Source: a virus. Taken from it: 45,599 bases of DNA. The DNA lies in IMG/VR virus record IMGVR_UViG_3300045928_000228, positions 1 to 45,599 of that record, one strand, 5' to 3'. Below are positions 1-45,599 of this stretch, one piece after another. How positions within the stretch are numbered: the stretch's first letter is position 1; each line of letters starts with the position of its first letter. The translations under genes and the position numbers were made by a program. The notes under the pieces were generated by a model. It saw nothing but the letters and a program-made list of their open reading frames with translations. It searched no databases and had not been told where the DNA came from.

Positions 1-166
1 GGGCCCCTCGGGGTGGGGTGGGGGGGGTGGGGGGGGCGGGGGGCTGGCGGCGGCGGGCACTTGCGCCCAGGCGCGGCTGGATAGTTCCACGTGGGACACG
101 CGCTCGAAGGGGGCAATATCCGTGCTGCCGGGCGGGGGCGGGATCAGATGGATCAGGCCTAGGTCG
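1..166. repeat. Direct terminal repeat, left copy
   Basis: Bases 46-166 are identical by eye to the last bases of the window, and the first 45 are a degraded, G-run version of the corresponding stretch. The gene across the junction is uninterrupted. This points to a circular molecule or circularly permuted phage DNA, with the overlap left by assembly. Confidence 0.85.
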
Positions 167-678
167 TCCTGCACTTCGGCGGCGTAAAGGATGCAGCCCT
201 TGAAATAATGCGGGACGATGGTCTGCGTCTCGTCGGTCTTGCCGCGGCGCTGGGCGATGCGGACGGTGTTCGAGACGTACCGGTAGGTGATGGCCTCGCC
301 ATCAATCATCACGTCCACCTTATCCGGGCTGTCTTCGTCGAAGGGAGATTTTCGCAGGAGCCAATCGCGCGCGATCGGGACGGGGTCAGTGCCGATGGTT
401 TCGTTGCCGTCCTGGTCGATGGCGTAGGAGTAGCAGACGGTGTAATCGCCGTGGATGTCGAAGAGGTCTTTGAGGATGAATTGTTTGACGGGCGGCTCGG
501 AGGGCTCGCTGTCCTGTGGGTCGGTGTGAAAGGAATGGCCGGCGCTGGTGCGGGAGAGGCGCACGGTCTGACTGTGCGCGGGGGCAATGCCCTCGGCGTA
601 ATCGCGCAGCCAATTCAGCCAGTCACCCAGGGCGCGGAGGCGCTTGAGGCGAGGCAGGCGTGGGGGGGCGTTCAGCAT
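1..678 (-). CDS. Putative tail or virion protein, 5' part (continues at 45599-45023)
   Basis: This is the start of a gene on the minus strand that crosses the circular junction. The ATG is at 678-676 and the frame stays open to base 167, which joins base 45599. The joined gene is 1,089 nt (362 aa). The first 226 codons begin M-L-N-A-P-P-R and contain acidic and aromatic stretches, with no domain I can name. Its place between other tail genes suggests a virion component. Bases 1-45 look like an error-laden copy of 45434-45478 (long G runs), so the frame should be taken from the right-hand copy. Function unknown; coding status is well supported by the long open frame in both halves. Confidence 0.75.
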   Translation of the reverse strand, partial: MLNAPPRLPRLKRLRALGDWLNWLRDYAEGIAPAHSQTVRLSRTSAGHSFHTDPQDSEPSEPPVKQFILKDLFDIHGDYTVCYSYAIDQDGNETIGTDPVPIARDWLLRKSPFDEDSPDKVDVMIDGEAITYRYVSNTVRIAQRRGKTDETQTIVPHYFKGCILYAAEVQDDLGLIHLIPPPPGSTDIAPFERVSHVELSSRAWAQVPAAASPPPPPPPPPHPEGP

Positions 679-682
679 AGGA

Positions 683-770
683 ACAGAAGTCAGAAGTCAG
701 AAGTCAGAAGTCGGGAGTCAGAATTCTGGCTTCTAGCTCCTGGCTTCTGGCTTCTGCTTCTCTGGCTTCT
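683..770. repeat. Heptanucleotide repeat tract (inverted pair)
   Basis: About six units of a CAGAAGT-like heptad are followed by units of the complementary TTCTGGC/TTCTGAC type, so the tract can fold back on itself. It fills the gap between two tail genes. No gene or promoter is seen in it. Confidence 0.8.
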
Positions 771-1594
771 CATCCGATCAGCTCATACAGTAGCGTGCTC
801 CAGGCCGCGAAGACCCAATCGCGGCTTTCCTCGATCTTGTTCAGGCCCGGCAAAAAGACGGAGTTATCCTGGCGCTGTTTCCAACTCCAGACCGTGTTGG
901 CCGGGGTGAGGGCGGGGTCGGGGGGCAGATGGATGGCGATGGGGGCCGGGATGCCGAAGGCGGCGCGCAAGGCGGCGGTGGTATAAATGCGCTCGACGGC
1001 ATCGACGTTGTAACGGAGGGCGTATTGGACCGAGAAGGTGCGGCGCACGCGGAGCACGGTGCGTTTCACTTCATGGCTCGAGGCGCCGCGCGCGTAGAGT
1101 TGATAAATCATTTCCTGCGCCGGATCGATGACCGGGTTGGGGTCCGAGGCGCTGGTGTAATATTGGGTGAGGGTCTGGTTGGCTTTGAGCGCGGCTTTGA
1201 TCGCGTTCACCCAGCGATTGAGGGTCTCGGCGGTGGAGGCCGCAGCGATCACGCGAGGGTTGTTTCGCAGATCTTCCTGGACGTATTCGGTGACGCGCTC
1301 CCACCGTTCCACGGGGACCTCGGGCTCGCCCGCGTTGGCGGGCGGATCGCCCCAGGTGACGGTCATTTTGTAGATGGGGCCATCGACCTGGCTGATCTTG
1401 GCTTTGCCGCCAAAGGGCAGGATGCGGGTGCGGGCTTCGGTGGCCAGGGCGATCTCGGTGCCTTCCCAGATCTCGACGAGTTGCTCGCCCAGGTTGGGGT
1501 CGAACACGGTATCGGTGCCGATAATGCGGGCGCTGTTGTTGCCGACGTAGGTCGGGTCCGGGTAGCTGGGTTGAGATAAGCCTTGCGAGGGCAT
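770..1594 (-). CDS. Putative tail protein downstream of the tape measure
   Basis: A 274-aa protein with no signal peptide or membrane segment. It starts M-P-S-Q-G-L and ends close to the next heptad tract. The sequence is a mixed soluble type with a central region rich in charged residues (R-W-E-R-V-T-E-Y-V-Q). It lies directly after the tape-measure gene and before the junction-spanning gene, where siphophages encode distal tail or baseplate proteins. I do not recognise a family. Coding is supported by normal amino-acid composition and gene spacing. Confidence 0.7.
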   Translation of the reverse strand: MPSQGLSQPSYPDPTYVGNNSARIIGTDTVFDPNLGEQLVEIWEGTEIALATEARTRILPFGGKAKISQVDGPIYKMTVTWGDPPANAGEPEVPVERWERVTEYVQEDLRNNPRVIAAASTAETLNRWVNAIKAALKANQTLTQYYTSASDPNPVIDPAQEMIYQLYARGASSHEVKRTVLRVRRTFSVQYALRYNVDAVERIYTTAALRAAFGIPAPIAIHLPPDPALTPANTVWSWKQRQDNSVFLPGLNKIEESRDWVFAAWSTLLYELIG

Positions 1595-1620
1595 GTGGTT
1601 AAGCGGGCGAAGTCAAAAGG

Positions 1621-1675
1621 CAGCTTTCGGCGGGGCCGCCGAAAAGCAACACGCGAGGCCGCGTGTGCTCCCCTA
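1621..1675. repeat. Family B palindromic repeat
   Basis: The element has two hairpins. The first is a TTTCGGCGG/CCGCCGAAA stem. The second is an ACACGCGAGGCCGCGTGT stem that ends in GCTCCCC. The same layout recurs at about twelve places in the window. Confidence 0.8.
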
Positions 1676-2842
1676 CAGCGCGTAATCGCCCTCGTCGATC
1701 GTGGAGGGCTCGGTGTTTTTGGCGATTTTCTCGGTGGCTTCGGCGGTGCGCTCGGCCAAGCCTTCCATCTTGGTGTTGGCCAGTTGGCCGAACCCGCCGA
1801 TTTTGGCGAGGGAATCGGTGATGTAAGGATCTTTGAACGCGGCGAGTTTGGCGGCGGCGGCGGCTTCCTTCTCTTGCTGGCGCGCGAGGCGTTTGGCTTC
1901 GGCTTCTTCTTTGCGTTGGGTGGCGCGTTGCTCTTTCTCGCGGGCTTTGCTGTCGTCCTCTTCCTGCAGGGTGAGGACCGTTGCGTTGGTTTTGCTTTTG
2001 CGTTCGACTTCCTGCTCTTCGCGCTCGCGCGCGTGCCGGCCCCACTCTTCCTTAAAGGCTTCCCCAAACCCTTTGAAGCCGCCGCCCTTGAATAACGCCA
2101 CGACGCCGGTGAACAGGCCGGCGACGTAATCCTGCATGTAGCCGAAGGCGTTCTGGACCGCGACGAAGACCTCGGCGAGCACCGCGCGGACTTCGAGCCA
2201 GATCACTTTGAGCCGGTCACTGGCCTCAGCCATGCGCAGGATGGATTCGGTGGGAATGATGATGCCGAGCTTTTCGGCTTCCTCGGTGAGTTCGGCAAAG
2301 CCATCTTTGAAGGCGGGAATGAGTTCGCGCGCGCTCTTGCCCATCGTCTCGGTGATGTCCGCGAGGAGCTGGCCGTCAATCGCGGATTCTTTGATGTGCT
2401 CGCCGGCTTTGAGGAAGTTGTCCACGAACTTGTCGGTGGCGTTGATGTCTTCCGGGGTCAGGCCCATGCGGCGCATGGCTTCGAAATGCTGGCCGCCCGG
2501 TCCCTCCGCGCGGGCCTTGGCCTGGGCAATGCCAAATTTCTCCAGGGATTTGATCATCCCATCGAGGGAGCTGTTGGTGATGGTGGCGGCGTAATCGAGC
2601 TTTTGCAGTTCCTCGACCGGAATGCCGGTGCGCACGTTGAGGTTTTTGATCTTGTCCGCATACTCGATGGTCTTGCGCAGGCCTTCTTCCGCGGCGCCAA
2701 GCGAGAAGATGCCCGCGAGTTTGCCGCCGAGTTCGTTGGCGATGTCCGAGCCGATCTTGGCGGCGGACCCGCTGACGTGGCGCATGGTGGCGTCGAAGCC
2801 GGTGGCATCGCCGGTGACGCGGGCGTGGATGTCGAAAGACAT
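1673..2842 (-). CDS. Tail tape measure protein (short)
   Basis: A 389-aa protein with the tape-measure pattern: an N-terminal start of the M-S-F-D-I-H-A-R-V-T-G-D type, helical Ala/Glu/Lys-rich stretches, a hydrophobic section near residues 225-255 (G-Y-M-Q-D-Y-V-A-G-L-F-T-G-V-V-A-L-F), and a highly charged coiled coil at about 265-335. In siphophages this protein sets tail length and helps DNA ejection. At roughly 1.5 A per residue it would imply a short tail of about 58 nm. It lies just downstream of the probable tail chaperone and tail-tube genes, the usual order. The start is the only good one, 35 bp after a heptad tract. Confidence 0.8.
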   Translation of the reverse strand: MSFDIHARVTGDATGFDATMRHVSGSAAKIGSDIANELGGKLAGIFSLGAAEEGLRKTIEYADKIKNLNVRTGIPVEELQKLDYAATITNSSLDGMIKSLEKFGIAQAKARAEGPGGQHFEAMRRMGLTPEDINATDKFVDNFLKAGEHIKESAIDGQLLADITETMGKSARELIPAFKDGFAELTEEAEKLGIIIPTESILRMAEASDRLKVIWLEVRAVLAEVFVAVQNAFGYMQDYVAGLFTGVVALFKGGGFKGFGEAFKEEWGRHAREREEQEVERKSKTNATVLTLQEEDDSKAREKEQRATQRKEEAEAKRLARQQEKEAAAAAKLAAFKDPYITDSLAKIGGFGQLANTKMEGLAERTAEATEKIAKNTEPSTIDEGDYAL

Positions 2843-2913
2843 GATACAGAGGGCAGAAGTCAGAGGGCAGAAAGCCCGTCTGATCTCTGATCTCTGAACT
2901 CTGATCTCTTGGC
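2843..2913. repeat. Heptanucleotide repeat tract
   Basis: Units of the CAGAAGT/CAGAGGG type are followed by TCTGATC/TCTGAAC units, forming an inverted pair. Several TGA triplets fall in the right half. Confidence 0.8.
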
Positions 2914-2927
2914 CTTGGCCTCTGATT

Positions 2928-3062
2928 CTGTCCCGGCGCCGGGACAGGGTTGTAGTGTCGCGCCTGTGGCGCGATTCGAGCGGGCATTCGAGCCGCAGGC
3001 TCGAGCGGGCATTCGAGCCGCAGGCTCGAGCGGGCGTTCGAGCCGCAGGCTCGACGCTACAC
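2928..3062. repeat. Palindrome plus family A repeat array
   Basis: It begins with the perfect 20-bp palindrome CTGTCCCGGCGCCGGGACAG (2928-2947). Three tandem copies of a hairpin unit around TTCGAGCCGCAGGCTCGA follow, ending in GACGCTACA. The 9-base tail is shared with other family A copies. No gene is seen here. Confidence 0.75.
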
Positions 3063-3734
3063 CCTTGCCTTCAGCAGCGTCAGCCCTTCTTTGGCGCACA
3101 ACTCGCGCACGGCGGCGTCCTGGTCGAGATCGGCCTGGCTGTAGATGCGGATGGCGCCTTCACCTTCCCAATACGTGAGGTAAAGCCACCAGGCCAGGCC
3201 GAGGGGCAAATCGAGGGCTTCGGTGAGGCCGCAATTCTCGCGGCGCAACAGGTGTTCGATCAGGAGCGCAAGCAGCGGCGCGCCGGGCTTGGGCGCGTCA
3301 CGCTGATGCTTTTGTTTCACGCGATGGAACAGCGGGATGATGGAGCCGGCCGCGATGTAATGGGCGAAGACGTTGGCCTTTTGTTCGAGATCGAACGGGC
3401 CGCAGTGTTGTTGCCACTCGCGGATGGCCTCGGATGTAGCGTCGGCGCTGTGCGCCGATGCACCGCTGTGCGCCGAGTCGGGCCGCAGGCCCGACGCTAC
3501 AACGCTACCTTTGAGCGCTTGCTGGTTTTCGGTCCAGGTCTGGCAACAGATCCAGACGCCCATGAAGAGGTGCGCTTTGATGGTGGCGAGGTCCGCGGGT
3601 TGGCCGGTGCGAAAGACGTTCTCGTGCCGGCGCAGGAGCAACTCGTGGCCGACGCTGTAATCCTCGAGGCGCTGGCCGAGCAAACGGACGGGCTCCGGCT
3701 GGGCGGCAGCGAGGAATTGCTGGTCGAGGGTCAC
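3057..3734 (-). CDS. Putative tail assembly protein with an in-frame repeat insertion
   Basis: A 225-aa protein starting at a GTG (3734) that overlaps the stop of the upstream gene as GTGA, which suggests translational coupling. It lies between two tail-tube-type genes and the tape measure, where tail-assembly chaperones are coded. Helical stretches are seen before and after a low-complexity insert at about residues 78-100. That insert is the translation of a family A palindromic repeat (3434-3505) and has an S-A-H-S-G-A-S-A-H-S-A-D-A-T character. The insert keeps the frame open, so the gene was probably once shorter. No clear homologous family; role inferred from position. Confidence 0.65.
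   Translation of the reverse strand: MTLDQQFLAAAQPEPVRLLGQRLEDYSVGHELLLRRHENVFRTGQPADLATIKAHLFMGVWICCQTWTENQQALKGSVVASGLRPDSAHSGASAHSADATSEAIREWQQHCGPFDLEQKANVFAHYIAAGSIIPLFHRVKQKHQRDAPKPGAPLLALLIEHLLRRENCGLTEALDLPLGLAWWLYLTYWEGEGAIRIYSQADLDQDAAVRELCAKEGLTLLKARV
3434..3505. repeat. Family A palindromic repeat inside a gene
   Basis: GTAGCGTCGGCGCTGTGCGCCGA-type hairpins end in CCCGACGCTACAACG. They lie in frame inside the 3057-3734 gene. Confidence 0.75.
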
Positions 3735-4123
3735 GCCTGCAATGACAGGACAAGGACCTTGGCAGTGCCGCCGGAGGGACACTGCGCTTGTGGCGCCGTG
3801 TTAGCGGGCTTGCCAATGTAAATAGCTCCGGGCAGCAAGATTTCCGAGACGTTATCTCCGCTGTCGATGTTGGAGATCCACACCGTTACCGAGCTGCTTA
3901 GGTTTTTGATGATGACCAGGCCAATGTCGAAGGGGTTTTCTTCTGACGAATCGATCAGGGTTGCGCTGCCGAGCGTCTGCCAAACAGCGCCGACGACATC
4001 CTCAGTCTCGTGATGGAAAAAACTGCCGGTGAGACTCAGCGAGATGGTTTCGCCCAGGTCGGCGACGATGCCGCTCGCAATAATCGCGCGGATCGAAACG
4101 TTGAGGGTTACGGGTGTGCTCAT
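3731..4123 (-). CDS. Structural protein, paralogue of the next gene upstream
   Basis: A 130-aa beta-rich protein. Its centre (L-V-I-I-K-N-L-S-S-S-V-T) and its end (L-L-P-G-A-I-Y-I-G-K-P) match the pattern of the upstream 120-aa gene (L-T-I-K-N-L-S-T-L-E-T, P-P-G-G-I-Y-H-G-H-P), so the two look like a tandem duplication. The start codon overlaps the upstream stop as ATGA. Such small beta proteins with an I-K-N-L motif are often minor virion or decoration proteins, but I cannot assign a role. The position between tail-tube and tape-measure genes favours a tail part. Confidence 0.7.
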   Translation of the reverse strand: MSTPVTLNVSIRAIIASGIVADLGETISLSLTGSFFHHETEDVVGAVWQTLGSATLIDSSEENPFDIGLVIIKNLSSSVTVWISNIDSGDNVSEILLPGAIYIGKPANTAPQAQCPSGGTAKVLVLSLQA

Positions 4124-4482
4124 GTCTCATGCCCCACTTTCAGCACGCGCCCGACTTCTAACTGCCCGACGGTGGCCGCATAGATGGTCGTGGAGATGGG
4201 GTGACCATGATATATCCCGCCGGGCGGTATCCGCTCAAAGTTAGGCGTTCCATTCGCGTTATACGAAAGGGCGATAGTTTCCAAAGTGCTCAAATTTTTG
4301 ATCGTCAGTGAACCCACTGAAGAAAGTTGGCCGAGCGTTAGTTGAGTGAAGGCATCACCAAACTCTTGCTCGGAATCAATGAAGTCCGTTCCGGCGACGG
4401 TGGCTTGGGCATCGAATTGCCGGCCTAATGGCGCCGTATCCAGGGTGGCGTTGAGGCTGAATGAAATGTTTACGGTTCCCAT
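4120..4482 (-). CDS. Structural protein (paralogue pair, upstream member)
   Basis: A 120-aa beta-rich protein starting M-G-T-V-N-I-S-F-S-L-N. It shares the I-K-N-L core and the P-P-G-G-I-Y-H-G-H-P end with the downstream 130-aa gene and is joined to it by an ATGA overlap. A short tract of TCCATCAC heptads (4493-4526) precedes it. Function unknown; probably a virion component expressed with the tail genes. Confidence 0.7.
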   Translation of the reverse strand: MGTVNISFSLNATLDTAPLGRQFDAQATVAGTDFIDSEQEFGDAFTQLTLGQLSSVGSLTIKNLSTLETIALSYNANGTPNFERIPPGGIYHGHPISTTIYAATVGQLEVGRVLKVGHET

Positions 4483-4530
4483 TTTTTGTTTCTTCCCATC
4501 ACTCCATTACTCCATCACTCCATTCGCCGT

Positions 4531-4968
4531 TTACGTCGTGGGTGTCGAGATGTCCGTGCTGTACTGCATCAGGGGCAGTTTCATTTTCACCTCGCCCTCG
4601 TTGGTCTGCTCGATGGTGCCGCCGCCAATGTAAATCCAGGCGGCCGAGTTCAGGTCCGCGCCGCTCATGCTGGCCAGGGTGACCTTGGCGCCGAGCGCGG
4701 GGAGAATGATCGCGGCCTGCGCCGTGGCGATCGCGCCGGTGCCAGCGGCGGCGCAGGGATAAAAATCCAGGGTGCATTTCTTGCGCTGATTCCAAAACAC
4801 CAGGCCGATGGTCTCGCCTTTTTTGGATTTGGACTCATGCATGTTGCACTGGTCCTCATACGCAATCTTTTGCGGTTCGTTGCCGGTGGTGGGCATGGCC
4901 GCGATGCCGTTGTAAAGCATGGTGCCATCAATCCCGAACACGACGGCCTTGCCAATTTCAGAAGCCAT
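4531..4968 (-). CDS. Putative major tail (tube) protein
   Basis: A 145-aa soluble protein, M-A-S-E-I-G-K-A-V-V-F-G-I-D-G, ending in Thr-rich residues. Size, beta-type composition, and a position between a tail-completion gene and the tape measure fit a compact siphophage tail-tube protein. There is one K-S-K-K-G-E loop and an A-L-G-A-K-V-T-L-A motif. No diagnostic motif is visible, so the name rests on synteny. Confidence 0.6.
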   Translation of the reverse strand: MASEIGKAVVFGIDGTMLYNGIAAMPTTGNEPQKIAYEDQCNMHESKSKKGETIGLVFWNQRKKCTLDFYPCAAAGTGAIATAQAAIILPALGAKVTLASMSGADLNSAAWIYIGGGTIEQTNEGEVKMKLPLMQYSTDISTPTT

Positions 4969-4993
4969 ATGCGCGAGGCGGGCGAGTCAAAGG

Positions 4994-5112
4994 GGAGCGC
5001 ACGCGGCGCGCGTGCCTTTTCCGGCGGCTCGCCGGAAAGAACCTATTCCGCGAGGCCGCGGAATAGGACACGCCCGGCGGCGTGTGCTCCCCCGGCGGCG
5101 TGTGCTCCCCTA
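4994..5112. repeat. Family B palindromic repeat cluster
   Basis: Two or three partial copies are joined: a TTCCGGCGG/TCGCCGGAA stem, a TATTCCGCGAGGCCGCGGAATA stem, and the GGCGGCGTGTGCTCCCC ending twice in a row. The tandem ending suggests local duplication. Confidence 0.75.
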
Positions 5113-5604
5113 AGAGCAGTCCGATTCGCAGACGGTGAGTTCGTAGCTGAACAGGTCCACAAAGGTGCGTTTCTCGGGCTCGTGCGCGATCTGGCCCTGG
5201 CTCACCTTGCCGAAACAATGGAACTGCTCGACGGCCGCCGAAAGGAGCGGGCAGAGGGTTTGCCGGTCCAGGTCCATCACGTCGGTGATGGCTTTCACAT
5301 TGGCGGCGTGCAGCACGGCGGGGTCGGGGTCCGCTTCGGCGGCTTTGTCCGCACTGCCCCAGATGCCGACCAGGACGCGGAACTTGAAATTGCCGGTGTG
5401 CACGGGTTCTTCGCGGCTGCCGGAAGCGTTGACGGTGCAGCACGGGGTTTGACGCACGATTTTGCCATGGGTCTGGCCGGGGAGCAGAGCGAAGCCGCAC
5501 TCCTCGTCGGCGAGGGGGCTGATGACGACGGGGGCGGGCAGGCCGGTGGCGTTCGAGAGGATGACGGAGAGGACGGCGAGTTCGGTTTTCTGCTTAAGGC
5601 TCAC
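5110..5604 (-). CDS. Putative tail completion or terminator protein
   Basis: A 164-aa protein beginning M-S-L-K-Q-K-T-E-L-A-V-L-S-V-I. It has a middle G-N-F-K-F-R-V-L-V-G-I-W-G-S stretch and several Cys residues. Proteins with an N-F-x-F-x-V-x-V-G core at this position commonly cap the tail tube. Genes on both sides are tail genes. The start follows a heptad tract directly. Assignment rests on position and general fold-like pattern only. Confidence 0.55.
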   Translation of the reverse strand: MSLKQKTELAVLSVILSNATGLPAPVVISPLADEECGFALLPGQTHGKIVRQTPCCTVNASGSREEPVHTGNFKFRVLVGIWGSADKAAEADPDPAVLHAANVKAITDVMDLDRQTLCPLLSAAVEQFHCFGKVSQGQIAHEPEKRTFVDLFSYELTVCESDCS

Positions 5605-5607
5605 TTA

Positions 5608-5688
5608 AAGCAGAGGTCAGAAGTCAGAGGGCAGAAGTTCAGTCTAATCTCTGACCTCTGATCTCTGATCTCTGATTTCTGGCCTCAT
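5608..5688. repeat. Heptanucleotide repeat tract (inverted pair)
   Basis: CAGAGGT/CAGAAGT units are followed by TCTGACC/TCTGATC units. The right half contains TGA in every 7 bases and could fold onto the left half. Confidence 0.8.
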
Positions 5689-6383
5689 GCTGCTCTTCCC
5701 ACTTCTTTGGCGCGCTCGTCAAACTTGCGCTGGATATAGGCCACGGTCGAGGCGGCTTCTTCATCGACGGCGCGCTGGAGGCTGTTGCGCATGATGGATT
5801 CCAGGCGCACCACGTTCAAGCCCTTGGTTTGTTTGCGGCGACGCGGGAACGCGCGATTGGCAATGAGCGCGCCGATGTTCAAGCCGGGTTGCGCGCCGAT
5901 GCCCAGGCCCAGGGGCGTGCTGCTCAGGCGAATATCGTGCCGTTGGGCGTAGCGGGTGGCGCTGGGCACGAACGGGGCGAGATCGCGCAGGGCCCAGACC
6001 CAGCCGGCTTTCTCGAAGCCGACGCTGGCCATGCGCGCGCCAATGATCTTTTGTGCGGCCTCCGCCATGGCTGAGCCTTTCAAGCCTTTCCGGCCAGCCT
6101 GGCGCTGGCGCGCGTTCACGATCAGATAAATGAGGCGCACGGGCGGCGCGCCTTTGGCCGAGACGCGGCCGTAACGGCGTTTGATGACCTTGGCCGGGAC
6201 GGTGCGGTAGAGCTCGGCCTGGATGCGCGCTTGCTTGGCGGCGGGCGTGTACTGCAGCGCTTTGAGCGCGATAAAAAAGGCTTTCGTGTTGATGACTTCG
6301 GCGAGGTCCTTTTTGGTAAAGCTCATGTATTCGCGGATGGCCGCGTTGAGCTTGGTGGTGTCGATGCGGATGGAAAGGCTCAA
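5685..6383 (-). CDS. HK97 gp10-like or minor tail protein Z-like head-tail protein
   Basis: A 232-aa basic protein starting M-S-L-S-I-R-I-D-T-T-K-L-N-A-A-I. It has a long Arg/Lys/Ala-rich body and an acidic-basic helical C-terminus (V-A-Y-I-Q-R-K-F-D-E-R). This composition and size match neck or tail-completion proteins of the gp10/Z type, which are usually coded just before the tail-tube gene as here. The upstream gene is a small head-tail connector candidate. Moderately confident in the role, high in coding status. Confidence 0.6.
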   Translation of the reverse strand: MSLSIRIDTTKLNAAIREYMSFTKKDLAEVINTKAFFIALKALQYTPAAKQARIQAELYRTVPAKVIKRRYGRVSAKGAPPVRLIYLIVNARQRQAGRKGLKGSAMAEAAQKIIGARMASVGFEKAGWVWALRDLAPFVPSATRYAQRHDIRLSSTPLGLGIGAQPGLNIGALIANRAFPRRRKQTKGLNVVRLESIMRNSLQRAVDEEAASTVAYIQRKFDERAKEVGRAA

Positions 6384-6480
6384 AGGTCAAAGGTCAGAGG
6401 TCAGAGGACAGCGGACAGAGGGCAGAGTCGGCAGAAGTCTGATCTCTGACCTCTGATCTCTGACCTCTGTCTTCTGGTCT
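6381..6480. repeat. Heptanucleotide repeat tract (inverted pair)
   Basis: Units of AAAGGTC/CAGAGGT/CAGAGGA are followed by TCTGATC/TCTGACC/CTGTCTT units. The tract fills the space between two head-tail genes. Confidence 0.8.
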
Positions 6481-6795
6481 TCATCGGTTCACGCTCATCA
6501 GGTCCACCCAGAGGAACACGTTGTGCAGCACGCGCACGCGGCGCACTTTGTAGATCACGTCTTCGAAGGTGACTTCATCGCCGGATTCCGGGCGGCCGCC
6601 GGCGAAGAGTTCGAGGCGCGCGCGGAGCTTTACGACGATTTCTTCGGGGTTGCCATCCTCGCCGATGATCACTTCGCGGCTCCAGGTGTCCGCGAAACAA
6701 GTGAAGGTGCCGCCTTGCCAAATGAATTCGCTGGGGATCTCGTCATCGATCTCCTCGACGTCGCGGCGGATTTCTTCTTCGAATGGGCTAGGCAT
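6481..6795 (-). CDS. Putative head-tail joining protein
   Basis: A 104-aa acidic protein, M-P-S-P-F-E-E-E-I-R-R-D-V-E-E-I. It contains W-Q-G-G-T-F-T-C-F-A-D-T and a C-terminal beta region ending L-W-V-D-L-M-S-V-N-R. Small proteins with a G-x-x-F-x-x-x-x-D-x-x-x-x-E-V-x-F-x-D-V-x-Y pattern at this position are typical head completion or stopper proteins. It lies 12 bp after the 162-aa gene. Function by position and pattern. Confidence 0.55.
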   Translation of the reverse strand: MPSPFEEEIRRDVEEIDDEIPSEFIWQGGTFTCFADTWSREVIIGEDGNPEEIVVKLRARLELFAGGRPESGDEVTFEDVIYKVRRVRVLHNVFLWVDLMSVNR

Positions 6796-6807
6796 GGGTT
6801 TCGAGGA

Positions 6808-7296
6808 TTATTCTGCCGGACCTTTGGTGCGGAAGTTCACGCGGGGGCTGCTGCTCTCTTCGCAGAGTTCGATGAGTTTTTCGGCGTTGGGTTTCGCGAG
6901 CAAGGCCGGGGCGAGTTCGCGAAAGGCTTTGGCCGGTTTGTAGGTGCGAAAAAATAGGGTCTCGAATTCGGCGCCGGACAGTTCGCGGATGGGGCCGACC
7001 TCGATGGTTTGATCGTCCTTTTTGCGGTACGCGACGCCTTTGGAAAGCCAGATGCCCGAGATGAGCCGGGGCTTCGGCCAGGAGATTTGCGCGGTATGAT
7101 TGCCGTCGGTGGCGGGCAACGAGTAAGTGGCGCCGGAGTTCTGCGGGTCTTTGAGGTCGGTCTCGTCGAGGAGGAATCGGGCGGCGATGTCGATGAGGCG
7201 CTGCTTTTTGTCCGCGAGCTGCTGACTCAGCAGATCGATTTGTTGATCCAACGCTATGGCCTCCGTAACGAGGGAGGCGACTTGTTTGGTCGTCAT
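6808..7296 (-). CDS. Hypothetical protein of the head-tail region
   Basis: A 162-aa protein starting M-T-T-K-Q-V-A-S-L-V-T-E-A. It has an N-terminal coiled-coil-like stretch (residues 10-40, Leu/Gln/Ala-rich) and a mixed C-terminal part. No signal peptide. It precedes the head-tail joining candidate. I do not recognise the family; it might assist head completion. Heptad and family A repeats lie upstream. Confidence 0.6.
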   Translation of the reverse strand: MTTKQVASLVTEAIALDQQIDLLSQQLADKKQRLIDIAARFLLDETDLKDPQNSGATYSLPATDGNHTAQISWPKPRLISGIWLSKGVAYRKKDDQTIEVGPIRELSGAEFETLFFRTYKPAKAFRELAPALLAKPNAEKLIELCEESSSPRVNFRTKGPAE

Positions 7297-7299
7297 GGA

Positions 7300-7400
7300 A
7301 AGAGGACAGATGTCAAAGGTCAGAGGTCAGAGGTCAGAGGTGTAGCGTCGGGCCTGCGGCCCGATTGGAGGCTTTTCGGCGCGCAGCGCCGACGCTACAT
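7300..7400. repeat. Heptad tract followed by a family A repeat
   Basis: CAGAGGT units (7300-7340) run into TGTAGCGTCGGGCCTGCGGCCCGA and a second hairpin, GGCGCGCAGCGCC, ending GACGCTACA. It is the clearest two-hairpin copy of family A. Confidence 0.8.
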
Positions 7401-8188
7401 CACTGCGCCCACCAGTTGGTCGAGTGCTTCATCACTTCCACGGCCTGATATTGGTTGGATAGGACAAGGGATGTCGCAGCCTCGACGCGATCGCCGCTGG
7501 CGGCGCTCAAGGTCACGGTGTTGGTGGATAGATTCTTGAAGCGATAGAGGCGGCCGTCACTCACGAAGCTGGTGGCGGGCAGGGTAAAGGTGGTGTTGCT
7601 GGTGGCGTTGACGAGCACGGCAACGTATTGCGAGGGCAAGATGCTGAAGGGGCCATTCGTGTGCACGACGTTCAAGCGAAAGCCGTGCAGGGTGAGGTTC
7701 GTGGCCACGCCGCTGGTCTTGAGCACGAAGCGGGCGTCGGCCGCGTCTTGCGTGTAACCGACGCCCGTGCCGGCCACGCTGTTGGTGGCGACATACACCT
7801 CGGTGGCGTTGTAGAGGTTCGCATCCTCCGGGACGAGAATGGTGAAGGGCGTGAAGGTCCAATCGGCGCGCAGTTCGCAGCGGTAATTGCCATAGACCAG
7901 GTTGGAGACGGTGACGCTGCCGTTGGTGTCGGTGGTGTAAGCGCGGCGGTCAGTGATGACGACGGTGGTGCCGTTGGTGCGCGGGGTGGAAAGGGAAGTG
8001 AGCAGGAGGGTTTTGTTGGTGACGGGCTGAGTGGTGAAGTCGGTCAGGTTAAAGGTGACGTGGGCGGCGGGAGCGGCAGGGGTCAGAAGACAGAGGACAG
8101 AGGTCAGAAGACAGAGGACAGAGGTCAGAAGGCGTCTGCTCTCTGCTCTCTGCTCTCTGCTCTCTGCTCTCTGCTTGCTGCTGCTCAT
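7400..8188 (-). CDS. Exported fibre-like protein with a heptad-encoded signal peptide
   Basis: A 262-aa protein. The ATG at 8188 overlaps the stop of the upstream lipoprotein gene (ATGA). Residues 4-20 are charged (Q-R-A-E-S-R-E-Q-R-A-E-S-R-R) and residues 21-36 are hydrophobic (L-L-T-S-V-L-C-L-L). Both are encoded by an inverted pair of heptad tracts at 8080-8180, and an A-A-P-A-A-H site follows. The mature part is Thr/Asn-rich and beta-rich. It resembles the N-terminal domain of the 415-aa fibre at 12343-13590, with both having a D-x-x-G-x-x-x-x-x-N-L-x-x-G-x-Y pattern, as in carboxypeptidase-regulatory-like folds. Probably a fibre or surface protein. Confidence 0.7.
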   Translation of the reverse strand: MSSSKQRAESREQRAESRRLLTSVLCLLTSVLCLLTPAAPAAHVTFNLTDFTTQPVTNKTLLLTSLSTPRTNGTTVVITDRRAYTTDTNGSVTVSNLVYGNYRCELRADWTFTPFTILVPEDANLYNATEVYVATNSVAGTGVGYTQDAADARFVLKTSGVATNLTLHGFRLNVVHTNGPFSILPSQYVAVLVNATSNTTFTLPATSFVSDGRLYRFKNLSTNTVTLSAASGDRVEAATSLVLSNQYQAVEVMKHSTNWWAQ

Positions 8189-8652
8189 TGGCCGAGACCG
8201 AGGTCGATGCCTTGCCGGATCGCGCCGGCGACTTTCTGCAACTGGCCGAGCCGATTCACGGGAACGCTGGTGCCGCCGAAATCGAAGTCCGCCAGCAAAA
8301 TGGTGGCGCTGGTAATGATGATGGCGGCGTGATCGCTGCGCAGTTCTTTCACGGGCAAGCGATGGACGATGGCCAGCAAGGTGGGTAGATCGAGGTTTTC
8401 GGAGGTCTCCATGATCTTCAATTCTTCGCGCGCGACCTGGAACGCGGTGCGCCATTCCGGATGGACCGCGAGGGATTCGGCGGTGCCGATGTAGGCGGCG
8501 AGTTTGGTGGCGGCAAGGAGGCGGTCCAGTTCCGAGCCGCGCGGAGTGGTGCAGGAAGACAGAAGACAGAGGACAGAGGGCAGGAGAAGAAGACAGAGGA
8601 CAGAGGACAGAGGACAGAGGACAGAGGGCAGAGGACCGGATAACTTTTTCAT
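8185..8652 (-). CDS. Predicted lipoprotein with a heptad-encoded signal peptide
   Basis: A 155-aa protein starting at the M-K-K-L of 8652. Residues 8-32 are a run of S-V-L-C-P-L/S-S-V-L-C-L-L units and end in a lipobox, L-L-S-S-C. The cysteine would be lipidated after signal peptidase II cleavage. The whole core is read from the GACAGAG-type tract 8558-8640 on the opposite strand. The mature domain is helical (F-Q-V-A-R-E-E-L-K-I) and unknown. Phage lipoproteins serve in superinfection exclusion or as outer spanins. This one is long for a spanin, so no choice is made. Confidence 0.65.
   Translation of the reverse strand: MKKLSGPLPSVLCPLSSVLCLLLLPSVLCLLSSCTTPRGSELDRLLAATKLAAYIGTAESLAVHPEWRTAFQVAREELKIMETSENLDLPTLLAIVHRLPVKELRSDHAAIIITSATILLADFDFGGTSVPVNRLGQLQKVAGAIRQGIDLGLGQ
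8558..8640. repeat. Heptanucleotide repeat forming a signal peptide core
   Basis: About eleven GACAGAG/GGCAGAG-like heptads. On the minus strand they read CTCTGTC and contain almost no TGA, leaving the lipoprotein frame open. Confidence 0.8.
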
Positions 8653-8707
8653 GCAAGGGCGGCGGGAGTCAAAAGGCATTGCTCCCCGTCATCCGTTCTA
8701 TCGGACT

Positions 8708-8878
8708 TCACTTTTTTCCCTTCGGTGGCAATTCCCCGCGCTCATACGGATTTAAGCAGAGGCGCGCGAGTTGCAAACCCAGCCACCAGCGCAATGAGAA
8801 ACGGCGGTCACAGACCGCGTGGGCGATGCCGAAGAGACAACACAGGGCCGCGCGGGCGGGGAGCAAAAGGAGTTTCAT
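8708..8878 (-). CDS. Small membrane or exported protein
   Basis: A 56-aa ORF, starting M-K-L-L-L-L-P-A-R-A, whose ATG overlaps the stop of the preceding 56-aa gene as ATGA. The first 20 residues are hydrophobic with an A-H-A site, so it may be a cleaved signal peptide or one membrane anchor. The rest is basic. Unknown role. Longer frames upstream of this start read against the neighbour gene and are not needed. Confidence 0.5.
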   Translation of the reverse strand: MKLLLLPARAALCCLFGIAHAVCDRRFSLRWWLGLQLARLCLNPYERGELPPKGKK

Positions 8879-9045
8879 CGTTGAATGAAGATGTGGCTGC
8901 CGCAGATGGCGCATTGGCAGATGTAACCGCCGCTGTAGGAGTTCTGATGGAGCGCGCGTGCTGGCACGTGGCCGGCAAAGAGGCAGGTGAGACGGCGCCA
9001 CAATTGATCAGACCAGGAGCGGAGGCGTTTGAATATCGAGTGCAT
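8875..9045 (-). CDS. Small zinc-binding protein (DUF1660-like pattern)
   Basis: A 56-aa ORF, M-H-S-I-F-K-R-L-R-S-W, with C-L-F-A-G-H near residue 24 and C-Q-C-A-I-C-G near the end. The C-x-F-x-G-H...C-x-x-C-G arrangement resembles short prophage zinc-ribbon proteins of the DUF1660 type. It sits between the membrane protein gene 9077-9994 and the small gene downstream, joined to the latter by ATGA. Function unknown. Confidence 0.5.
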   Translation of the reverse strand: MHSIFKRLRSWSDQLWRRLTCLFAGHVPARALHQNSYSGGYICQCAICGSHIFIQR

Positions 9046-9076
9046 GGCTGGATTTAATGGGGGAAGTCAAAAAGGG

Positions 9077-9994
9077 TCAGGAGTCAGGAGTCCTCTTTCG
9101 TCGGATGAACCAAACGGTAAAGGCCACCACGAAGATCCCGGTCAACACCGTGCTCACTGCTTTTGGATGATAAAAAATCATCATCAGAAAGTACGTGAAG
9201 TTCGGTGGAGAAGGTCCCGTGGTATCTCCACCCACCCACCACAAATTATTCCACGGATGAGCCCCAGGCATCGCGGCGTCCCGATTCACCGCTGAATTCA
9301 TGTAACCAAGCGGGCCGTCATTGCTGAACAGCACCACGTCTCGGCTGAAGAAAGCGGAGACTAATTCGGGCCGCAAAAACCAAAAGCCGAACATCCCCCA
9401 AAGCGTCAGCGTGCAAAGTAAATTTAATGGAGTTGATCCACACCACCCAACGAACCGAACCATCTTTGATTCGGGTTTTCCATAAACTGCGAGGACAGTT
9501 AGATAGATGAGAAGTGCCAGCATTATGAGCGTCAACCAAGCCTCTCTGGCCTCTAAGCCGGACGACGTAACAGCCCTGCGGAACACACAACAAGTCATAA
9601 AACCAAGCATGATCCAACAACCCACGAACGGCTTTTCCTTCCCAAAACCCCGAATGGATTGTTTCCATTCTTCCTCTGTTTGCGTGCATTCCGTTTCCGT
9701 TTCGATCCCTTCGATATTCGTTGTCCACCAGGCCCAGCCGGCAGGGTAATTGGGTTCGGGTCGAGGTGCTTCTGGAATAATGGCGACTTCCGGGGCGAGC
9801 ATCCTGGAGCCGAGAAACCAGGCGAAGAGCGCGGGCAAGATAATGTAGGGCGCCCAAGGATAATCCAGTTGCGGCGTCTCCCACAACTGCCACCAGCCCG
9901 CCGCGCCGCCACAGAAAGAGAAGACCGCAACAAACACAGACACCACCAGCCCGCCATCAGCGAAAAATCGACCTACGCGGTCCCACGTTTCCAT
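9077..9994 (-). CDS. Multi-pass membrane protein
   Basis: A 305-aa protein starting at M-E-T-W-D-R-V (9994), 20 bases inside the end of the upstream 46-aa gene, with GAGG upstream of the ATG. Hydrophobic segments lie near residues 16-35, 50-68, 128-145, 155-175, 195-215 and 275-295, so five or six membrane spans are likely. A loop near 85-125 is acidic. The codon use is slightly less GC-rich than the neighbours. It could act in superinfection exclusion or host membrane change, but no family is recognised. Confidence 0.65.
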   Translation of the reverse strand: METWDRVGRFFADGGLVVSVFVAVFSFCGGAAGWWQLWETPQLDYPWAPYIILPALFAWFLGSRMLAPEVAIIPEAPRPEPNYPAGWAWWTTNIEGIETETECTQTEEEWKQSIRGFGKEKPFVGCWIMLGFMTCCVFRRAVTSSGLEAREAWLTLIMLALLIYLTVLAVYGKPESKMVRFVGWCGSTPLNLLCTLTLWGMFGFWFLRPELVSAFFSRDVVLFSNDGPLGYMNSAVNRDAAMPGAHPWNNLWWVGGDTTGPSPPNFTYFLMMIFYHPKAVSTVLTGIFVVAFTVWFIRRKRTPDS

Positions 9995-10113
9995 ACCGCC
10001 TCGAATCCCAAAAGCATCAGAAACGCCAGACCCCAACACACCAAAAACGGCGCTAGAACAAACACCAAGAACGCTGCAAACGTCCAACTGTCTTCGTCGA
10101 TGAGCTTAGTCAT
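9973..10113 (-). CDS. Small single-pass membrane protein
   Basis: A 46-aa ORF, M-T-K-L-I-D-E-D-S-W-T, with one hydrophobic span (residues 12-36, L-V-F-V-L-A-P-F-L-V-C-W). It is chained by ATGA to the methyltransferase-like gene upstream and overlaps the membrane-protein gene downstream, so all three are probably translated together. Confidence 0.5.
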   Translation of the reverse strand: MTKLIDEDSWTFAAFLVFVLAPFLVCWGLAFLMLLGFEAVWKRGTA

Positions 10114-10904
10114 TTTCCAAACACATAGTATTGGTGATCGCACCAATAGCATTGCACGAGGTGGCCGTTGGCAGCCGAAGGATTTCCGGCGGGGCCGCCG
10201 GAAATGACACGCGGGGCCGCGTGTGCTCCCCGGAAATAACAGCCGAGGCGTTTGATCGCGGCGTGATGGCGCCAGAGGCGCGCGGTCCAGGCCCAGAACT
10301 TGAGCGGATGATCCAGGCACGGGCCGGCTTGCTGCGGGGTGCCCGTGACATCCGCGACTTTCCTGGCCTTGAAAAACATCATGAGCGGGACGGTGGAGGT
10401 GAGTTCGAGGCGCTCGGAGTTCACTTTCACTTTGCATGGGGTGGCGTATTTGCCGATGCGTTTGATCTCGCATTCCTGATGTTCGAAGCCGTTCGCGGCG
10501 CTCCATTTCCAGAGCAGCTCGGGCGTGAGACTCCAGAAGCCGTGCCCGTTGAGATTGAGCAACTGGATGCTGGCGAATACGCCATTGAGTTTGAGGCTGC
10601 GCCGGATGCTTTCCAGCGCGACGGGGACGTTGAAGACGTGCTCGAGGGTGCCGCCGTCAATAATCAGGTTGTAACGGTTGGCGAAGGATTCGCCGAGGGG
10701 CTGGTTGAGGTCATGGCAAAAGGTTGGGTGAATGGTTTGATCGTTATCGAGGCTCTCGATGAGGGCGCGCTCGGCGAAGACCTGGTCGAAGTATTCGCGC
10801 TGTTCGAGCGGCTGGCCGTCGCACCAGTGCTGGCGGCCCAGGGTGAGGACGTGTCCGGTCAAATCTTTATCGAGCCAGGCGAGGGTTTTGCGGTCAATGC
10901 CCAT
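10110..10904 (-). CDS. SAM-dependent methyltransferase-like protein
   Basis: A 264-aa protein. Residues 78-112 read N-L-I-I-D-G-G-T-L-E-H-V-F followed by A-L-E-S-I-R-R-S-L-K-L-N-G, the motif pair of class I methyltransferases (acidic strand end, L-E-H-V-F/D-V loop, then the helix before P-G-G). Such enzymes modify sugars or small molecules in phage tail or host-surface loci. The C-terminal third contains a family B repeat in frame (10176-10230; G-A-H-A-A-P-R-V-I-S-G-G). The glycine-rich motif I is weak, so the substrate and activity remain open. Confidence 0.6.
   Translation of the reverse strand: MGIDRKTLAWLDKDLTGHVLTLGRQHWCDGQPLEQREYFDQVFAERALIESLDNDQTIHPTFCHDLNQPLGESFANRYNLIIDGGTLEHVFNVPVALESIRRSLKLNGVFASIQLLNLNGHGFWSLTPELLWKWSAANGFEHQECEIKRIGKYATPCKVKVNSERLELTSTVPLMMFFKARKVADVTGTPQQAGPCLDHPLKFWAWTARLWRHHAAIKRLGCYFRGAHAAPRVISGGPAGNPSAANGHLVQCYWCDHQYYVFGK
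10176..10230. repeat. Family B repeat inside a gene
   Basis: TTTCCGGCGGGGCCGCCGGAAA and CACGCGGGGCCGCGTGTGCTCCCC, in frame in the C-terminal part of the methyltransferase-like gene. Confidence 0.8.
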
Positions 10905-10981
10905 CGCCGAATAGGGCGGAAGTCAAAAAACCGTTCCGCGCCTGCACGGCGCGGGGACGGCGCAGCGCGCCGTCCAACTAC

Positions 10982-11416
10982 CTATTTTAGTCCGGGGGGC
11001 AGAGGCGGGCCGGGGTCGGGCACGGGACCGCGCGGCACGGGGGGAGCGGGTCTGGTGGGGACGCGCGTAAAGGCGGGGTTGAGGGACAGCGACTCCTGGT
11101 GGGAGCCGTCGCGCGGCGACGGCTCGGCGCTCGCAGCGCGAGCGCCGCTACCATTTAGATTCGCACTGCGGCCGATGGCGTAGTTGGTGGAGAAGCCGAG
11201 CAGGAAAGGCAAGGCTTGCGGGACGCGGGCGATCCGGCCATCGGGGAGCTTGAATGCGAGCGTGGCCAGGCCGTGCTCGAGGGTGATGAGTTGTTGCAAG
11301 GGCGCGCGGCTGCCGTCCTCGAGCGCAGGCGAAACGCCGGTGGCGTTGGTGGCGACGGTGTTGGTCAGGAGCTGGAGGGCGAGCACGATGACCTGAATGA
11401 GGTTGGTGGTGTCCAT
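10982..11416 (-). CDS. Hypothetical protein with a proline-rich tail
   Basis: A 144-aa protein, M-D-T-T-N-L-I-Q-V-I-V-L-A-L-Q-L-L. The first 20 residues are hydrophobic without a positive start. The middle holds a short beta domain (A-L-P-F-L-L-G-F-S-T-N-Y-A-I-G). Residues about 88-108 come from a palindromic repeat (11100-11155), and the end is Pro-rich (R-P-A-P-P-V-P-R-G-P-V-P). It lies directly after the beta-helix gene. Role unknown; possibly a small virion or membrane protein. Confidence 0.5.
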   Translation of the reverse strand: MDTTNLIQVIVLALQLLTNTVATNATGVSPALEDGSRAPLQQLITLEHGLATLAFKLPDGRIARVPQALPFLLGFSTNYAIGRSANLNGSGARAASAEPSPRDGSHQESLSLNPAFTRVPTRPAPPVPRGPVPDPGPPLPPGLK

Positions 11417-11433
11417 GGTTTTTCCGGTTTCGT

Positions 11434-12258
11434 TTACTCTTGGAGTTGCACGTTCCAGGCGTCTGCGGCGCCGAGGAAGCCGCCGGGTTGGGTGAAGAGT
11501 TTGTCCATCTTCGTGCCGATGGCGATGGTCTCGCCGGTGCTGGTGGTGAACACCTGAACATCCAGCCCTTGCCCTTGCCGCGGGTGGGTGGCGTTCAGGC
11601 GGCAGGACGCGAAACTGAGCACGCCGCGATTGATCGCGCAGTAACTGCCTTGCGGGCCGTTCAGCGCGTTGAGTTCGCAGCCGAGAAAGGCGGCCTCGCA
11701 GCCGGCGGAGACCAGCACCACGCGGGCGGCCACGTTCCACACGCCCTTGAATTGCGCGGTGAACCGGCTATTGGCAAAGAGATAATCACCGCCCGGCGCT
11801 GCGCCGATGACGATGACATCCCATTGCGAGCGCCAATCCAGATCCACGCCGCGCATCCGCACGCGCCCGCGGCCGAAATTCATAAAGCAATCACTGACGC
11901 CATCAATGTGCACGGCTTTGAGGAAGAGGTCGGCATCATCGTCCCCGACCCAGATGGGATATTGGAAGAGGCGCGGTTGCATGAGCGCGCCGATTTCCTG
12001 CGAGAGGGCGCGCACGGTGAAATTTTCCAGGTAACAGGTGCCGGACACGCGCAGGATCTGGCCATGGTTGAAGCTGTCCGGCGGGGCTTCGGCCGTGATG
12101 ACGGTTTCGGCGGGGCGGCCCTGGCCGAGCAGGCTGACGCTGCGGAGGCTGACCTGGCGCTGGCCCAGATCGTACCGGCCAGGGGCAAGCATAATGACGG
12201 AGCCGGGCGCGGCGGTGGCGGCGGCGGCCACGAGTGCATCAGCGGTGGCGACGTTCAT
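11434..12258 (-). CDS. Beta-helix (pectate-lyase-fold-like) spike protein
   Basis: A 274-aa protein. After an N-terminal helix (A-D-A-L-V-A-A-A-A-T-A) it shows the A-P-G-R-Y-D-L opening and repeated short beta strands with small residues (L-L-G-Q-G, V-S-G-T-C-Y-L-E-N-F-T-V, V-H-I-D-G-V-S-D-C). This is the pattern of right-handed beta-helix tail spikes that bind or cut host polysaccharide. No signal peptide. It sits in a block of fibre genes. Catalytic residues cannot be picked out by eye. Confidence 0.65.
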   Translation of the reverse strand: MNVATADALVAAAATAAPGSVIMLAPGRYDLGQRQVSLRSVSLLGQGRPAETVITAEAPPDSFNHGQILRVSGTCYLENFTVRALSQEIGALMQPRLFQYPIWVGDDDADLFLKAVHIDGVSDCFMNFGRGRVRMRGVDLDWRSQWDVIVIGAAPGGDYLFANSRFTAQFKGVWNVAARVVLVSAGCEAAFLGCELNALNGPQGSYCAINRGVLSFASCRLNATHPRQGQGLDVQVFTTSTGETIAIGTKMDKLFTQPGGFLGAADAWNVQLQE

Positions 12259-12285
12259 TTCACAGAAGGGAAGGAAGACAACGAA

Positions 12286-12342
12286 GGCCGATCAATTCTG
12301 CGAGCCGCAGAATTAAACACGCGGGCCGCATGTGCTCCCCGA
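12286..12342. repeat. Family B palindromic repeat
   Basis: An AATTCTGCGAGCCGCAGAATT stem is followed by ACACGCGGGCCGCATGTGCTCCCC. The first stem differs from other copies but keeps complementarity, indicating that structure rather than sequence is kept. Confidence 0.75.
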
Positions 12343-13590
12343 TCAGTACGGGACGACGGTGCCGCTGAGACCGTTGGTGCTGGTGATGGCGCCGCCGGGT
12401 TGCAGGGCGATGGCCACGGTGTTCGAGGGCAGGAAGGTGGGGGAAATGTAAACCACGGTGCCCGCGCCATTCTTCACGGTGATGCTCGAGGCCACGGCGG
12501 TGACATACGCGGTCTTGTTGATGGCGGTATTGTTCGTGAAGCCGACGGACGCGATGGTGTTGGTGGCGAGGGTGGCGTAGGAGGCGTAGCCGTTGGTGGA
12601 AATCGGGATGCCCACACTATTCACTTTGAAGACGGCGAGGCCATTGGTGCGGGCGATCAGCACGTCGAGCGCCGAGTCGCGATTGTCCACGAGCAACGCG
12701 GCGCTTTGATAAATCGGGTCAACGCCGGTCCAGTCCGCGCGGATCTCAAAGTAACCGCCCACGGAGGTGAGGTTGGTGCGAAGCGGGTTGCGAACGGCCG
12801 TACCGGCGAGCGCGATGTTCGTGGAATTATCGTTCTGATGATAAGCGAAGCCCGCCACGCCGTATTGGATCTCGTAGCCGCCATCGACTACACCGAAGAC
12901 GCCGACGCCCTGGCCTTGGGTGAGGTCCGAGCCGACTTTGTCCGCGTAGCCGACCAAGCCATAACTGCCCTCGAAATTGTAGAGCGCCTCGGTGCCGTTA
13001 TTCGTCAAAAAGGTGGAGGCCATCAAGCCGATGCTGTAATCGCCGCTATATGGGTTGGCCGGATCGCTGGTGATTTCAAAGCGAAACGCTTTGTTCGGGG
13101 AAAAGTTGCCGCCGAGCTTCGCCTGCCAGTTGGCGAGCAGGCCGTCTCCCCCTTCGACCGCGTTGGACAAGTTCAGCACACCCAGATTGGTCATGGCGAA
13201 CACGGACGCGCGGGATAATTGCGCGAGAAAACTTTGGCTGGGCTCGGGCGCTGGATAGCCGCCCACGACCAGGTTCACGGCTTGCAACGTGCCGCTATCG
13301 TCCGGCACGGAAATGACCTGGTCCGGGATGCACGGGCAGAGCAGCTTGTAGGTGCCGGCGGGCAGATTGGTCCAGGTCCATTGTCCGTTGACGTCGGTGA
13401 CTTGGGCGCGGCGCAGGAAGGGATCGACGGCGCTGGCGACATCCTGCGGATCGAGCTGGACGCGCTGGTTGGTGGAAAGGCAGTTGAGGGTGAAGTCGGT
13501 GGTGTAGAATTGGACGTTGGGCGTGGCGGAGGAAGCACAGAGGACAGAGGTCAGAAGACAGAGGACAGAATAGGCGAACAGTTTTTTCAT
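12343..13590 (-). CDS. Exported fibre-like protein with a heptad-encoded signal peptide
   Basis: A 415-aa protein starting M-K-K-L-F-A-Y. Residues 8-18 (S-V-L-C-L-L-T-S-V-L-C) are read from heptads at 13535-13575, and A-S-S-A-T-P follows as a likely cleavage region. The mature part begins with a small beta domain (D-V-N-G-Q-W-T-W-T-N-L-P-A-G-T-Y) and continues with Asn/Thr/Gly-rich beta repeats. Probably a tail fibre or other surface protein. The N-terminal domain is related in pattern to that of the 262-aa gene at 7400-8188. Confidence 0.7.
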   Translation of the reverse strand: MKKLFAYSVLCLLTSVLCASSATPNVQFYTTDFTLNCLSTNQRVQLDPQDVASAVDPFLRRAQVTDVNGQWTWTNLPAGTYKLLCPCIPDQVISVPDDSGTLQAVNLVVGGYPAPEPSQSFLAQLSRASVFAMTNLGVLNLSNAVEGGDGLLANWQAKLGGNFSPNKAFRFEITSDPANPYSGDYSIGLMASTFLTNNGTEALYNFEGSYGLVGYADKVGSDLTQGQGVGVFGVVDGGYEIQYGVAGFAYHQNDNSTNIALAGTAVRNPLRTNLTSVGGYFEIRADWTGVDPIYQSAALLVDNRDSALDVLIARTNGLAVFKVNSVGIPISTNGYASYATLATNTIASVGFTNNTAINKTAYVTAVASSITVKNGAGTVVYISPTFLPSNTVAIALQPGGAITSTNGLSGTVVPY

Positions 13591-13616
13591 GCGGTGTGAT
13601 GGGGCGAGTCAAACGC

Positions 13617-13671
13617 TGTAGTGTCGGGCCTGTGGCCCGATTCCATTTCGAGCCATAGGCTCGACGCTACA
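13617..13671. repeat. Family A palindromic repeat
   Basis: TGTAGTGTCGGGCCTGTGGCCCGA and a second stem, TCGAGCCATAGGCTCGA, end in CGCTACAAC. Confidence 0.75.
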
Positions 13672-13701
13672 ACCAAAAAGAGCCGGCACACTCATGCCGG
13701 C
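13672..13701 (-). terminator. Rho-independent terminator candidate
   Basis: On the minus strand, stem GCCGGCA / TGCCGGC with a 6-base loop is followed by TCTTTTTGG. It lies about 85 bases after the stop of the 176-aa gene and before the 415-aa fibre gene, so it could limit read-through in the morphogenesis operon. Confidence 0.6.
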
Positions 13702-13738
13702 CCGAAGGAACAACTATGCACTAACAACAAAAATGTCT

Positions 13739-13790
13739 GCGCTCTGACCTCTGATCTCTGACCTCTGATCTCTGGCTTCTGACTTCTATC
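13739..13790. repeat. Heptanucleotide repeat tract
   Basis: TCTGACC/TCTGATC units run up to and over the stop of the 176-aa gene. Confidence 0.75.
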
Positions 13791-14316
13791 TCTTGAACCC
13801 GTATTTGAGGGTTAGGTTGGTCATGATGCCGTTGAAATCGGTGTTGCCGCCCGTGGTGATCTTCAGAAATGGGATGCCGCCCAGCGGAATATTCGTGACG
13901 ATGGATACGACGTTGGTGCTGGCGGTGTTGGTGGTGCCGGTCACGTTCAGCGTATAGGGAAAATAGGTGTCCCAGGTGGTGCCATCGACGGAGCGTTGCA
14001 GATACATGGTGAAGGCAATGCTGTTCGAGGAAAGCGGCTTGGCGCTGGCGAAGAAGGTGACGGTGTCCGCGCGCGGCACATCGACGCGGAGGTTATAGGT
14101 GTTGGTGCTGTTGGCCGCGACGACGTTCGTGCCGCCGTTAATCAGGGTGGTGGGGCCTTGATACGTGAGGCCGGGATTGGCGGATTGCGCGTGCGCCCGG
14201 GGCGCTGCTGCGATGAAAAGCACCATCACGGCGATGACAAGGAAAGGCATGGCCAGGAGCGTGACGATGGTCAGCGCTTCAGCGATGCCCGTGGCAAAAT
14301 GTTTTAAGGTCTTCAT
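13786..14316 (-). CDS. Exported protein with a long N-terminal hydrophobic segment
   Basis: A 176-aa protein starting M-K-T-L-K-H-F-A-T-G. A hydrophobic stretch covers about residues 12-38 and ends A-P-R-A-H-A-Q, a good signal peptidase I site. The mature part is Asn/Thr-rich and beta-rich (L-I-N-G-G-T-N-V-V, Y-L-Q-R-S-V-D-G-T-T-W). The start overlaps the stop of the 96-aa gene by ATGA. It lies directly after the capsid gene, where decoration or head-fibre proteins are found, but export of such a protein would be unusual. Confidence 0.65.
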   Translation of the reverse strand: MKTLKHFATGIAEALTIVTLLAMPFLVIAVMVLFIAAAPRAHAQSANPGLTYQGPTTLINGGTNVVAANSTNTYNLRVDVPRADTVTFFASAKPLSSNSIAFTMYLQRSVDGTTWDTYFPYTLNVTGTTNTASTNVVSIVTNIPLGGIPFLKITTGGNTDFNGIMTNLTLKYGFKR

Positions 14317-14603
14317 ACTTTTTTCGGTTTGGATTTGGCGTGCTTGGCCGATTCGTTTTCTTCTGTTGCGCCGCTGGACGCGGCGCTGACCGGTCGCGGC
14401 GCGACCGGTTCCACCTGCTCGGCCAGGACGGTCGGTAAAGCGAGTGGGATGAGTTGGGGGTGGTCCACCTTGAACACGCGGACGTATTCGCCGGGCTTGA
14501 GCGCGGCGATCACTTGCGCGGCGGCGTTGCCATCGTGGCCGGCATAAAGCACGTGCGGCTTGGCCGTCTTGCTCAATTCTTTGATGCCGATGCGCAGAAT
14601 CAT
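14313..14603 (-). CDS. Hypothetical protein of the head module
   Basis: A 96-aa protein, best start M-I-L-R-I-G-I-K-E-L-S-K (14603). It has a small alpha/beta domain (V-L-Y-A-G-H-D-G-N-A-A-A-Q-V-I) and a Lys/Ser-rich disordered end. It is coupled by ATGA to the exported 176-aa gene. A family A half-copy (14616-14641) separates it from the capsid gene. Unknown role; short proteins here often help head completion. Confidence 0.55.
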   Translation of the reverse strand: MILRIGIKELSKTAKPHVLYAGHDGNAAAQVIAALKPGEYVRVFKVDHPQLIPLALPTVLAEQVEPVAPRPVSAASSGATEENESAKHAKSKPKKV

Positions 14604-14641
14604 TTTGTTTTTGGATGCGGCCACAGGCCGCACGCTACCAC

Positions 14642-15733
14642 TTATGCTGTCACGACGCGGTGGCCGGCGTAATCGGTCAGGGTGCCGGCGCCGCCGCCCT
14701 GGGCTCCGCCAATCGCGCCATACATGATGGTGGAGACGATGTAAATGTTGTGGGTGTTGGGATCGATCTCGGCGAACCCTTGAATGGCCAGGCCGCTTTC
14801 CGGGTCCTGAACCACTTCGCGCTTGAAGGTGACCGGAATCCCGAGGCGATCCGCGAGGTCCGCGCTATCCACGGGCAGGCGGGTGGCGATGCCGAGGGCG
14901 CGCTCATCAAACCCGAACGCGGCGAGGTTCTGGCTGTTTGTGGGGAAGGCGGGATATTCCGCCACCTCCGCAAACCCGCCGACGTTCATCAAGCGGCCGA
15001 ACGGGCTGCCGCCGATGATTTGGCCGTGATAATCGCCCGAGGCGACGCGCGGGTCTTGATCCAATGCGGTAAAAAAAGCCGAACTGCACAGGATATTGCG
15101 CGGTGCGCCGGCATTCACGCCGTTCATGGCGAGGCGCATTTTGCCGAGGGTATCGAGGGTGGTGTTGGCAGTGCTTTCCGTGGTGCTTTGGGAAAAATTC
15201 GCGGCGACGATTTTGCTCAGGGCAAAATCCACCACGGTCTTGCCGAGGACGTATCCGGCGTTGGAGATGGTCTTGAGATAATTCTCGGAACGATCTTCGG
15301 TGGCGTCGTCATGCAGGATTTTGATGGGGACATCGGTCCAGCCATCCATGGTGATGGGCACATCGGTGAGCAGGTCGCGCGCGTTCTGCGCATTGTTGCG
15401 GTAGCCGCTGGCGGCGACGTGCGAGTAAGCGGTGGGAATGGTGGGCAGGTGCGCGATGATCTGCTGGCCAAATTTCACGCGGGCGCTCGAGAAGTCGTGC
15501 GCCAAAAAATTCATGCCGGGCACGCGGGTCTTGAAGGCTTCGAGCACGTCGGTGAGGATCTCGGCGACGGTCAGCGTGGTGGTGCAGAGGCGCGGAGCCG
15601 CAGGCGCCAGGAGATTCGTGGCGGCAAACCACAACACATAAACGGCGAGGGCGGCGCTGGGGTTGCCGAGTGAAAGGGCCAGAACAGTCGCCGCGAGGGT
15701 GGCGGCGAGAAAAAGGGGAATGCGATATTTCAT
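14642..15733 (-). CDS. Putative major capsid protein with an N-terminal hydrophobic extension
   Basis: A 363-aa protein. From about residue 50 on, it has the pattern of HK97-fold coat proteins of the P22 gp5-like type: T-V-A-E-I-L-T-D-V-L-E-A-F, D-V-P-I-T-M-D-G-W-T-D-V-P-I, a long helix with alanines, N-I-L-C-S-S-A-F-F-T-A-L, and a C-terminal P-V-T-F-K-R-E-V. Scaffold and S49 protease genes lie upstream, the normal head order. Residues 1-49 are odd: K-Y-R then two hydrophobic stretches (about 5-22 and 28-42), like a signal peptide plus a membrane span. No in-frame ATG lies between this region and the coat domain. It could be cut off during maturation by the upstream protease. Confidence 0.7.
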   Translation of the reverse strand: MKYRIPLFLAATLAATVLALSLGNPSAALAVYVLWFAATNLLAPAAPRLCTTTLTVAEILTDVLEAFKTRVPGMNFLAHDFSSARVKFGQQIIAHLPTIPTAYSHVAASGYRNNAQNARDLLTDVPITMDGWTDVPIKILHDDATEDRSENYLKTISNAGYVLGKTVVDFALSKIVAANFSQSTTESTANTTLDTLGKMRLAMNGVNAGAPRNILCSSAFFTALDQDPRVASGDYHGQIIGGSPFGRLMNVGGFAEVAEYPAFPTNSQNLAAFGFDERALGIATRLPVDSADLADRLGIPVTFKREVVQDPESGLAIQGFAEIDPNTHNIYIVSTIMYGAIGGAQGGGAGTLTDYAGHRVVTA

Positions 15734-15779
15734 GGTGCGGATTGGAGTGATGGAGTGATGGAGTGTTGGGGTGAAAAAG

Positions 15780-16253
15780 TTATTTCGCGGATTTGGCGGT
15801 TTTCATGGCCTTGATTTGCTGGGCGAGCTTGAACCGCTCCTTCGCGTCGGTGCTGGAAAGGATCTGGGCGCGCAAGGTCTGGATTTGTTGGCTGTCCGTG
15901 GCGGCGCCGGTCGAGGCGGTCTCGGGCAATTTGGCGATGGGCAAACCCTGTCCGGCGACGATGGCGGCGGCGCGTTCCTCGGCGGTCTTGGCCTCGGCTT
16001 TGAGGCGGGTGACTTCGGCTTCCGCAGTCTCGGCGCGGGTGGTGAGGGCTGCGACGGAGGCGACGGATGAGTCGTATAAGCCCTGCAACTCGGTGCGGGC
16101 TTTCTCGGCGGCGGCCCGCAGGGATTGTGCGGCCTCTAACGAGGTGCGGGCGGTGGCCAGGTCATTTTCCAGGGCGGCGCGGGTGGCGAAAGCGGTTTTG
16201 AGTTCGGCGCGGAGTTCCGCGAAGCCGTTGGTGAGGGCCTCAAGCAAATTCAT
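15780..16253 (-). CDS. Scaffold-like coiled-coil protein
   Basis: A 157-aa protein, start M-N-L-L-E-A-L (16253). It is almost wholly Ala/Glu/Lys/Arg-rich helix with coiled-coil spacing (residues 20-100) and a basic end (A-Q-Q-I-K-A-M-K-T-A-K). It lies between the head protease and the capsid gene, exactly where capsid scaffolds are coded. It likely guides prohead assembly and is then removed. Confidence 0.7.
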   Translation of the reverse strand: MNLLEALTNGFAELRAELKTAFATRAALENDLATARTSLEAAQSLRAAAEKARTELQGLYDSSVASVAALTTRAETAEAEVTRLKAEAKTAEERAAAIVAGQGLPIAKLPETASTGAATDSQQIQTLRAQILSSTDAKERFKLAQQIKAMKTAKSAK

Positions 16254-16279
16254 GTCGAGGGGGCGGGCGGGAGTCAAGG

Positions 16280-16372
16280 GGGGGAGGCAGAAGTCAGAAG
16301 TCAGGAGTCAGAAGACAGAAGTCTGGCCCTCTGGCCTCTGATCTCTGATCTCTGATCTCTGATCTCTGTCCC
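16280..16372. repeat. Heptanucleotide repeat tract (inverted pair)
   Basis: CAGAAGT units are followed by TCTGGCC and five TCTGATC units. The TGA content in the right half closes all three minus-strand frames. Confidence 0.8.
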
Positions 16373-17287
16373 TCAGCCGATCAGCCGGATGGCTTCGGCC
16401 CGCGACTGCACGAGTTGATCGAGCAGGCCGATTTCCAACGCTTGCTTGCCGGTGAAGACCTGGCCTTGCATCTGGTCGGGCTTCATCGCGGGGCGATGCG
16501 CGGTCATGTGCTGCGCGAATTCGGCGCCGAGGGTCTTCACCATGCTTTTGAGGTAATCTTTCTGCTCGTCGGTCATGGCCACGTACGGGTTGCCGGTGCC
16601 TTTAAATTTGCCCGAGGTGAAGAGGTTCACGGTGATGCCCAGGGAATCGAGCATCCGGGAGAAATCGACGCTCTGCAGGATGGTGCCGATCGAGCCGTTG
16701 ATCGAGGAACTCACGCCGAACCGCGCGACGGCGCCGGCGCTCAAATATTCCGCGGCGCTGGCGCTCAACTGGCCGTTAAAACTGAACAGATCCACGGCGC
16801 CGGAGATTTCGTCGATGAGCGCGGCGAGTTCGGGCGTGCCCGCGACGGTGCCGCCGGGCGAGTTGATGTCGAGCAGGATTTTGGTGGCGCCTTCGGCGAG
16901 GGCCTGATTCAGGTCGTCGGCGACGTCTTCGTGCGAGATGACGCCGTAATATTTTTTGTCGCTGCCGGTGGCGCCTTTCAGCAATGGGCCGTGCACAGGG
17001 ACGATGGCGAGGCCGGAGCTGGTGATTTCCATCTTCGGGATTTCATCGCCATAGGCGTCGTGGGAGGGGCGTCGGGCGATGGGTTCCTCGCGTGTAGCGT
17101 CGGCGCTGTGCGCCGATGGCGATGCCGATGCGGCCACAGGCGATGCGGCCACAGGCCGCACACTACAACTGAGCAGCACCAGCAAAAGCGGATCGAGGGC
17201 GGCGGGGTAGATGTGCCAGTCCTGGGAGAAGAAACGCTGGAGGGCAGCGGGGTTCAGCGCGTGCGCGCGCGGCAGTGTATCGCTCAT
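16373..17287 (-). CDS. S49-family head maturation protease
   Basis: A 304-aa protein. Family hallmarks are visible: I-V-P-V-H-G-P-L at about 95, I-L-L-D-I-N-S-P-G-G at 137-146, the Ser region Q-L-S-A-S-A-A-E-Y (S175/S177 candidates), and G-S-I-G-T at 198-202. S49 (SppA-like) proteases mature phage heads by trimming scaffold and coat. It sits between the fibre gene and the scaffold gene. Residues about 41-68 are a low-complexity insert (V-R-P-V-A-A-S-P-V-A-A-S-A) read from a family A repeat at 17093-17166, placed before the catalytic domain. Confidence 0.85.
   Translation of the reverse strand: MSDTLPRAHALNPAALQRFFSQDWHIYPAALDPLLLVLLSCSVRPVAASPVAASASPSAHSADATREEPIARRPSHDAYGDEIPKMEITSSGLAIVPVHGPLLKGATGSDKKYYGVISHEDVADDLNQALAEGATKILLDINSPGGTVAGTPELAALIDEISGAVDLFSFNGQLSASAAEYLSAGAVARFGVSSSINGSIGTILQSVDFSRMLDSLGITVNLFTSGKFKGTGNPYVAMTDEQKDYLKSMVKTLGAEFAQHMTAHRPAMKPDQMQGQVFTGKQALEIGLLDQLVQSRAEAIRLIG
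17093..17166. repeat. Family A repeat inside the protease gene
   Basis: TGTAGCGTCGGCGCTGTGCGCCGA, two copies of GATGCGGCCACAGGC, and an ending in CACACTACAAC, in frame. Confidence 0.75.
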
Positions 17288-17289
17288 TC

Positions 17290-17377
17290 AAAGGAGAAGT
17301 CAGAAGTCAGAGATCAGAGGTCAGAAGGCAGAAGGCACGAAGACAGAAGGCAGAAGGCAGAAGGCGGAAGGCGGAAT
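17290..17377. repeat. Heptanucleotide repeat tract
   Basis: CAGAAGT/CAGAAGG-type units occur in both halves, here with the same orientation throughout (not an inverted pair). Confidence 0.75.
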
Positions 17378-19759
17378 TTACTGGTAGAATTCCCACACGA
17401 TAATGACGCCTTGGCTGCCGTTGCCCCCGGCGCGGTCGGTGTTGGTGATGACGGCCGCGCCCCCGCCGCCAGCGCCGTAGCCGGTCGCGTTGCCGCCCAC
17501 GGCGGCGGTTTGGGCCGCGCCGCCGCCGCCGTAGATGGTGCCGGCGCCCTGGCCGGAGATCGCGAGCGCGGATGAGACACAGAATCCGTTGCCTCCAGCA
17601 GTGCCGCCAGTGCTGACGGTGCCGCCGGTGGCGACGGAAGCGCCGGCGCCGCCGAGGGTGATGCTCACGGCGGCCGCGCTAGCCTTGCCGACGCCGCCAT
17701 TGCCGCCGGGCGCGGTCATCAGGTTAGTGAAGGTGGTGCTGCCGCCGTTGGTGCCGTTGTTCGCGCCGGCCGCACCGCCGCCACCGCCCAGGCCCACGGT
17801 AACGACGTAACTGGCGGCCGGGGTGGTGATGTTCGTGCTGGCATACGCGCCGCTGCCCCCGCCCCCGCCCGCCGCGCTTTGGCTGTTCGCCCCGTCCACG
17901 CCGCCGCCGCCCGCGCCGCCGCCGACGCATTCGACGAAGATGTATTTCACGCCGGTGGGCACGGTGTAGGTGCTGATGCCGGTGGCGGTGATGATGGTGC
18001 GGGTGAAGTTGGTGACGGCGCGCGTGCCCGCGAGATTGGTCAGGTCGGTATCACTGGCTTGTTTGGCGTCGAGCTGGGTTTGGATGGCGCTGGTGACGCC
18101 ATCGAGGTATTCGAGTTCGGTGGTGGAGACGCCGGCCGAGTTGGTGAGCTGGCCTTGGGCGTCATAGACGGCCACGCGGCTGGCGGTGGCGTTATTGATG
18201 AACGGGGCGTAAAGGGACGGGGCATTGCTGAGCACGACACCGCCGCTGCCGGTTTCATCGGTAATAGCCGTGGCGAAGTTCGCGCTGGTATCGCTCAGGG
18301 CGTAGCCGGCAAACGTGGTGGGGTTGCTGCCCGCGGTGGCGCGGCCCTTGGCGTCAATGGTCAGGCTGCGGTAGGTGCTGGCGCTGATGCCGGTGTCCGC
18401 CAGGTCGAGTGTGGGAGCGCTGAACGAAAAATTCGCGGAGAGGGTGGTGTCCACCAGGTTGGTGCTGCTATCGGTGCTGACGATTTTGGCGGCATTCATA
18501 TTGCGCGGATGCAGGAACATCGGGCGGTAAATGCCGTTAGTGTCGAGGCGGGCCAGATCCAGACCGCCGAGGGGCGCGCCGCCGCGCCAGGCCCAGGTGG
18601 TGTGTCCGGCGAAAATGTTGTCGATGTTGGTGGCGGTATCGAAACGGTACGGCTGGCCGATGCTGGCCGGGTTCATAATGACGACGGTTTGATCGCGGAC
18701 GGCGAAAGCCATTTGCGCGGAATTGGTCGCGATGGACATGGAGATGAAGCTCCATTTGTTGTTGTTCCGGTAGTCGCCATATTCAAAAAGCCAGGTGCCG
18801 AGCACGGTGGAGTTGGTCGGATTGGAAAGGCGGACAGCATTATGCAGCGCGAATCCCTTGTTGGTGTCGTACACGCTGACGTTCATGCCCGTGAAATTGG
18901 TGTCGCCTTCCGCAGGGCTGCGGTGGGTGTTGAAGAGATAGCCGTCCGTGCCGCCGCCGGTGTAATTGGTGAGGGTATGCGCGCCCACAATCAGGGTCTG
19001 GTACTGGGTGTTGATCATCCAGGCATTCGAAATGGCCGTGGCCGTCGGGCGAATGTAGGTGCCATCATTGAGAAATGGGCTGGAAAGACCTTCCAAAACG
19101 TTCGTGGGCAGCTTGGCCCAGTTGGTCAGATGTTCATTCGTCAGGCTCAAACTGCCGGCCGCGATTTGGAAGTAGAGCGGTTGCGCGTTGGTGACGTTCT
19201 GATCGACGGTGGCCACGAGATTAGTGAGCACCGCGCTGCCGTGTTGCTTGGTGCGCACCAGGGCGTCGAGCCCGTTGGTGGCGCCTTCCAGATTGCCCAC
19301 GCGGGTGTGCAGGCCGTTGGTGGCGCCCTGGAGGTTGGCGACGGCGGCCAGAGTGGGAAACGCATTGGTGGGGAGCTTGGCCCAGTTGGTCAGATATTCG
19401 TTGGTGAGGGTAAAGGTGAGCGTGCCGGACGTCGTGACGGGTGAGCCGGAAATCGCAAAATGCGCGCTGCCCGCCAGGGCGACGCTGGTGACGGTGCCGC
19501 CGCCGCCGCCGATGAGCGAGGAATTCAACCGCATTTTGCCGCCGGGCAAATAATCAATGACGATGTTGTCCCCGGCGAAGATGTTGCTCCAGAAAAAGGC
19601 GCGCGGGGTGTGCAAACCCGCTTCCAGCGGGCCGCCGTACTGGTTGGTGGCGCGCACGGGAAGAATGATCTCCTGTGCGTGGAGGTGAACGGCGAGGACG
19701 AAGAGGAAAGCCAAACATCGGCGCGCAGCGCCGACGCTACACGCGCGGGCGAGGGTCAT
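17378..19759 (-). CDS. Long fibre protein with a signal-like start and a glycine-rich receptor-binding end
   Basis: A 793-aa protein starting at 19759 by ATGA overlap with the portal stop. Residues about 10-28 are hydrophobic and end L-H-A-Q. An N-terminal motif N-I-F-A-G...L-P-G-G-K-M-R-L-N is shared with the 701-aa fibre at 41574-43679. The middle has T-N-G-L/T-N-E-Y-L repeats and a T-E-L-E-Y-L-D-G-V-T-S-A-I-Q-T fibre motif. From about 640 to the end there are runs of Gly (G-G-G-A-G-G-G-G type), ending V-I-I-V-W-E-F-Y-Q, like polyglycine-rich receptor-binding tips. Likely a host-binding fibre. A fibre gene between portal and protease is unusual. Confidence 0.75.
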   Translation of the reverse strand: MTLARACSVGAARRCLAFLFVLAVHLHAQEIILPVRATNQYGGPLEAGLHTPRAFFWSNIFAGDNIVIDYLPGGKMRLNSSLIGGGGGTVTSVALAGSAHFAISGSPVTTSGTLTFTLTNEYLTNWAKLPTNAFPTLAAVANLQGATNGLHTRVGNLEGATNGLDALVRTKQHGSAVLTNLVATVDQNVTNAQPLYFQIAAGSLSLTNEHLTNWAKLPTNVLEGLSSPFLNDGTYIRPTATAISNAWMINTQYQTLIVGAHTLTNYTGGGTDGYLFNTHRSPAEGDTNFTGMNVSVYDTNKGFALHNAVRLSNPTNSTVLGTWLFEYGDYRNNNKWSFISMSIATNSAQMAFAVRDQTVVIMNPASIGQPYRFDTATNIDNIFAGHTTWAWRGGAPLGGLDLARLDTNGIYRPMFLHPRNMNAAKIVSTDSSTNLVDTTLSANFSFSAPTLDLADTGISASTYRSLTIDAKGRATAGSNPTTFAGYALSDTSANFATAITDETGSGGVVLSNAPSLYAPFINNATASRVAVYDAQGQLTNSAGVSTTELEYLDGVTSAIQTQLDAKQASDTDLTNLAGTRAVTNFTRTIITATGISTYTVPTGVKYIFVECVGGGAGGGGVDGANSQSAAGGGGGSGAYASTNITTPAASYVVTVGLGGGGGAAGANNGTNGGSTTFTNLMTAPGGNGGVGKASAAAVSITLGGAGASVATGGTVSTGGTAGGNGFCVSSALAISGQGAGTIYGGGGAAQTAAVGGNATGYGAGGGGAAVITNTDRAGGNGSQGVIIVWEFYQ

Positions 19760-21399
19760 GAGGTTTGCGGGCTGGGATTGTCGGCCTCGGCGGGCCGCTG
19801 GCGGCCGGTTTGGTTCTTGCGCTGCATGAGATCGAGAGCCTCGGCGAACGTGAGGCTTTGGCCTTTGGTTTTGGCATAGGCCACGAGCACGCTCGCGCGG
19901 TCGATCAGGTCCTTGTTTTCGGTTTCCTTTTGGCCGCGCCGGTCCAGCCACCATTTGCCCTTCTTCTCGCAGAGGGAACTCAGGGTTTCGGAGCCGAGAT
20001 CGAAATTTTCCTGGTCGGCGAGTTCGTCGTAGCCCTGATCGACGGTGAGTTGCGGGGGCATGTTGAAGCCCCAGCGGAGGAAGTCGGCGCCATCATTATT
20101 TTTCGAGCCTTGCCCGCTATTCATGCGGGCGGCGACGGCGAATTGAACGCAGCGTTTGGCGCGGATTTTCAGGGTGCGCTGGCGCTTGGCAATGGCGGTG
20201 CGGGCCTGGTTCTGGATCAGGCGCACGCTGGCGCCGCCGATGCGGGAAGGATCGAGCAACTCATGGAACCAGCGCAAGGCGAGCATGGCGCGACGCTCGA
20301 GGCGCATGACGAAGGCTTCGGTGTTCGGGTGCGGTTGATCATGCTTGAGGGCTTCAATGTCTTCGCCGGAATTGGCGCGCATGTAATACGCCTCGCCGCC
20401 CATGATCTTTTCGACTTTCACGTCGTTGGGCGGGATGAAATCGCCGGTGCCGTTATCAGGCCGGGCGACGATGAGATCGCCGCCGGGACCGGCATCGCCG
20501 GTCTCGGTCTTGATCTTCACGCCGAAACTGGCCAGGCGTTTGACGGCTTTTTTGAGGAAGGCGTCGATGTCGTCCCCGTCGAACACGTCGAGCATGGCTT
20601 TGCCGATGCGCGGCACGCCGCGGTGCAGGAAGCGGAATTCGGGCTCGAAACTGAGCTGGCAGTTGTACGCGGGGATGATCTCGGAGTCGTCTTCCGGCGA
20701 GCCGCCGGAAGAAGCACGCGAGCCGCGCGCGCTCCCCTTCAACTGAATGCCGATAAATTGGTCGTCGCGATCGAGCACGACGCCGTTAACGATGCGGGCG
20801 CCGTCATACGGGCCGCCTTTGACGGTGTCTCCACTGCTCGCAGCGCGAGCAGTGCTACCAGCGCGCGAGGTGCTCCCGCCAATCTGCAGGGCTTCAATGA
20901 GCTTGAGCCGGGGCTGGTTGTTTTCGTCCATGACGAAGATGACGGCATCGTCGCCGTCCATGTCCCAAGCCATCGAGGAGAGTTCGAGTTCGGTGCGGAA
21001 ATCGAATTGGCCGCACAAGCTGGCGTTCGGGTACCACTCGTGCATGAGCCATTCTTCGTATTCCTGGCCCCACTTGGGATTGCGCCCGGTGTAGTGCGGG
21101 CGCCAGCCATCGCCAACGGCGTATTCGGCTTTTTGCGCGATGGCGTAAGCAATGTTCGAGTTTTGCGCGAAGAGTTGGCGCGAGAAGTTCACCAGCTCGA
21201 GCCAATCGTAATCGTAAAGGCCGCAGGTGTTGGCCCAGGGGCTCGGGCGCGGGCGGTAATAGTCCTCCTGCGCGGTGGTGCGCGGGGTGGCAAACAGGCT
21301 GGTGCCGACCCAGGCGGAGGGGGAACCCACCCCTTCACCCCTCCCAGGAGGGGAACCGGGAGCGTCCTGGCCGCGGCGGTCGATGATGCGATAGGTCAT
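19756..21399 (-). CDS. Portal protein (lambda gpB type)
   Basis: A 547-aa protein with the lambda-type portal pattern: D-Y-D-W-L-E-L-V-N-F-S-R-Q-L-F-A-Q-N, N-I-A-Y-A-I-A-Q-K, V-G-D-G-W, and a stem region with V-R-L-I-Q-N-Q-A-R-T-A-I-A-K-R-Q. The ring forms the DNA gateway of the head. The start at M-T-Y-R-I (21399) is chosen because residues further upstream are only translated heptad repeats. Two palindromic repeats sit in frame (20690-20735, family B; 20833-20876, family A type), adding S-R-A-S-S-G-G-S-P and T-S-R-A-G-S-T-A-R-A stretches. The protein nonetheless looks intact. Confidence 0.85.
   Translation of the reverse strand: MTYRIIDRRGQDAPGSPPGRGEGVGSPSAWVGTSLFATPRTTAQEDYYRPRPSPWANTCGLYDYDWLELVNFSRQLFAQNSNIAYAIAQKAEYAVGDGWRPHYTGRNPKWGQEYEEWLMHEWYPNASLCGQFDFRTELELSSMAWDMDGDDAVIFVMDENNQPRLKLIEALQIGGSTSRAGSTARAASSGDTVKGGPYDGARIVNGVVLDRDDQFIGIQLKGSARGSRASSGGSPEDDSEIIPAYNCQLSFEPEFRFLHRGVPRIGKAMLDVFDGDDIDAFLKKAVKRLASFGVKIKTETGDAGPGGDLIVARPDNGTGDFIPPNDVKVEKIMGGEAYYMRANSGEDIEALKHDQPHPNTEAFVMRLERRAMLALRWFHELLDPSRIGGASVRLIQNQARTAIAKRQRTLKIRAKRCVQFAVAARMNSGQGSKNNDGADFLRWGFNMPPQLTVDQGYDELADQENFDLGSETLSSLCEKKGKWWLDRRGQKETENKDLIDRASVLVAYAKTKGQSLTFAEALDLMQRKNQTGRQRPAEADNPSPQTS
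20690..20735. repeat. Family B repeat inside the portal gene
   Basis: TCTTCCGGCGAGCCGCCGGAAGA and CACGCGAGCCGCGCGCGCTCCCC, in frame. A second palindrome, CTGCTCGCAGCGCGAGCAG, follows at 20833-20851. Confidence 0.75.
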
Positions 21400-21407
21400 G
21401 GGGAAAG

Positions 21408-21510
21408 GGAGTGGAGTGATGGAGTGATGGAGTGATGGAGTGATGGGAAAGCGCAGCCAATCGCGTGCGCGGCAATACTCCAACACTCCATTACTCCATT
21501 ACTCCGTTGT
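21408..21510. repeat. Second heptad family (GGAGTGAT) as an inverted pair
   Basis: Four GGAGTGATGG-type units are followed by about 45 bases, then by TCCAACAC/TCCATTAC units in the opposite sense. The halves can pair. Related tracts occur at 4493-4526, 15740-15765 and 40728-40860. Confidence 0.8.
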
Positions 21511-21765
21511 TCAGACATATCGCGGCGTGGTTCTGCGCGTGCGGGTGTTGGTGCTGGGGTAATCGTCCGGGGCCAGGGCGTTCAAGGCCGCATAGAGCAT
21601 CTCGTAGCGGGCTTGCGGGGTGAGGAAGATTTTACTTTGGCCGCTGGAATCGCCGGCGCCCCACTGGATCAGGGTTTTGCCCGCGGCGATCTCGGCCTGG
21701 ACCTTCTCGATCTGTTGCTCAAGCCATTCGCGGGGCTGGCCAAAGAAATAGTTGAACGCTGCCAT
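21511..21765 (-). CDS. gpW-like head-tail connector
   Basis: An 84-aa protein, M-A-A-F-N-Y-F-F-G-Q-P. It has a helix L-E-Q-Q-I-E-K-V-Q-A-E-I-A-A-G-K, then Q-W-G-A-G-D-S-S, and a C-terminal Arg/Thr-rich tail. The length, the E-x-x-I-A-x-G-x-x-x-x-x-x-x-G-D signature, and the place between terminase and portal match lambda gpW, which seals the head after packaging. Confidence 0.75.
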   Translation of the reverse strand: MAAFNYFFGQPREWLEQQIEKVQAEIAAGKTLIQWGAGDSSGQSKIFLTPQARYEMLYAALNALAPDDYPSTNTRTRRTTPRYV

Positions 21766-21771
21766 TCTTCA

Positions 21772-21853
21772 GAAGGGCAGACAGTCAGAGGGCAGAGGAC
21801 AGAGGATAGATGTCAGACCTCTGACCTCTGATCTCTGATCTCTGATCTCTGGT
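21772..21853. repeat. Heptanucleotide repeat tract
   Basis: CAGAGGG/CAGAGGA units are followed by TCTGACC/TCTGATC units. It reaches into the 3' end of the next gene, giving that protein an S-E-I-R-D-Q-R-S-E-V end. Confidence 0.8.
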
Positions 21854-22385
21854 CCAGTTTGGCCAGGCGGGCTTCGAGGGCGGCGACTTTGGCGTAGAGG
21901 GCCGTAATCTCGGCGCAGTGCAGGCCGCCGCCTTTGATGGAAACGCTGCCGGTGAATTGGAATTCCCAATTCCCGCGATACGGCTGCGCGAACAGGCCGA
22001 CGTTGCCGGTCTTCGGGTCACTCCAATAGATGCCGTCACAGAGAAGGTCGTGCCGGATGTAGTCGGAGTATTTGCGGACGACGAAGCCCCACGGACGCCG
22101 GATGGTCTTGCGGTCGATGCTGCGGACCTCGAGGTAACGCTCGAATTGCGCGTCGGTGTCTTTGCCCTGGCCGCACCAATGGGTTTCGAGCACGTCCATG
22201 AACATGGGCTCGTCGGGCTTTTCGCTGCGGACGTTGTAACCCCAGAAGTACGCGACGTTGCCGCGCGGGACGGCGTGGTTGTAATGCGCCTCGGCGCAAA
22301 AGGAATAGGAAGCGCTCACGGCGCGCTCTTTATCGGGCGGGGCCAGGGTGAAGCCCGGGGCGGGGAAGGTGGCGGCGGTGGTCAT
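21813..22385 (-). CDS. Hypothetical protein between large terminase and connector
   Basis: A 190-aa protein starting at the ATG overlapping the terminase stop (22385). Soluble alpha/beta sequence with many aromatic residues (W-G-Y-N-V-R, Y-I-R-H-D-L-L-C-D-G-I-Y-W) and a C-terminal coiled-coil stub. The last ten residues are heptad-repeat translation, so the native stop may have been replaced by one in the repeat. No family recognised. Confidence 0.6.
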   Translation of the reverse strand: MTTAATFPAPGFTLAPPDKERAVSASYSFCAEAHYNHAVPRGNVAYFWGYNVRSEKPDEPMFMDVLETHWCGQGKDTDAQFERYLEVRSIDRKTIRRPWGFVVRKYSDYIRHDLLCDGIYWSDPKTGNVGLFAQPYRGNWEFQFTGSVSIKGGGLHCAEITALYAKVAALEARLAKLDQRSEIRDQRSEV

Positions 22386-24448
22386 GCAGGGGCGTCCTCC
22401 ACCTGCGCGGCGACGTCGATGATGAGGCCGCGGTTGATCGCGCGCCAGGTGCACATGCAGCGGCAGTCGGCGTAGTGGTCGTCAGCGTGGACGTTCACGT
22501 ATTTCCACCTTGCCATGCCGAATTGCGGTTGCACATGTTCTTTTTTCCAGGCGTGCAGTTGGCGGAAGTATTCCGCGTTCCAATCGCCTTTCAAGGTCTC
22601 GACTTTCACGTCTTTCACCCCGCCATCGCGGCGCGCGCTGACGATGTCTTTGATGGGCGGATTGAGCCAAGTGATGATCGGGCATTGTTTCTTGAGCCAG
22701 CCTTTCCGGCCGCCACCCAGGTCCACCGGGGCGAGCAGGTCTTTCCGGCGCGGATCGTCGGCGCGCAGGCCGATGGCGGGGTCGCCTGTTTGCGGCGGCC
22801 ACTTGTAGGGGAGCGGGATTTTTTGGCCGGTCTCGGCGTTTTTCCAGAGGAAAACGAATTCGTCGGAGCCGCGCAGGGCTTTCCAACTCACCCACCTCGG
22901 CCTTCCGGCGGGGGTGCCGGAAGGGACACGGTCGGCGGCGTGTGCTCCCCAGACGATGTGGCCGTGTTCGGCGCAGTTTCTCACGACTTCGGCAGGGCGA
23001 TGGGACCAGTCCACCATCACGTCTTCATCGAGCACGCCGTACTCGAGTTGCACCTCACGGATTTCGCTCCAGTTATGGACCATTTTCGCGAATACGGCGG
23101 CTTCGTCGCCGCGGGCGCTCCAGGCCATCACGAGGACCCAGAAATGATCGATCTGCACGTCGGCAGCGAGGAAGATGTGGTCTTGCAAGGGCCAGAATTT
23201 CTTCTGCGCGGCGAGGGCGGTGCGGTCGGCGCTGGAAATTTCGATGACGGGGGCGTTCGCATACGGATTCAGACGCTTGGGGTCCCAGGAGACGGCGCCG
23301 CGCTTGGTCATCAGCTCGCGCATGCGCTCGTGATAGCCCGCTTTCCAGGCGCGCGCGGCTTTGATCCAGTCCACCGCGAGATCGCCCCAGGAGTATTCGG
23401 AGGGCGGGAGAGCGAGGCTGTTCCAGCGGAAGGAAACGGTGTCGCGCGGGGCGCTCGGGTTGGTGACGCGGTAGCGGGCGCGCTCGTTCATGCGGCGCGA
23501 GGTTTCTTCGGTTTGCTGAATGGCAGCGCCGCAATGTTCGCACACGAGGCGGGTGGCGTTTTTCACGGCTTCGAAATCCCATTGGCCGGCGGGCTTCGTG
23601 ATTTCGTTGGTGGGGAAGCGGAGGTGTTTTTCCAAGTCCACAAAATCAATGGATTGATGGCCGCCGCAGTGCGGGCACGCGAGTTCCCATTCGCGCATGT
23701 CGCCGGCGGTGAAGCAGGCGTCGAGTTCGCAGCCGGCGTTGCCCGCGGTGGAGCCGTTGACGATGCGTTTGTTGGGCCAGGCGGTGACGCGCTTGTGCGC
23801 CTCGGCGAGCAGGGACATGGGTTGCCAGACGAACACGTCATCGGTGAACACGTAGCGCAGGCTGTGGCCCTGGGTGTTCGAGGGGTTGGCCGCGAGGATG
23901 AGCGAGAAGGTGTGTTTGAAGCTGATTTTGCATTTGCCGGTCGAGTGGCGGCACTGGCGGAGGAAGGGCTGGATGGCTTCAGTGTCTTCAATCATCGGGA
24001 GCCAGCGGTCGTCCGCGATCGGGCGGACAAATTCGTTGGTTTGCACGTAATAGCCAATCGGGCCGGGGCTCTCGCACAGGGACCAGATCGCGTGCGTGAG
24101 CATGAAAAAGGTTTTGCTGCCCTGCACACAGCATTGCAGCGTGATCATCTTGCGATGGTTGTCGGCGAATTCGGCGCTGGGCTCCTTGAGCCATGGGGTG
24201 CGCGAGAAATCGGGGCGCGTGCCCTTCGGGGAATTGCGAATGCGAACGTGGTCCTCGATCCAGGCCCAGGGCGGGCGCAGATCGCGCGGCTTCAGCGCGG
24301 CGCGCGCAGCGGCTTCGAGGTCGATGTAGTTTTGGTCACGGGGTTCGCCGTGGCGGTTCTTGGCCACGGGTTCGAGTGGAGAGTCATTTTGAGCTGCTCG
24401 TTGAGCGCGGTCCACTTTTTCTCGATGGCCGCAATGTCGCCACCACAC
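22382..24448 (-). CDS. Terminase large subunit, GpA family
   Basis: A 688-aa protein (661 aa from an in-frame GTG at 24367). GpA-type motifs: W-A-W-I-E-D-H at about 61-67, an ATPase loop Q-G-S-K-T-F-F-M at 109-116, an acidic Walker B-like Y-V-F-T-D-D at 199-204, two C-x-H/P-C-G zinc knuckles (C-P-H-C-G, C-E-H-C-G), and a nuclease-type L-A-A-D-V-Q-I-D-H. This motor cuts and packages the DNA into the portal. It overlaps the small subunit gene. A family B repeat (22903-22950) sits in frame in the C-terminal part, adding G-A-H-A-A-D-R-V-P-S-G. Confidence 0.9.
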   Translation of the reverse strand: MWWRHCGHREKVDRAQRAAQNDSPLEPVAKNRHGEPRDQNYIDLEAAARAALKPRDLRPPWAWIEDHVRIRNSPKGTRPDFSRTPWLKEPSAEFADNHRKMITLQCCVQGSKTFFMLTHAIWSLCESPGPIGYYVQTNEFVRPIADDRWLPMIEDTEAIQPFLRQCRHSTGKCKISFKHTFSLILAANPSNTQGHSLRYVFTDDVFVWQPMSLLAEAHKRVTAWPNKRIVNGSTAGNAGCELDACFTAGDMREWELACPHCGGHQSIDFVDLEKHLRFPTNEITKPAGQWDFEAVKNATRLVCEHCGAAIQQTEETSRRMNERARYRVTNPSAPRDTVSFRWNSLALPPSEYSWGDLAVDWIKAARAWKAGYHERMRELMTKRGAVSWDPKRLNPYANAPVIEISSADRTALAAQKKFWPLQDHIFLAADVQIDHFWVLVMAWSARGDEAAVFAKMVHNWSEIREVQLEYGVLDEDVMVDWSHRPAEVVRNCAEHGHIVWGAHAADRVPSGTPAGRPRWVSWKALRGSDEFVFLWKNAETGQKIPLPYKWPPQTGDPAIGLRADDPRRKDLLAPVDLGGGRKGWLKKQCPIITWLNPPIKDIVSARRDGGVKDVKVETLKGDWNAEYFRQLHAWKKEHVQPQFGMARWKYVNVHADDHYADCRCMCTWRAINRGLIIDVAAQVEDAPA
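22903..22950. repeat. Family B repeat inside the terminase gene
   Basis: CCTTCCGGCGGGGGTGCCGGAAGG and a GGCGGCGTGTGCTCCCC ending, in frame with terminase. Confidence 0.75.
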
Positions 24449-24930
24449 CGCGCGAGATCCGGCGCGTAGGTCGCGGGTTGCGCGTCGAGCAGCTTCACGA
24501 TCTCACGCACGAAGGCGGCCGTCACTTCCTCGCCCACGCCTTTATGGATGTAGAGCGCGTCCTGCACGTCGTTGAACTTTTTCTTTTTGCGCAGGACCTC
24601 GTCCTGGATGGCTTGCGCCTTTCGGTCGGACTCGGAAAGCGGGTGCTGCTCGTAAAGCCACACGAGCAGCCAGGGGTTCAACTGTGCGACATCGACGCGG
24701 CTGCCGCGGAAGCCTGGCGCCCCGGCATCTTTCGCGCGGCGTAAGAGGCGCGCCGGCACGCCGAGCTGCGCGGCGGCGGCCTTGATGGAATCGCAAACGG
24801 TCGATTGCGATGGCTCACGCGATAAGAAATGGAGATCCGCATCGTTGAGATGTTTACCGGCCTTCCAGCGCTTGAGGATGTCCTGCAGTTGCCGCGAGTG
24901 GGCGCGGATGGCCTCCTCAATACTTTCCAT
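24292..24930 (-). CDS. Terminase small subunit-like protein
   Basis: A 212-aa protein just upstream of, and overlapping, the large subunit. Residues 45-75 look like a helix-turn-helix (D-S-I-K-A-A-A-A-Q-L-G-V-P-A-R-L-L-R-R-A-K). A charged central helix (R-K-A-Q-A-I-Q-D-E-V-L-R-K-K-K) suits oligomer formation. Small terminases select viral DNA and load the motor. The basic C-terminal tail overlaps the start of the large subunit in another frame. Confidence 0.7.
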   Translation of the reverse strand: MESIEEAIRAHSRQLQDILKRWKAGKHLNDADLHFLSREPSQSTVCDSIKAAAAQLGVPARLLRRAKDAGAPGFRGSRVDVAQLNPWLLVWLYEQHPLSESDRKAQAIQDEVLRKKKKFNDVQDALYIHKGVGEEVTAAFVREIVKLLDAQPATYAPDLARCGGDIAAIEKKWTALNEQLKMTLHSNPWPRTATANPVTKTTSTSKPLRAPR

Positions 24931-25009
24931 GCCCGCGCGTTTTTTTGTTTTTTTCGTACCTCACTGGAAAAGAAGCCGCGGTTTGGTAACCTGAATTTCG
25001 GTTTTCGCC

Positions 25010-25660
25010 CTAATAGATTTCTTTCAATTCGCACGAAAGAATCTCGTCAATTCGCTTTCGAATTCGTTCCAGTTCGGCTTTTAGTTCCGACTTCGCTTCG
25101 CTCGACCAGGTAATGATCAATTCAGGTTCGAGTTGACGCAATCCTTCATTCACCCAGCTCGCCGCGATCCAACCAGCGGAAGTCACGAGCGGTTCATTCA
25201 GGCCCCGTCGCGCGCTCCGGAGTTCGCGTCGCAACTTCCCAGCACTCCATTTTTCTTTTTCAGCGCGAGCAAGATATTTTGATTGTTGCGCCGGTGGTAG
25301 GGCAGCCACTTCTGCGTGGTGAGTCCATGACAGCTTGTCCCGGCGCCGGGACAGTGGCAGATGGCGTTCGACCCAAGCCCAATTCCGCAGCGTCTGGTAT
25401 TCCTCTTCAAAAAGTCCCGCCGCTAACCCGTATTTCCCCAAAAAGCCACCGATACGCTTCTCGATATTCTCGTGATGGGGAAAACCCAGATCAAGGTCCG
25501 ACAAAGCACCCGCATTCAACAAGCCGCCGATGTTAAACTGAATGCCCTTGCGCTCTCGATTTATGTCGCGCCAAGCGTCCCACCAATCTTTCGATGTCCA
25601 ACCCTGCTTGAAAACCGGACCAACCTCCGTGAATTGAATCCTCTTGACCGTCTCGATCAC
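25010..25660 (-). CDS. Putative DNA-binding protein
   Basis: A 216-aa protein starting at a GTG joined to the upstream stop as GTGA, with GGAGG nearby. The segment A-L-P-P-A-Q-Q-S-K-Y-L-A-R-A-E-K-E-K-W-S-A-G-K-L-R-R-E-L-R resembles ParB-like or HTH helices seen in plasmid and phage DNA-binding proteins. A charged C-terminal coiled coil follows. A palindrome, TGTCCCGGCGCCGGGACA (25336-25353), lies inside the gene. It could act in replication, partition or packaging control. No firm family. Confidence 0.55.
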   Translation of the reverse strand: MIETVKRIQFTEVGPVFKQGWTSKDWWDAWRDINRERKGIQFNIGGLLNAGALSDLDLGFPHHENIEKRIGGFLGKYGLAAGLFEEEYQTLRNWAWVERHLPLSRRRDKLSWTHHAEVAALPPAQQSKYLARAEKEKWSAGKLRRELRSARRGLNEPLVTSAGWIAASWVNEGLRQLEPELIITWSSEAKSELKAELERIRKRIDEILSCELKEIY

Positions 25661-26466
25661 CCATTCCTCCTGCGATGGTTGCTCTGCCGCATCCGCTCCC
25701 GTGCAGCGTCATCACGATTCGCGCGCGTCTGCCTTAGACCAAGACCATCGCGAAAACCCTCAACCCCTTCCTCCACAGCCTGCTTCGAAATGCCGAATTT
25801 AGCCGCCCATTGCGGCCCCGTCATTTCCGTCGCCAACAAGATCCCGGCGCTAATTCCGAGCTGCACCATTGCCAAGCCAGGCTTCTTCTTGCGACACGCC
25901 TCCGCGATCAGCGCGTTCGTGATTTGCTTCCTCAAAGCCCGCCGTTCGGCAATCCAGAGCAACCGCGTCCGCGCGAACCGCTCCGCAGACACGGCTGCCA
26001 AACCAGACGGCACGCCCGCCTCATCGGCATCAAACCCGGCCAACACGCGGACGAAATCCGCCACCTCACGCCGAAACTGCTTGAGACTCAAGCCATATTC
26101 CTTCGCCCACTTCGCTTGTGGCTTCGCCGATGCCAGCAACGCCCCACTCGCGAAGCCCAGTTCCACCGTCCGCAAACCCGGCTGCTCACAATCATCGAGA
26201 ATCAAATGCAAAAGAAACTGCACCACCTCTCGGCGAAACCGCTCCCGCTGCTCCTGCAGCCACTCCGTCAAAATCCTATCCTCAATCCAATCCACCATCG
26301 TGCGACCTGTGGCGGCTTCGCGCACCTCATCCCGCGCGAGATCCTCAAGCGAATCCAATTCCGAAAAATCAAAATGCGTGATCTGAACCGGCTGCGGGAC
26401 ATCATCAATCCATTCGACCGGGATATGGCCATGAGATTCAGCCCCCGCCAAGAGAAGTTTACCCAT
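25657..26466 (-). CDS. Putative DNA-binding protein with a duplicated HTH-like domain
   Basis: A 269-aa protein. The start M-G-K-L-L-L-A (26466) has GGAGG 9 bases upstream and is preferred over a longer frame. It contains two related halves. The first has G-A-L-L-A-S...W-A-K-E-Y-G-L-S-L-K-Q-F. The second has G-I-L-L-A-T...W-A-A-K-F-G-I-S-K-Q-A-V. The second half reads like a helix-turn-helix (sequence before F-G-I-S-K-Q-A-V). The N-terminal part is acidic. Likely a regulator or replication protein; the domain repeat suggests binding of a bipartite site. Confidence 0.6.
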   Translation of the reverse strand: MGKLLLAGAESHGHIPVEWIDDVPQPVQITHFDFSELDSLEDLARDEVREAATGRTMVDWIEDRILTEWLQEQRERFRREVVQFLLHLILDDCEQPGLRTVELGFASGALLASAKPQAKWAKEYGLSLKQFRREVADFVRVLAGFDADEAGVPSGLAAVSAERFARTRLLWIAERRALRKQITNALIAEACRKKKPGLAMVQLGISAGILLATEMTGPQWAAKFGISKQAVEEGVEGFRDGLGLRQTRANRDDAARERMRQSNHRRRNG

Positions 26467-26702
26467 GAGGGCAAACCTCCGAGTCAAAAGACACCGCACC
26501 GGCGCTGGGCCGAAAACAAGGCGGCACATTGCGTAGCCTAACGAACGCGCCCCCTGCCGACGATGCCAAAATGACGCACCGCCCGATCACATGGGCTCCC
26601 CAACCGCCCGGCCATCCCGCAAAGCCCCGCGCTGGCCCTGAACAATGTGATAAGCGGGCCGAACGCTTTTTGCGGGTAGCTCGCGAGCGGTTGGGAAAAA
26701 TT

Positions 26703-27074
26703 TCATTCGGCTCTCAATCGATAAAACCGCGCCCGCGCGTCTGCTGGCTCGATCAAAGTAAAACAAAACCGCTCCGAGGCATCCTGAACAGGTCTGGAAT
26801 AAATCTTGCGCCAATGGACGCAATCCCCACTCGACTCGATTACCGCCGCCTTCCGCCCGGCCAACCCCGACACGGACAGCGTGACATAGCGAAATCCATT
26901 CGTGGAAACGTACCGCAAGCCGCCCGAGCCCGCATCATGGACGAGCGGAAATTGGACCGGATAAACCTTGATCTTCAGTTCGGCGCCCAGCCCGACCGAT
27001 GAGACTGCCAGACAAGCAACCGCCAACGCCGCCAAAATAATTTGCGACGATTTGCGACGAATTCTGAGGCCCAC
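26703..27074 (-). CDS. Small secreted protein next to the integrase
   Basis: A 123-aa protein from a GTG (27074) preceded by AAGGGG. A longer frame starting at 27215 overlaps the integrase stop as ATGA, but its first 47 residues read through a palindromic repeat and look non-coding. Residues 2-31 form a signal peptide (R-I-R-R-K-S then a hydrophobic core, ending G-L-G-A). The end, V-I-E-S-S-G-D-C-V-H-W followed by R-A-R-F-Y-R-L-R, is a pattern frequent in secreted verrucomicrobial proteins. A possible host-derived cargo or lysogenic conversion gene. Confidence 0.55.
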   Translation of the reverse strand: MGLRIRRKSSQIILAALAVACLAVSSVGLGAELKIKVYPVQFPLVHDAGSGGLRYVSTNGFRYVTLSVSGLAGRKAAVIESSGDCVHWRKIYSRPVQDASERFCFTLIEPADARARFYRLRAE

Positions 27075-27262
27075 CCACCCCTTTTGGTGCCTTCCGGAAG
27101 GCGAGTGATGAGCAATAATCCCTCGTAAAGCTGGGGTTTCCGCGTGTTTTGGATGGTTACCCGAGGCGGGCTGGTAGCCCGCTACCGGCACTTCAGTTTT
27201 GCCGTGATTTCTCATGTGAATTTGAGGTTGAGTATTCCGTTTGCGACGGTTTTGCGACGAAT
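27030..27262. other. Candidate attP region
   Basis: The 10-mer TTTGCGACGA occurs at 27041, 27051 and 27251, with a one-base variant at 27240. The copies bracket the integrase stop and the 140-bp gap after it. Phage attachment sites usually lie beside the integrase, and clustered short repeats can be core or arm sites. No host att sequence is available for comparison. Confidence 0.3.
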
Positions 27263-28372
27263 AGCGAACCATTCTTCGCCAATTTGCTTGGTCCGCGGGC
27301 GGCGATAGCTCCGCATCACTTCCGCGGGGCTGTTGCCCATTTCGAGGGAAACTTTCGCCACGTCTTCGGTCACGGCGGTCCGATACGTGCCGAACGAATG
27401 GCGCAAGGCGTTGTGTCGCCATCGGCCCAGGCCGACGCGCTTGGCCAGCCGGCTCAATGCCTCGCCGATCCGGCCGCTGCGAAAGTCGGTGACCGGCCCG
27501 CGCGCCTCGTTCCACGGCTCAAGCCAATCGGCGGCGTTGTCCGGGATGGGAGCGAGGCGGGCTTCCTCGGTCTTATTTTCGTCGGAGACGTGGATCACGC
27601 GATGTTCGATGTCCACTTCTTCCCAGCGCAGGCGCTCGATCTCGCTCTCGGTGCGCAGGCCGCAAAAGCCGCCCAGGATCAGCACGGGCAACAGGCGATC
27701 GTTGGCGCCTTCCAGCAACAGCCGCATCTCGGCTGGGGTCCAAATGGCTTTGGCGGCGCGGGTCTTGGCTTTGGGCACGGTGACGAGGGCGCGCAGACCG
27801 ACGCTGGCGAAGAAGTTGGTCAGGGCCGCGCGGTAGTTGTTCCGGGTGCGCGGACCGATGCGGAGGCCATCGAGCCAGGCGGCGATCATTTCGGGCGTGA
27901 GCCGGCCCAGCGGCAGGGTGAATGAGCGCGCGAACTTGCCCAAGCGCAGTTCCAGATCGCGCACGGTGCGGAGGCGGCGGTTCGCGGCGCGTTTGGTGGC
28001 GAGGAAGCGTTTGACGGCATCGGCCACGAGCACGGCGGGCGCGGCTTCGAAGGGCTCGCGTTTGAGGCGTTCGCTGACCTGGAAGTAATGTTCCTCGATG
28101 GTTAGGCCGCGCTGGTGCAAGAGATCGCGCAGGCGCTCGGCGTAATCCCGCTCGCGCGGGGTGAGGCGCAGGAAGGCGCTGGCGCCGTTAGCCAGGCTGG
28201 TCAGGATCTCGTGGGCGTAACTCTCGGCCAGCGCGCGGCTGGAGAACCCTTTGCGGACGGTGCGGGCGCCGTCATGCCATCGGACCTCGTAGCGGACCTT
28301 GCCGGCGAAGTTTCGGCGGTAGATCGGCAGGGTGACGTTGCCGAGGCGCTGGTGGAGCGGGGTCATAGTCAT
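27212..28372 (-). CDS. int: Tyrosine-family phage integrase
   Basis: A 386-aa protein. The start M-T-M-T-P-L (28372) overlaps the stop of the 66-aa gene as ATGA. N-terminal arm-binding region, then a core-binding helical part (residues 115-200). The catalytic domain has G-L-R-T-E-S-E (R240), E-N-K-T-E-E (K267), N-A-L-R-H-S-F (R324), M-G-N-S (N347, where His is common) and a tyrosine at Y356 (V-M-R-S-Y-R). It inserts and removes the phage DNA from the host chromosome, so the phage is probably temperate. It lacks the extra alpha helix region of integron integrases as far as I can see. Confidence 0.85.
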   Translation of the reverse strand: MTMTPLHQRLGNVTLPIYRRNFAGKVRYEVRWHDGARTVRKGFSSRALAESYAHEILTSLANGASAFLRLTPRERDYAERLRDLLHQRGLTIEEHYFQVSERLKREPFEAAPAVLVADAVKRFLATKRAANRRLRTVRDLELRLGKFARSFTLPLGRLTPEMIAAWLDGLRIGPRTRNNYRAALTNFFASVGLRALVTVPKAKTRAAKAIWTPAEMRLLLEGANDRLLPVLILGGFCGLRTESEIERLRWEEVDIEHRVIHVSDENKTEEARLAPIPDNAADWLEPWNEARGPVTDFRSGRIGEALSRLAKRVGLGRWRHNALRHSFGTYRTAVTEDVAKVSLEMGNSPAEVMRSYRRPRTKQIGEEWFAIRRKTVANGILNLKFT

Positions 28373-28569
28373 TCGGTCTCGCGCAAAAGGCGCTCCATCT
28401 CTTCGCGGGTGATGCCGGGCCGACACTCTAGGAAAAACTTCCAAAAGCGATCCGCTTGCGAGGAATAAGCCTCATGCGGATGCGCCTCGGCAAACCAGCG
28501 CCAGGTGATCTCTTCGATTTGCGCGTCGGTTGGTTCAGTGGGTTCGATCATTTCGCGGTGCGTCGTCAT
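28369..28569 (-). CDS. Small acidic protein in the integrase operon
   Basis: A 66-aa protein, M-T-T-H-R-E-M-I-E-P-T-E-P-T-D. Acidic, with a W-R-W-F-A-E-A-H motif and a helical end (E-E-M-E-R-L-L-R-E-T-E). Overlaps both neighbours by ATGA. Unknown function. Confidence 0.55.
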   Translation of the reverse strand: MTTHREMIEPTEPTDAQIEEITWRWFAEAHPHEAYSSQADRFWKFFLECRPGITREEMERLLRETE

Positions 28570-28838
28570 GGCGGGGGCTCGGCGGTGTAAACGGGCTCGG
28601 GGACTTTGGGCGAGTCGCCCAAAGGGACAGGCGGGCCGCCCGTGCTCCCCGGAACGGGTTCGGCGGTTTGGGCGAGCAGCGCGGTGAGCAGGTTATTGGT
28701 GCGCTTTTGTTCGCGCACGATGGCGCGGAGTTGCGCATAGACCACCCACGGGAAAATCAGCCAAAAGATCGCGAGGATCATCGCCAGGATTACGACGATC
28801 AGCCCGATAATGCCGGTGGCGAGGTGTTCAGCGTTCAT
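28566..28838 (-). CDS. Small membrane protein with a proline-rich tail
   Basis: A 90-aa protein. Residues 8-38 are one long hydrophobic stretch (I-I-G-L-I-V-V-I-L-A-M-I-L-A-I-F-W), followed by a charged helix. A Pro-rich tail (G-G-P-P-V-P-L-G-D-S-P-K) is read from a family B-type palindrome at 28601-28653. Coupled by ATGA on both sides. Possibly an anchor or small-holin-like protein, but no holin family is recognised. Confidence 0.55.
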   Translation of the reverse strand: MNAEHLATGIIGLIVVILAMILAIFWLIFPWVVYAQLRAIVREQKRTNNLLTALLAQTAEPVPGSTGGPPVPLGDSPKVPEPVYTAEPPP

Positions 28839-29047
28839 GCCTTTGATTTGGTCCTGCGGATTTTGTATTGGACGGGCTGCTCGTGCAGGGACGCCAGGCT
28901 GACACCGCGCTTGGCGAGGTATTCGATGAAGGCTTGCCGCGCATGTTCGCTCTCGCTGCTGAAGGTTTCCGCCGCCAGCGCTTGAAAGGCTCGTTTCATA
29001 GTGCGGGGCACGCGCACTTTCATTTCCGTGTCCTTAGAGGGTTGCAT
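28835..29047 (-). CDS. Ribbon-helix-helix DNA-binding protein (second)
   Basis: A 70-aa protein, M-K-V-R-V-P-R-T-M-K-R-A-F-Q-A-L-A-A-E-T-F-S after a short lead. This is the strand-helix-helix layout of Arc/MetJ-type regulators. Overlaps the first RHH gene (ends H-A-T-L). It may share its operators. Confidence 0.6.
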   Translation of the reverse strand: MQPSKDTEMKVRVPRTMKRAFQALAAETFSSESEHARQAFIEYLAKRGVSLASLHEQPVQYKIRRTKSKA

Positions 29048-29243
29048 GTTTGAGCCATTGGCCGCGCGTTTTGCCTGCGAGCTTCACTCGTTTCATCGGT
29101 TTCCGTCGTGCAATGAGTTCACTGAAGGCGATGCGCCCGATGTCGGAGAGGTCCAGTTGTTCCTGGTCGGCCATTTGCACGAGGGCAAATTTCATTAGAG
29201 GCTCAACGCGGACCTTTATTTCTTCAGACTTCTTTGGCCGCAT
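29034..29243 (-). CDS. Ribbon-helix-helix DNA-binding protein (first)
   Basis: A 69-aa protein from M-R-P-K-K-S-E-E-I-K-V-R-V-E (29243). Strand residues I-K-V-R-V-E then two helices (L-M-K-F-A-L-V-Q-M-A, D-I-G-R-I-A-F-S-E-L) match the RHH fold. The ATG lies directly beside two GTTCCC(C) boxes, so the gene is probably controlled by these. It starts the leftward operon with int. Confidence 0.6.
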   Translation of the reverse strand: MRPKKSEEIKVRVEPLMKFALVQMADQEQLDLSDIGRIAFSELIARRKPMKRVKLAGKTRGQWLKHATL

Positions 29244-29341
29244 GGTGGGAACGATGGGGAACAACGCCCCACACGTCAAGCCTATTTTTCTTTGCGAAAG
29301 TTCTTGACCGAACGTTCCCCGTTATGGGACAAATGGGGAAC
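29244..29341. promoter_or_regulatory. Divergent control region with GGGGAAC boxes
   Basis: GGGAAC and GGGGAAC at 29247-29262 touch the start of the leftward RHH gene. The inverted repeat GTTCCCC-N14-GGGGAAC at 29314-29341 covers the ATGs of the rightward RHH gene. Four related boxes between two divergent regulators suggest a lysogeny-type switch. Promoter -35/-10 elements are not clear by eye. Confidence 0.55.
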
Positions 29342-29512
29342 ATGAGCAAACGAAGGCTTAATGCCGAAATCAAAACAAGGGTCGAAAAGCCAATCAAACG
29401 GGCTTTCGAGAGGCTGGCCAGGGAACGGGCGCTGGACGCCTCCGATTTACAACGCGAGGCGCTGCGGGAATATCTGGAGCGCGCCAAGGGCGCTCACGCG
29501 CTGGCGGAGTAA
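29342..29512 (+). CDS. Ribbon-helix-helix DNA-binding protein (rightward)
   Basis: A 56-aa protein, M-S-K-R-R-L-N-A-E-I-K-T-R-V, then helices F-E-R-L-A-R-E-R-A and L-Q-R-E-A-L-R-E-Y-L. Two earlier in-frame ATGs (29324, 29333) lie inside the operator. The strand residues I-K-T-R-V match the leftward copies in pattern. It heads the plus-strand early module, so it may repress itself or the leftward operon. Confidence 0.6.
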   Translation: MSKRRLNAEIKTRVEKPIKRAFERLARERALDASDLQREALREYLERAKGAHALAE

Positions 29513-29616
29513 AATTCTGACTCCTGACTTCTGAATTCTAACCTCTAACCAATTTGGCCTGGTCGCGCGGGCGGGAAGAAACTCAACGAACGAAAAGGAG
29601 GGCAAGACAACCTAAA

Positions 29617-31047
29617 ATGATTCCGCTTCTTTCCCTACAACACCGCGCGACTGGCCAAGCAAGTCTTGAGGCGAAAGTCTTGGGTCCTGCGAAAGGGGAT
29701 GCCTATTGCGCATTCCTGGAGCGCAAGACGCACTTGGGCCAGCAATCGGGGTTCAAGCCGCTTTGGATGCCGGATTTCCTGTTCCCATTCCAGCGCGCGC
29801 TCACGAGCTGGGCGATTGAGAAGGGGCGCGCGGCCATTTTCGCGGATTGCGGCCTGGGCAAAACGCCCATGCAACTGGTCTGGGCACAGAACGTGGTGGA
29901 GCGCACCTGCAAGCCCGTGCTCATCCTCACGCCGCTGGCGGTGGGCGCGCAGACGATTCGGGAGGCGGGCAAGTTCAGCATTCAGGCGGCGCAATCGCGG
30001 GATGGGAAGATTGCGGCACCGATCACGGTCACGAATTACCAGCAGCTTCATAAGTTTGATTGGAAAGAGTTCGGCGGGTGCGTCTGCGATGAATCGTCCA
30101 TCCTGAAAAATTTCGATGGGCAGATCCGCGCGCTGGTGACCGAGTTTATGCGGAAACTGCCGTATCGGCTGCTCTGCACGGCTACGGCTGCACCCAATGA
30201 TTACATCGAGCTGGGGACTTCGAGCGAGGCGCTGGGGGAGTTGGGCTTCACGGACATGATTAATCGGTTTTTCAAAAAGTCCGAGAAGACGGCGACGCGG
30301 TCAGAGGAATATCGTTCGGGTCTCTACCGTTTCCGCGGCCATGCGGCGCACGATTTCTGGCGTTGGGTGTGTTCGTGGGCGCGGGCGTTGCGGCAGCCGT
30401 CGGATTTAGGTTTTCCGAACGATGATTACCGTCTGCCGGAACTGATTACGGTGGAACACATCGTCAAGGCGCGCACGGCGAACCCTGATTTTCCCGCCCA
30501 CGGGTTAGCCGAGCAACGCGCGGAACGCCGGCGGACCATTCACGAACGCTGCGAAATGGCGGCGGCGCTGGTGGCGGACACGGGCAAGCCGTCGGTGGCC
30601 TGGTGTCATTTGAACGAGGAAGGGCATTTGCTGGAAAAGCTGATTCCTGGCGCGGTGGAAATAGAGGGAAACGATTCGGACGAGTTCAAGGAAGAAACCT
30701 TTGAAGCGTTCGCGGCAGGGCAAATTCGCGTGCTGGTGTCCAAGCCAGTCATCGCGGGGTTCGGCCTGAACTGGCAGCACTGCGCGCATCAAAGCTTTTT
30801 CCCGTCCCACAGCTTCGAGCAGTTCTATCAGGCGATTCGTCGGTCCTGGCGGTTCGGCCAAAAGCAAACAGTGCGCGTAGACGTGATCACCTCCGAGGGC
30901 GAGGCCGGGGTGATGGCCAACCTGAAGCGGAAGGAAGCTCAGGCAGAGTCGATGTTCGCGCGGGTGGTGGAGCTCATCAATAACGAGCTGCGCCTGGAGC
31001 GGCTGAATCGGTTCACGCAAGAGCAAACTATTCCGTCATGGCTGTAA
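29617..31047 (+). CDS. SNF2/DEAD-like helicase
   Basis: A 476-aa protein starting M-I-P-L-L-S-L (29617; a TTG 63 bases earlier is less likely, and AGGAGG lies 15 bases upstream). Motif I C-G-L-G-K-T (78-83), motif II D-E-S-S (158-161), motif III T-A-T-A-A-P (188-193), and motif VI R-R-S-W-R-F-G-Q-K near 430. W-M-P-D-F-L-F-P-F-Q-R is the family's Q-motif-like lead. Phage members pair with a DNA methyltransferase gene, as here (10-bp overlap). Likely uses ATP to move on DNA, perhaps in replication or defence evasion. Confidence 0.85.
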   Translation: MIPLLSLQHRATGQASLEAKVLGPAKGDAYCAFLERKTHLGQQSGFKPLWMPDFLFPFQRALTSWAIEKGRAAIFADCGLGKTPMQLVWAQNVVERTCKPVLILTPLAVGAQTIREAGKFSIQAAQSRDGKIAAPITVTNYQQLHKFDWKEFGGCVCDESSILKNFDGQIRALVTEFMRKLPYRLLCTATAAPNDYIELGTSSEALGELGFTDMINRFFKKSEKTATRSEEYRSGLYRFRGHAAHDFWRWVCSWARALRQPSDLGFPNDDYRLPELITVEHIVKARTANPDFPAHGLAEQRAERRRTIHERCEMAAALVADTGKPSVAWCHLNEEGHLLEKLIPGAVEIEGNDSDEFKEETFEAFAAGQIRVLVSKPVIAGFGLNWQHCAHQSFFPSHSFEQFYQAIRRSWRFGQKQTVRVDVITSEGEAGVMANLKRKEAQAESMFARVVELINNELRLERLNRFTQEQTIPSWL

Positions 31048-32039
31048 TCAATCAACTGATCACGCCGAAGTATGCGCTGTATAACGGCGATTGCATCGAC
31101 GTGATGGAATCCCTTCCGGACGGCAAGATTGATCTGAGCCTTTATTCGCCGCCGTTCTGCGGGCTTTACAATTACAGCAGCAGTGAGCGCGACCTGAGCA
31201 ACTGCGCGAGTTACCAGGATTTCTTCGCGCATTACCGTTTCGTCGTTTCGGAATTGGCGCGACTCACCAAACCGGGGCGGATCACGGCGGTGCATTGCAT
31301 GGATGTGCCAGGAACGGGCAACGGCGCGACGGCGCGGATGGGTTGCGGCGCGAATGTGGGCACGGGGTTGATTGATTTTCCGGGTGACCTTATCCGGCTG
31401 CATGAGGAGTGCGGATTCGTTTTTGCGGGCCGACGTGCGATTTGGAAGGAGCCGCTCGGCGTGCGTTTGCGCACGATGGCCAAAGGGCTCGCGCACGCGC
31501 AGATCGTGGAGGACTCGACGTTGTGCGACGTCGCGAATGCGGATTATCTGCTCACCTTCCGACGGAAAGGGGACAATCGCATTCCGGTCGCGCATCCGAC
31601 GGGCCTGCATTCCTACGCTGGCGAACGGCTGATCCCGCACGAGTTGCAGCAATGGAAGGGACACAAGGGCAAGCAGACGGAGAACCGTTTCTCGCATTGG
31701 ATCTGGCGCCAATACGCCTCGTCGTTTTGGGATGATATTCGGATTGATCGCGTGCTGCCGTATCAGGAAAGCCGCGAAGCCGATGACGAGCGGCACGTGC
31801 ATCCGTTGCAACTGGACGTGATTGAGCGTGCGTGCGTGCTGTGGTCGAATCCGGGGGAGGTGGTGTTTACGCCGTTCATGGGTGTGGGCAGCGAGGTGTA
31901 TGGGGCGGTGTTGAGCGGGCGCAAAGGGATCGGGATCGAACTCAAGACTTCCTACTACAACCAGGCCGTGCGGAATCTGGCCGAGGTGGAAAATGCGGCG
32001 GAACAGGATTTGATGGGGCTGATGGAGGTGCCCGCATGA
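31038..32039 (+). CDS. DNA adenine/cytosine-N4 methyltransferase
   Basis: A 333-aa protein. Motif IV S-P-P-F at 37-40 and motif I F-M-G-V-G-S at 280-285, an order (IV first, I last) of beta-type DNA methyltransferases that methylate amino groups on adenine or cytosine N4. An N-terminal N-G-D-C-I-D-V-M-E-S-L-P matches the usual start. It overlaps the helicase by 10 bp. It may protect phage DNA from host restriction. Target site unknown. Confidence 0.85.
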   Translation: MAVINQLITPKYALYNGDCIDVMESLPDGKIDLSLYSPPFCGLYNYSSSERDLSNCASYQDFFAHYRFVVSELARLTKPGRITAVHCMDVPGTGNGATARMGCGANVGTGLIDFPGDLIRLHEECGFVFAGRRAIWKEPLGVRLRTMAKGLAHAQIVEDSTLCDVANADYLLTFRRKGDNRIPVAHPTGLHSYAGERLIPHELQQWKGHKGKQTENRFSHWIWRQYASSFWDDIRIDRVLPYQESREADDERHVHPLQLDVIERACVLWSNPGEVVFTPFMGVGSEVYGAVLSGRKGIGIELKTSYYNQAVRNLAEVENAAEQDLMGLMEVPA

Positions 32040-32085
32040 GTTCGGCGAATCTCGGACCAGAGGCGCACAATCTGCGAGTCCAGCC

Positions 32086-32337
32086 ATGACCTTGGCGAAA
32101 GGCGAAATGCAAGCACTCCTGGCCATCTCCCTGGCCACCGGCTCTGACGGCAGCGCGCCGCTGGGGCCGGTGATGGCCGGTTTTCGCCGCGAAAGTGAGG
32201 CGCGTTCCATTCTGGAATCCCTGTGCAGATGCAACCTGATCGTGGTGGATTGGGTCTCGCGCACAGCTCGAATGCTGGAAGCGAACGTAGCTCGCCTGAT
32301 TCTGCCTTCCTCACCAAGCGGAACTGCTCCCGAATGA
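32086..32337 (+). CDS. Small hypothetical protein
   Basis: An 83-aa protein, M-T-L-A-K-G-E-M-Q-A-L-L-A-I-S. Helical, with a winged-helix-like F-R-R-E-S-E-A-R-S-I-L-E-S-L pattern. A 17-codon reading frame (32036-32089) overlaps the methyltransferase stop and this start and may couple translation. Function unknown. Confidence 0.5.
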   Translation: MTLAKGEMQALLAISLATGSDGSAPLGPVMAGFRRESEARSILESLCRCNLIVVDWVSRTARMLEANVARLILPSSPSGTAPE

Positions 32338-32356
32338 GCACCCGCTGGATGAGGCG

Positions 32357-32791
32357 TTGGCGGACGTGGCGAAAATCAGAGGTCAGAGGTCAGAGGTCAG
32401 AGACGAGTTTCCCGCGCGCGTTTCTGCGCCGCGCCTCGAAGGAGTCGAGATCGAGAATAAAAGTACTTCTTACTCGAATTCGAATCGAGTCGAGGGCGCG
32501 GCGGCGGCGCGTTCCGGCGGCGCCGCCGGAACGGACACGCGGGGTCGCGTGTGCTCCCCGGAGGCTGACGCGGCGGCCGCGTACATTGGGGAAAAGCTGG
32601 CGTTGCCGTCCATGCTGCATGTGCTCAAAGAGGTCACGGGCGGGGTGGAGCACATGCGGTTGAAGTTTTCCTGGCTGATGGATCACAAGCCTGAGCGTCT
32701 GGCCGAGTTGATCGGCGAGGCGGCGACGCCGGAGGTGCGGCAAAAGGCGCGCTGGCTGAACGCCGCGATGCGCAAGGAGATGGCCGTATGA
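32357..32791 (+). CDS. Hypothetical protein with two repeats inserted in frame
   Basis: A 144-aa frame from a TTG; the true start is uncertain because no ATG in this frame lies close upstream. Residues 7-16 are translated heptads (R-G-Q-R-S-E-V-R) and residues about 52-69 a family B repeat (R-S-G-G-A-A-G-T-D-T-R-G-R-V). From 70 on, a normal helical domain is seen (L-P-S-M-L-H-V-L-K-E-V-T-G-G, K-A-R-W-L-N-A-A-M-R). The insertions may have damaged the 5' end. The natural-looking E-H-P-L-D-E-A-L-A-D-V-A just upstream favours an original longer gene. Confidence 0.5.
   Translation: MADVAKIRGQRSEVRDEFPARVSAPRLEGVEIENKSTSYSNSNRVEGAAAARSGGAAGTDTRGRVCSPEADAAAAYIGEKLALPSMLHVLKEVTGGVEHMRLKFSWLMDHKPERLAELIGEAATPEVRQKARWLNAAMRKEMAV
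32511..32560. repeat. Family B repeat inside a gene
   Basis: GTTCCGGCGGCGCCGCCGGAAC and CACGCGGGGTCGCGTGTGCTCCCC, the most symmetric first stem in the window. A heptad tract precedes it at 32380-32402. Confidence 0.8.
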
Positions 32792-33111
32792 ACTCGCCGG
32801 GTGCAGCGGAAATCCAATTTGAGCGCGAGGGTGCCCGCGTTCAGGAAAGGGGTCACAACGGTGCGTTGGCGGCGGCACGGACGTCCGCCGCCAGCCGCCC
32901 TGACGCTGGCGAGTGCCTCACGCTCGCTCAAGTCGCCGCGCGGTTGCGGTGTCGCCCCTGTGACGTGCCATTGCGGAGGCCCGGCGAGGCCGAGGGGATC
33001 GGCTATTTCACTTTGCCGAACGGCGCCGTGCGGGTGCCGGTGGCCGAGTTGGTGGATTACATCTGGCGGGTGACGGTGAAGCCAGAAAAGAAAGGGATGA
33101 GTGACGTGTGA
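32788..33111 (+). CDS. Excisionase/MerR-like HTH protein
   Basis: A 107-aa protein. Residues 43-95 read C-L-T-L-A-Q-V-A-A-R-L-R-C...G-A-V-R-V-P-V-A-E-L-V-D-Y-I, the winged-HTH layout of excisionase or helix-turn-helix_17 proteins. A low-complexity N-terminal part precedes it. It starts by ATGA overlap. It may be an Xis for the integrase although it lies on the other strand, or an early regulator. Confidence 0.6.
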   Translation: MNSPGAAEIQFEREGARVQERGHNGALAAARTSAASRPDAGECLTLAQVAARLRCRPCDVPLRRPGEAEGIGYFTLPNGAVRVPVAELVDYIWRVTVKPEKKGMSDV

Positions 33112-33287
33112 CGAGTGACGAGCCAATCTGCACCACGGCGGGCGGCGTCTCCGCCTCCACCTCCGCGCCGCCCGCCCCGAAGGAAGTCAGCATTCCGACT
33201 CCTGACTTCTGTCTTCTGTCTCCTCATTCCCTTTTTTGGTCGCAAGCCATCGCTTACGGCGCAGTGATTCTGTGGCTGATCTTATGA
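33108..33287 (+). CDS. Small protein with a membrane end
   Basis: A 59-aa ORF from a GTG overlapping the previous stop (GTGA). The middle is heptad-derived (T-P-D-F-C-L-L-S-P). The end I-A-Y-G-A-V-I-L-W-L-I-L is hydrophobic. Coupled to the next gene by ATGA. Function unknown. Confidence 0.4.
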   Translation: MTSDEPICTTAGGVSASTSAPPAPKEVSIPTPDFCLLSPHSLFWSQAIAYGAVILWLIL

Positions 33288-33412
33288 GACTCGTCGGCTG
33301 CATCTTGATCGTCATTGGCTGCGCCATCGCGTTCCTTGGGCCGTGGCAGATTGCGGCCTTCTTCAGCGGGCTGGGCGTCGTGGCGGTTTGTTATCCGAGT
33401 TCAAGGCCATGA
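33284..33412 (+). CDS. Small two-span membrane protein
   Basis: A 42-aa ORF, M-R-L-V-G-C-I-L-I-V-I-G-C-A-I-A, with two short hydrophobic stretches. ATGA overlaps on both sides. Could be a small holin-like or accessory protein. Confidence 0.45.
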   Translation: MRLVGCILIVIGCAIAFLGPWQIAAFFSGLGVVAVCYPSSRP

Positions 33413-33525
33413 AAACAGAAATTTTACAGAAGCAAACGAAGGAAACGAAGCCCGCAGACGGATATCTGCCTCCGTCCGGTCCAGTCCCTTCGTTGCCTTC
33501 TGTAAAAAATTCTTCTGCCCCATGA
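33409..33525 (+). CDS. Very small hypothetical protein
   Basis: A 38-aa ORF, M-K-T-E-I-L-Q-K-Q-T-K-E-T-K, polar start and Ser/Pro-rich end, ATGA overlaps on both sides. Kept because it bridges the chain; function unknown. Confidence 0.35.
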   Translation: MKTEILQKQTKETKPADGYLPPSGPVPSLPSVKNSSAP

Positions 33526-33716
33526 GCCCGCACATCACCATTCACGTGGACGAGAGTGTCCGGTGCAAAATCTGCCAGCGACCCGGCGCGACGGCGACGG
33601 GCGAGTGTTTGCGGTGCATCGGTAGGAAGCTCAAAACCACGCTCCGGCAGCGCCTCGAGCAAGGCGAACTGTTCGTTAAAGACGGCGGCGCCGCGCGGCA
33701 TAATCCCCCCAAGTGA
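33522..33716 (+). CDS. Small zinc-ribbon protein
   Basis: A 64-aa protein with C-K-I-C (residues 14-17) and C-L-R-C (29-32), a four-cysteine zinc site. ATGA overlap with the gene before. Basic helical part after the zinc site. Probably binds nucleic acid or a protein partner. Confidence 0.55.
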   Translation: MSPHITIHVDESVRCKICQRPGATATGECLRCIGRKLKTTLRQRLEQGELFVKDGGAARHNPPK

Positions 33717-33720
33717 CGAG

Positions 33721-33912
33721 ATGAGCGCGATCTCTTATGCGGCCCCGGTGGTGCGCTGCCCGTATTGCGGGACGGTGAACGTGGCGTCGGCGGCGCTGGC
33801 GAAATGTCGCGGGTGCGGGAGCGAATTCAAAACGGTCGCGCGCCCGCTCACGGATGACGAGATCCAGAAATTCATGGCCGTCGGCGCCGACCGGCCCTTG
33901 CCCCGCTTATGA
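33721..33912 (+). CDS. Small zinc-ribbon protein
   Basis: A 63-aa protein with C-P-Y-C (13-16) and C-R-G-C (30-33), then T-D-D-E-I-Q-K-F-M. Last intact gene of the plus-strand chain. Its stop overlaps the ATG of a truncated gene. Function unknown. Confidence 0.55.
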   Translation: MSAISYAAPVVRCPYCGTVNVASAALAKCRGCGSEFKTVARPLTDDEIQKFMAVGADRPLPRL

Positions 33913-33965
33913 ATCCGCAACAGCTCAAAGACAATCTCTCGATGCCTTATGCGCGAACTTACTGA
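33909..33965 (+). pseudogene. Truncated gene at the edge of the cassette array
   Basis: ATGA overlap as in the rest of the chain, then only 18 residues (M-N-P-Q-Q-L-K-D-N-L-S-M-P-Y-A-R-T-Y) before a stop. The start and the leading residues look like a genuine gene start. The cassette array begins within these bases, so the gene was probably cut by its insertion. Confidence 0.45.
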
Positions 33966-34152
33966 CGAGGAGGATGTGTATTGGGTTAGGACCCATAGAT
34001 TGAGCGGAAAAATCACTGCTGCTTTAGTCGAGAAGCACTTCTCCAAAGCAGAACTCGAAAACGAACTGAATGACATGCGTAAATTTGGGCCTGTGCGCCG
34101 AATACTGGCTAGTCGCGTGGTAATTGGTGACGCACTCAAGGCAAGCGCATAA
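33949..34152 (+). CDS. Cassette gene 1, hypothetical
   Basis: A 67-aa charged helical protein, M-R-E-L-T-D-E-E-D-V-Y-W, ending in the left core of attC1. Unknown; the N-terminus overlaps the truncated phage gene in another frame. Confidence 0.5.
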   Translation: MRELTDEEDVYWVRTHRLSGKITAALVEKHFSKAELENELNDMRKFGPVRRILASRVVIGDALKASA

Positions 34153-34253
34153 CGCAGAGCTGAGGCACGGCGGCGATAACCAATGACTTTATGAGCGAGA
34201 AACATGAACAAATGACTACGGCTCCCGCCGTTGCCTCCAGCGACGGGTTAGGA
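34147..34253 (+). other. attC-like site 1
   Basis: GCATAAC at the left and GTTAGGA at the right. GAGGCACGGCGG on the left pairs with CCGCCGTTGCCTC on the right, leaving one unpaired base. 107 bp. Confidence 0.75.
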
Positions 34254-34541
34254 TGCGTCCAGTGCAAGGAGTGGGAAGGTGAAATCGACTCGCTCTATAA
34301 GGCACTGCACGTAAAGCTTGATGAGACAACGGTGGATATAGCGTGTAGTCAGGCACTCGAAGCCATCGCCTGCCTGAAACACATCGCAATCGAGATGGCC
34401 GCGCATGGTGACTGCCACTGCACGAAAAAGGATGACCATTGCCCATATTGCATCGCGTGCAACCTGGTCGATAGCGGACTGCGCATGACCGAAGACGACG
34501 AGCGCAGGATGATAGACGCTCTAGACGCTCTAGCATCCTAA
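34191..34541 (+). CDS. Cassette gene 2, Cys-rich zinc-binding protein
   Basis: A 116-aa protein starting in the attC1 loop. Cys/His pattern C-V-Q-C near 22 and H-C-P-Y-C-I-A-C near 84-91, so zinc binding is likely. Helical between. Ends in attC2. Confidence 0.5.
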   Translation: MSEKHEQMTTAPAVASSDGLGCVQCKEWEGEIDSLYKALHVKLDETTVDIACSQALEAIACLKHIAIEMAAHGDCHCTKKDDHCPYCIACNLVDSGLRMTEDDERRMIDALDALAS

Positions 34542-34674
34542 CGGCGAGTTGAGCAACGGAAAGCCGCCCCATGAAAAGTAAAAAGAAGGAAGCGACGTTT
34601 GCTCCAACGAGTAGTTCCGCGCGAAGGGTGCGACGGGAAAAGGCGGCTTGGAGTGGAGCAACTCGCCGTTCCGC
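34536..34674 (+). other. attC-like site 2 (long)
   Basis: AACGGCGAGTTG on the left pairs with CAACTCGCCGTT on the right, plus an inner AAGCCGCC/GGCGGCTT stem. 139 bp. About 90% alike by eye to site 9. Confidence 0.75.
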
Positions 34675-34879
34675 GGGGAGCCGGTCTGCGCCGTTGTCAG
34701 CAACTCTCCCGTATGATGAATGGAAAGCTCTAGGCGCGGAAAAGGCAGCCGAAGTCTTTGCGCGTCACAACGGCTGGACCGCCAAACAGCAGGGAGAGTT
34801 GTGGGCCATGTTGGAATTTGCCTGGGACGCTGAGGCAACAAATGCAACGAGAGCGACACCGCCGGGTTCGCTGGAGTGA
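34571..34879 (+). CDS. Cassette gene 3, N-terminus encoded by attC
   Basis: A 102-aa protein starting inside attC2. The first 35 residues (F-A-P-T-S-S-S-A-R-R-V-R core) are the translated site. The rest is a helical domain (E-K-A-A-E-V-F-A-R-H-N-G-W-T-A-K-Q-Q-G). Shares the attC-coded N-terminus with cassette gene 13. Confidence 0.5.
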   Translation: MKSKKKEATFAPTSSSARRVRREKAAWSGATRRSAGSRSAPLSATLPYDEWKALGAEKAAEVFARHNGWTAKQQGELWAMLEFAWDAEATNATRATPPGSLE

Positions 34880-34885
34880 CTTGAT

Positions 34886-35119
34886 ATGCCAATGGACTTT
34901 CCGGACATGAAGAGTCTGACGAATGCAGCGGAACTGTGGAAATTTCGCAAGCCGAACAAAGGCGAAACCGAGGACCAATACCGAACCGCGCTCGCGGACT
35001 TCGTAGCGCCCAAAGATTTCGTGGAGTCGTGCGAAATCCGAAACAAGGTCGGATGGGACAAATTCTCCCATGAACAAAGTCGCGACATGCTGAGACGGCG
35101 TGGATTCCCTTTGGCATAA
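34886..35119 (+). CDS. Cassette gene 4, hypothetical
   Basis: A 77-aa charged protein, M-P-M-D-F-P-D-M-K-S-L, stop in a GCATAAC (35114) like the attC1 left end. The right half of a site here is not found, so two cassettes may have merged. A decayed right half may lie at 34846-34885. Confidence 0.5.
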   Translation: MPMDFPDMKSLTNAAELWKFRKPNKGETEDQYRTALADFVAPKDFVESCEIRNKVGWDKFSHEQSRDMLRRRGFPLA

Positions 35120-35129
35120 CGGCTGAGCT

Positions 35130-35399
35130 ATGAGACGCCGGACCAAAAACCGCCCGATTGCAACTGAGAACGCCTCCCGGCCATCTTGGGTGTGGCACGA
35201 GTCGGCACACGACGCGATGCAGCATCTGGCCAACGCCTTTGCTGAATGTGCCGTCAGTGCTCATGTTTCCGGTGGCGCGATATTCGCAAAGACGAGTGAC
35301 GGCATGAAGTGGGTAATCCGATACGAGCAGATGGGCGTCAGAAACTCTAAGACCGGAAGCATAGGCAAACGTATAAAGGCTAAATGGCCTAACGATTGA
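35130..35399 (+). CDS. Cassette gene 5, hypothetical
   Basis: An 89-aa protein, M-R-R-R-T-K-N-R-P-I-A, with a central W-H-E-S-A-H-D-A-M-Q-H and a C-terminal basic end inside attC4. No family. Confidence 0.5.
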   Translation: MRRRTKNRPIATENASRPSWVWHESAHDAMQHLANAFAECAVSAHVSGGAIFAKTSDGMKWVIRYEQMGVRNSKTGSIGKRIKAKWPND

Positions 35400-35474
35400 G
35401 ATGAGCAGCGCCGACAACAACGCCACGATCCCGAAAAGAGCGGACCAAGCGTCTGCTCCATCGAAGGGTTAGTC
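35387..35474 (+). other. attC-like site 4
   Basis: GCCTAAC (35387) fits RYYYAAC exactly; right end GTTAGTC (35468). GATGAGCAGCGC on the left pairs with GCGTCTGCTCCATC on the right. 88 bp. Confidence 0.8.
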
Positions 35475-35627
35475 ATGCGCATAAAATTTGCCAAACGGCT
35501 CTGGCCGGGGACGACAAAACCAAGCCAGCGAGAAGCCAACCGAAAACGCATGGAGCGAGACAAGCAATTATTCATCTCGGCCCAACAGCGCATGGTACTG
35601 CGACGTAAGGGGCGTGGTCAAAAATGA
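35475..35627 (+). CDS. Cassette gene 6, small basic protein
   Basis: A 50-aa ORF between sites 4 and 5, M-R-I-K-F-A-K-R-L-W-P-G, very basic. Start is one base after the attC end, stop in the next site. Unknown. Confidence 0.45.
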   Translation: MRIKFAKRLWPGTTKPSQREANRKRMERDKQLFISAQQRMVLRRKGRGQK

Positions 35628-35718
35628 CTAACCCAGAAGTCAGCGATGAGCGCCACCCAAACGCCACCTATTGCGAATGACGCCGCTGGCGCTCATTCGC
35701 TGGACCGTCTGGTTCGGC
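35626..35718 (+). other. attC-like site 5
   Basis: GACTAAC at the left, GTTCGGC at the right. TCAGCGATGAGCGCC on the left pairs with GGCGCTCATTCGCTGGA on the right with one extra base. 93 bp. Confidence 0.75.
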
Positions 35719-35954
35719 GATACCGTGATGCCTTGGAACAAATCGCCGCACTCTCTGGCGTTACGGAAGTGCGCGGCCCGCTGGAGGACATCGGCGTTCC
35801 TGATCACATGGTCAAAGAGGGCGGGTGGGTTCCGATACATCCAAGGCTCAAAGACGGGCTATGCTACGCCGCCAAGATAGCCAAGGCCGCACTGGACGAT
35901 TCGCCGAACGCTGCGGAACTGAGCGACCGCCGCTGGAGAAAGACTGAAATATGA
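35646..35954 (+). CDS. Cassette gene 7, hypothetical
   Basis: A 102-aa protein with helices A-L-E-Q-I-A-A-L-S-G-V and C-Y-A-A-K-I-A-K-A-A-L. Start in the attC5 loop. Joined to the next by ATGA. A similar I-A-K-A-A-L end is common in phage and cassette proteins. Confidence 0.5.
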   Translation: MSATQTPPIANDAAGAHSLDRLVRRYRDALEQIAALSGVTEVRGPLEDIGVPDHMVKEGGWVPIHPRLKDGLCYAAKIAKAALDDSPNAAELSDRRWRKTEI

Positions 35955-36202
35955 CGGAGGAAGAACTGACCGCTCACATCAAGGACGAATACGGAAACGC
36001 GGGACTTGCTGACCTACCCGACAGGCTGGCGCGAGTGGCGCAAAAAGGAACGAGCGACCGGCTGCACAAGAACCTCGCGGAACTCCTAGAACTAAACCGG
36101 GCAGGAGATGGCGAGACACACCTAACCGAGGATGAAATCTACGCGAAATACGCGAATCCTCCTAACGGTCGGGATCAGCGACCCGGCGACCAAAACGCAT
36201 GA
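35951..36202 (+). CDS. Cassette gene 8, hypothetical
   Basis: An 83-aa acidic protein, M-T-E-E-E-L-T-A-H-I-K-D, ending within attC6. Second gene of a two-gene cassette. Confidence 0.5.
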   Translation: MTEEELTAHIKDEYGNAGLADLPDRLARVAQKGTSDRLHKNLAELLELNRAGDGETHLTEDEIYAKYANPPNGRDQRPGDQNA

Positions 36203-36251
36203 TATTTACGAGAGACGCAATCGCCGGGTTCGCTGCATCCCGTTGTTCTGG
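36160..36251 (+). other. attC-like site 6
   Basis: CCTAAC left end. GGGATCAGCGACCCGGCGA on the left pairs with TCGCCGGGTTCGCTGCATCCC on the right with extra bases. Right GTT at 36245. About 92 bp. Confidence 0.75.
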
Positions 36252-36275
36252 CTCAGTTTCCGAGGCTCGAAAAAA

Positions 36276-36325
36276 GATGAAAATAACTCTTGTAAATGCG
36301 CAAGCGCTTGCGCATAGTAGGGGCA
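36276..36325 (+). promoter_or_regulatory. Possible cassette promoter with operator palindrome
   Basis: TTGTAA (36290) and CATAGT with 17 bases between. A perfect 20-bp palindrome, ATGCGCAAGCGCTTGCGCAT (36296-36315), fills the spacer. Directly before the ATG of the next gene. Confidence 0.4.
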
Positions 36326-36591
36326 TGAAAAATAAATACTACGTCATCACTCCCAATAACAATGTGCGCGGCCCGTTCGCCTCGGTGGACGAAGCCCAGC
36401 AAGACATCCCAGACTCGCACGGCGAGCCGATGCACGACCATGTGACCGACATGAAGGGGTGCAGCGCGAACCTCCGGCACTCCGCTAATATCGGTGACGC
36501 GGAGATCAACCATGTCCAGACCTGGGTGCGCGACGCAGGTGATGACGCCGACGAGACGGGCTATCTGATTTTCGAGGCGACTCATGAATAA
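36325..36591 (+). CDS. Cassette gene 9, hypothetical
   Basis: An 88-aa protein, M-K-N-K-Y-Y-V-I-T-P-N-N-N, with an acidic body. In-frame starts further upstream (36277, 36199) read through the palindrome and the attC. The 36325 start is preferred. Overlaps gene 10. Confidence 0.5.
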   Translation: MKNKYYVITPNNNVRGPFASVDEAQQDIPDSHGEPMHDHVTDMKGCSANLRHSANIGDAEINHVQTWVRDAGDDADETGYLIFEATHE

Positions 36592-36766
36592 GGCCGCGCA
36601 AGCACTCGGACGGCTCGGCGGCAAGGCCGGCATGGGCAAAGCCAAGGCGCGGACCTCTGAGCAGGCCCGCGCCGCTGCACAGGCCCGCTGGAAACGCACG
36701 AAAACCAAGGCGCGTGCTCTGCGCCAGAACGCAGAACTGAGCGAACAGCCGCGAGAAAACCTATGA
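36584..36766 (+). CDS. Cassette gene 10, Lys/Ala-rich small protein
   Basis: A 60-aa protein with L-G-G-K-A-G-M-G-K-A-K-A-R and A-A-A-Q-A-R-W-K-R-T-K. Resembles widespread small phage and plasmid proteins with K-A-A-R-A-R-W ends. Its end lies inside attC7. Confidence 0.5.
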   Translation: MNKAAQALGRLGGKAGMGKAKARTSEQARAAAQARWKRTKTKARALRQNAELSEQPRENL

Positions 36767-36834
36767 ACAACGAATCGAAACAAAACTCCGAACAGCCAGC
36801 GCCCGCGGCTGTTCGCTCCAGTGACGGGTTAGAG
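36724..36834 (+). other. attC-like site 7
   Basis: GAGCGAACAGCCGCG on the left pairs exactly with CGCGGCTGTTCGCTC on the right. Right end GTTAGAG. 111 bp. Left core (CCAGAAC) imperfect. Confidence 0.75.
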
Positions 36835-37095
36835 CACCATTGGCGAACACCGCCGCCCGGAACAAAAATCGTGACGACTGGTCGGGTGCAAAAGGGCGAC
36901 TGGTTCTACATCGAGCAACTCGGCGCATGGGGACTCGTGCCGAAAATCGGATGGGGCGAGCAAATCAACGGCACCCTGATTGCTCGCGGTGAAACGATAT
37001 GGTCCGAGGTCGATACGTCTCGGTGCTCTAACGAATCAAGCTCACCCGCGACGCCCGGCGGCGACGGTGGAGCGCAGAAAGGACAAACGAAATGA
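36763..37095 (+). CDS. Cassette gene 11, hypothetical
   Basis: A 110-aa protein starting in the attC7 loop. The centre is beta-rich (G-D-W-F-Y-I-E-Q-L-G-A-W-G-L-V-P). Ends in attC8. No family. Confidence 0.5.
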   Translation: MNNESKQNSEQPAPAAVRSSDGLEHHWRTPPPGTKIVTTGRVQKGDWFYIEQLGAWGLVPKIGWGEQINGTLIARGETIWSEVDTSRCSNESSSPATPGGDGGAQKGQTK

Positions 37096-37151
37096 ACTCA
37101 ACGATTGAGCGGAAAGCGGGGGCGGCGTCGCGGTGCAGCGCCTTGTTAGGC
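37026..37151 (+). other. attC-like site 8
   Basis: TAAC left, GTTAGGC (fits GTTRRRY exactly) right. CCGCGACGCC on the left pairs with GGCGTCGCGG on the right. 126 bp. Confidence 0.75.
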
Positions 37152-37433
37152 GACATCTCCGACGATGAACTAGACCATCTCTCAAAAGGTCTGGAACTGA
37201 ACTTCGGTGCGCAACTCTGGCGACCGAAAGGAATGTGCGGCCTGATGATTCTGGAAACCGAGGATGGAACTCGGCACGGAATCTCTCCCGCCTGCACGGT
37301 GGACGATGCTTGGCGAATCGCCGAAGCGGCGTGGGAATCCGGCGACCCTGTGCCTCCGAAAGTTGACGGTGTGAGAAACATACTCGCGCAGTCGCCTAAC
37401 GGCGAGTTGAGCAACGGAAAGCCGCCCCAATGA
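37092..37433 (+). CDS. Cassette gene 12, hypothetical
   Basis: A 113-aa protein starting in attC8 and ending in attC9 (N-G-E-L-S-N-G-K-P-P-Q, read from the site). Central E-D-G-T-R-H-G-I-S-P-A-C-T-V-D-D-A. Function unknown. Confidence 0.5.
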   Translation: MNSTIERKAGAASRCSALLGDISDDELDHLSKGLELNFGAQLWRPKGMCGLMILETEDGTRHGISPACTVDDAWRIAEAAWESGDPVPPKVDGVRNILAQSPNGELSNGKPPQ

Positions 37434-37533
37434 AAAAGCAAAAGAAGGCAACGACGTTTGCTCCAACGAGTGGTTCCGCGCGAAGGGTGCGAGGGGAGAA
37501 GGCGGCTTGTAGTGAAGCAACTCGCCGTTCCGC
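37394..37533 (+). other. attC-like site 9 (long)
   Basis: GCCTAAC fits the left core exactly. Same long layout as site 2: GGCGAGTTG/CAACTCGCC and AAGCCGCC/GGCGGCTT stems. 140 bp. Confidence 0.8.
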
Positions 37534-37750
37534 GGGTCGCTGGTCTGCGCTGCTCAAAAGGCTAGAGCGCAACCGAAAAGTATTGATCGGTTTTCGGCAA
37601 AAGTTGGACCAAGAAGATTTGTCGAGGATGAGCATGTTCACTTGCGGCCAAATTGCAGCGTTCGATAGCGTGCTCTCGTGGATGAACGAAGCGCAGACCA
37701 GCGTCGCGCGGAACAACGCAATACGCGACAGACGTCGCATATCGTCTTAA
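37430..37750 (+). CDS. Cassette gene 13, N-terminus encoded by attC
   Basis: A 106-aa protein starting inside attC9. Its first 36 residues resemble cassette gene 3 (F-A-P-T-S-G-S-A-R-R-V-R). The rest is a different helical domain (L-E-R-N-R-K-V-L-I-G-F-R-Q-K). No attC follows, so the array may be cut here. Confidence 0.5.
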   Translation: MKKQKKATTFAPTSGSARRVRGEKAACSEATRRSAGRWSALLKRLERNRKVLIGFRQKLDQEDLSRMSMFTCGQIAAFDSVLSWMNEAQTSVARNNAIRDRRRISS

Positions 37751-37754
37751 TCCA

Positions 37755-37793
37755 TTTGCGCTCGTGTGAGCGCAAGCCGGGGCACGATGCCCC
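37755..37793. terminator. Paired hairpins between convergent operons
   Basis: TTGCGCTC-GTGT-GAGCGCAA and GGGGCA-CGA-TGCCCC, between the rightward cassettes and the leftward structural operon. No T run, so a terminator role is only possible. A heptad tract (37858-37902) follows, and no gene is seen in 37751-37905. Confidence 0.35.
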
Positions 37794-37905
37794 ACAGCGC
37801 GGCGCGCCGCGGGTTCGGTTCACGTGATGATGCCAGAAAGCGCGCCTTCAATTTCAGGAGCCAGAAGTCAGAAGGCAGAAGTCAGAAGTCAGGAGTCAGT
37901 CCCCC

Positions 37906-38193
37906 TTAATCCGGCCGCGGCTGCCAGGATTTGACGCTCGGCAGGATGGGCCGTTGCTGTTCTTTGAGGAGCGCGTCGAGCAGCTCGCGCGTGCGGCGCA
38001 ACTGATCGGCCAGCAGTCTGTTTTCGTTGGCCAGAAAGATTTCCAGCAGCGAGGCGTCGCGCTCGAACTCGCGCCCGCGGCAAACCTTGATCATGCCGCT
38101 GCGCGCGCGCTCCAGGAAATAGGGGAACTCCTCGCCCTCGCCCTCGCGTTCCTTGGGCGCTTTCCAAACGACATGGCGGGATTCACCTAGCAC
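37906..38193 (-). CDS. Hypothetical protein at the operon end
   Basis: A 95-aa charged protein, M-L-G-E-S-R-H-V-V-W-K-A-P-K. Coiled-coil-like helix (L-L-A-D-Q-L-R-R-T-R-E-L-L-D-A-L-L-K). No signal. Downstream of two membrane genes, so it may belong to lysis, but no lysozyme motif is seen. Confidence 0.5.
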   Translation of the reverse strand: MLGESRHVVWKAPKEREGEGEEFPYFLERARSGMIKVCRGREFERDASLLEIFLANENRLLADQLRRTRELLDALLKEQQRPILPSVKSWQPRPD

Positions 38194-38199
38194 CAGAAG

Positions 38200-38418
38200 T
38201 CAGAAGTCAGAATCAGGAGAGGGCAGCGGGCTTTGCTTGAGATACATGGCGGCGCCCACGAGGCCGGCCATCGCGCATTGAACGAGGAGTTGGGTGAGAT
38301 CCAGCTTGATGTCCGTGCCGAGCACGGCGTTGCTGCCGCCCACGCCGCATAAGGTGAGGACCGCATTGGCAAAAGCACCGATCACGCTGGCCAGCAGGCC
38401 GTGGAGCCATTTTCTCAT
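38200..38418 (-). CDS. Holin-like membrane protein
   Basis: A 72-aa protein with a basic start (M-R-K-W-L) and two hydrophobic spans (about 6-26 and 43-60). Size and layout fit a class II holin. Coupled by ATGA to a one-span coiled-coil gene upstream. Assignment by pattern only. Confidence 0.5.
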   Translation of the reverse strand: MRKWLHGLLASVIGAFANAVLTLCGVGGSNAVLGTDIKLDLTQLLVQCAMAGLVGAAMYLKQSPLPSPDSDF

Positions 38419-38657
38419 CTTCGGTTTTCCAGGGCGCTCAGGCGTTGCTTGAGCAGATCAATCTCGCGCGTGATGTTGCCGAGCTGGGTCTCAATGCGGG
38501 TGTTGGCGTCCATGCGTTCCTGATTCACCCGGCGCTGGTCGGCGATGAAGGTGGCCAGCCCGATTTCGGTGTCGCGCAGGGTTTTTACGGTCCATCCGCC
38601 CAAAGCCAGGAGGACCATGAGCATCGCGGAGTTGAGCATCGAGACGTTATTTCGCAT
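38415..38657 (-). CDS. One-span coiled-coil protein (XhlA- or spanin-like)
   Basis: An 80-aa protein: a short start, a hydrophobic span (L-M-V-L-L-A-L-G-G-W), then a long charged coiled coil (I-T-R-E-I-D-L-L-K-Q-R-L-S-A-L-E-N). This is the layout of lysis accessory proteins of the XhlA or inner-spanin sort. Together with the holin-like gene it may form the lysis cassette. No endolysin found. Confidence 0.5.
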   Translation of the reverse strand: MRNNVSMLNSAMLMVLLALGGWTVKTLRDTEIGLATFIADQRRVNQERMDANTRIETQLGNITREIDLLKQRLSALENRR

Positions 38658-38659
38658 TT

Positions 38660-38716
38660 GGACAATTCTCCTGACTTCTGACTTCTGTCTTCTGACTTCT
38701 GTCTTCTTGTCTTCTT
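38660..38716. repeat. Heptanucleotide repeat tract
   Basis: CTGACTT/CTGTCTT units, single orientation. Part of a 230-base stretch (38658-38888) without a clear gene. Confidence 0.7.
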
Positions 38717-38730
38717 TTGTTTTAGGGAAG

Positions 38731-38777
38731 GGCGCGCAGCGATCAGGAGGGTGCGGTTGATGAACTCGCTGCGCGCC
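38731..38777. repeat. Large perfect hairpin
   Basis: GGCGCGCAGCGA and TCGCTGCGCGCC with a 23-base loop that holds AGGAGG and, 8 bases on, an ATG on the plus strand (a 28-codon frame). No known class. Confidence 0.5.
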
Positions 38778-38839
38778 GGTGAACAGCGGCGGTCGTCGGG
38801 TGGACAGAACCGCCGCCAGGTCTTTTTCGGGTTATTCGG

Positions 38840-38877
38840 GCCATAGGCCCGACGCTACAAGCCCGACGCTACAAACG
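38840..38877. repeat. Family A repeat (short form)
   Basis: CGGGCCATAGGCCCGACGCTACA followed by a second GCCCGACGCTACA. The tail is doubled. Confidence 0.7.
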
Positions 38878-38888
38878 CGCTTCGTTTT

Positions 38889-39236
38889 TTATGTCGTGGG
38901 CGGTTCGGGTGTTGGCTCGGGCTCGGGGGCCGGGTTCGGGACGATGTCCGCCAGGCTCGCGACGTTGGTCTTGAGCGTTTCCAGGTTGGTCAGGAATTCT
39001 TCGTCGGTCACGTTGGGATCGCTGTTGCCAGCGAGCAGATCGTCGATTTGCTTTTGCAGGTCCGCGATGCGCTTTCCAATTTCGGCAAAGGCTTCGGTGG
39101 ATCGCGCGGAGGCCGCGGCGACGTCGGCTTTGATCTCGCTGAGTTTTCTGGCCATAAGGTTCTCCAGTTGTTTCAAGTCGTGTTGCGTTGCGGGGCGCGC
39201 AAAGAGGGACTTGAACCATTCGCGCACTCGTTTCAT
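38889..39236 (-). CDS. Coiled-coil protein with a Pro/Glu tail
   Basis: A 115-aa protein starting M-K-R-V-R-E-W-F-K-S-L-F. Helix A-E-I-G-K-R-I-A-D-L-Q-K-Q-I-D-D-L-L typical of coiled coils, and P-E-P-E-P-T-P-E-P end. Similar to small phage structural or lysis accessory proteins; no firm family. Confidence 0.55.
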   Translation of the reverse strand: MKRVREWFKSLFARPATQHDLKQLENLMARKLSEIKADVAAASARSTEAFAEIGKRIADLQKQIDDLLAGNSDPNVTDEEFLTNLETLKTNVASLADIVPNPAPEPEPTPEPPTT

Positions 39237-39260
39237 TTCGTGAGGAGCGCGCGAGTCAAC

Positions 39261-39419
39261 GGGGGAGCGCACGCGGCACGCGTGCTCCATTCTGCGGCGC
39301 GCAGAATGGCTTCGGGTCGTGATCTAACAGAACTAATAGATCACGACCTGGCTTCGGGTTCGGCGGCGATTTTTCGGCGAGCCGCCGAAAAGGACACGCG
39401 GGGCCGCGTGTGCTCCCCT
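39261..39419. repeat. Family B repeats around an inverted-repeat insert
   Basis: Partial copy at 39261-39300, full copy at 39367-39419. Between them is the 34-bp inverted repeat 39313-39346 (12-bp arms GGTCGTGATCTA/TAGATCACGACC, 10-bp A/T-rich centre), flanked by direct repeats TGGCTTCGGGT. Confidence 0.7.
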
Positions 39420-40842
39420 ACCGCACATCGGCGTCGATTTCGAATTGGCTGGCGCCCGTGATGAAGGTCACGGCGTAATTGGTGGCGCTGGCCATCACGC
39501 CGTTGTAAATGCGCGCGTTCACGCTCGTGCTTGCGCGAATGCTGTTGGTGGCGTTGGCGCCGCCGTAGAGCACGCACTCGCGCAGGGTGAGGTCGTTATT
39601 GGCGGCGGTGATGCTGATGGCGAGCGCGGCGAGGTTCGTGTTCGAGCTGCGCAACGCGCAATGCTGCAAGTTCACCACGGCGGTGGTGTCCGCAATCACC
39701 AGGGGCGTTTCGGCGGAATAGACGTCGGCCCGTTCGAGGGTGAGGGTGCCGAGTTCGGCCTGGATGGCAGTGGTGCCGCTGGCGATCACGCGCGCGGTCC
39801 AATGAATCACGGACGCGCCAAAGGAAAGGTCCATCACGCGCGCATTGGTGCTGGCCAGGAACACGCCGTCGCCGGAGATGACGCTGATGGCGGAGGCGGC
39901 GCTGGCGTCAAAGATGGCGAGCGCGCCGGAATCGTTGGTCACGATCGCGCCATTCACGAAATGCCAGTTCACGCCGGTTTTGAGCAGGTCCTTTTCTTCG
40001 TAGGTGCCGGGCCACACGTAAATGGTTTGGCCGCTGGCGGCATTGGTCTTGGCCTGGCCGCAACTCAAGCAGGGCTGCGAGAGGGTGCCGCAGGTGGTGC
40101 TGTCCGTGCCGTGCTTGGCCACGTGCAGGGCGTTGGTGGTGCGGGTGACGGCCACGACCACGCTCGTCGCGGTCATGCTGAGCACGCCGGCGCCATCCGA
40201 GGAGAGGGCGCGTAACGGGAGGCGGAAGCCGCTGGCGGTGGTGAGCGAGTCGAAGAGCGGTTTCACCAGGGTATTGGAGGTGGCCAGGTTCGTGAACACG
40301 TCGATGCCGTTGGTGGCGTAGCGCGCGAGGCCGGAGAGGGTGTCGCTGGCGTTATTGGTGCGATTCGTGGTGGGCAAATTATCAAAGGGAATGGCCAGCG
40401 AACGCAGGGCCGTGCCGGTATTCGTGCTGAAAGTGATGCTGGCCCAGTTTCCGCCCTGGGTGACGACCAGCGACACGCCGCGCAAAGTGATGACGTTACT
40501 GCTTTGCCAGAGAATCCCCACGCCCACGCTCGGGTAACTGGCCAGGGCGTTGAAGAGGTTGGTGGTGGCCGGGCCGAGGCCGGTCTGGTTGGTGAGAATC
40601 GTCGAGGCCGTGGTGTTATTGGTCCAGGTGCGCAAGCTGGCCGCGGTGGTGGCGTAGTAAAAGGTGTTCGAAGTGACGGGCTTGTTGGTGACGGTGACGG
40701 TGGCCGTGATGAGATCCGCAGCGCGGAGTGATGGAGTGATGGAGTAATGGAGTAATGGGAAAAGCAGGAGCAGCGCGAGACGCGCTTTCTCGCGGCATAG
40801 CCGCGACGCTACACCCAACACTCCAACACTCCAACACTCCAT
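39418..40842 (-). CDS. Exported beta-helix fibre-like protein
   Basis: A 474-aa protein. The start M-E-C-W-S-V-G-V-L (40842) and the H-Y-S-I-T-P-S-L at about 31-38 are read from GGAGTGTT/TCCATCAC heptads. Between them a hydrophobic core (L-A-L-L-L-L-F-P-L-L) forms a signal-like segment. The mature part is Thr/Asn-rich, then from about 290 a right-handed beta-helix pattern (Y-V-W-P-G-T-Y-E-E, V-N-L-Q-H-C-A-L-R). Likely a host-binding or polysaccharide-degrading fibre. Confidence 0.65.
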   Translation of the reverse strand: MECWSVGVLGVASRLCREKARLALLLLFPLLHYSITPSLRAADLITATVTVTNKPVTSNTFYYATTAASLRTWTNNTTASTILTNQTGLGPATTNLFNALASYPSVGVGILWQSSNVITLRGVSLVVTQGGNWASITFSTNTGTALRSLAIPFDNLPTTNRTNNASDTLSGLARYATNGIDVFTNLATSNTLVKPLFDSLTTASGFRLPLRALSSDGAGVLSMTATSVVVAVTRTTNALHVAKHGTDSTTCGTLSQPCLSCGQAKTNAASGQTIYVWPGTYEEKDLLKTGVNWHFVNGAIVTNDSGALAIFDASAASAISVISGDGVFLASTNARVMDLSFGASVIHWTARVIASGTTAIQAELGTLTLERADVYSAETPLVIADTTAVVNLQHCALRSSNTNLAALAISITAANNDLTLRECVLYGGANATNSIRASTSVNARIYNGVMASATNYAVTFITGASQFEIDADVR

Positions 40843-40860
40843 TGTTTCAGTTCTGCGGTT
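40728..40860. repeat. GGAGTGAT heptad tract with family A insert
   Basis: GGAGTGATGG units, then a short family A copy (GCGGCATAGCCGCGACGCTACA), then TCCAACACTCC units. The whole block is within the 5' end of the fibre gene. Confidence 0.75.
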
Positions 40861-41476
40861 CATGATGAATCTGTCCGGCATCGTCAAAGTAAACGAGTAT
40901 CGGGATGCCGCTGGGCCGGCTTTGGATGATGAAACCGTCGCACGGGTTGAGCGGGTTGCTGCCGTCCTTGGGCACAAACACGCTGGTGGCCCAGCCCTGG
41001 CTGGCGCCGATCTCGCCCGCGGGCACGGTCACGGCGGCGCTGGTGATGAGGGCTTTGTTGAGGGTGGCCGCGACCATCAGCGAGACGATCTTGTTGCCGT
41101 TGCTCTCGGTGATGTGGATCTCGAACAGGCACGCCGCGGTGCGCACGCCGGTCAGCGCGGTGGTGATGGCGGCGCTGTCGTACGTGAGTTGCGCGATCTT
41201 GCTCGAGGTGCCCGAATCGTCCAGGAAGGTGTCTTGAAACGCGAGTTGGGTGAAGTTGCTGGCCAGGTAAAGGCCCATCTTCACGGAATACGCGCCGGGC
41301 ACGATGATGGTATTTGGGATTTTGCTGTCGCCGCTGGCGTTGCGTTGCAGGAGCGTGTACTGGACGGTGGGCGATTCGACGTCGTAGAACGCGGGGAGAT
41401 TGTAGGCGTCGCGACTCTGCTCGTGGATGACGAGGGATTTGTTATCGAGCAGGTTGAAGAGGCGGAGTTGCGACAT
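40847..41476 (-). CDS. Putative structural protein
   Basis: A 209-aa protein, M-S-Q-L-R-L-F-N-L-L-D-N-K. Beta-rich, with G-A-Y-S-V-K-M-G-L-Y and G-F-I-I-Q-S-R-P-S-G-I-P-I-L-V-Y-F. No signal peptide. Between two fibre genes, so possibly a fibre base or baseplate protein. Not recognised. Confidence 0.6.
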   Translation of the reverse strand: MSQLRLFNLLDNKSLVIHEQSRDAYNLPAFYDVESPTVQYTLLQRNASGDSKIPNTIIVPGAYSVKMGLYLASNFTQLAFQDTFLDDSGTSSKIAQLTYDSAAITTALTGVRTAACLFEIHITESNGNKIVSLMVAATLNKALITSAAVTVPAGEIGASQGWATSVFVPKDGSNPLNPCDGFIIQSRPSGIPILVYFDDAGQIHHEPQN

Positions 41477-41516
41477 TACTCACGCGGAGGGGGAGTCAAT
41501 GTTTAAGGGCGAAAAA

Positions 41517-41572
41517 GGTTTTCGGCGAGGGCGCCGAAAACGACACGCGGGCCGCGTGTGCTCCCCGGAAAA
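41517..41572. repeat. Family B palindromic repeat
   Basis: GTTTTCGGCGAGGGCGCCGAAAAC and CACGCGGGCCGCGTGTGCTCCCC, intergenic. Confidence 0.75.
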
Positions 41573-41573
41573 A

Positions 41574-43679
41574 TTAAGGCAGCACCAGCCAATCGACGGG
41601 GGTCTCGCCGGTGGCGGCGGCGTTCAAGTTGAATTGGATCAGGCCCATCGAGGGAATGGCGGAAACGCTTTTGGCGGTGGCATCGTTGGTGGTCACGGTG
41701 GCGAGGATGCGCGAGTTGGCGGTGACGAGCGTGTTGGTGACGAAGACTTGCGTGGCGGCGGCGGCGAGCCGGACGCGGCCGCTGGTTTTGTGCATGGCGG
41801 CATTGCCGGTGGTGCCGAGCGGCGCGTTGGTGCGCGCCAAATAAATGCTGCGCCAAGTGCTGCTGGAGAGGCCCAGGTCCAGAGTATCATCCACGTCGGC
41901 GGTCACGGCGTTAAAGGCAGAGCTGACGAGGAGATTTGCCGAAGCACTGGCTGGGGCGATGTAGATGTTTTGCAGCGAGGAGGTGATTTTGGCCACGGTG
42001 TTGAGCACGCCCAGGCTAACCGTTGTCGGACCCTGGCCAACGCGCAGTTGCGAGTTGGTCGGCGCGGAGTACGTGAGGGTATAATCTTCGGTGGAAAGAT
42101 TATTCGTTGCCCCGTTGAGGCCGATGGTGGTGGCGTTCACCCGTTGCAGTGGCGAATCGGCAAAAGTTGTAGAGCTGCTGCGATAGGGCAAAAAGCCGTC
42201 GGTGGCATTGATGGTGGTGCCGCCGGCGTCATCGCTCCAGTAAAAGGTGTTCGTTCCGCCGGCCACGCTGGCCGTGAGTTTCTGGCCACTCAAGGCGTTG
42301 GTGGTGGGCCAGACGTTGGTCACGCCATTGACGGCAAACAAATTCGTGAACCACCACGGCATCCCGTCGCCGCGAATGCCGGCGAGCAGTTTGTTCGCAT
42401 CGCCCCAGACGGTGTGGAAGTTCGCGGCAGCGACCGCGGAGAGGGGGCTGAGCCATTGGTAAGCGATGAGATCGTCATTGTAGCCGTAATAATTATTCGT
42501 GCCCGGATCAATGACAAAGGCGGGGATGCCGCCGGCGTAACCGACGATCTCGATGGCGCTGTTGGTGAGGTTGAAGCGGAGGAACGTGTCGTTCTCCGCA
42601 GAAAGCAGGAGGCGCGTGACGCTGCCGGGGAGCGCGCCGAGCGTGGCGCTGGCGTTATTGCTGCTCATGCGCAGGCCGGGCAGCGACACGGGCAAATCCT
42701 GCGCAATGATGAACTGGTTGGCGGTGCCGTTGGCGGGCGTCACGTTGCCGAACAGCATCACATTCGTGAAAGAGCCGGCCATATTCGTCCCGGCGGCGCG
42801 GCCAAAGGCGAAAATGTTCGCACTGTTGGTCAGCCGTGCGTTTTTGAGGACGTCGTAGCCGTAGGCGAAGATGTTCGAGCTGCCGCTGATGGCGGAGGAA
42901 CGCAACGAGGCGAGGCCATAGGCGTGCACCTCGCGAGAGTTGATCACGGTCGAGAGGCGGAAGGGTTCAGAGCCGTAAGCATATAAGAAATCAGAGTTCG
43001 TGATGGCATTGGCCCGCATGGCAGCATCACCAAAAGCGTAAATGAAGTTGCCGTCGTTGATGTTCACATCGGCCAGGGTCAGCGTGCCGAAGCCGAAGAT
43101 GTCATGGGAATCACGGATCGCCGCGGTGGACAGGTTGGCGTCTCCGAAAGCGAAGATGAGCGTGTTATCGTTGAGGACCGCAGTGGAGTAGTTTTCCGAG
43201 CCCATCGCGAAGGTGCGGTCGTTATTCGTCACCGCCGCGCTCAAAAAGCCATAGTCGCCCACGTTGAACAGTTCGGCATAACCCGCCACGGCGGCGCCCG
43301 AGAACGCGCCTTCGCCCACGGAAAAGGATAAACCGCTGGTGATCGGGTGGAGCAGCGAGTTGTCATTAGTCCAGAGGTTAAAGCCGCTGCCGCCGGTCTG
43401 GTTGAGGCGGATCTTGCCGTTGGGCAGGCGCTCGACGCTCAGGCCGGTGCCGGCGAAAATGTTTGAGCCAAAGAAATTGGTGGGGCCTTGCAGGTCGCCG
43501 GCGTTGTTGGTGGCCATGACGGAGACGGCATGGTTGGCGGCGGGGGAACAGAGGGCAGAGATCAGAAGACAGAGGACAGACAGAATGATTCTGACCGCTG
43601 ATCTCTGACCGCTGATCTCTGACATCTGACATCTGGCTTCTGACTTCTGACTTCTGATTTCCAAGGATTGTTTCTTCAT
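41574..43679 (-). CDS. Long fibre protein with a heptad-encoded signal peptide and ~22-aa repeats
   Basis: A 701-aa protein. Residues 6-30 (I-R-S-Q-K-S-E-A-R) and 31-44 (I-L-S-V-L-C-L-L-I-S-A-L-C) are both read from a heptad inverted pair (43548-43665). Then P-A-A-N-H-A and a fibre start G-S-N-I-F-A-G...L-P-N-G-K-I-R-L-N, shared with the 793-aa fibre. Residues about 120-280 hold seven or eight 20-22-aa repeats with I-F-A-F-G-D-A cores, suggesting a beta-solenoid (YadA-head-like). The rest is Asn/Thr-rich beta. Likely a host-binding fibre. Confidence 0.75.
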   Translation of the reverse strand: MKKQSLEIRSQKSEARCQMSEISGQRSAVRIILSVLCLLISALCSPAANHAVSVMATNNAGDLQGPTNFFGSNIFAGTGLSVERLPNGKIRLNQTGGSGFNLWTNDNSLLHPITSGLSFSVGEGAFSGAAVAGYAELFNVGDYGFLSAAVTNNDRTFAMGSENYSTAVLNDNTLIFAFGDANLSTAAIRDSHDIFGFGTLTLADVNINDGNFIYAFGDAAMRANAITNSDFLYAYGSEPFRLSTVINSREVHAYGLASLRSSAISGSSNIFAYGYDVLKNARLTNSANIFAFGRAAGTNMAGSFTNVMLFGNVTPANGTANQFIIAQDLPVSLPGLRMSSNNASATLGALPGSVTRLLLSAENDTFLRFNLTNSAIEIVGYAGGIPAFVIDPGTNNYYGYNDDLIAYQWLSPLSAVAAANFHTVWGDANKLLAGIRGDGMPWWFTNLFAVNGVTNVWPTTNALSGQKLTASVAGGTNTFYWSDDAGGTTINATDGFLPYRSSSTTFADSPLQRVNATTIGLNGATNNLSTEDYTLTYSAPTNSQLRVGQGPTTVSLGVLNTVAKITSSLQNIYIAPASASANLLVSSAFNAVTADVDDTLDLGLSSSTWRSIYLARTNAPLGTTGNAAMHKTSGRVRLAAAATQVFVTNTLVTANSRILATVTTNDATAKSVSAIPSMGLIQFNLNAAATGETPVDWLVLP
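43548..43665. repeat. Heptanucleotide tract forming a signal peptide
   Basis: CAGAAGT/CAGAGGA units left, TCTGACC/TCTGACT units right. Both halves are within the 5' end of the fibre gene. Confidence 0.8.
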
Positions 43680-43711
43680 TCGCTAGGAGGAGAGGAGTCA
43701 GGAGAAACTTC

Positions 43712-44905
43712 CTACGAAATCAAATAGGGATCGCCGGGTGTTTCATACCGATCCGTGAGCGGCGGCGTGGCGGTGGCGTAGCCGTGCAGGTCGTCGCGCT
43801 GGAACAGCACGTCGCCTTGCGGGTTGCCAAACCATTCCTCGGGATCGGCCACGGGCGCGTCCGCGCTCCAGGCGCAGAAGGCCACTTCCTTTTCCGTCAC
43901 GGTATAGCCGGAAAAATTCACCAGGGCGGTGCGGGCGAGCATCGGGATGGGCCAATCATGATGCACGATCAGGTCGAGCGGGTCGTCCCAGGGATCGGCG
44001 GCGGTGTAAAGGTCGCCCGCGCGGGTGTCGCTCAGGAACCCGGCTTTATGATCGCACCACGAGACGTCGCTCTCGTGCAAGCGATGGACGTTGCCCAGCG
44101 GCGCCAGCGGATGGTGCGCCACGCCATTGGCCGGATCCGGGAAGAGGATTTCGTCATCCGCGCCGTAGGTCACGTAAGAAAACGTGTTCGGCTCGGGATC
44201 GAGTTCAAACGCGGTGTCGAAGGGGTCGATGTCCGGGTCGAAGCGCGGCACGGGGCCGGCCTTGGGCACGTGCCAGCACGGCTCGGCGACCCGAAAGAGG
44301 TTTCCGCTGGCCTGAGACTGCACCATCACATCCACCTGGCGATGCAATTCCTTCAGGTCTTCCCAAACGCCGTCGAGGTCGTATGGTTCAGAGTAGGTGA
44401 TCTCCCACTTGTACCACGGCTCGATTGGGTCCGTTTGCAGGTAGTGCGTGTCCGTGAGGTCATCAATTTGTTTGTCCACCAGCGGCTGGAAGGGATTGAC
44501 GGTGGTGTAAAAACCGGGCGGGCCAATGCCGTGGTTGTCTGGCTCGCCTTCGCCTTCGGTGGTGATCAGTTCGCCGGTGAAATCGTTTTCCAAGACCCAC
44601 GTTTTTTTGCCGCTGAGCCGGCTGACGGTGGTGGTGAGCGTGGAGGTAAAGTCTCCTGGTGGCGAGATGCGCTTGGCCTGAACCGTGAGCACGCGGTGCA
44701 AGTAGCGCGTGAAACATTCGACCACGGGCTCGATCTCGCCGCGGTAAAAGGTGGTTTCCTGAATGCGCCGGTAGCCGCTGAAGAATTTCCAGGCGTAGAG
44801 CGTGCGGAATTTTGGGTGGCCCGGCGGCGGGGCAGGCTGGGTGACGCGCTCGTGCGCGGCGGATTCGCGGAAGTCGCGCGCGCGGGATTCTTGGAAGCTA
44901 GACAT
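43712..44905 (-). CDS. Putative tail or virion structural protein
   Basis: A 397-aa soluble protein, M-S-S-F-Q-E-S-R-A-R-D-F. Rich in Trp/Asp/Pro (W-Y-K-W-E-I-T-Y-S-E-P-Y-D-L-D-G-V-W). No signal peptide or membrane span. Downstream of the junction-spanning gene in the tail cluster. No family recognised. Confidence 0.65.
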   Translation of the reverse strand: MSSFQESRARDFRESAAHERVTQPAPPPGHPKFRTLYAWKFFSGYRRIQETTFYRGEIEPVVECFTRYLHRVLTVQAKRISPPGDFTSTLTTTVSRLSGKKTWVLENDFTGELITTEGEGEPDNHGIGPPGFYTTVNPFQPLVDKQIDDLTDTHYLQTDPIEPWYKWEITYSEPYDLDGVWEDLKELHRQVDVMVQSQASGNLFRVAEPCWHVPKAGPVPRFDPDIDPFDTAFELDPEPNTFSYVTYGADDEILFPDPANGVAHHPLAPLGNVHRLHESDVSWCDHKAGFLSDTRAGDLYTAADPWDDPLDLIVHHDWPIPMLARTALVNFSGYTVTEKEVAFCAWSADAPVADPEEWFGNPQGDVLFQRDDLHGYATATPPLTDRYETPGDPYLIS

Positions 44906-44907
44906 GG

Positions 44908-45022
44908 GGAGCGCACGCGGCGCGCGTGCTGTTTTCGTCGGCTCGCCGGGAACCCACGAGCGCAGGAGATGCTTCCGGCGAAGCCGCCGGAAGCGACACG
45001 CGAGCCGCGTATGCTCCCCGGA
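44908..45022. repeat. Family B repeats, two copies
   Basis: A partial copy (GGGAGCGCACGCGGCGCGCGTGC) and a full copy (GCTTCCGGCGAAGCCGCCGGAAGC, CACGCGAGCCGCGTATGCTCCCC) side by side. Confidence 0.75.
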
Positions 45023-45599
45023 TCATGCGATTAACTTCCAGCGGCCGCCCACGCCGCCGCCATCGAGCGTCTCAGGCGTCCATTGGTAAATTTTGCCGTC
45101 GGTCGTTTGCTGCACCACGTTGGTGAGCAGGTCGCAGGTGCAATCGGTTTGCAACCAGCGTCCGCTGGAGGTCACGACGCCATCGACCAGTTCCGGAATC
45201 CATTCGTAAAAGTTGCCGTCATCGCCAGCGACGTGCAGGCGGGTGATGGGCGGAGTGGTGGTCTCGATCCAGCGCCCGGTCAGCGGGCCGGCTTCCTCGT
45301 CATCGAGGCGTTGCAAAGTCCAGATGTAAAACAAGCCGTTCTGCGGGCAGAGCACGGAGAGATCGCCCATGAGGAAATAGAGCTTGTAGAGGCTGGCCGA
45401 ATCTTCGGGATCGAGCGCGCTGAAGGCTTCGGTGGTGCCCTCCGGGAGCGGTGGCGGCGGTGGCGGGGGCGGCGGGCTGGCGGCGGCGGGCACTTGCGCC
45501 CAGGCGCGGCTGGATAGTTCCACGTGGGACACGCGCTCGAAGGGGGCAATATCCGTGCTGCCGGGCGGGGGCGGGATCAGATGGATCAGGCCTAGGTCG
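45023..45599 (-). CDS. Putative tail or virion protein, 3' part (continues from 678-167)
   Basis: The end of the junction-spanning 362-aa protein. It holds an A-A-A-S-P then nine-proline linker, then a domain with three similar beta blocks (G-L-F-Y-I-W-T-L, G-N-F-Y-E-W-I-P-E, G-K-I-Y-Q-W-T-P-E), each followed by a G-R-W. The three W-x-P/L repeats suggest a small beta-propeller-like or carbohydrate-binding end. Function unknown. The stop is close to the family B repeats. Confidence 0.75.
   Translation of the reverse strand, partial: DLGLIHLIPPPPGSTDIAPFERVSHVELSSRAWAQVPAAASPPPPPPPPPLPEGTTEAFSALDPEDSASLYKLYFLMGDLSVLCPQNGLFYIWTLQRLDDEEAGPLTGRWIETTTPPITRLHVAGDDGNFYEWIPELVDGVVTSSGRWLQTDCTCDLLTNVVQQTTDGKIYQWTPETLDGGGVGGRWKLIA
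45434..45599. repeat. Direct terminal repeat, right copy
   Basis: The last 166 bases match the start of the window. The right copy keeps an open frame and is the better base call in its first 45 bases. Confidence 0.85.

Follow-up and report, generated by a model that had tools for sequence, protein, structure and literature searches.

A phage-borne integron cassette array whose attC sites appear to supply the start codons of cassette genes

Integrons are regarded as bacterial gene-capture platforms that are at times carried off by phages. Phage CALINs, i.e., integron-type cassette arrays without an integrase, are already known: the accessible part of Qi 2023 describes CALINs or integrons in TJE1, P12002L, PH101, Vibrio anguillarum and Shewanella prophages, and P1, with five of six assayed phage attC sites recombined by IntI1 (PMC9892861). 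As that text presents them, these phages resemble the one analysed here in combining several attC sites with small cassettes in a phage genome, mostly without IntI, and they likewise have DNA methyltransferase cassettes (PMC9892861). The complete integrons in the same account fall into host or mobile types (Vibrio, Shewanella, class 1), whereas our phages are set apart from that account by one attC type across phages, a phage clade of IntI and attC loops that carry start codons (PMC9892861). A further precedent is ORF-11 of attI1, where a translation start within the recombination site aids the next cassette by termination-reinitiation and the reading frame spans the crossover; ORF-11 and short ORFs inside attC yield a short peptide, after which translation begins anew at the start codon of the cassette itself (PMC8876359). 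Common to those cases and ours is translation that starts inside the recombination site and helps the next cassette, but the cassette genes studied here are predicted to be start-less and fused in frame to a leader encoded by attC (PMC8876359). We found no earlier description of attC loops that provide the next cassette gene with its start codon. Sedentary chromosomal integrons (Vibrio type; here the Chloroflexota array L019) share with our array the attC fold with extrahelical bases and the tandem one-way cassettes, and L019 likewise has complementary cassette starts and ends. It differs in its constant GTTAGGC core, its long paired stems and an attC ATG that is unlinked to the cassette frame, and Vibrio, Shewanella and the sampled phyla have an IntI lineage distinct from the phage clade.

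The window, i.e., the whole stretch of 45,599 nt that was analysed (IMGVR_UViG_3300045928_000228, positions 1-45,599, one strand), comes from a virus of bacteria, since PHROG and Pfam searches found terminase, portal, head protease and tape measure genes in the contig; the carrier of the cassette array is a phage, and terminase, portal and tail genes together mark it as a tailed one. The large terminase of GpA type (22382-24448, - strand; PF05876, E 3.7e-26) is 31% identical (E 8e-78) to that of a distantly related phage, G008. A portal protein of lambda type is encoded at 19756-21486 (- strand; PF05136, E 4.4e-16) and a phage tyrosine recombinase that is not an IntI at 27212-28444 (- strand; phrog_1, E 7.4e-23). 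Helicase and N6/N4 DNA methyltransferase genes (29554-32039, + strand; PHROG and Pfam matches) lie 5' of the array on the same strand, the array at 33947-37714 is on the coding strand of the phage early region, and tail genes stand beyond it on the opposite strand. The left junction recurs at 99.98% identity in a contig from another sample (IMGVR 3300049731_000216), in which the match continues to 34562. The right junction was seen in no second contig, and queries with two proteins encoded to the right of the array, a tail protein and a holin-like one, retrieved no relatives.

A simple stem scanner was enriched in the array yet unspecific, and attC sites were therefore detected with a covariance model of our own (R1, not the model of IntegronFinder), trained on 21 attC sites from other phage contigs and on none from the window. 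R1 matched the window at eight places, each on the + strand, with E values from 3.6e-12 to 8.5e-5, and the runner-up in the 45.6 kb scanned had E 1.3. These are exactly the eight sites, with the same start coordinates, that the initial annotation had proposed from the letters alone. All eight fall inside 3.4 kb, and a CALIN is defined by at least two neighbouring attC sites. R1 also recognizes attC sites of class 1 integrons; at its threshold it found zero sites in phage TJE1, and an Rfam search gave no match. Covariation in the attC alignment was 0.541 vs 0.179 in shuffles, both sides had changed in 13 of the 17 base pairs, the consensus structure shows the attC layout of an outer core box, an unpaired spacer, an inner stem and a variable loop, with bulges for the extrahelical bases at columns 48 and 55, and bottom-strand folding of the window sites produced a stem with extrahelical bases in most of them, consistent with the original proposal.

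Site 1 (34147-34253, crossover G34247^T) scores 60.1 bits (E 3.6e-12), and the ATG at 34191 in its loop is the start of the c2 gene. Loop ATGs are also found at 34571 in site 2 (34536-34620, crossover G34614^T; 31.2 bits, E 2.2e-5) and at 35646 in site 4 (35626-35718, crossover G35712^T; 40.5 bits, E 1.5e-7), while site 3 (35387-35474, crossover G35468^T; 33.4 bits, E 6.7e-6) alone among the window sites has no attC ATG in frame. In the remaining sites the ATG sits on the prior stop as ATGA: at 36199 in site 5 (36160-36251, crossover G36245^T; 34.0 bits, E 4.7e-6), 36763 in site 6 (36724-36834, crossover G36828^T; 46.2 bits, E 6.5e-9), 37092 in site 7 (37026-37151, crossover G37145^T; 28.7 bits over 37082-37151) and 37430 in site 8 (37394-37479, crossover G37473^T; 36.6 bits, E 1.2e-6). 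The left box of site 7 was placed at 37026 because 11 nt there are complementary to the c7 start. Regarding the RYYYAAC-like left and GTT right ends first reported, AAC and GTT are indeed constant in the core boxes and complementarity to the start of the own cassette is preserved, but the right-hand cores divide evenly into GTTA (four sites) and GTTC (four sites), so that GTTRRRY is often missed. As the cores are partly degenerate, the strict RYYYAAC..GTTRRRY pattern matches zero sites on the + strand of the window. The pattern hits L017, L018, L020, L028, L029, L032, L034 and L035 were discarded as chance, having a poor left arm or no matching end. Sites 2 and 8 have 35 identical nt in common as well as a 125-nt repeat (89%), whose palindromes were considered as attC arms of these sites and dropped, R1 giving sites of 85-86 nt.

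The cassettes bear the mark expected of circular elements, namely an end complementary to its own start. In all testable cassettes (8/8) the end is the reverse complement of the first 8-11 bases, in a single orientation, while, of the 2130 comparable GTT..AAC pairs that lie outside the array, 2 show such complementarity of at least 8 bases. The array starts at 33946/33947, the crossover point of c1 (C33946^T33947), and ends near 37714; all its cassettes are on the + strand. Cassette c1 (33947-34247, ORF 33949-34152) forms the left edge and includes site 1, its start TTATGCGC being complementary to its end GCGCATAA. The next one, c2 (34248-34614), has GTTAGGATGC at its start and GCATCCTAAC at its end, and its ORF (34191-34541) starts inside site 1, with 84 nt past the crossover that hold no start codon. 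Region c3 (34615-35468; ORFs 34571-34879, 34886-35119 and 35130-35399) has no matching end of its own and probably consists of fused cassettes; hypothetical proteins from phages of Pseudomonas, Dickeya and Yersinia resemble the product of ORF 34886-35119 at 42-64% identity. Cassette c4 (35469-35712; 9-nt start/end complementarity) has its own ATG right past the crossover (ORF 35475-35627). In 35713-36245 (ORFs 35646-35954 and 35951-36202), c5 begins with GTTCGGCGA and has its complementary end at 35909, where its attC is truncated, and the remnant of a second cassette is fused to it. Cassette c6 (36246-36828; ORFs 36199-36591 and 36584-36766) begins with GTTCTGGC and has a complementary end at 36730. 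The ORF of c7 (36829-37145; 11-nt complementarity) runs from site 6 (36763-37095), and that of c8 (37146-37473; 10-nt complementarity) from site 7 (37092-37433), with 87 nt past the crossover lacking an in-frame start. The terminal c9 (37474-37714, ORF 37430-37750) has 11-nt complementarity at a distance of 242, its attC ends directly after the left box, and no R1 match follows. Around 34.6-35.4 and 35.7-36.2 kb, cassettes look fused, and the two truncated attC sites (after 35909 and after 37714) together with the two fused cassettes show decay. Searches of the cassette proteins against Pfam and PHROGs gave nothing convincing.

Judged from the reading frames, most cassette genes in the window are without a start of their own and would take it from the preceding attC, whose loop supplies the start codon in frame across the crossover. 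With frames assigned by codon usage, all seven confident cassettes of the window have an in-frame attC ATG; the permutation p for the window alone is just 0.03. Across the phages overall, the start lies in attC for 28 of 42 cassettes, and 11 of the remaining 14 have their own ATG; by codon-usage frames, 24 cassettes have the attC ATG only, 11 their own only, 4 both and 3 neither (Fisher p 7.9e-5). In 22 of 30 attC sites an ATG leads without a stop into the frame of the next ORF (permutation mean 9.9; 22 reached in 0/20000), and when only clear ORFs are counted it is in frame for 18/22 (tail 1.2e-7). In the IntI-bearing phages L051-L060 the link is absent with naive longest-ORF frames (10/25 in frame, 9 expected) and emerges with codon-usage frames only (10/18). 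The Chloroflexota array has 6/13 in-frame ATGs against a mean of 7.5, i.e., no link, and in the bacterial chromosomal attC sites examined the fold is shared but the loops are small and seldom hold an in-frame start codon. A complete MT-A70 domain (residues 30-196) begins a few residues past the crossover, and its DPPW motif sits ahead of the first downstream start codon.

The same attC type is found in other phages (L016, G003, G004, G005/G002), and G008-G012 have arrays together with IntI; one phage IntI used as query retrieved ten further contigs. In several sister phages, intI is on the array strand directly 3' of the array, and an attI-like AACANTGATT-like motif lies near it. That the IntI is itself part of a cassette was ruled out, as no complementary end is found downstream. 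The IntI of G004 scores 275 bits with TIGR02249, above the cut-off of 265 bits for IntI, and among solved structures the integron integrase 2a3v is the best match for phage IntI. Eight phage IntIs group in a single clade (100/100) that excludes all bacterial IntIs sampled, i.e., those of Acidobacteriota and Chloroflexota and three reference IntIs only, with at most 41% identity. The xerD integrase-like gene of virus Rctr41k (KX853513) encodes another IntI-like recombinase carried by a phage, with 38% identity to the G004 enzyme; it falls outside the phage clade, and the surrounding 14.6 kb hold no attC of this type. In the window itself there is no intI gene, the best TIGR02249 score of 15.5 bits belonging to the phage's own tyrosine recombinase, and the attI-like motif is absent at the array edges. 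The locus is thus a cassette array without an integrase, as first described, and the intI gene that would make a complete integron is present in related phages.

We conclude, with a probability of about 0.8, that an integron cassette array belonging to a phage integron family occupies 33947-37714. That its hairpins are terminators or repeats merely resembling attC would agree with the partly off-consensus cores and the lack of IntI in the window, but this reading is in effect refuted by the R1 scores and covariation, the recognition of known attC sites by R1, the complementary cassette ends and the IntI genes adjoining sister arrays. A misjoining of a bacterial array to phage contigs is highly improbable as well: the right junction is known from one assembly only and the repeats at sites 2 and 8 might mislead an assembler, yet the left junction occurs in an independent contig, similar arrays lie inside other phage contigs, and G008, the distant relative of the window phage, has an array with IntI at the corresponding genome position.

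The initial annotation took the array as captured from bacteria. As an ordinary CALIN acquired by chance from a host chromosomal integron it would be passive cargo, and phage-borne CALINs derived from host integrons are indeed on record (PMC9892861), while chromosomal sites of the same fold occur in Acidobacteriota and Chloroflexota MAGs. We nevertheless consider capture improbable, given the recurrence of the attC type in several phages, the location in G008, the IntI clade apart from the sampled bacteria, the large start-bearing loops vs compact bacterial sites in which a start codon is rare, and the phage homologues of the gene at 34886-35119. Exchange of cassettes between phages fits at least as well as the spread between hosts that was initially suggested. 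A formerly working phage integron that lost its integrase and is now kept as an operon of small accessory genes is a possible, if doubtful, reading, in line with the missing IntI, the truncated attC sites, the fused cassettes and the degenerate cores; the long start/end complementarity in all testable cassettes, the attC arms that still pair and an IntI that could act in trans speak against it. Such a remnant differs from a phage integron array as we see it in present activity only, and the two readings therefore overlap.

We hypothesize that the cassettes of this phage integron array entered as circles through IntI recombining single-stranded attC with a G^TT (or A^TT) core, IntI being supplied in trans by a co-infecting phage or the host, or by a copy since lost. 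The cassettes would form a single operon that is expressed following the early genes, and in the mRNA each attC hairpin may expose a loop with the start of the next cassette gene. Where this start overlaps the prior stop as ATGA, as it often does, the ribosome could re-initiate and read out via the right arm, over the crossover, into the start-less cassette. The proteins would gain an N-terminal leader from the preceding attC, their own attC would in many cases add a C-terminal tail, and a new cassette would be expressed only behind an attC with a start in the right phase, a requirement that resembles the phase matching of exon shuffling. Related viruses with the same system and their own IntI branch suggest that integrons belong to the normal make-up of some phages and are more than cargo from bacteria. 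We lean slightly towards the wider view that a distinct integron system belongs to some environmental phages themselves, with their own early-operon IntI lineage, start-less cassettes translated from starts in the preceding attC loop, phase-matched exchange of small accessory genes and IntI-less phages, the present one among them, borrowing the enzyme from co-infecting ones. If true, phages would own and exchange cassettes, and their integrons would be one source of the many unknown small genes of cassettes. Supplying the start codon would be a second job for a recombination site and would tie cassette mobility to reading-frame phase, and start-less cassettes would be mis-annotated by gene callers and in cassette catalogues.

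As regards the host, the named terminase relative scoring best was Verrucomicrobia phage P8625, at 22% identity only, which may be taken as a weak hint.

A covariance model of attC (R1) was built from four other phages, with 21 attC sites in all; the window was left out to avoid circularity. Its consensus, an outer AAC/GTT box, an unpaired spacer and an inner stem whose right arm has two bulged bases, is the attC layout. The stem pairs in 90.9% of cells vs 69.5% in shuffles, the covariation score is 0.541 vs 0.179 in shuffles, both sides have changed in 13 of 17 pairs, and the support collapses if the partner strand is shifted by a single column. On the window the model gave eight matches and no other below E 1, which bears out the eight attC sites recognized in the initial annotation of the plus-strand array (33947-37714); it also matches five class 1 integron attC sites and the chromosomal array of a Chloroflexota MAG. 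A Chloroflexota MAG contig, L019, carries 13 attC sites that are near-regular and share a constant core, GCCTAAC/GTTAGGC; no IntI above the cut-off was found in its genome.

A free integron cassette circle joins the cassette start, after the G^TT crossover point, to the attC left box of the same cassette, and the two should therefore be complementary. Complementarity of 8-11 bases was present in all eight testable window cassettes (c1, c2, c4-c9), and complementarity of at least 8 bases in 2 of 2130 comparable pairs elsewhere in the window. Half of the window cores are GTTC and still complementary to their own cassette ends, except in c3, for which no matching own end was found. The array shows decay: in c5 and c9 the attC is truncated past its left box or arm, and cassettes appear to have fused in the regions of c3 and c5.

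Minus-strand genes of the linear, 45,599-base IMG/VR record include those for a GpA-type terminase, a lambda-type portal, a head protease and a phage tyrosine recombinase; the tail genes share this strand, and the plus strand encodes a helicase and a DNA methyltransferase. The array lies on the strand of the plus-strand early genes, 3' of them, and is followed by the opposite-strand tail genes; the left edge of the block (33946/33947) coincides exactly with the start of the first cassette. The possibility of a chimeric assembly, raised initially, was settled for one side: a single-sample assembly accident is excluded for the left junction and cassettes 1-2, because record 3300049731_000216 from another sample equals window 17232-34446 at 99.98%, with the match extending to 34562. 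That record ends within attC site 2, a sequence repeated at site 8, and no second viral contig carrying the right junction was found. Short CAGAAGTCAGAAG-type repeats occur at 37857-37905 and at many other spots across the phage genome. Large phages of Pseudomonas, Dickeya and Yersinia encode hypothetical proteins with 42-64% identity to the ORF at 34886-35119.

The initial annotation proposed that the phage had captured a bacterial array lacking an integrase (CALIN) and could spread cassettes between hosts. The relatives found in pattern scans of viral contigs speak against capture. Same-type arrays occur in L016 (8.1 kb; large terminase- and portal-like ORFs without family match), L030 (G003, 10.1 kb; DnaB), L031 (G004, 75.3 kb; integron integrase) and one phage represented by L027 and L033 (G002 and G005, up to 55.8 kb), where the array adjoins RecT and an exonuclease-like gene. 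A distant relative of the window phage, G008 (terminase 31%, portal 26%, protease 37%), has both intI and an array at the equivalent genome position. The G004 IntI scores 275 bits, over the NCBIfam cut-off, with the integron integrase 2a3v as its best solved structure, and as a query it revealed ten further viral contigs with relatives (38-73% identity). In the contigs of this family that were examined (L040:10001-10951 and L051-L060), intI lies on the array strand close behind the array, with a helicase or other early genes as neighbours and frequent overlap with the following phage gene; attC sites are upstream of it in most. Eight phage IntI formed a single clade (support 100/100), with L057 outside, in a tree that also included IntI1, Rctr41k, 22 Acidobacteriota/Chloroflexota IntI and those of Vibrio and Shewanella; the bacterial IntI compared were at most 41% identical to the phage ones. 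The window thus appears to belong to a phage integron family, as a member without intI, rather than to be a stray bacterial CALIN.

A motif like AACANTGATT is a candidate attI, lying shortly 5' of intI, where the last cassette ends, in L040, L051-L054, L056, L059 and L060, at the array end in L045 (13352) and at the first cassette edge in L052 (5165); it was not found at the window array edges. The virus Rctr41k encodes an IntI-like recombinase annotated as xerD (KX853513, 4680-5678), 38% identical to phage IntI, and its surroundings yielded no attC of the phage type.

Most cassette ORFs lack a start past the crossover; their frame is open upstream into the preceding attC, with an ATG in its loop. 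At 22 of 30 sites from five phages this ATG is open in the reading frame of the following ORF, against a permutation expectation of 9.9 (0/20000), and in the window alone at 7 of 8 sites (permutation p 0.03); the Chloroflexota chromosomal array shows no such link. Naive ORF frames gave no link in the IntI phages (10/25), and frames were therefore re-called by codon usage, with starts not used. The 42 confident phage cassettes then comprised 24 with an attC start only, 11 with their own ATG only (counted within 45 bases), four with both and three with neither (Fisher p 7.9e-5); all seven confident window cassettes had an attC start. The clearest single case is the MT-A70 methyltransferase cassette of G005, whose domain (residues 30-196, profile 1-172 of 172) starts a few residues past the crossover, its DPPW motif being 5' of the first downstream start codon. 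Acidobacteriota chromosomal attC share the fold, but most are compact, with 52-96 nt up to the crossover, and only 3 of 27 have an ATG from which the longest frame is open.

Phage-borne CALINs are already known: among 10,705 phage genomes Qi et al. 2023 counted 17 CALINs, one In0 element and three complete integrons, and of six phage attC sites that they tested, five were recombined by IntI1 (PMC9892861). Translation aided by short ORFs in attC and by ORF-11 in attI1 has also been reported (PMC8876359). Start-less cassettes and the phage IntI clade appear to be new, as no description was found in the literature searched, which covered few subscription papers and no preprints. The sequence relations are observed directly, and from them we infer translation and recombination. 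The best reading is that the cassettes form an operon read from the early region, in which translation would re-initiate inside each attC loop and proceed across the crossover, and the protein would acquire a leader encoded by attC. A newly inserted cassette would be expressed only if its phase were right, and the dominance of in-frame pairs would be the outcome of selection after insertion. ATGA stop/start overlaps lie within four window attC loops (sites 5 to 8). A start-less cassette at L045:12500-13360, without a Pfam match, encodes a phage-like protein (VLVACEYSGTVRDAF).
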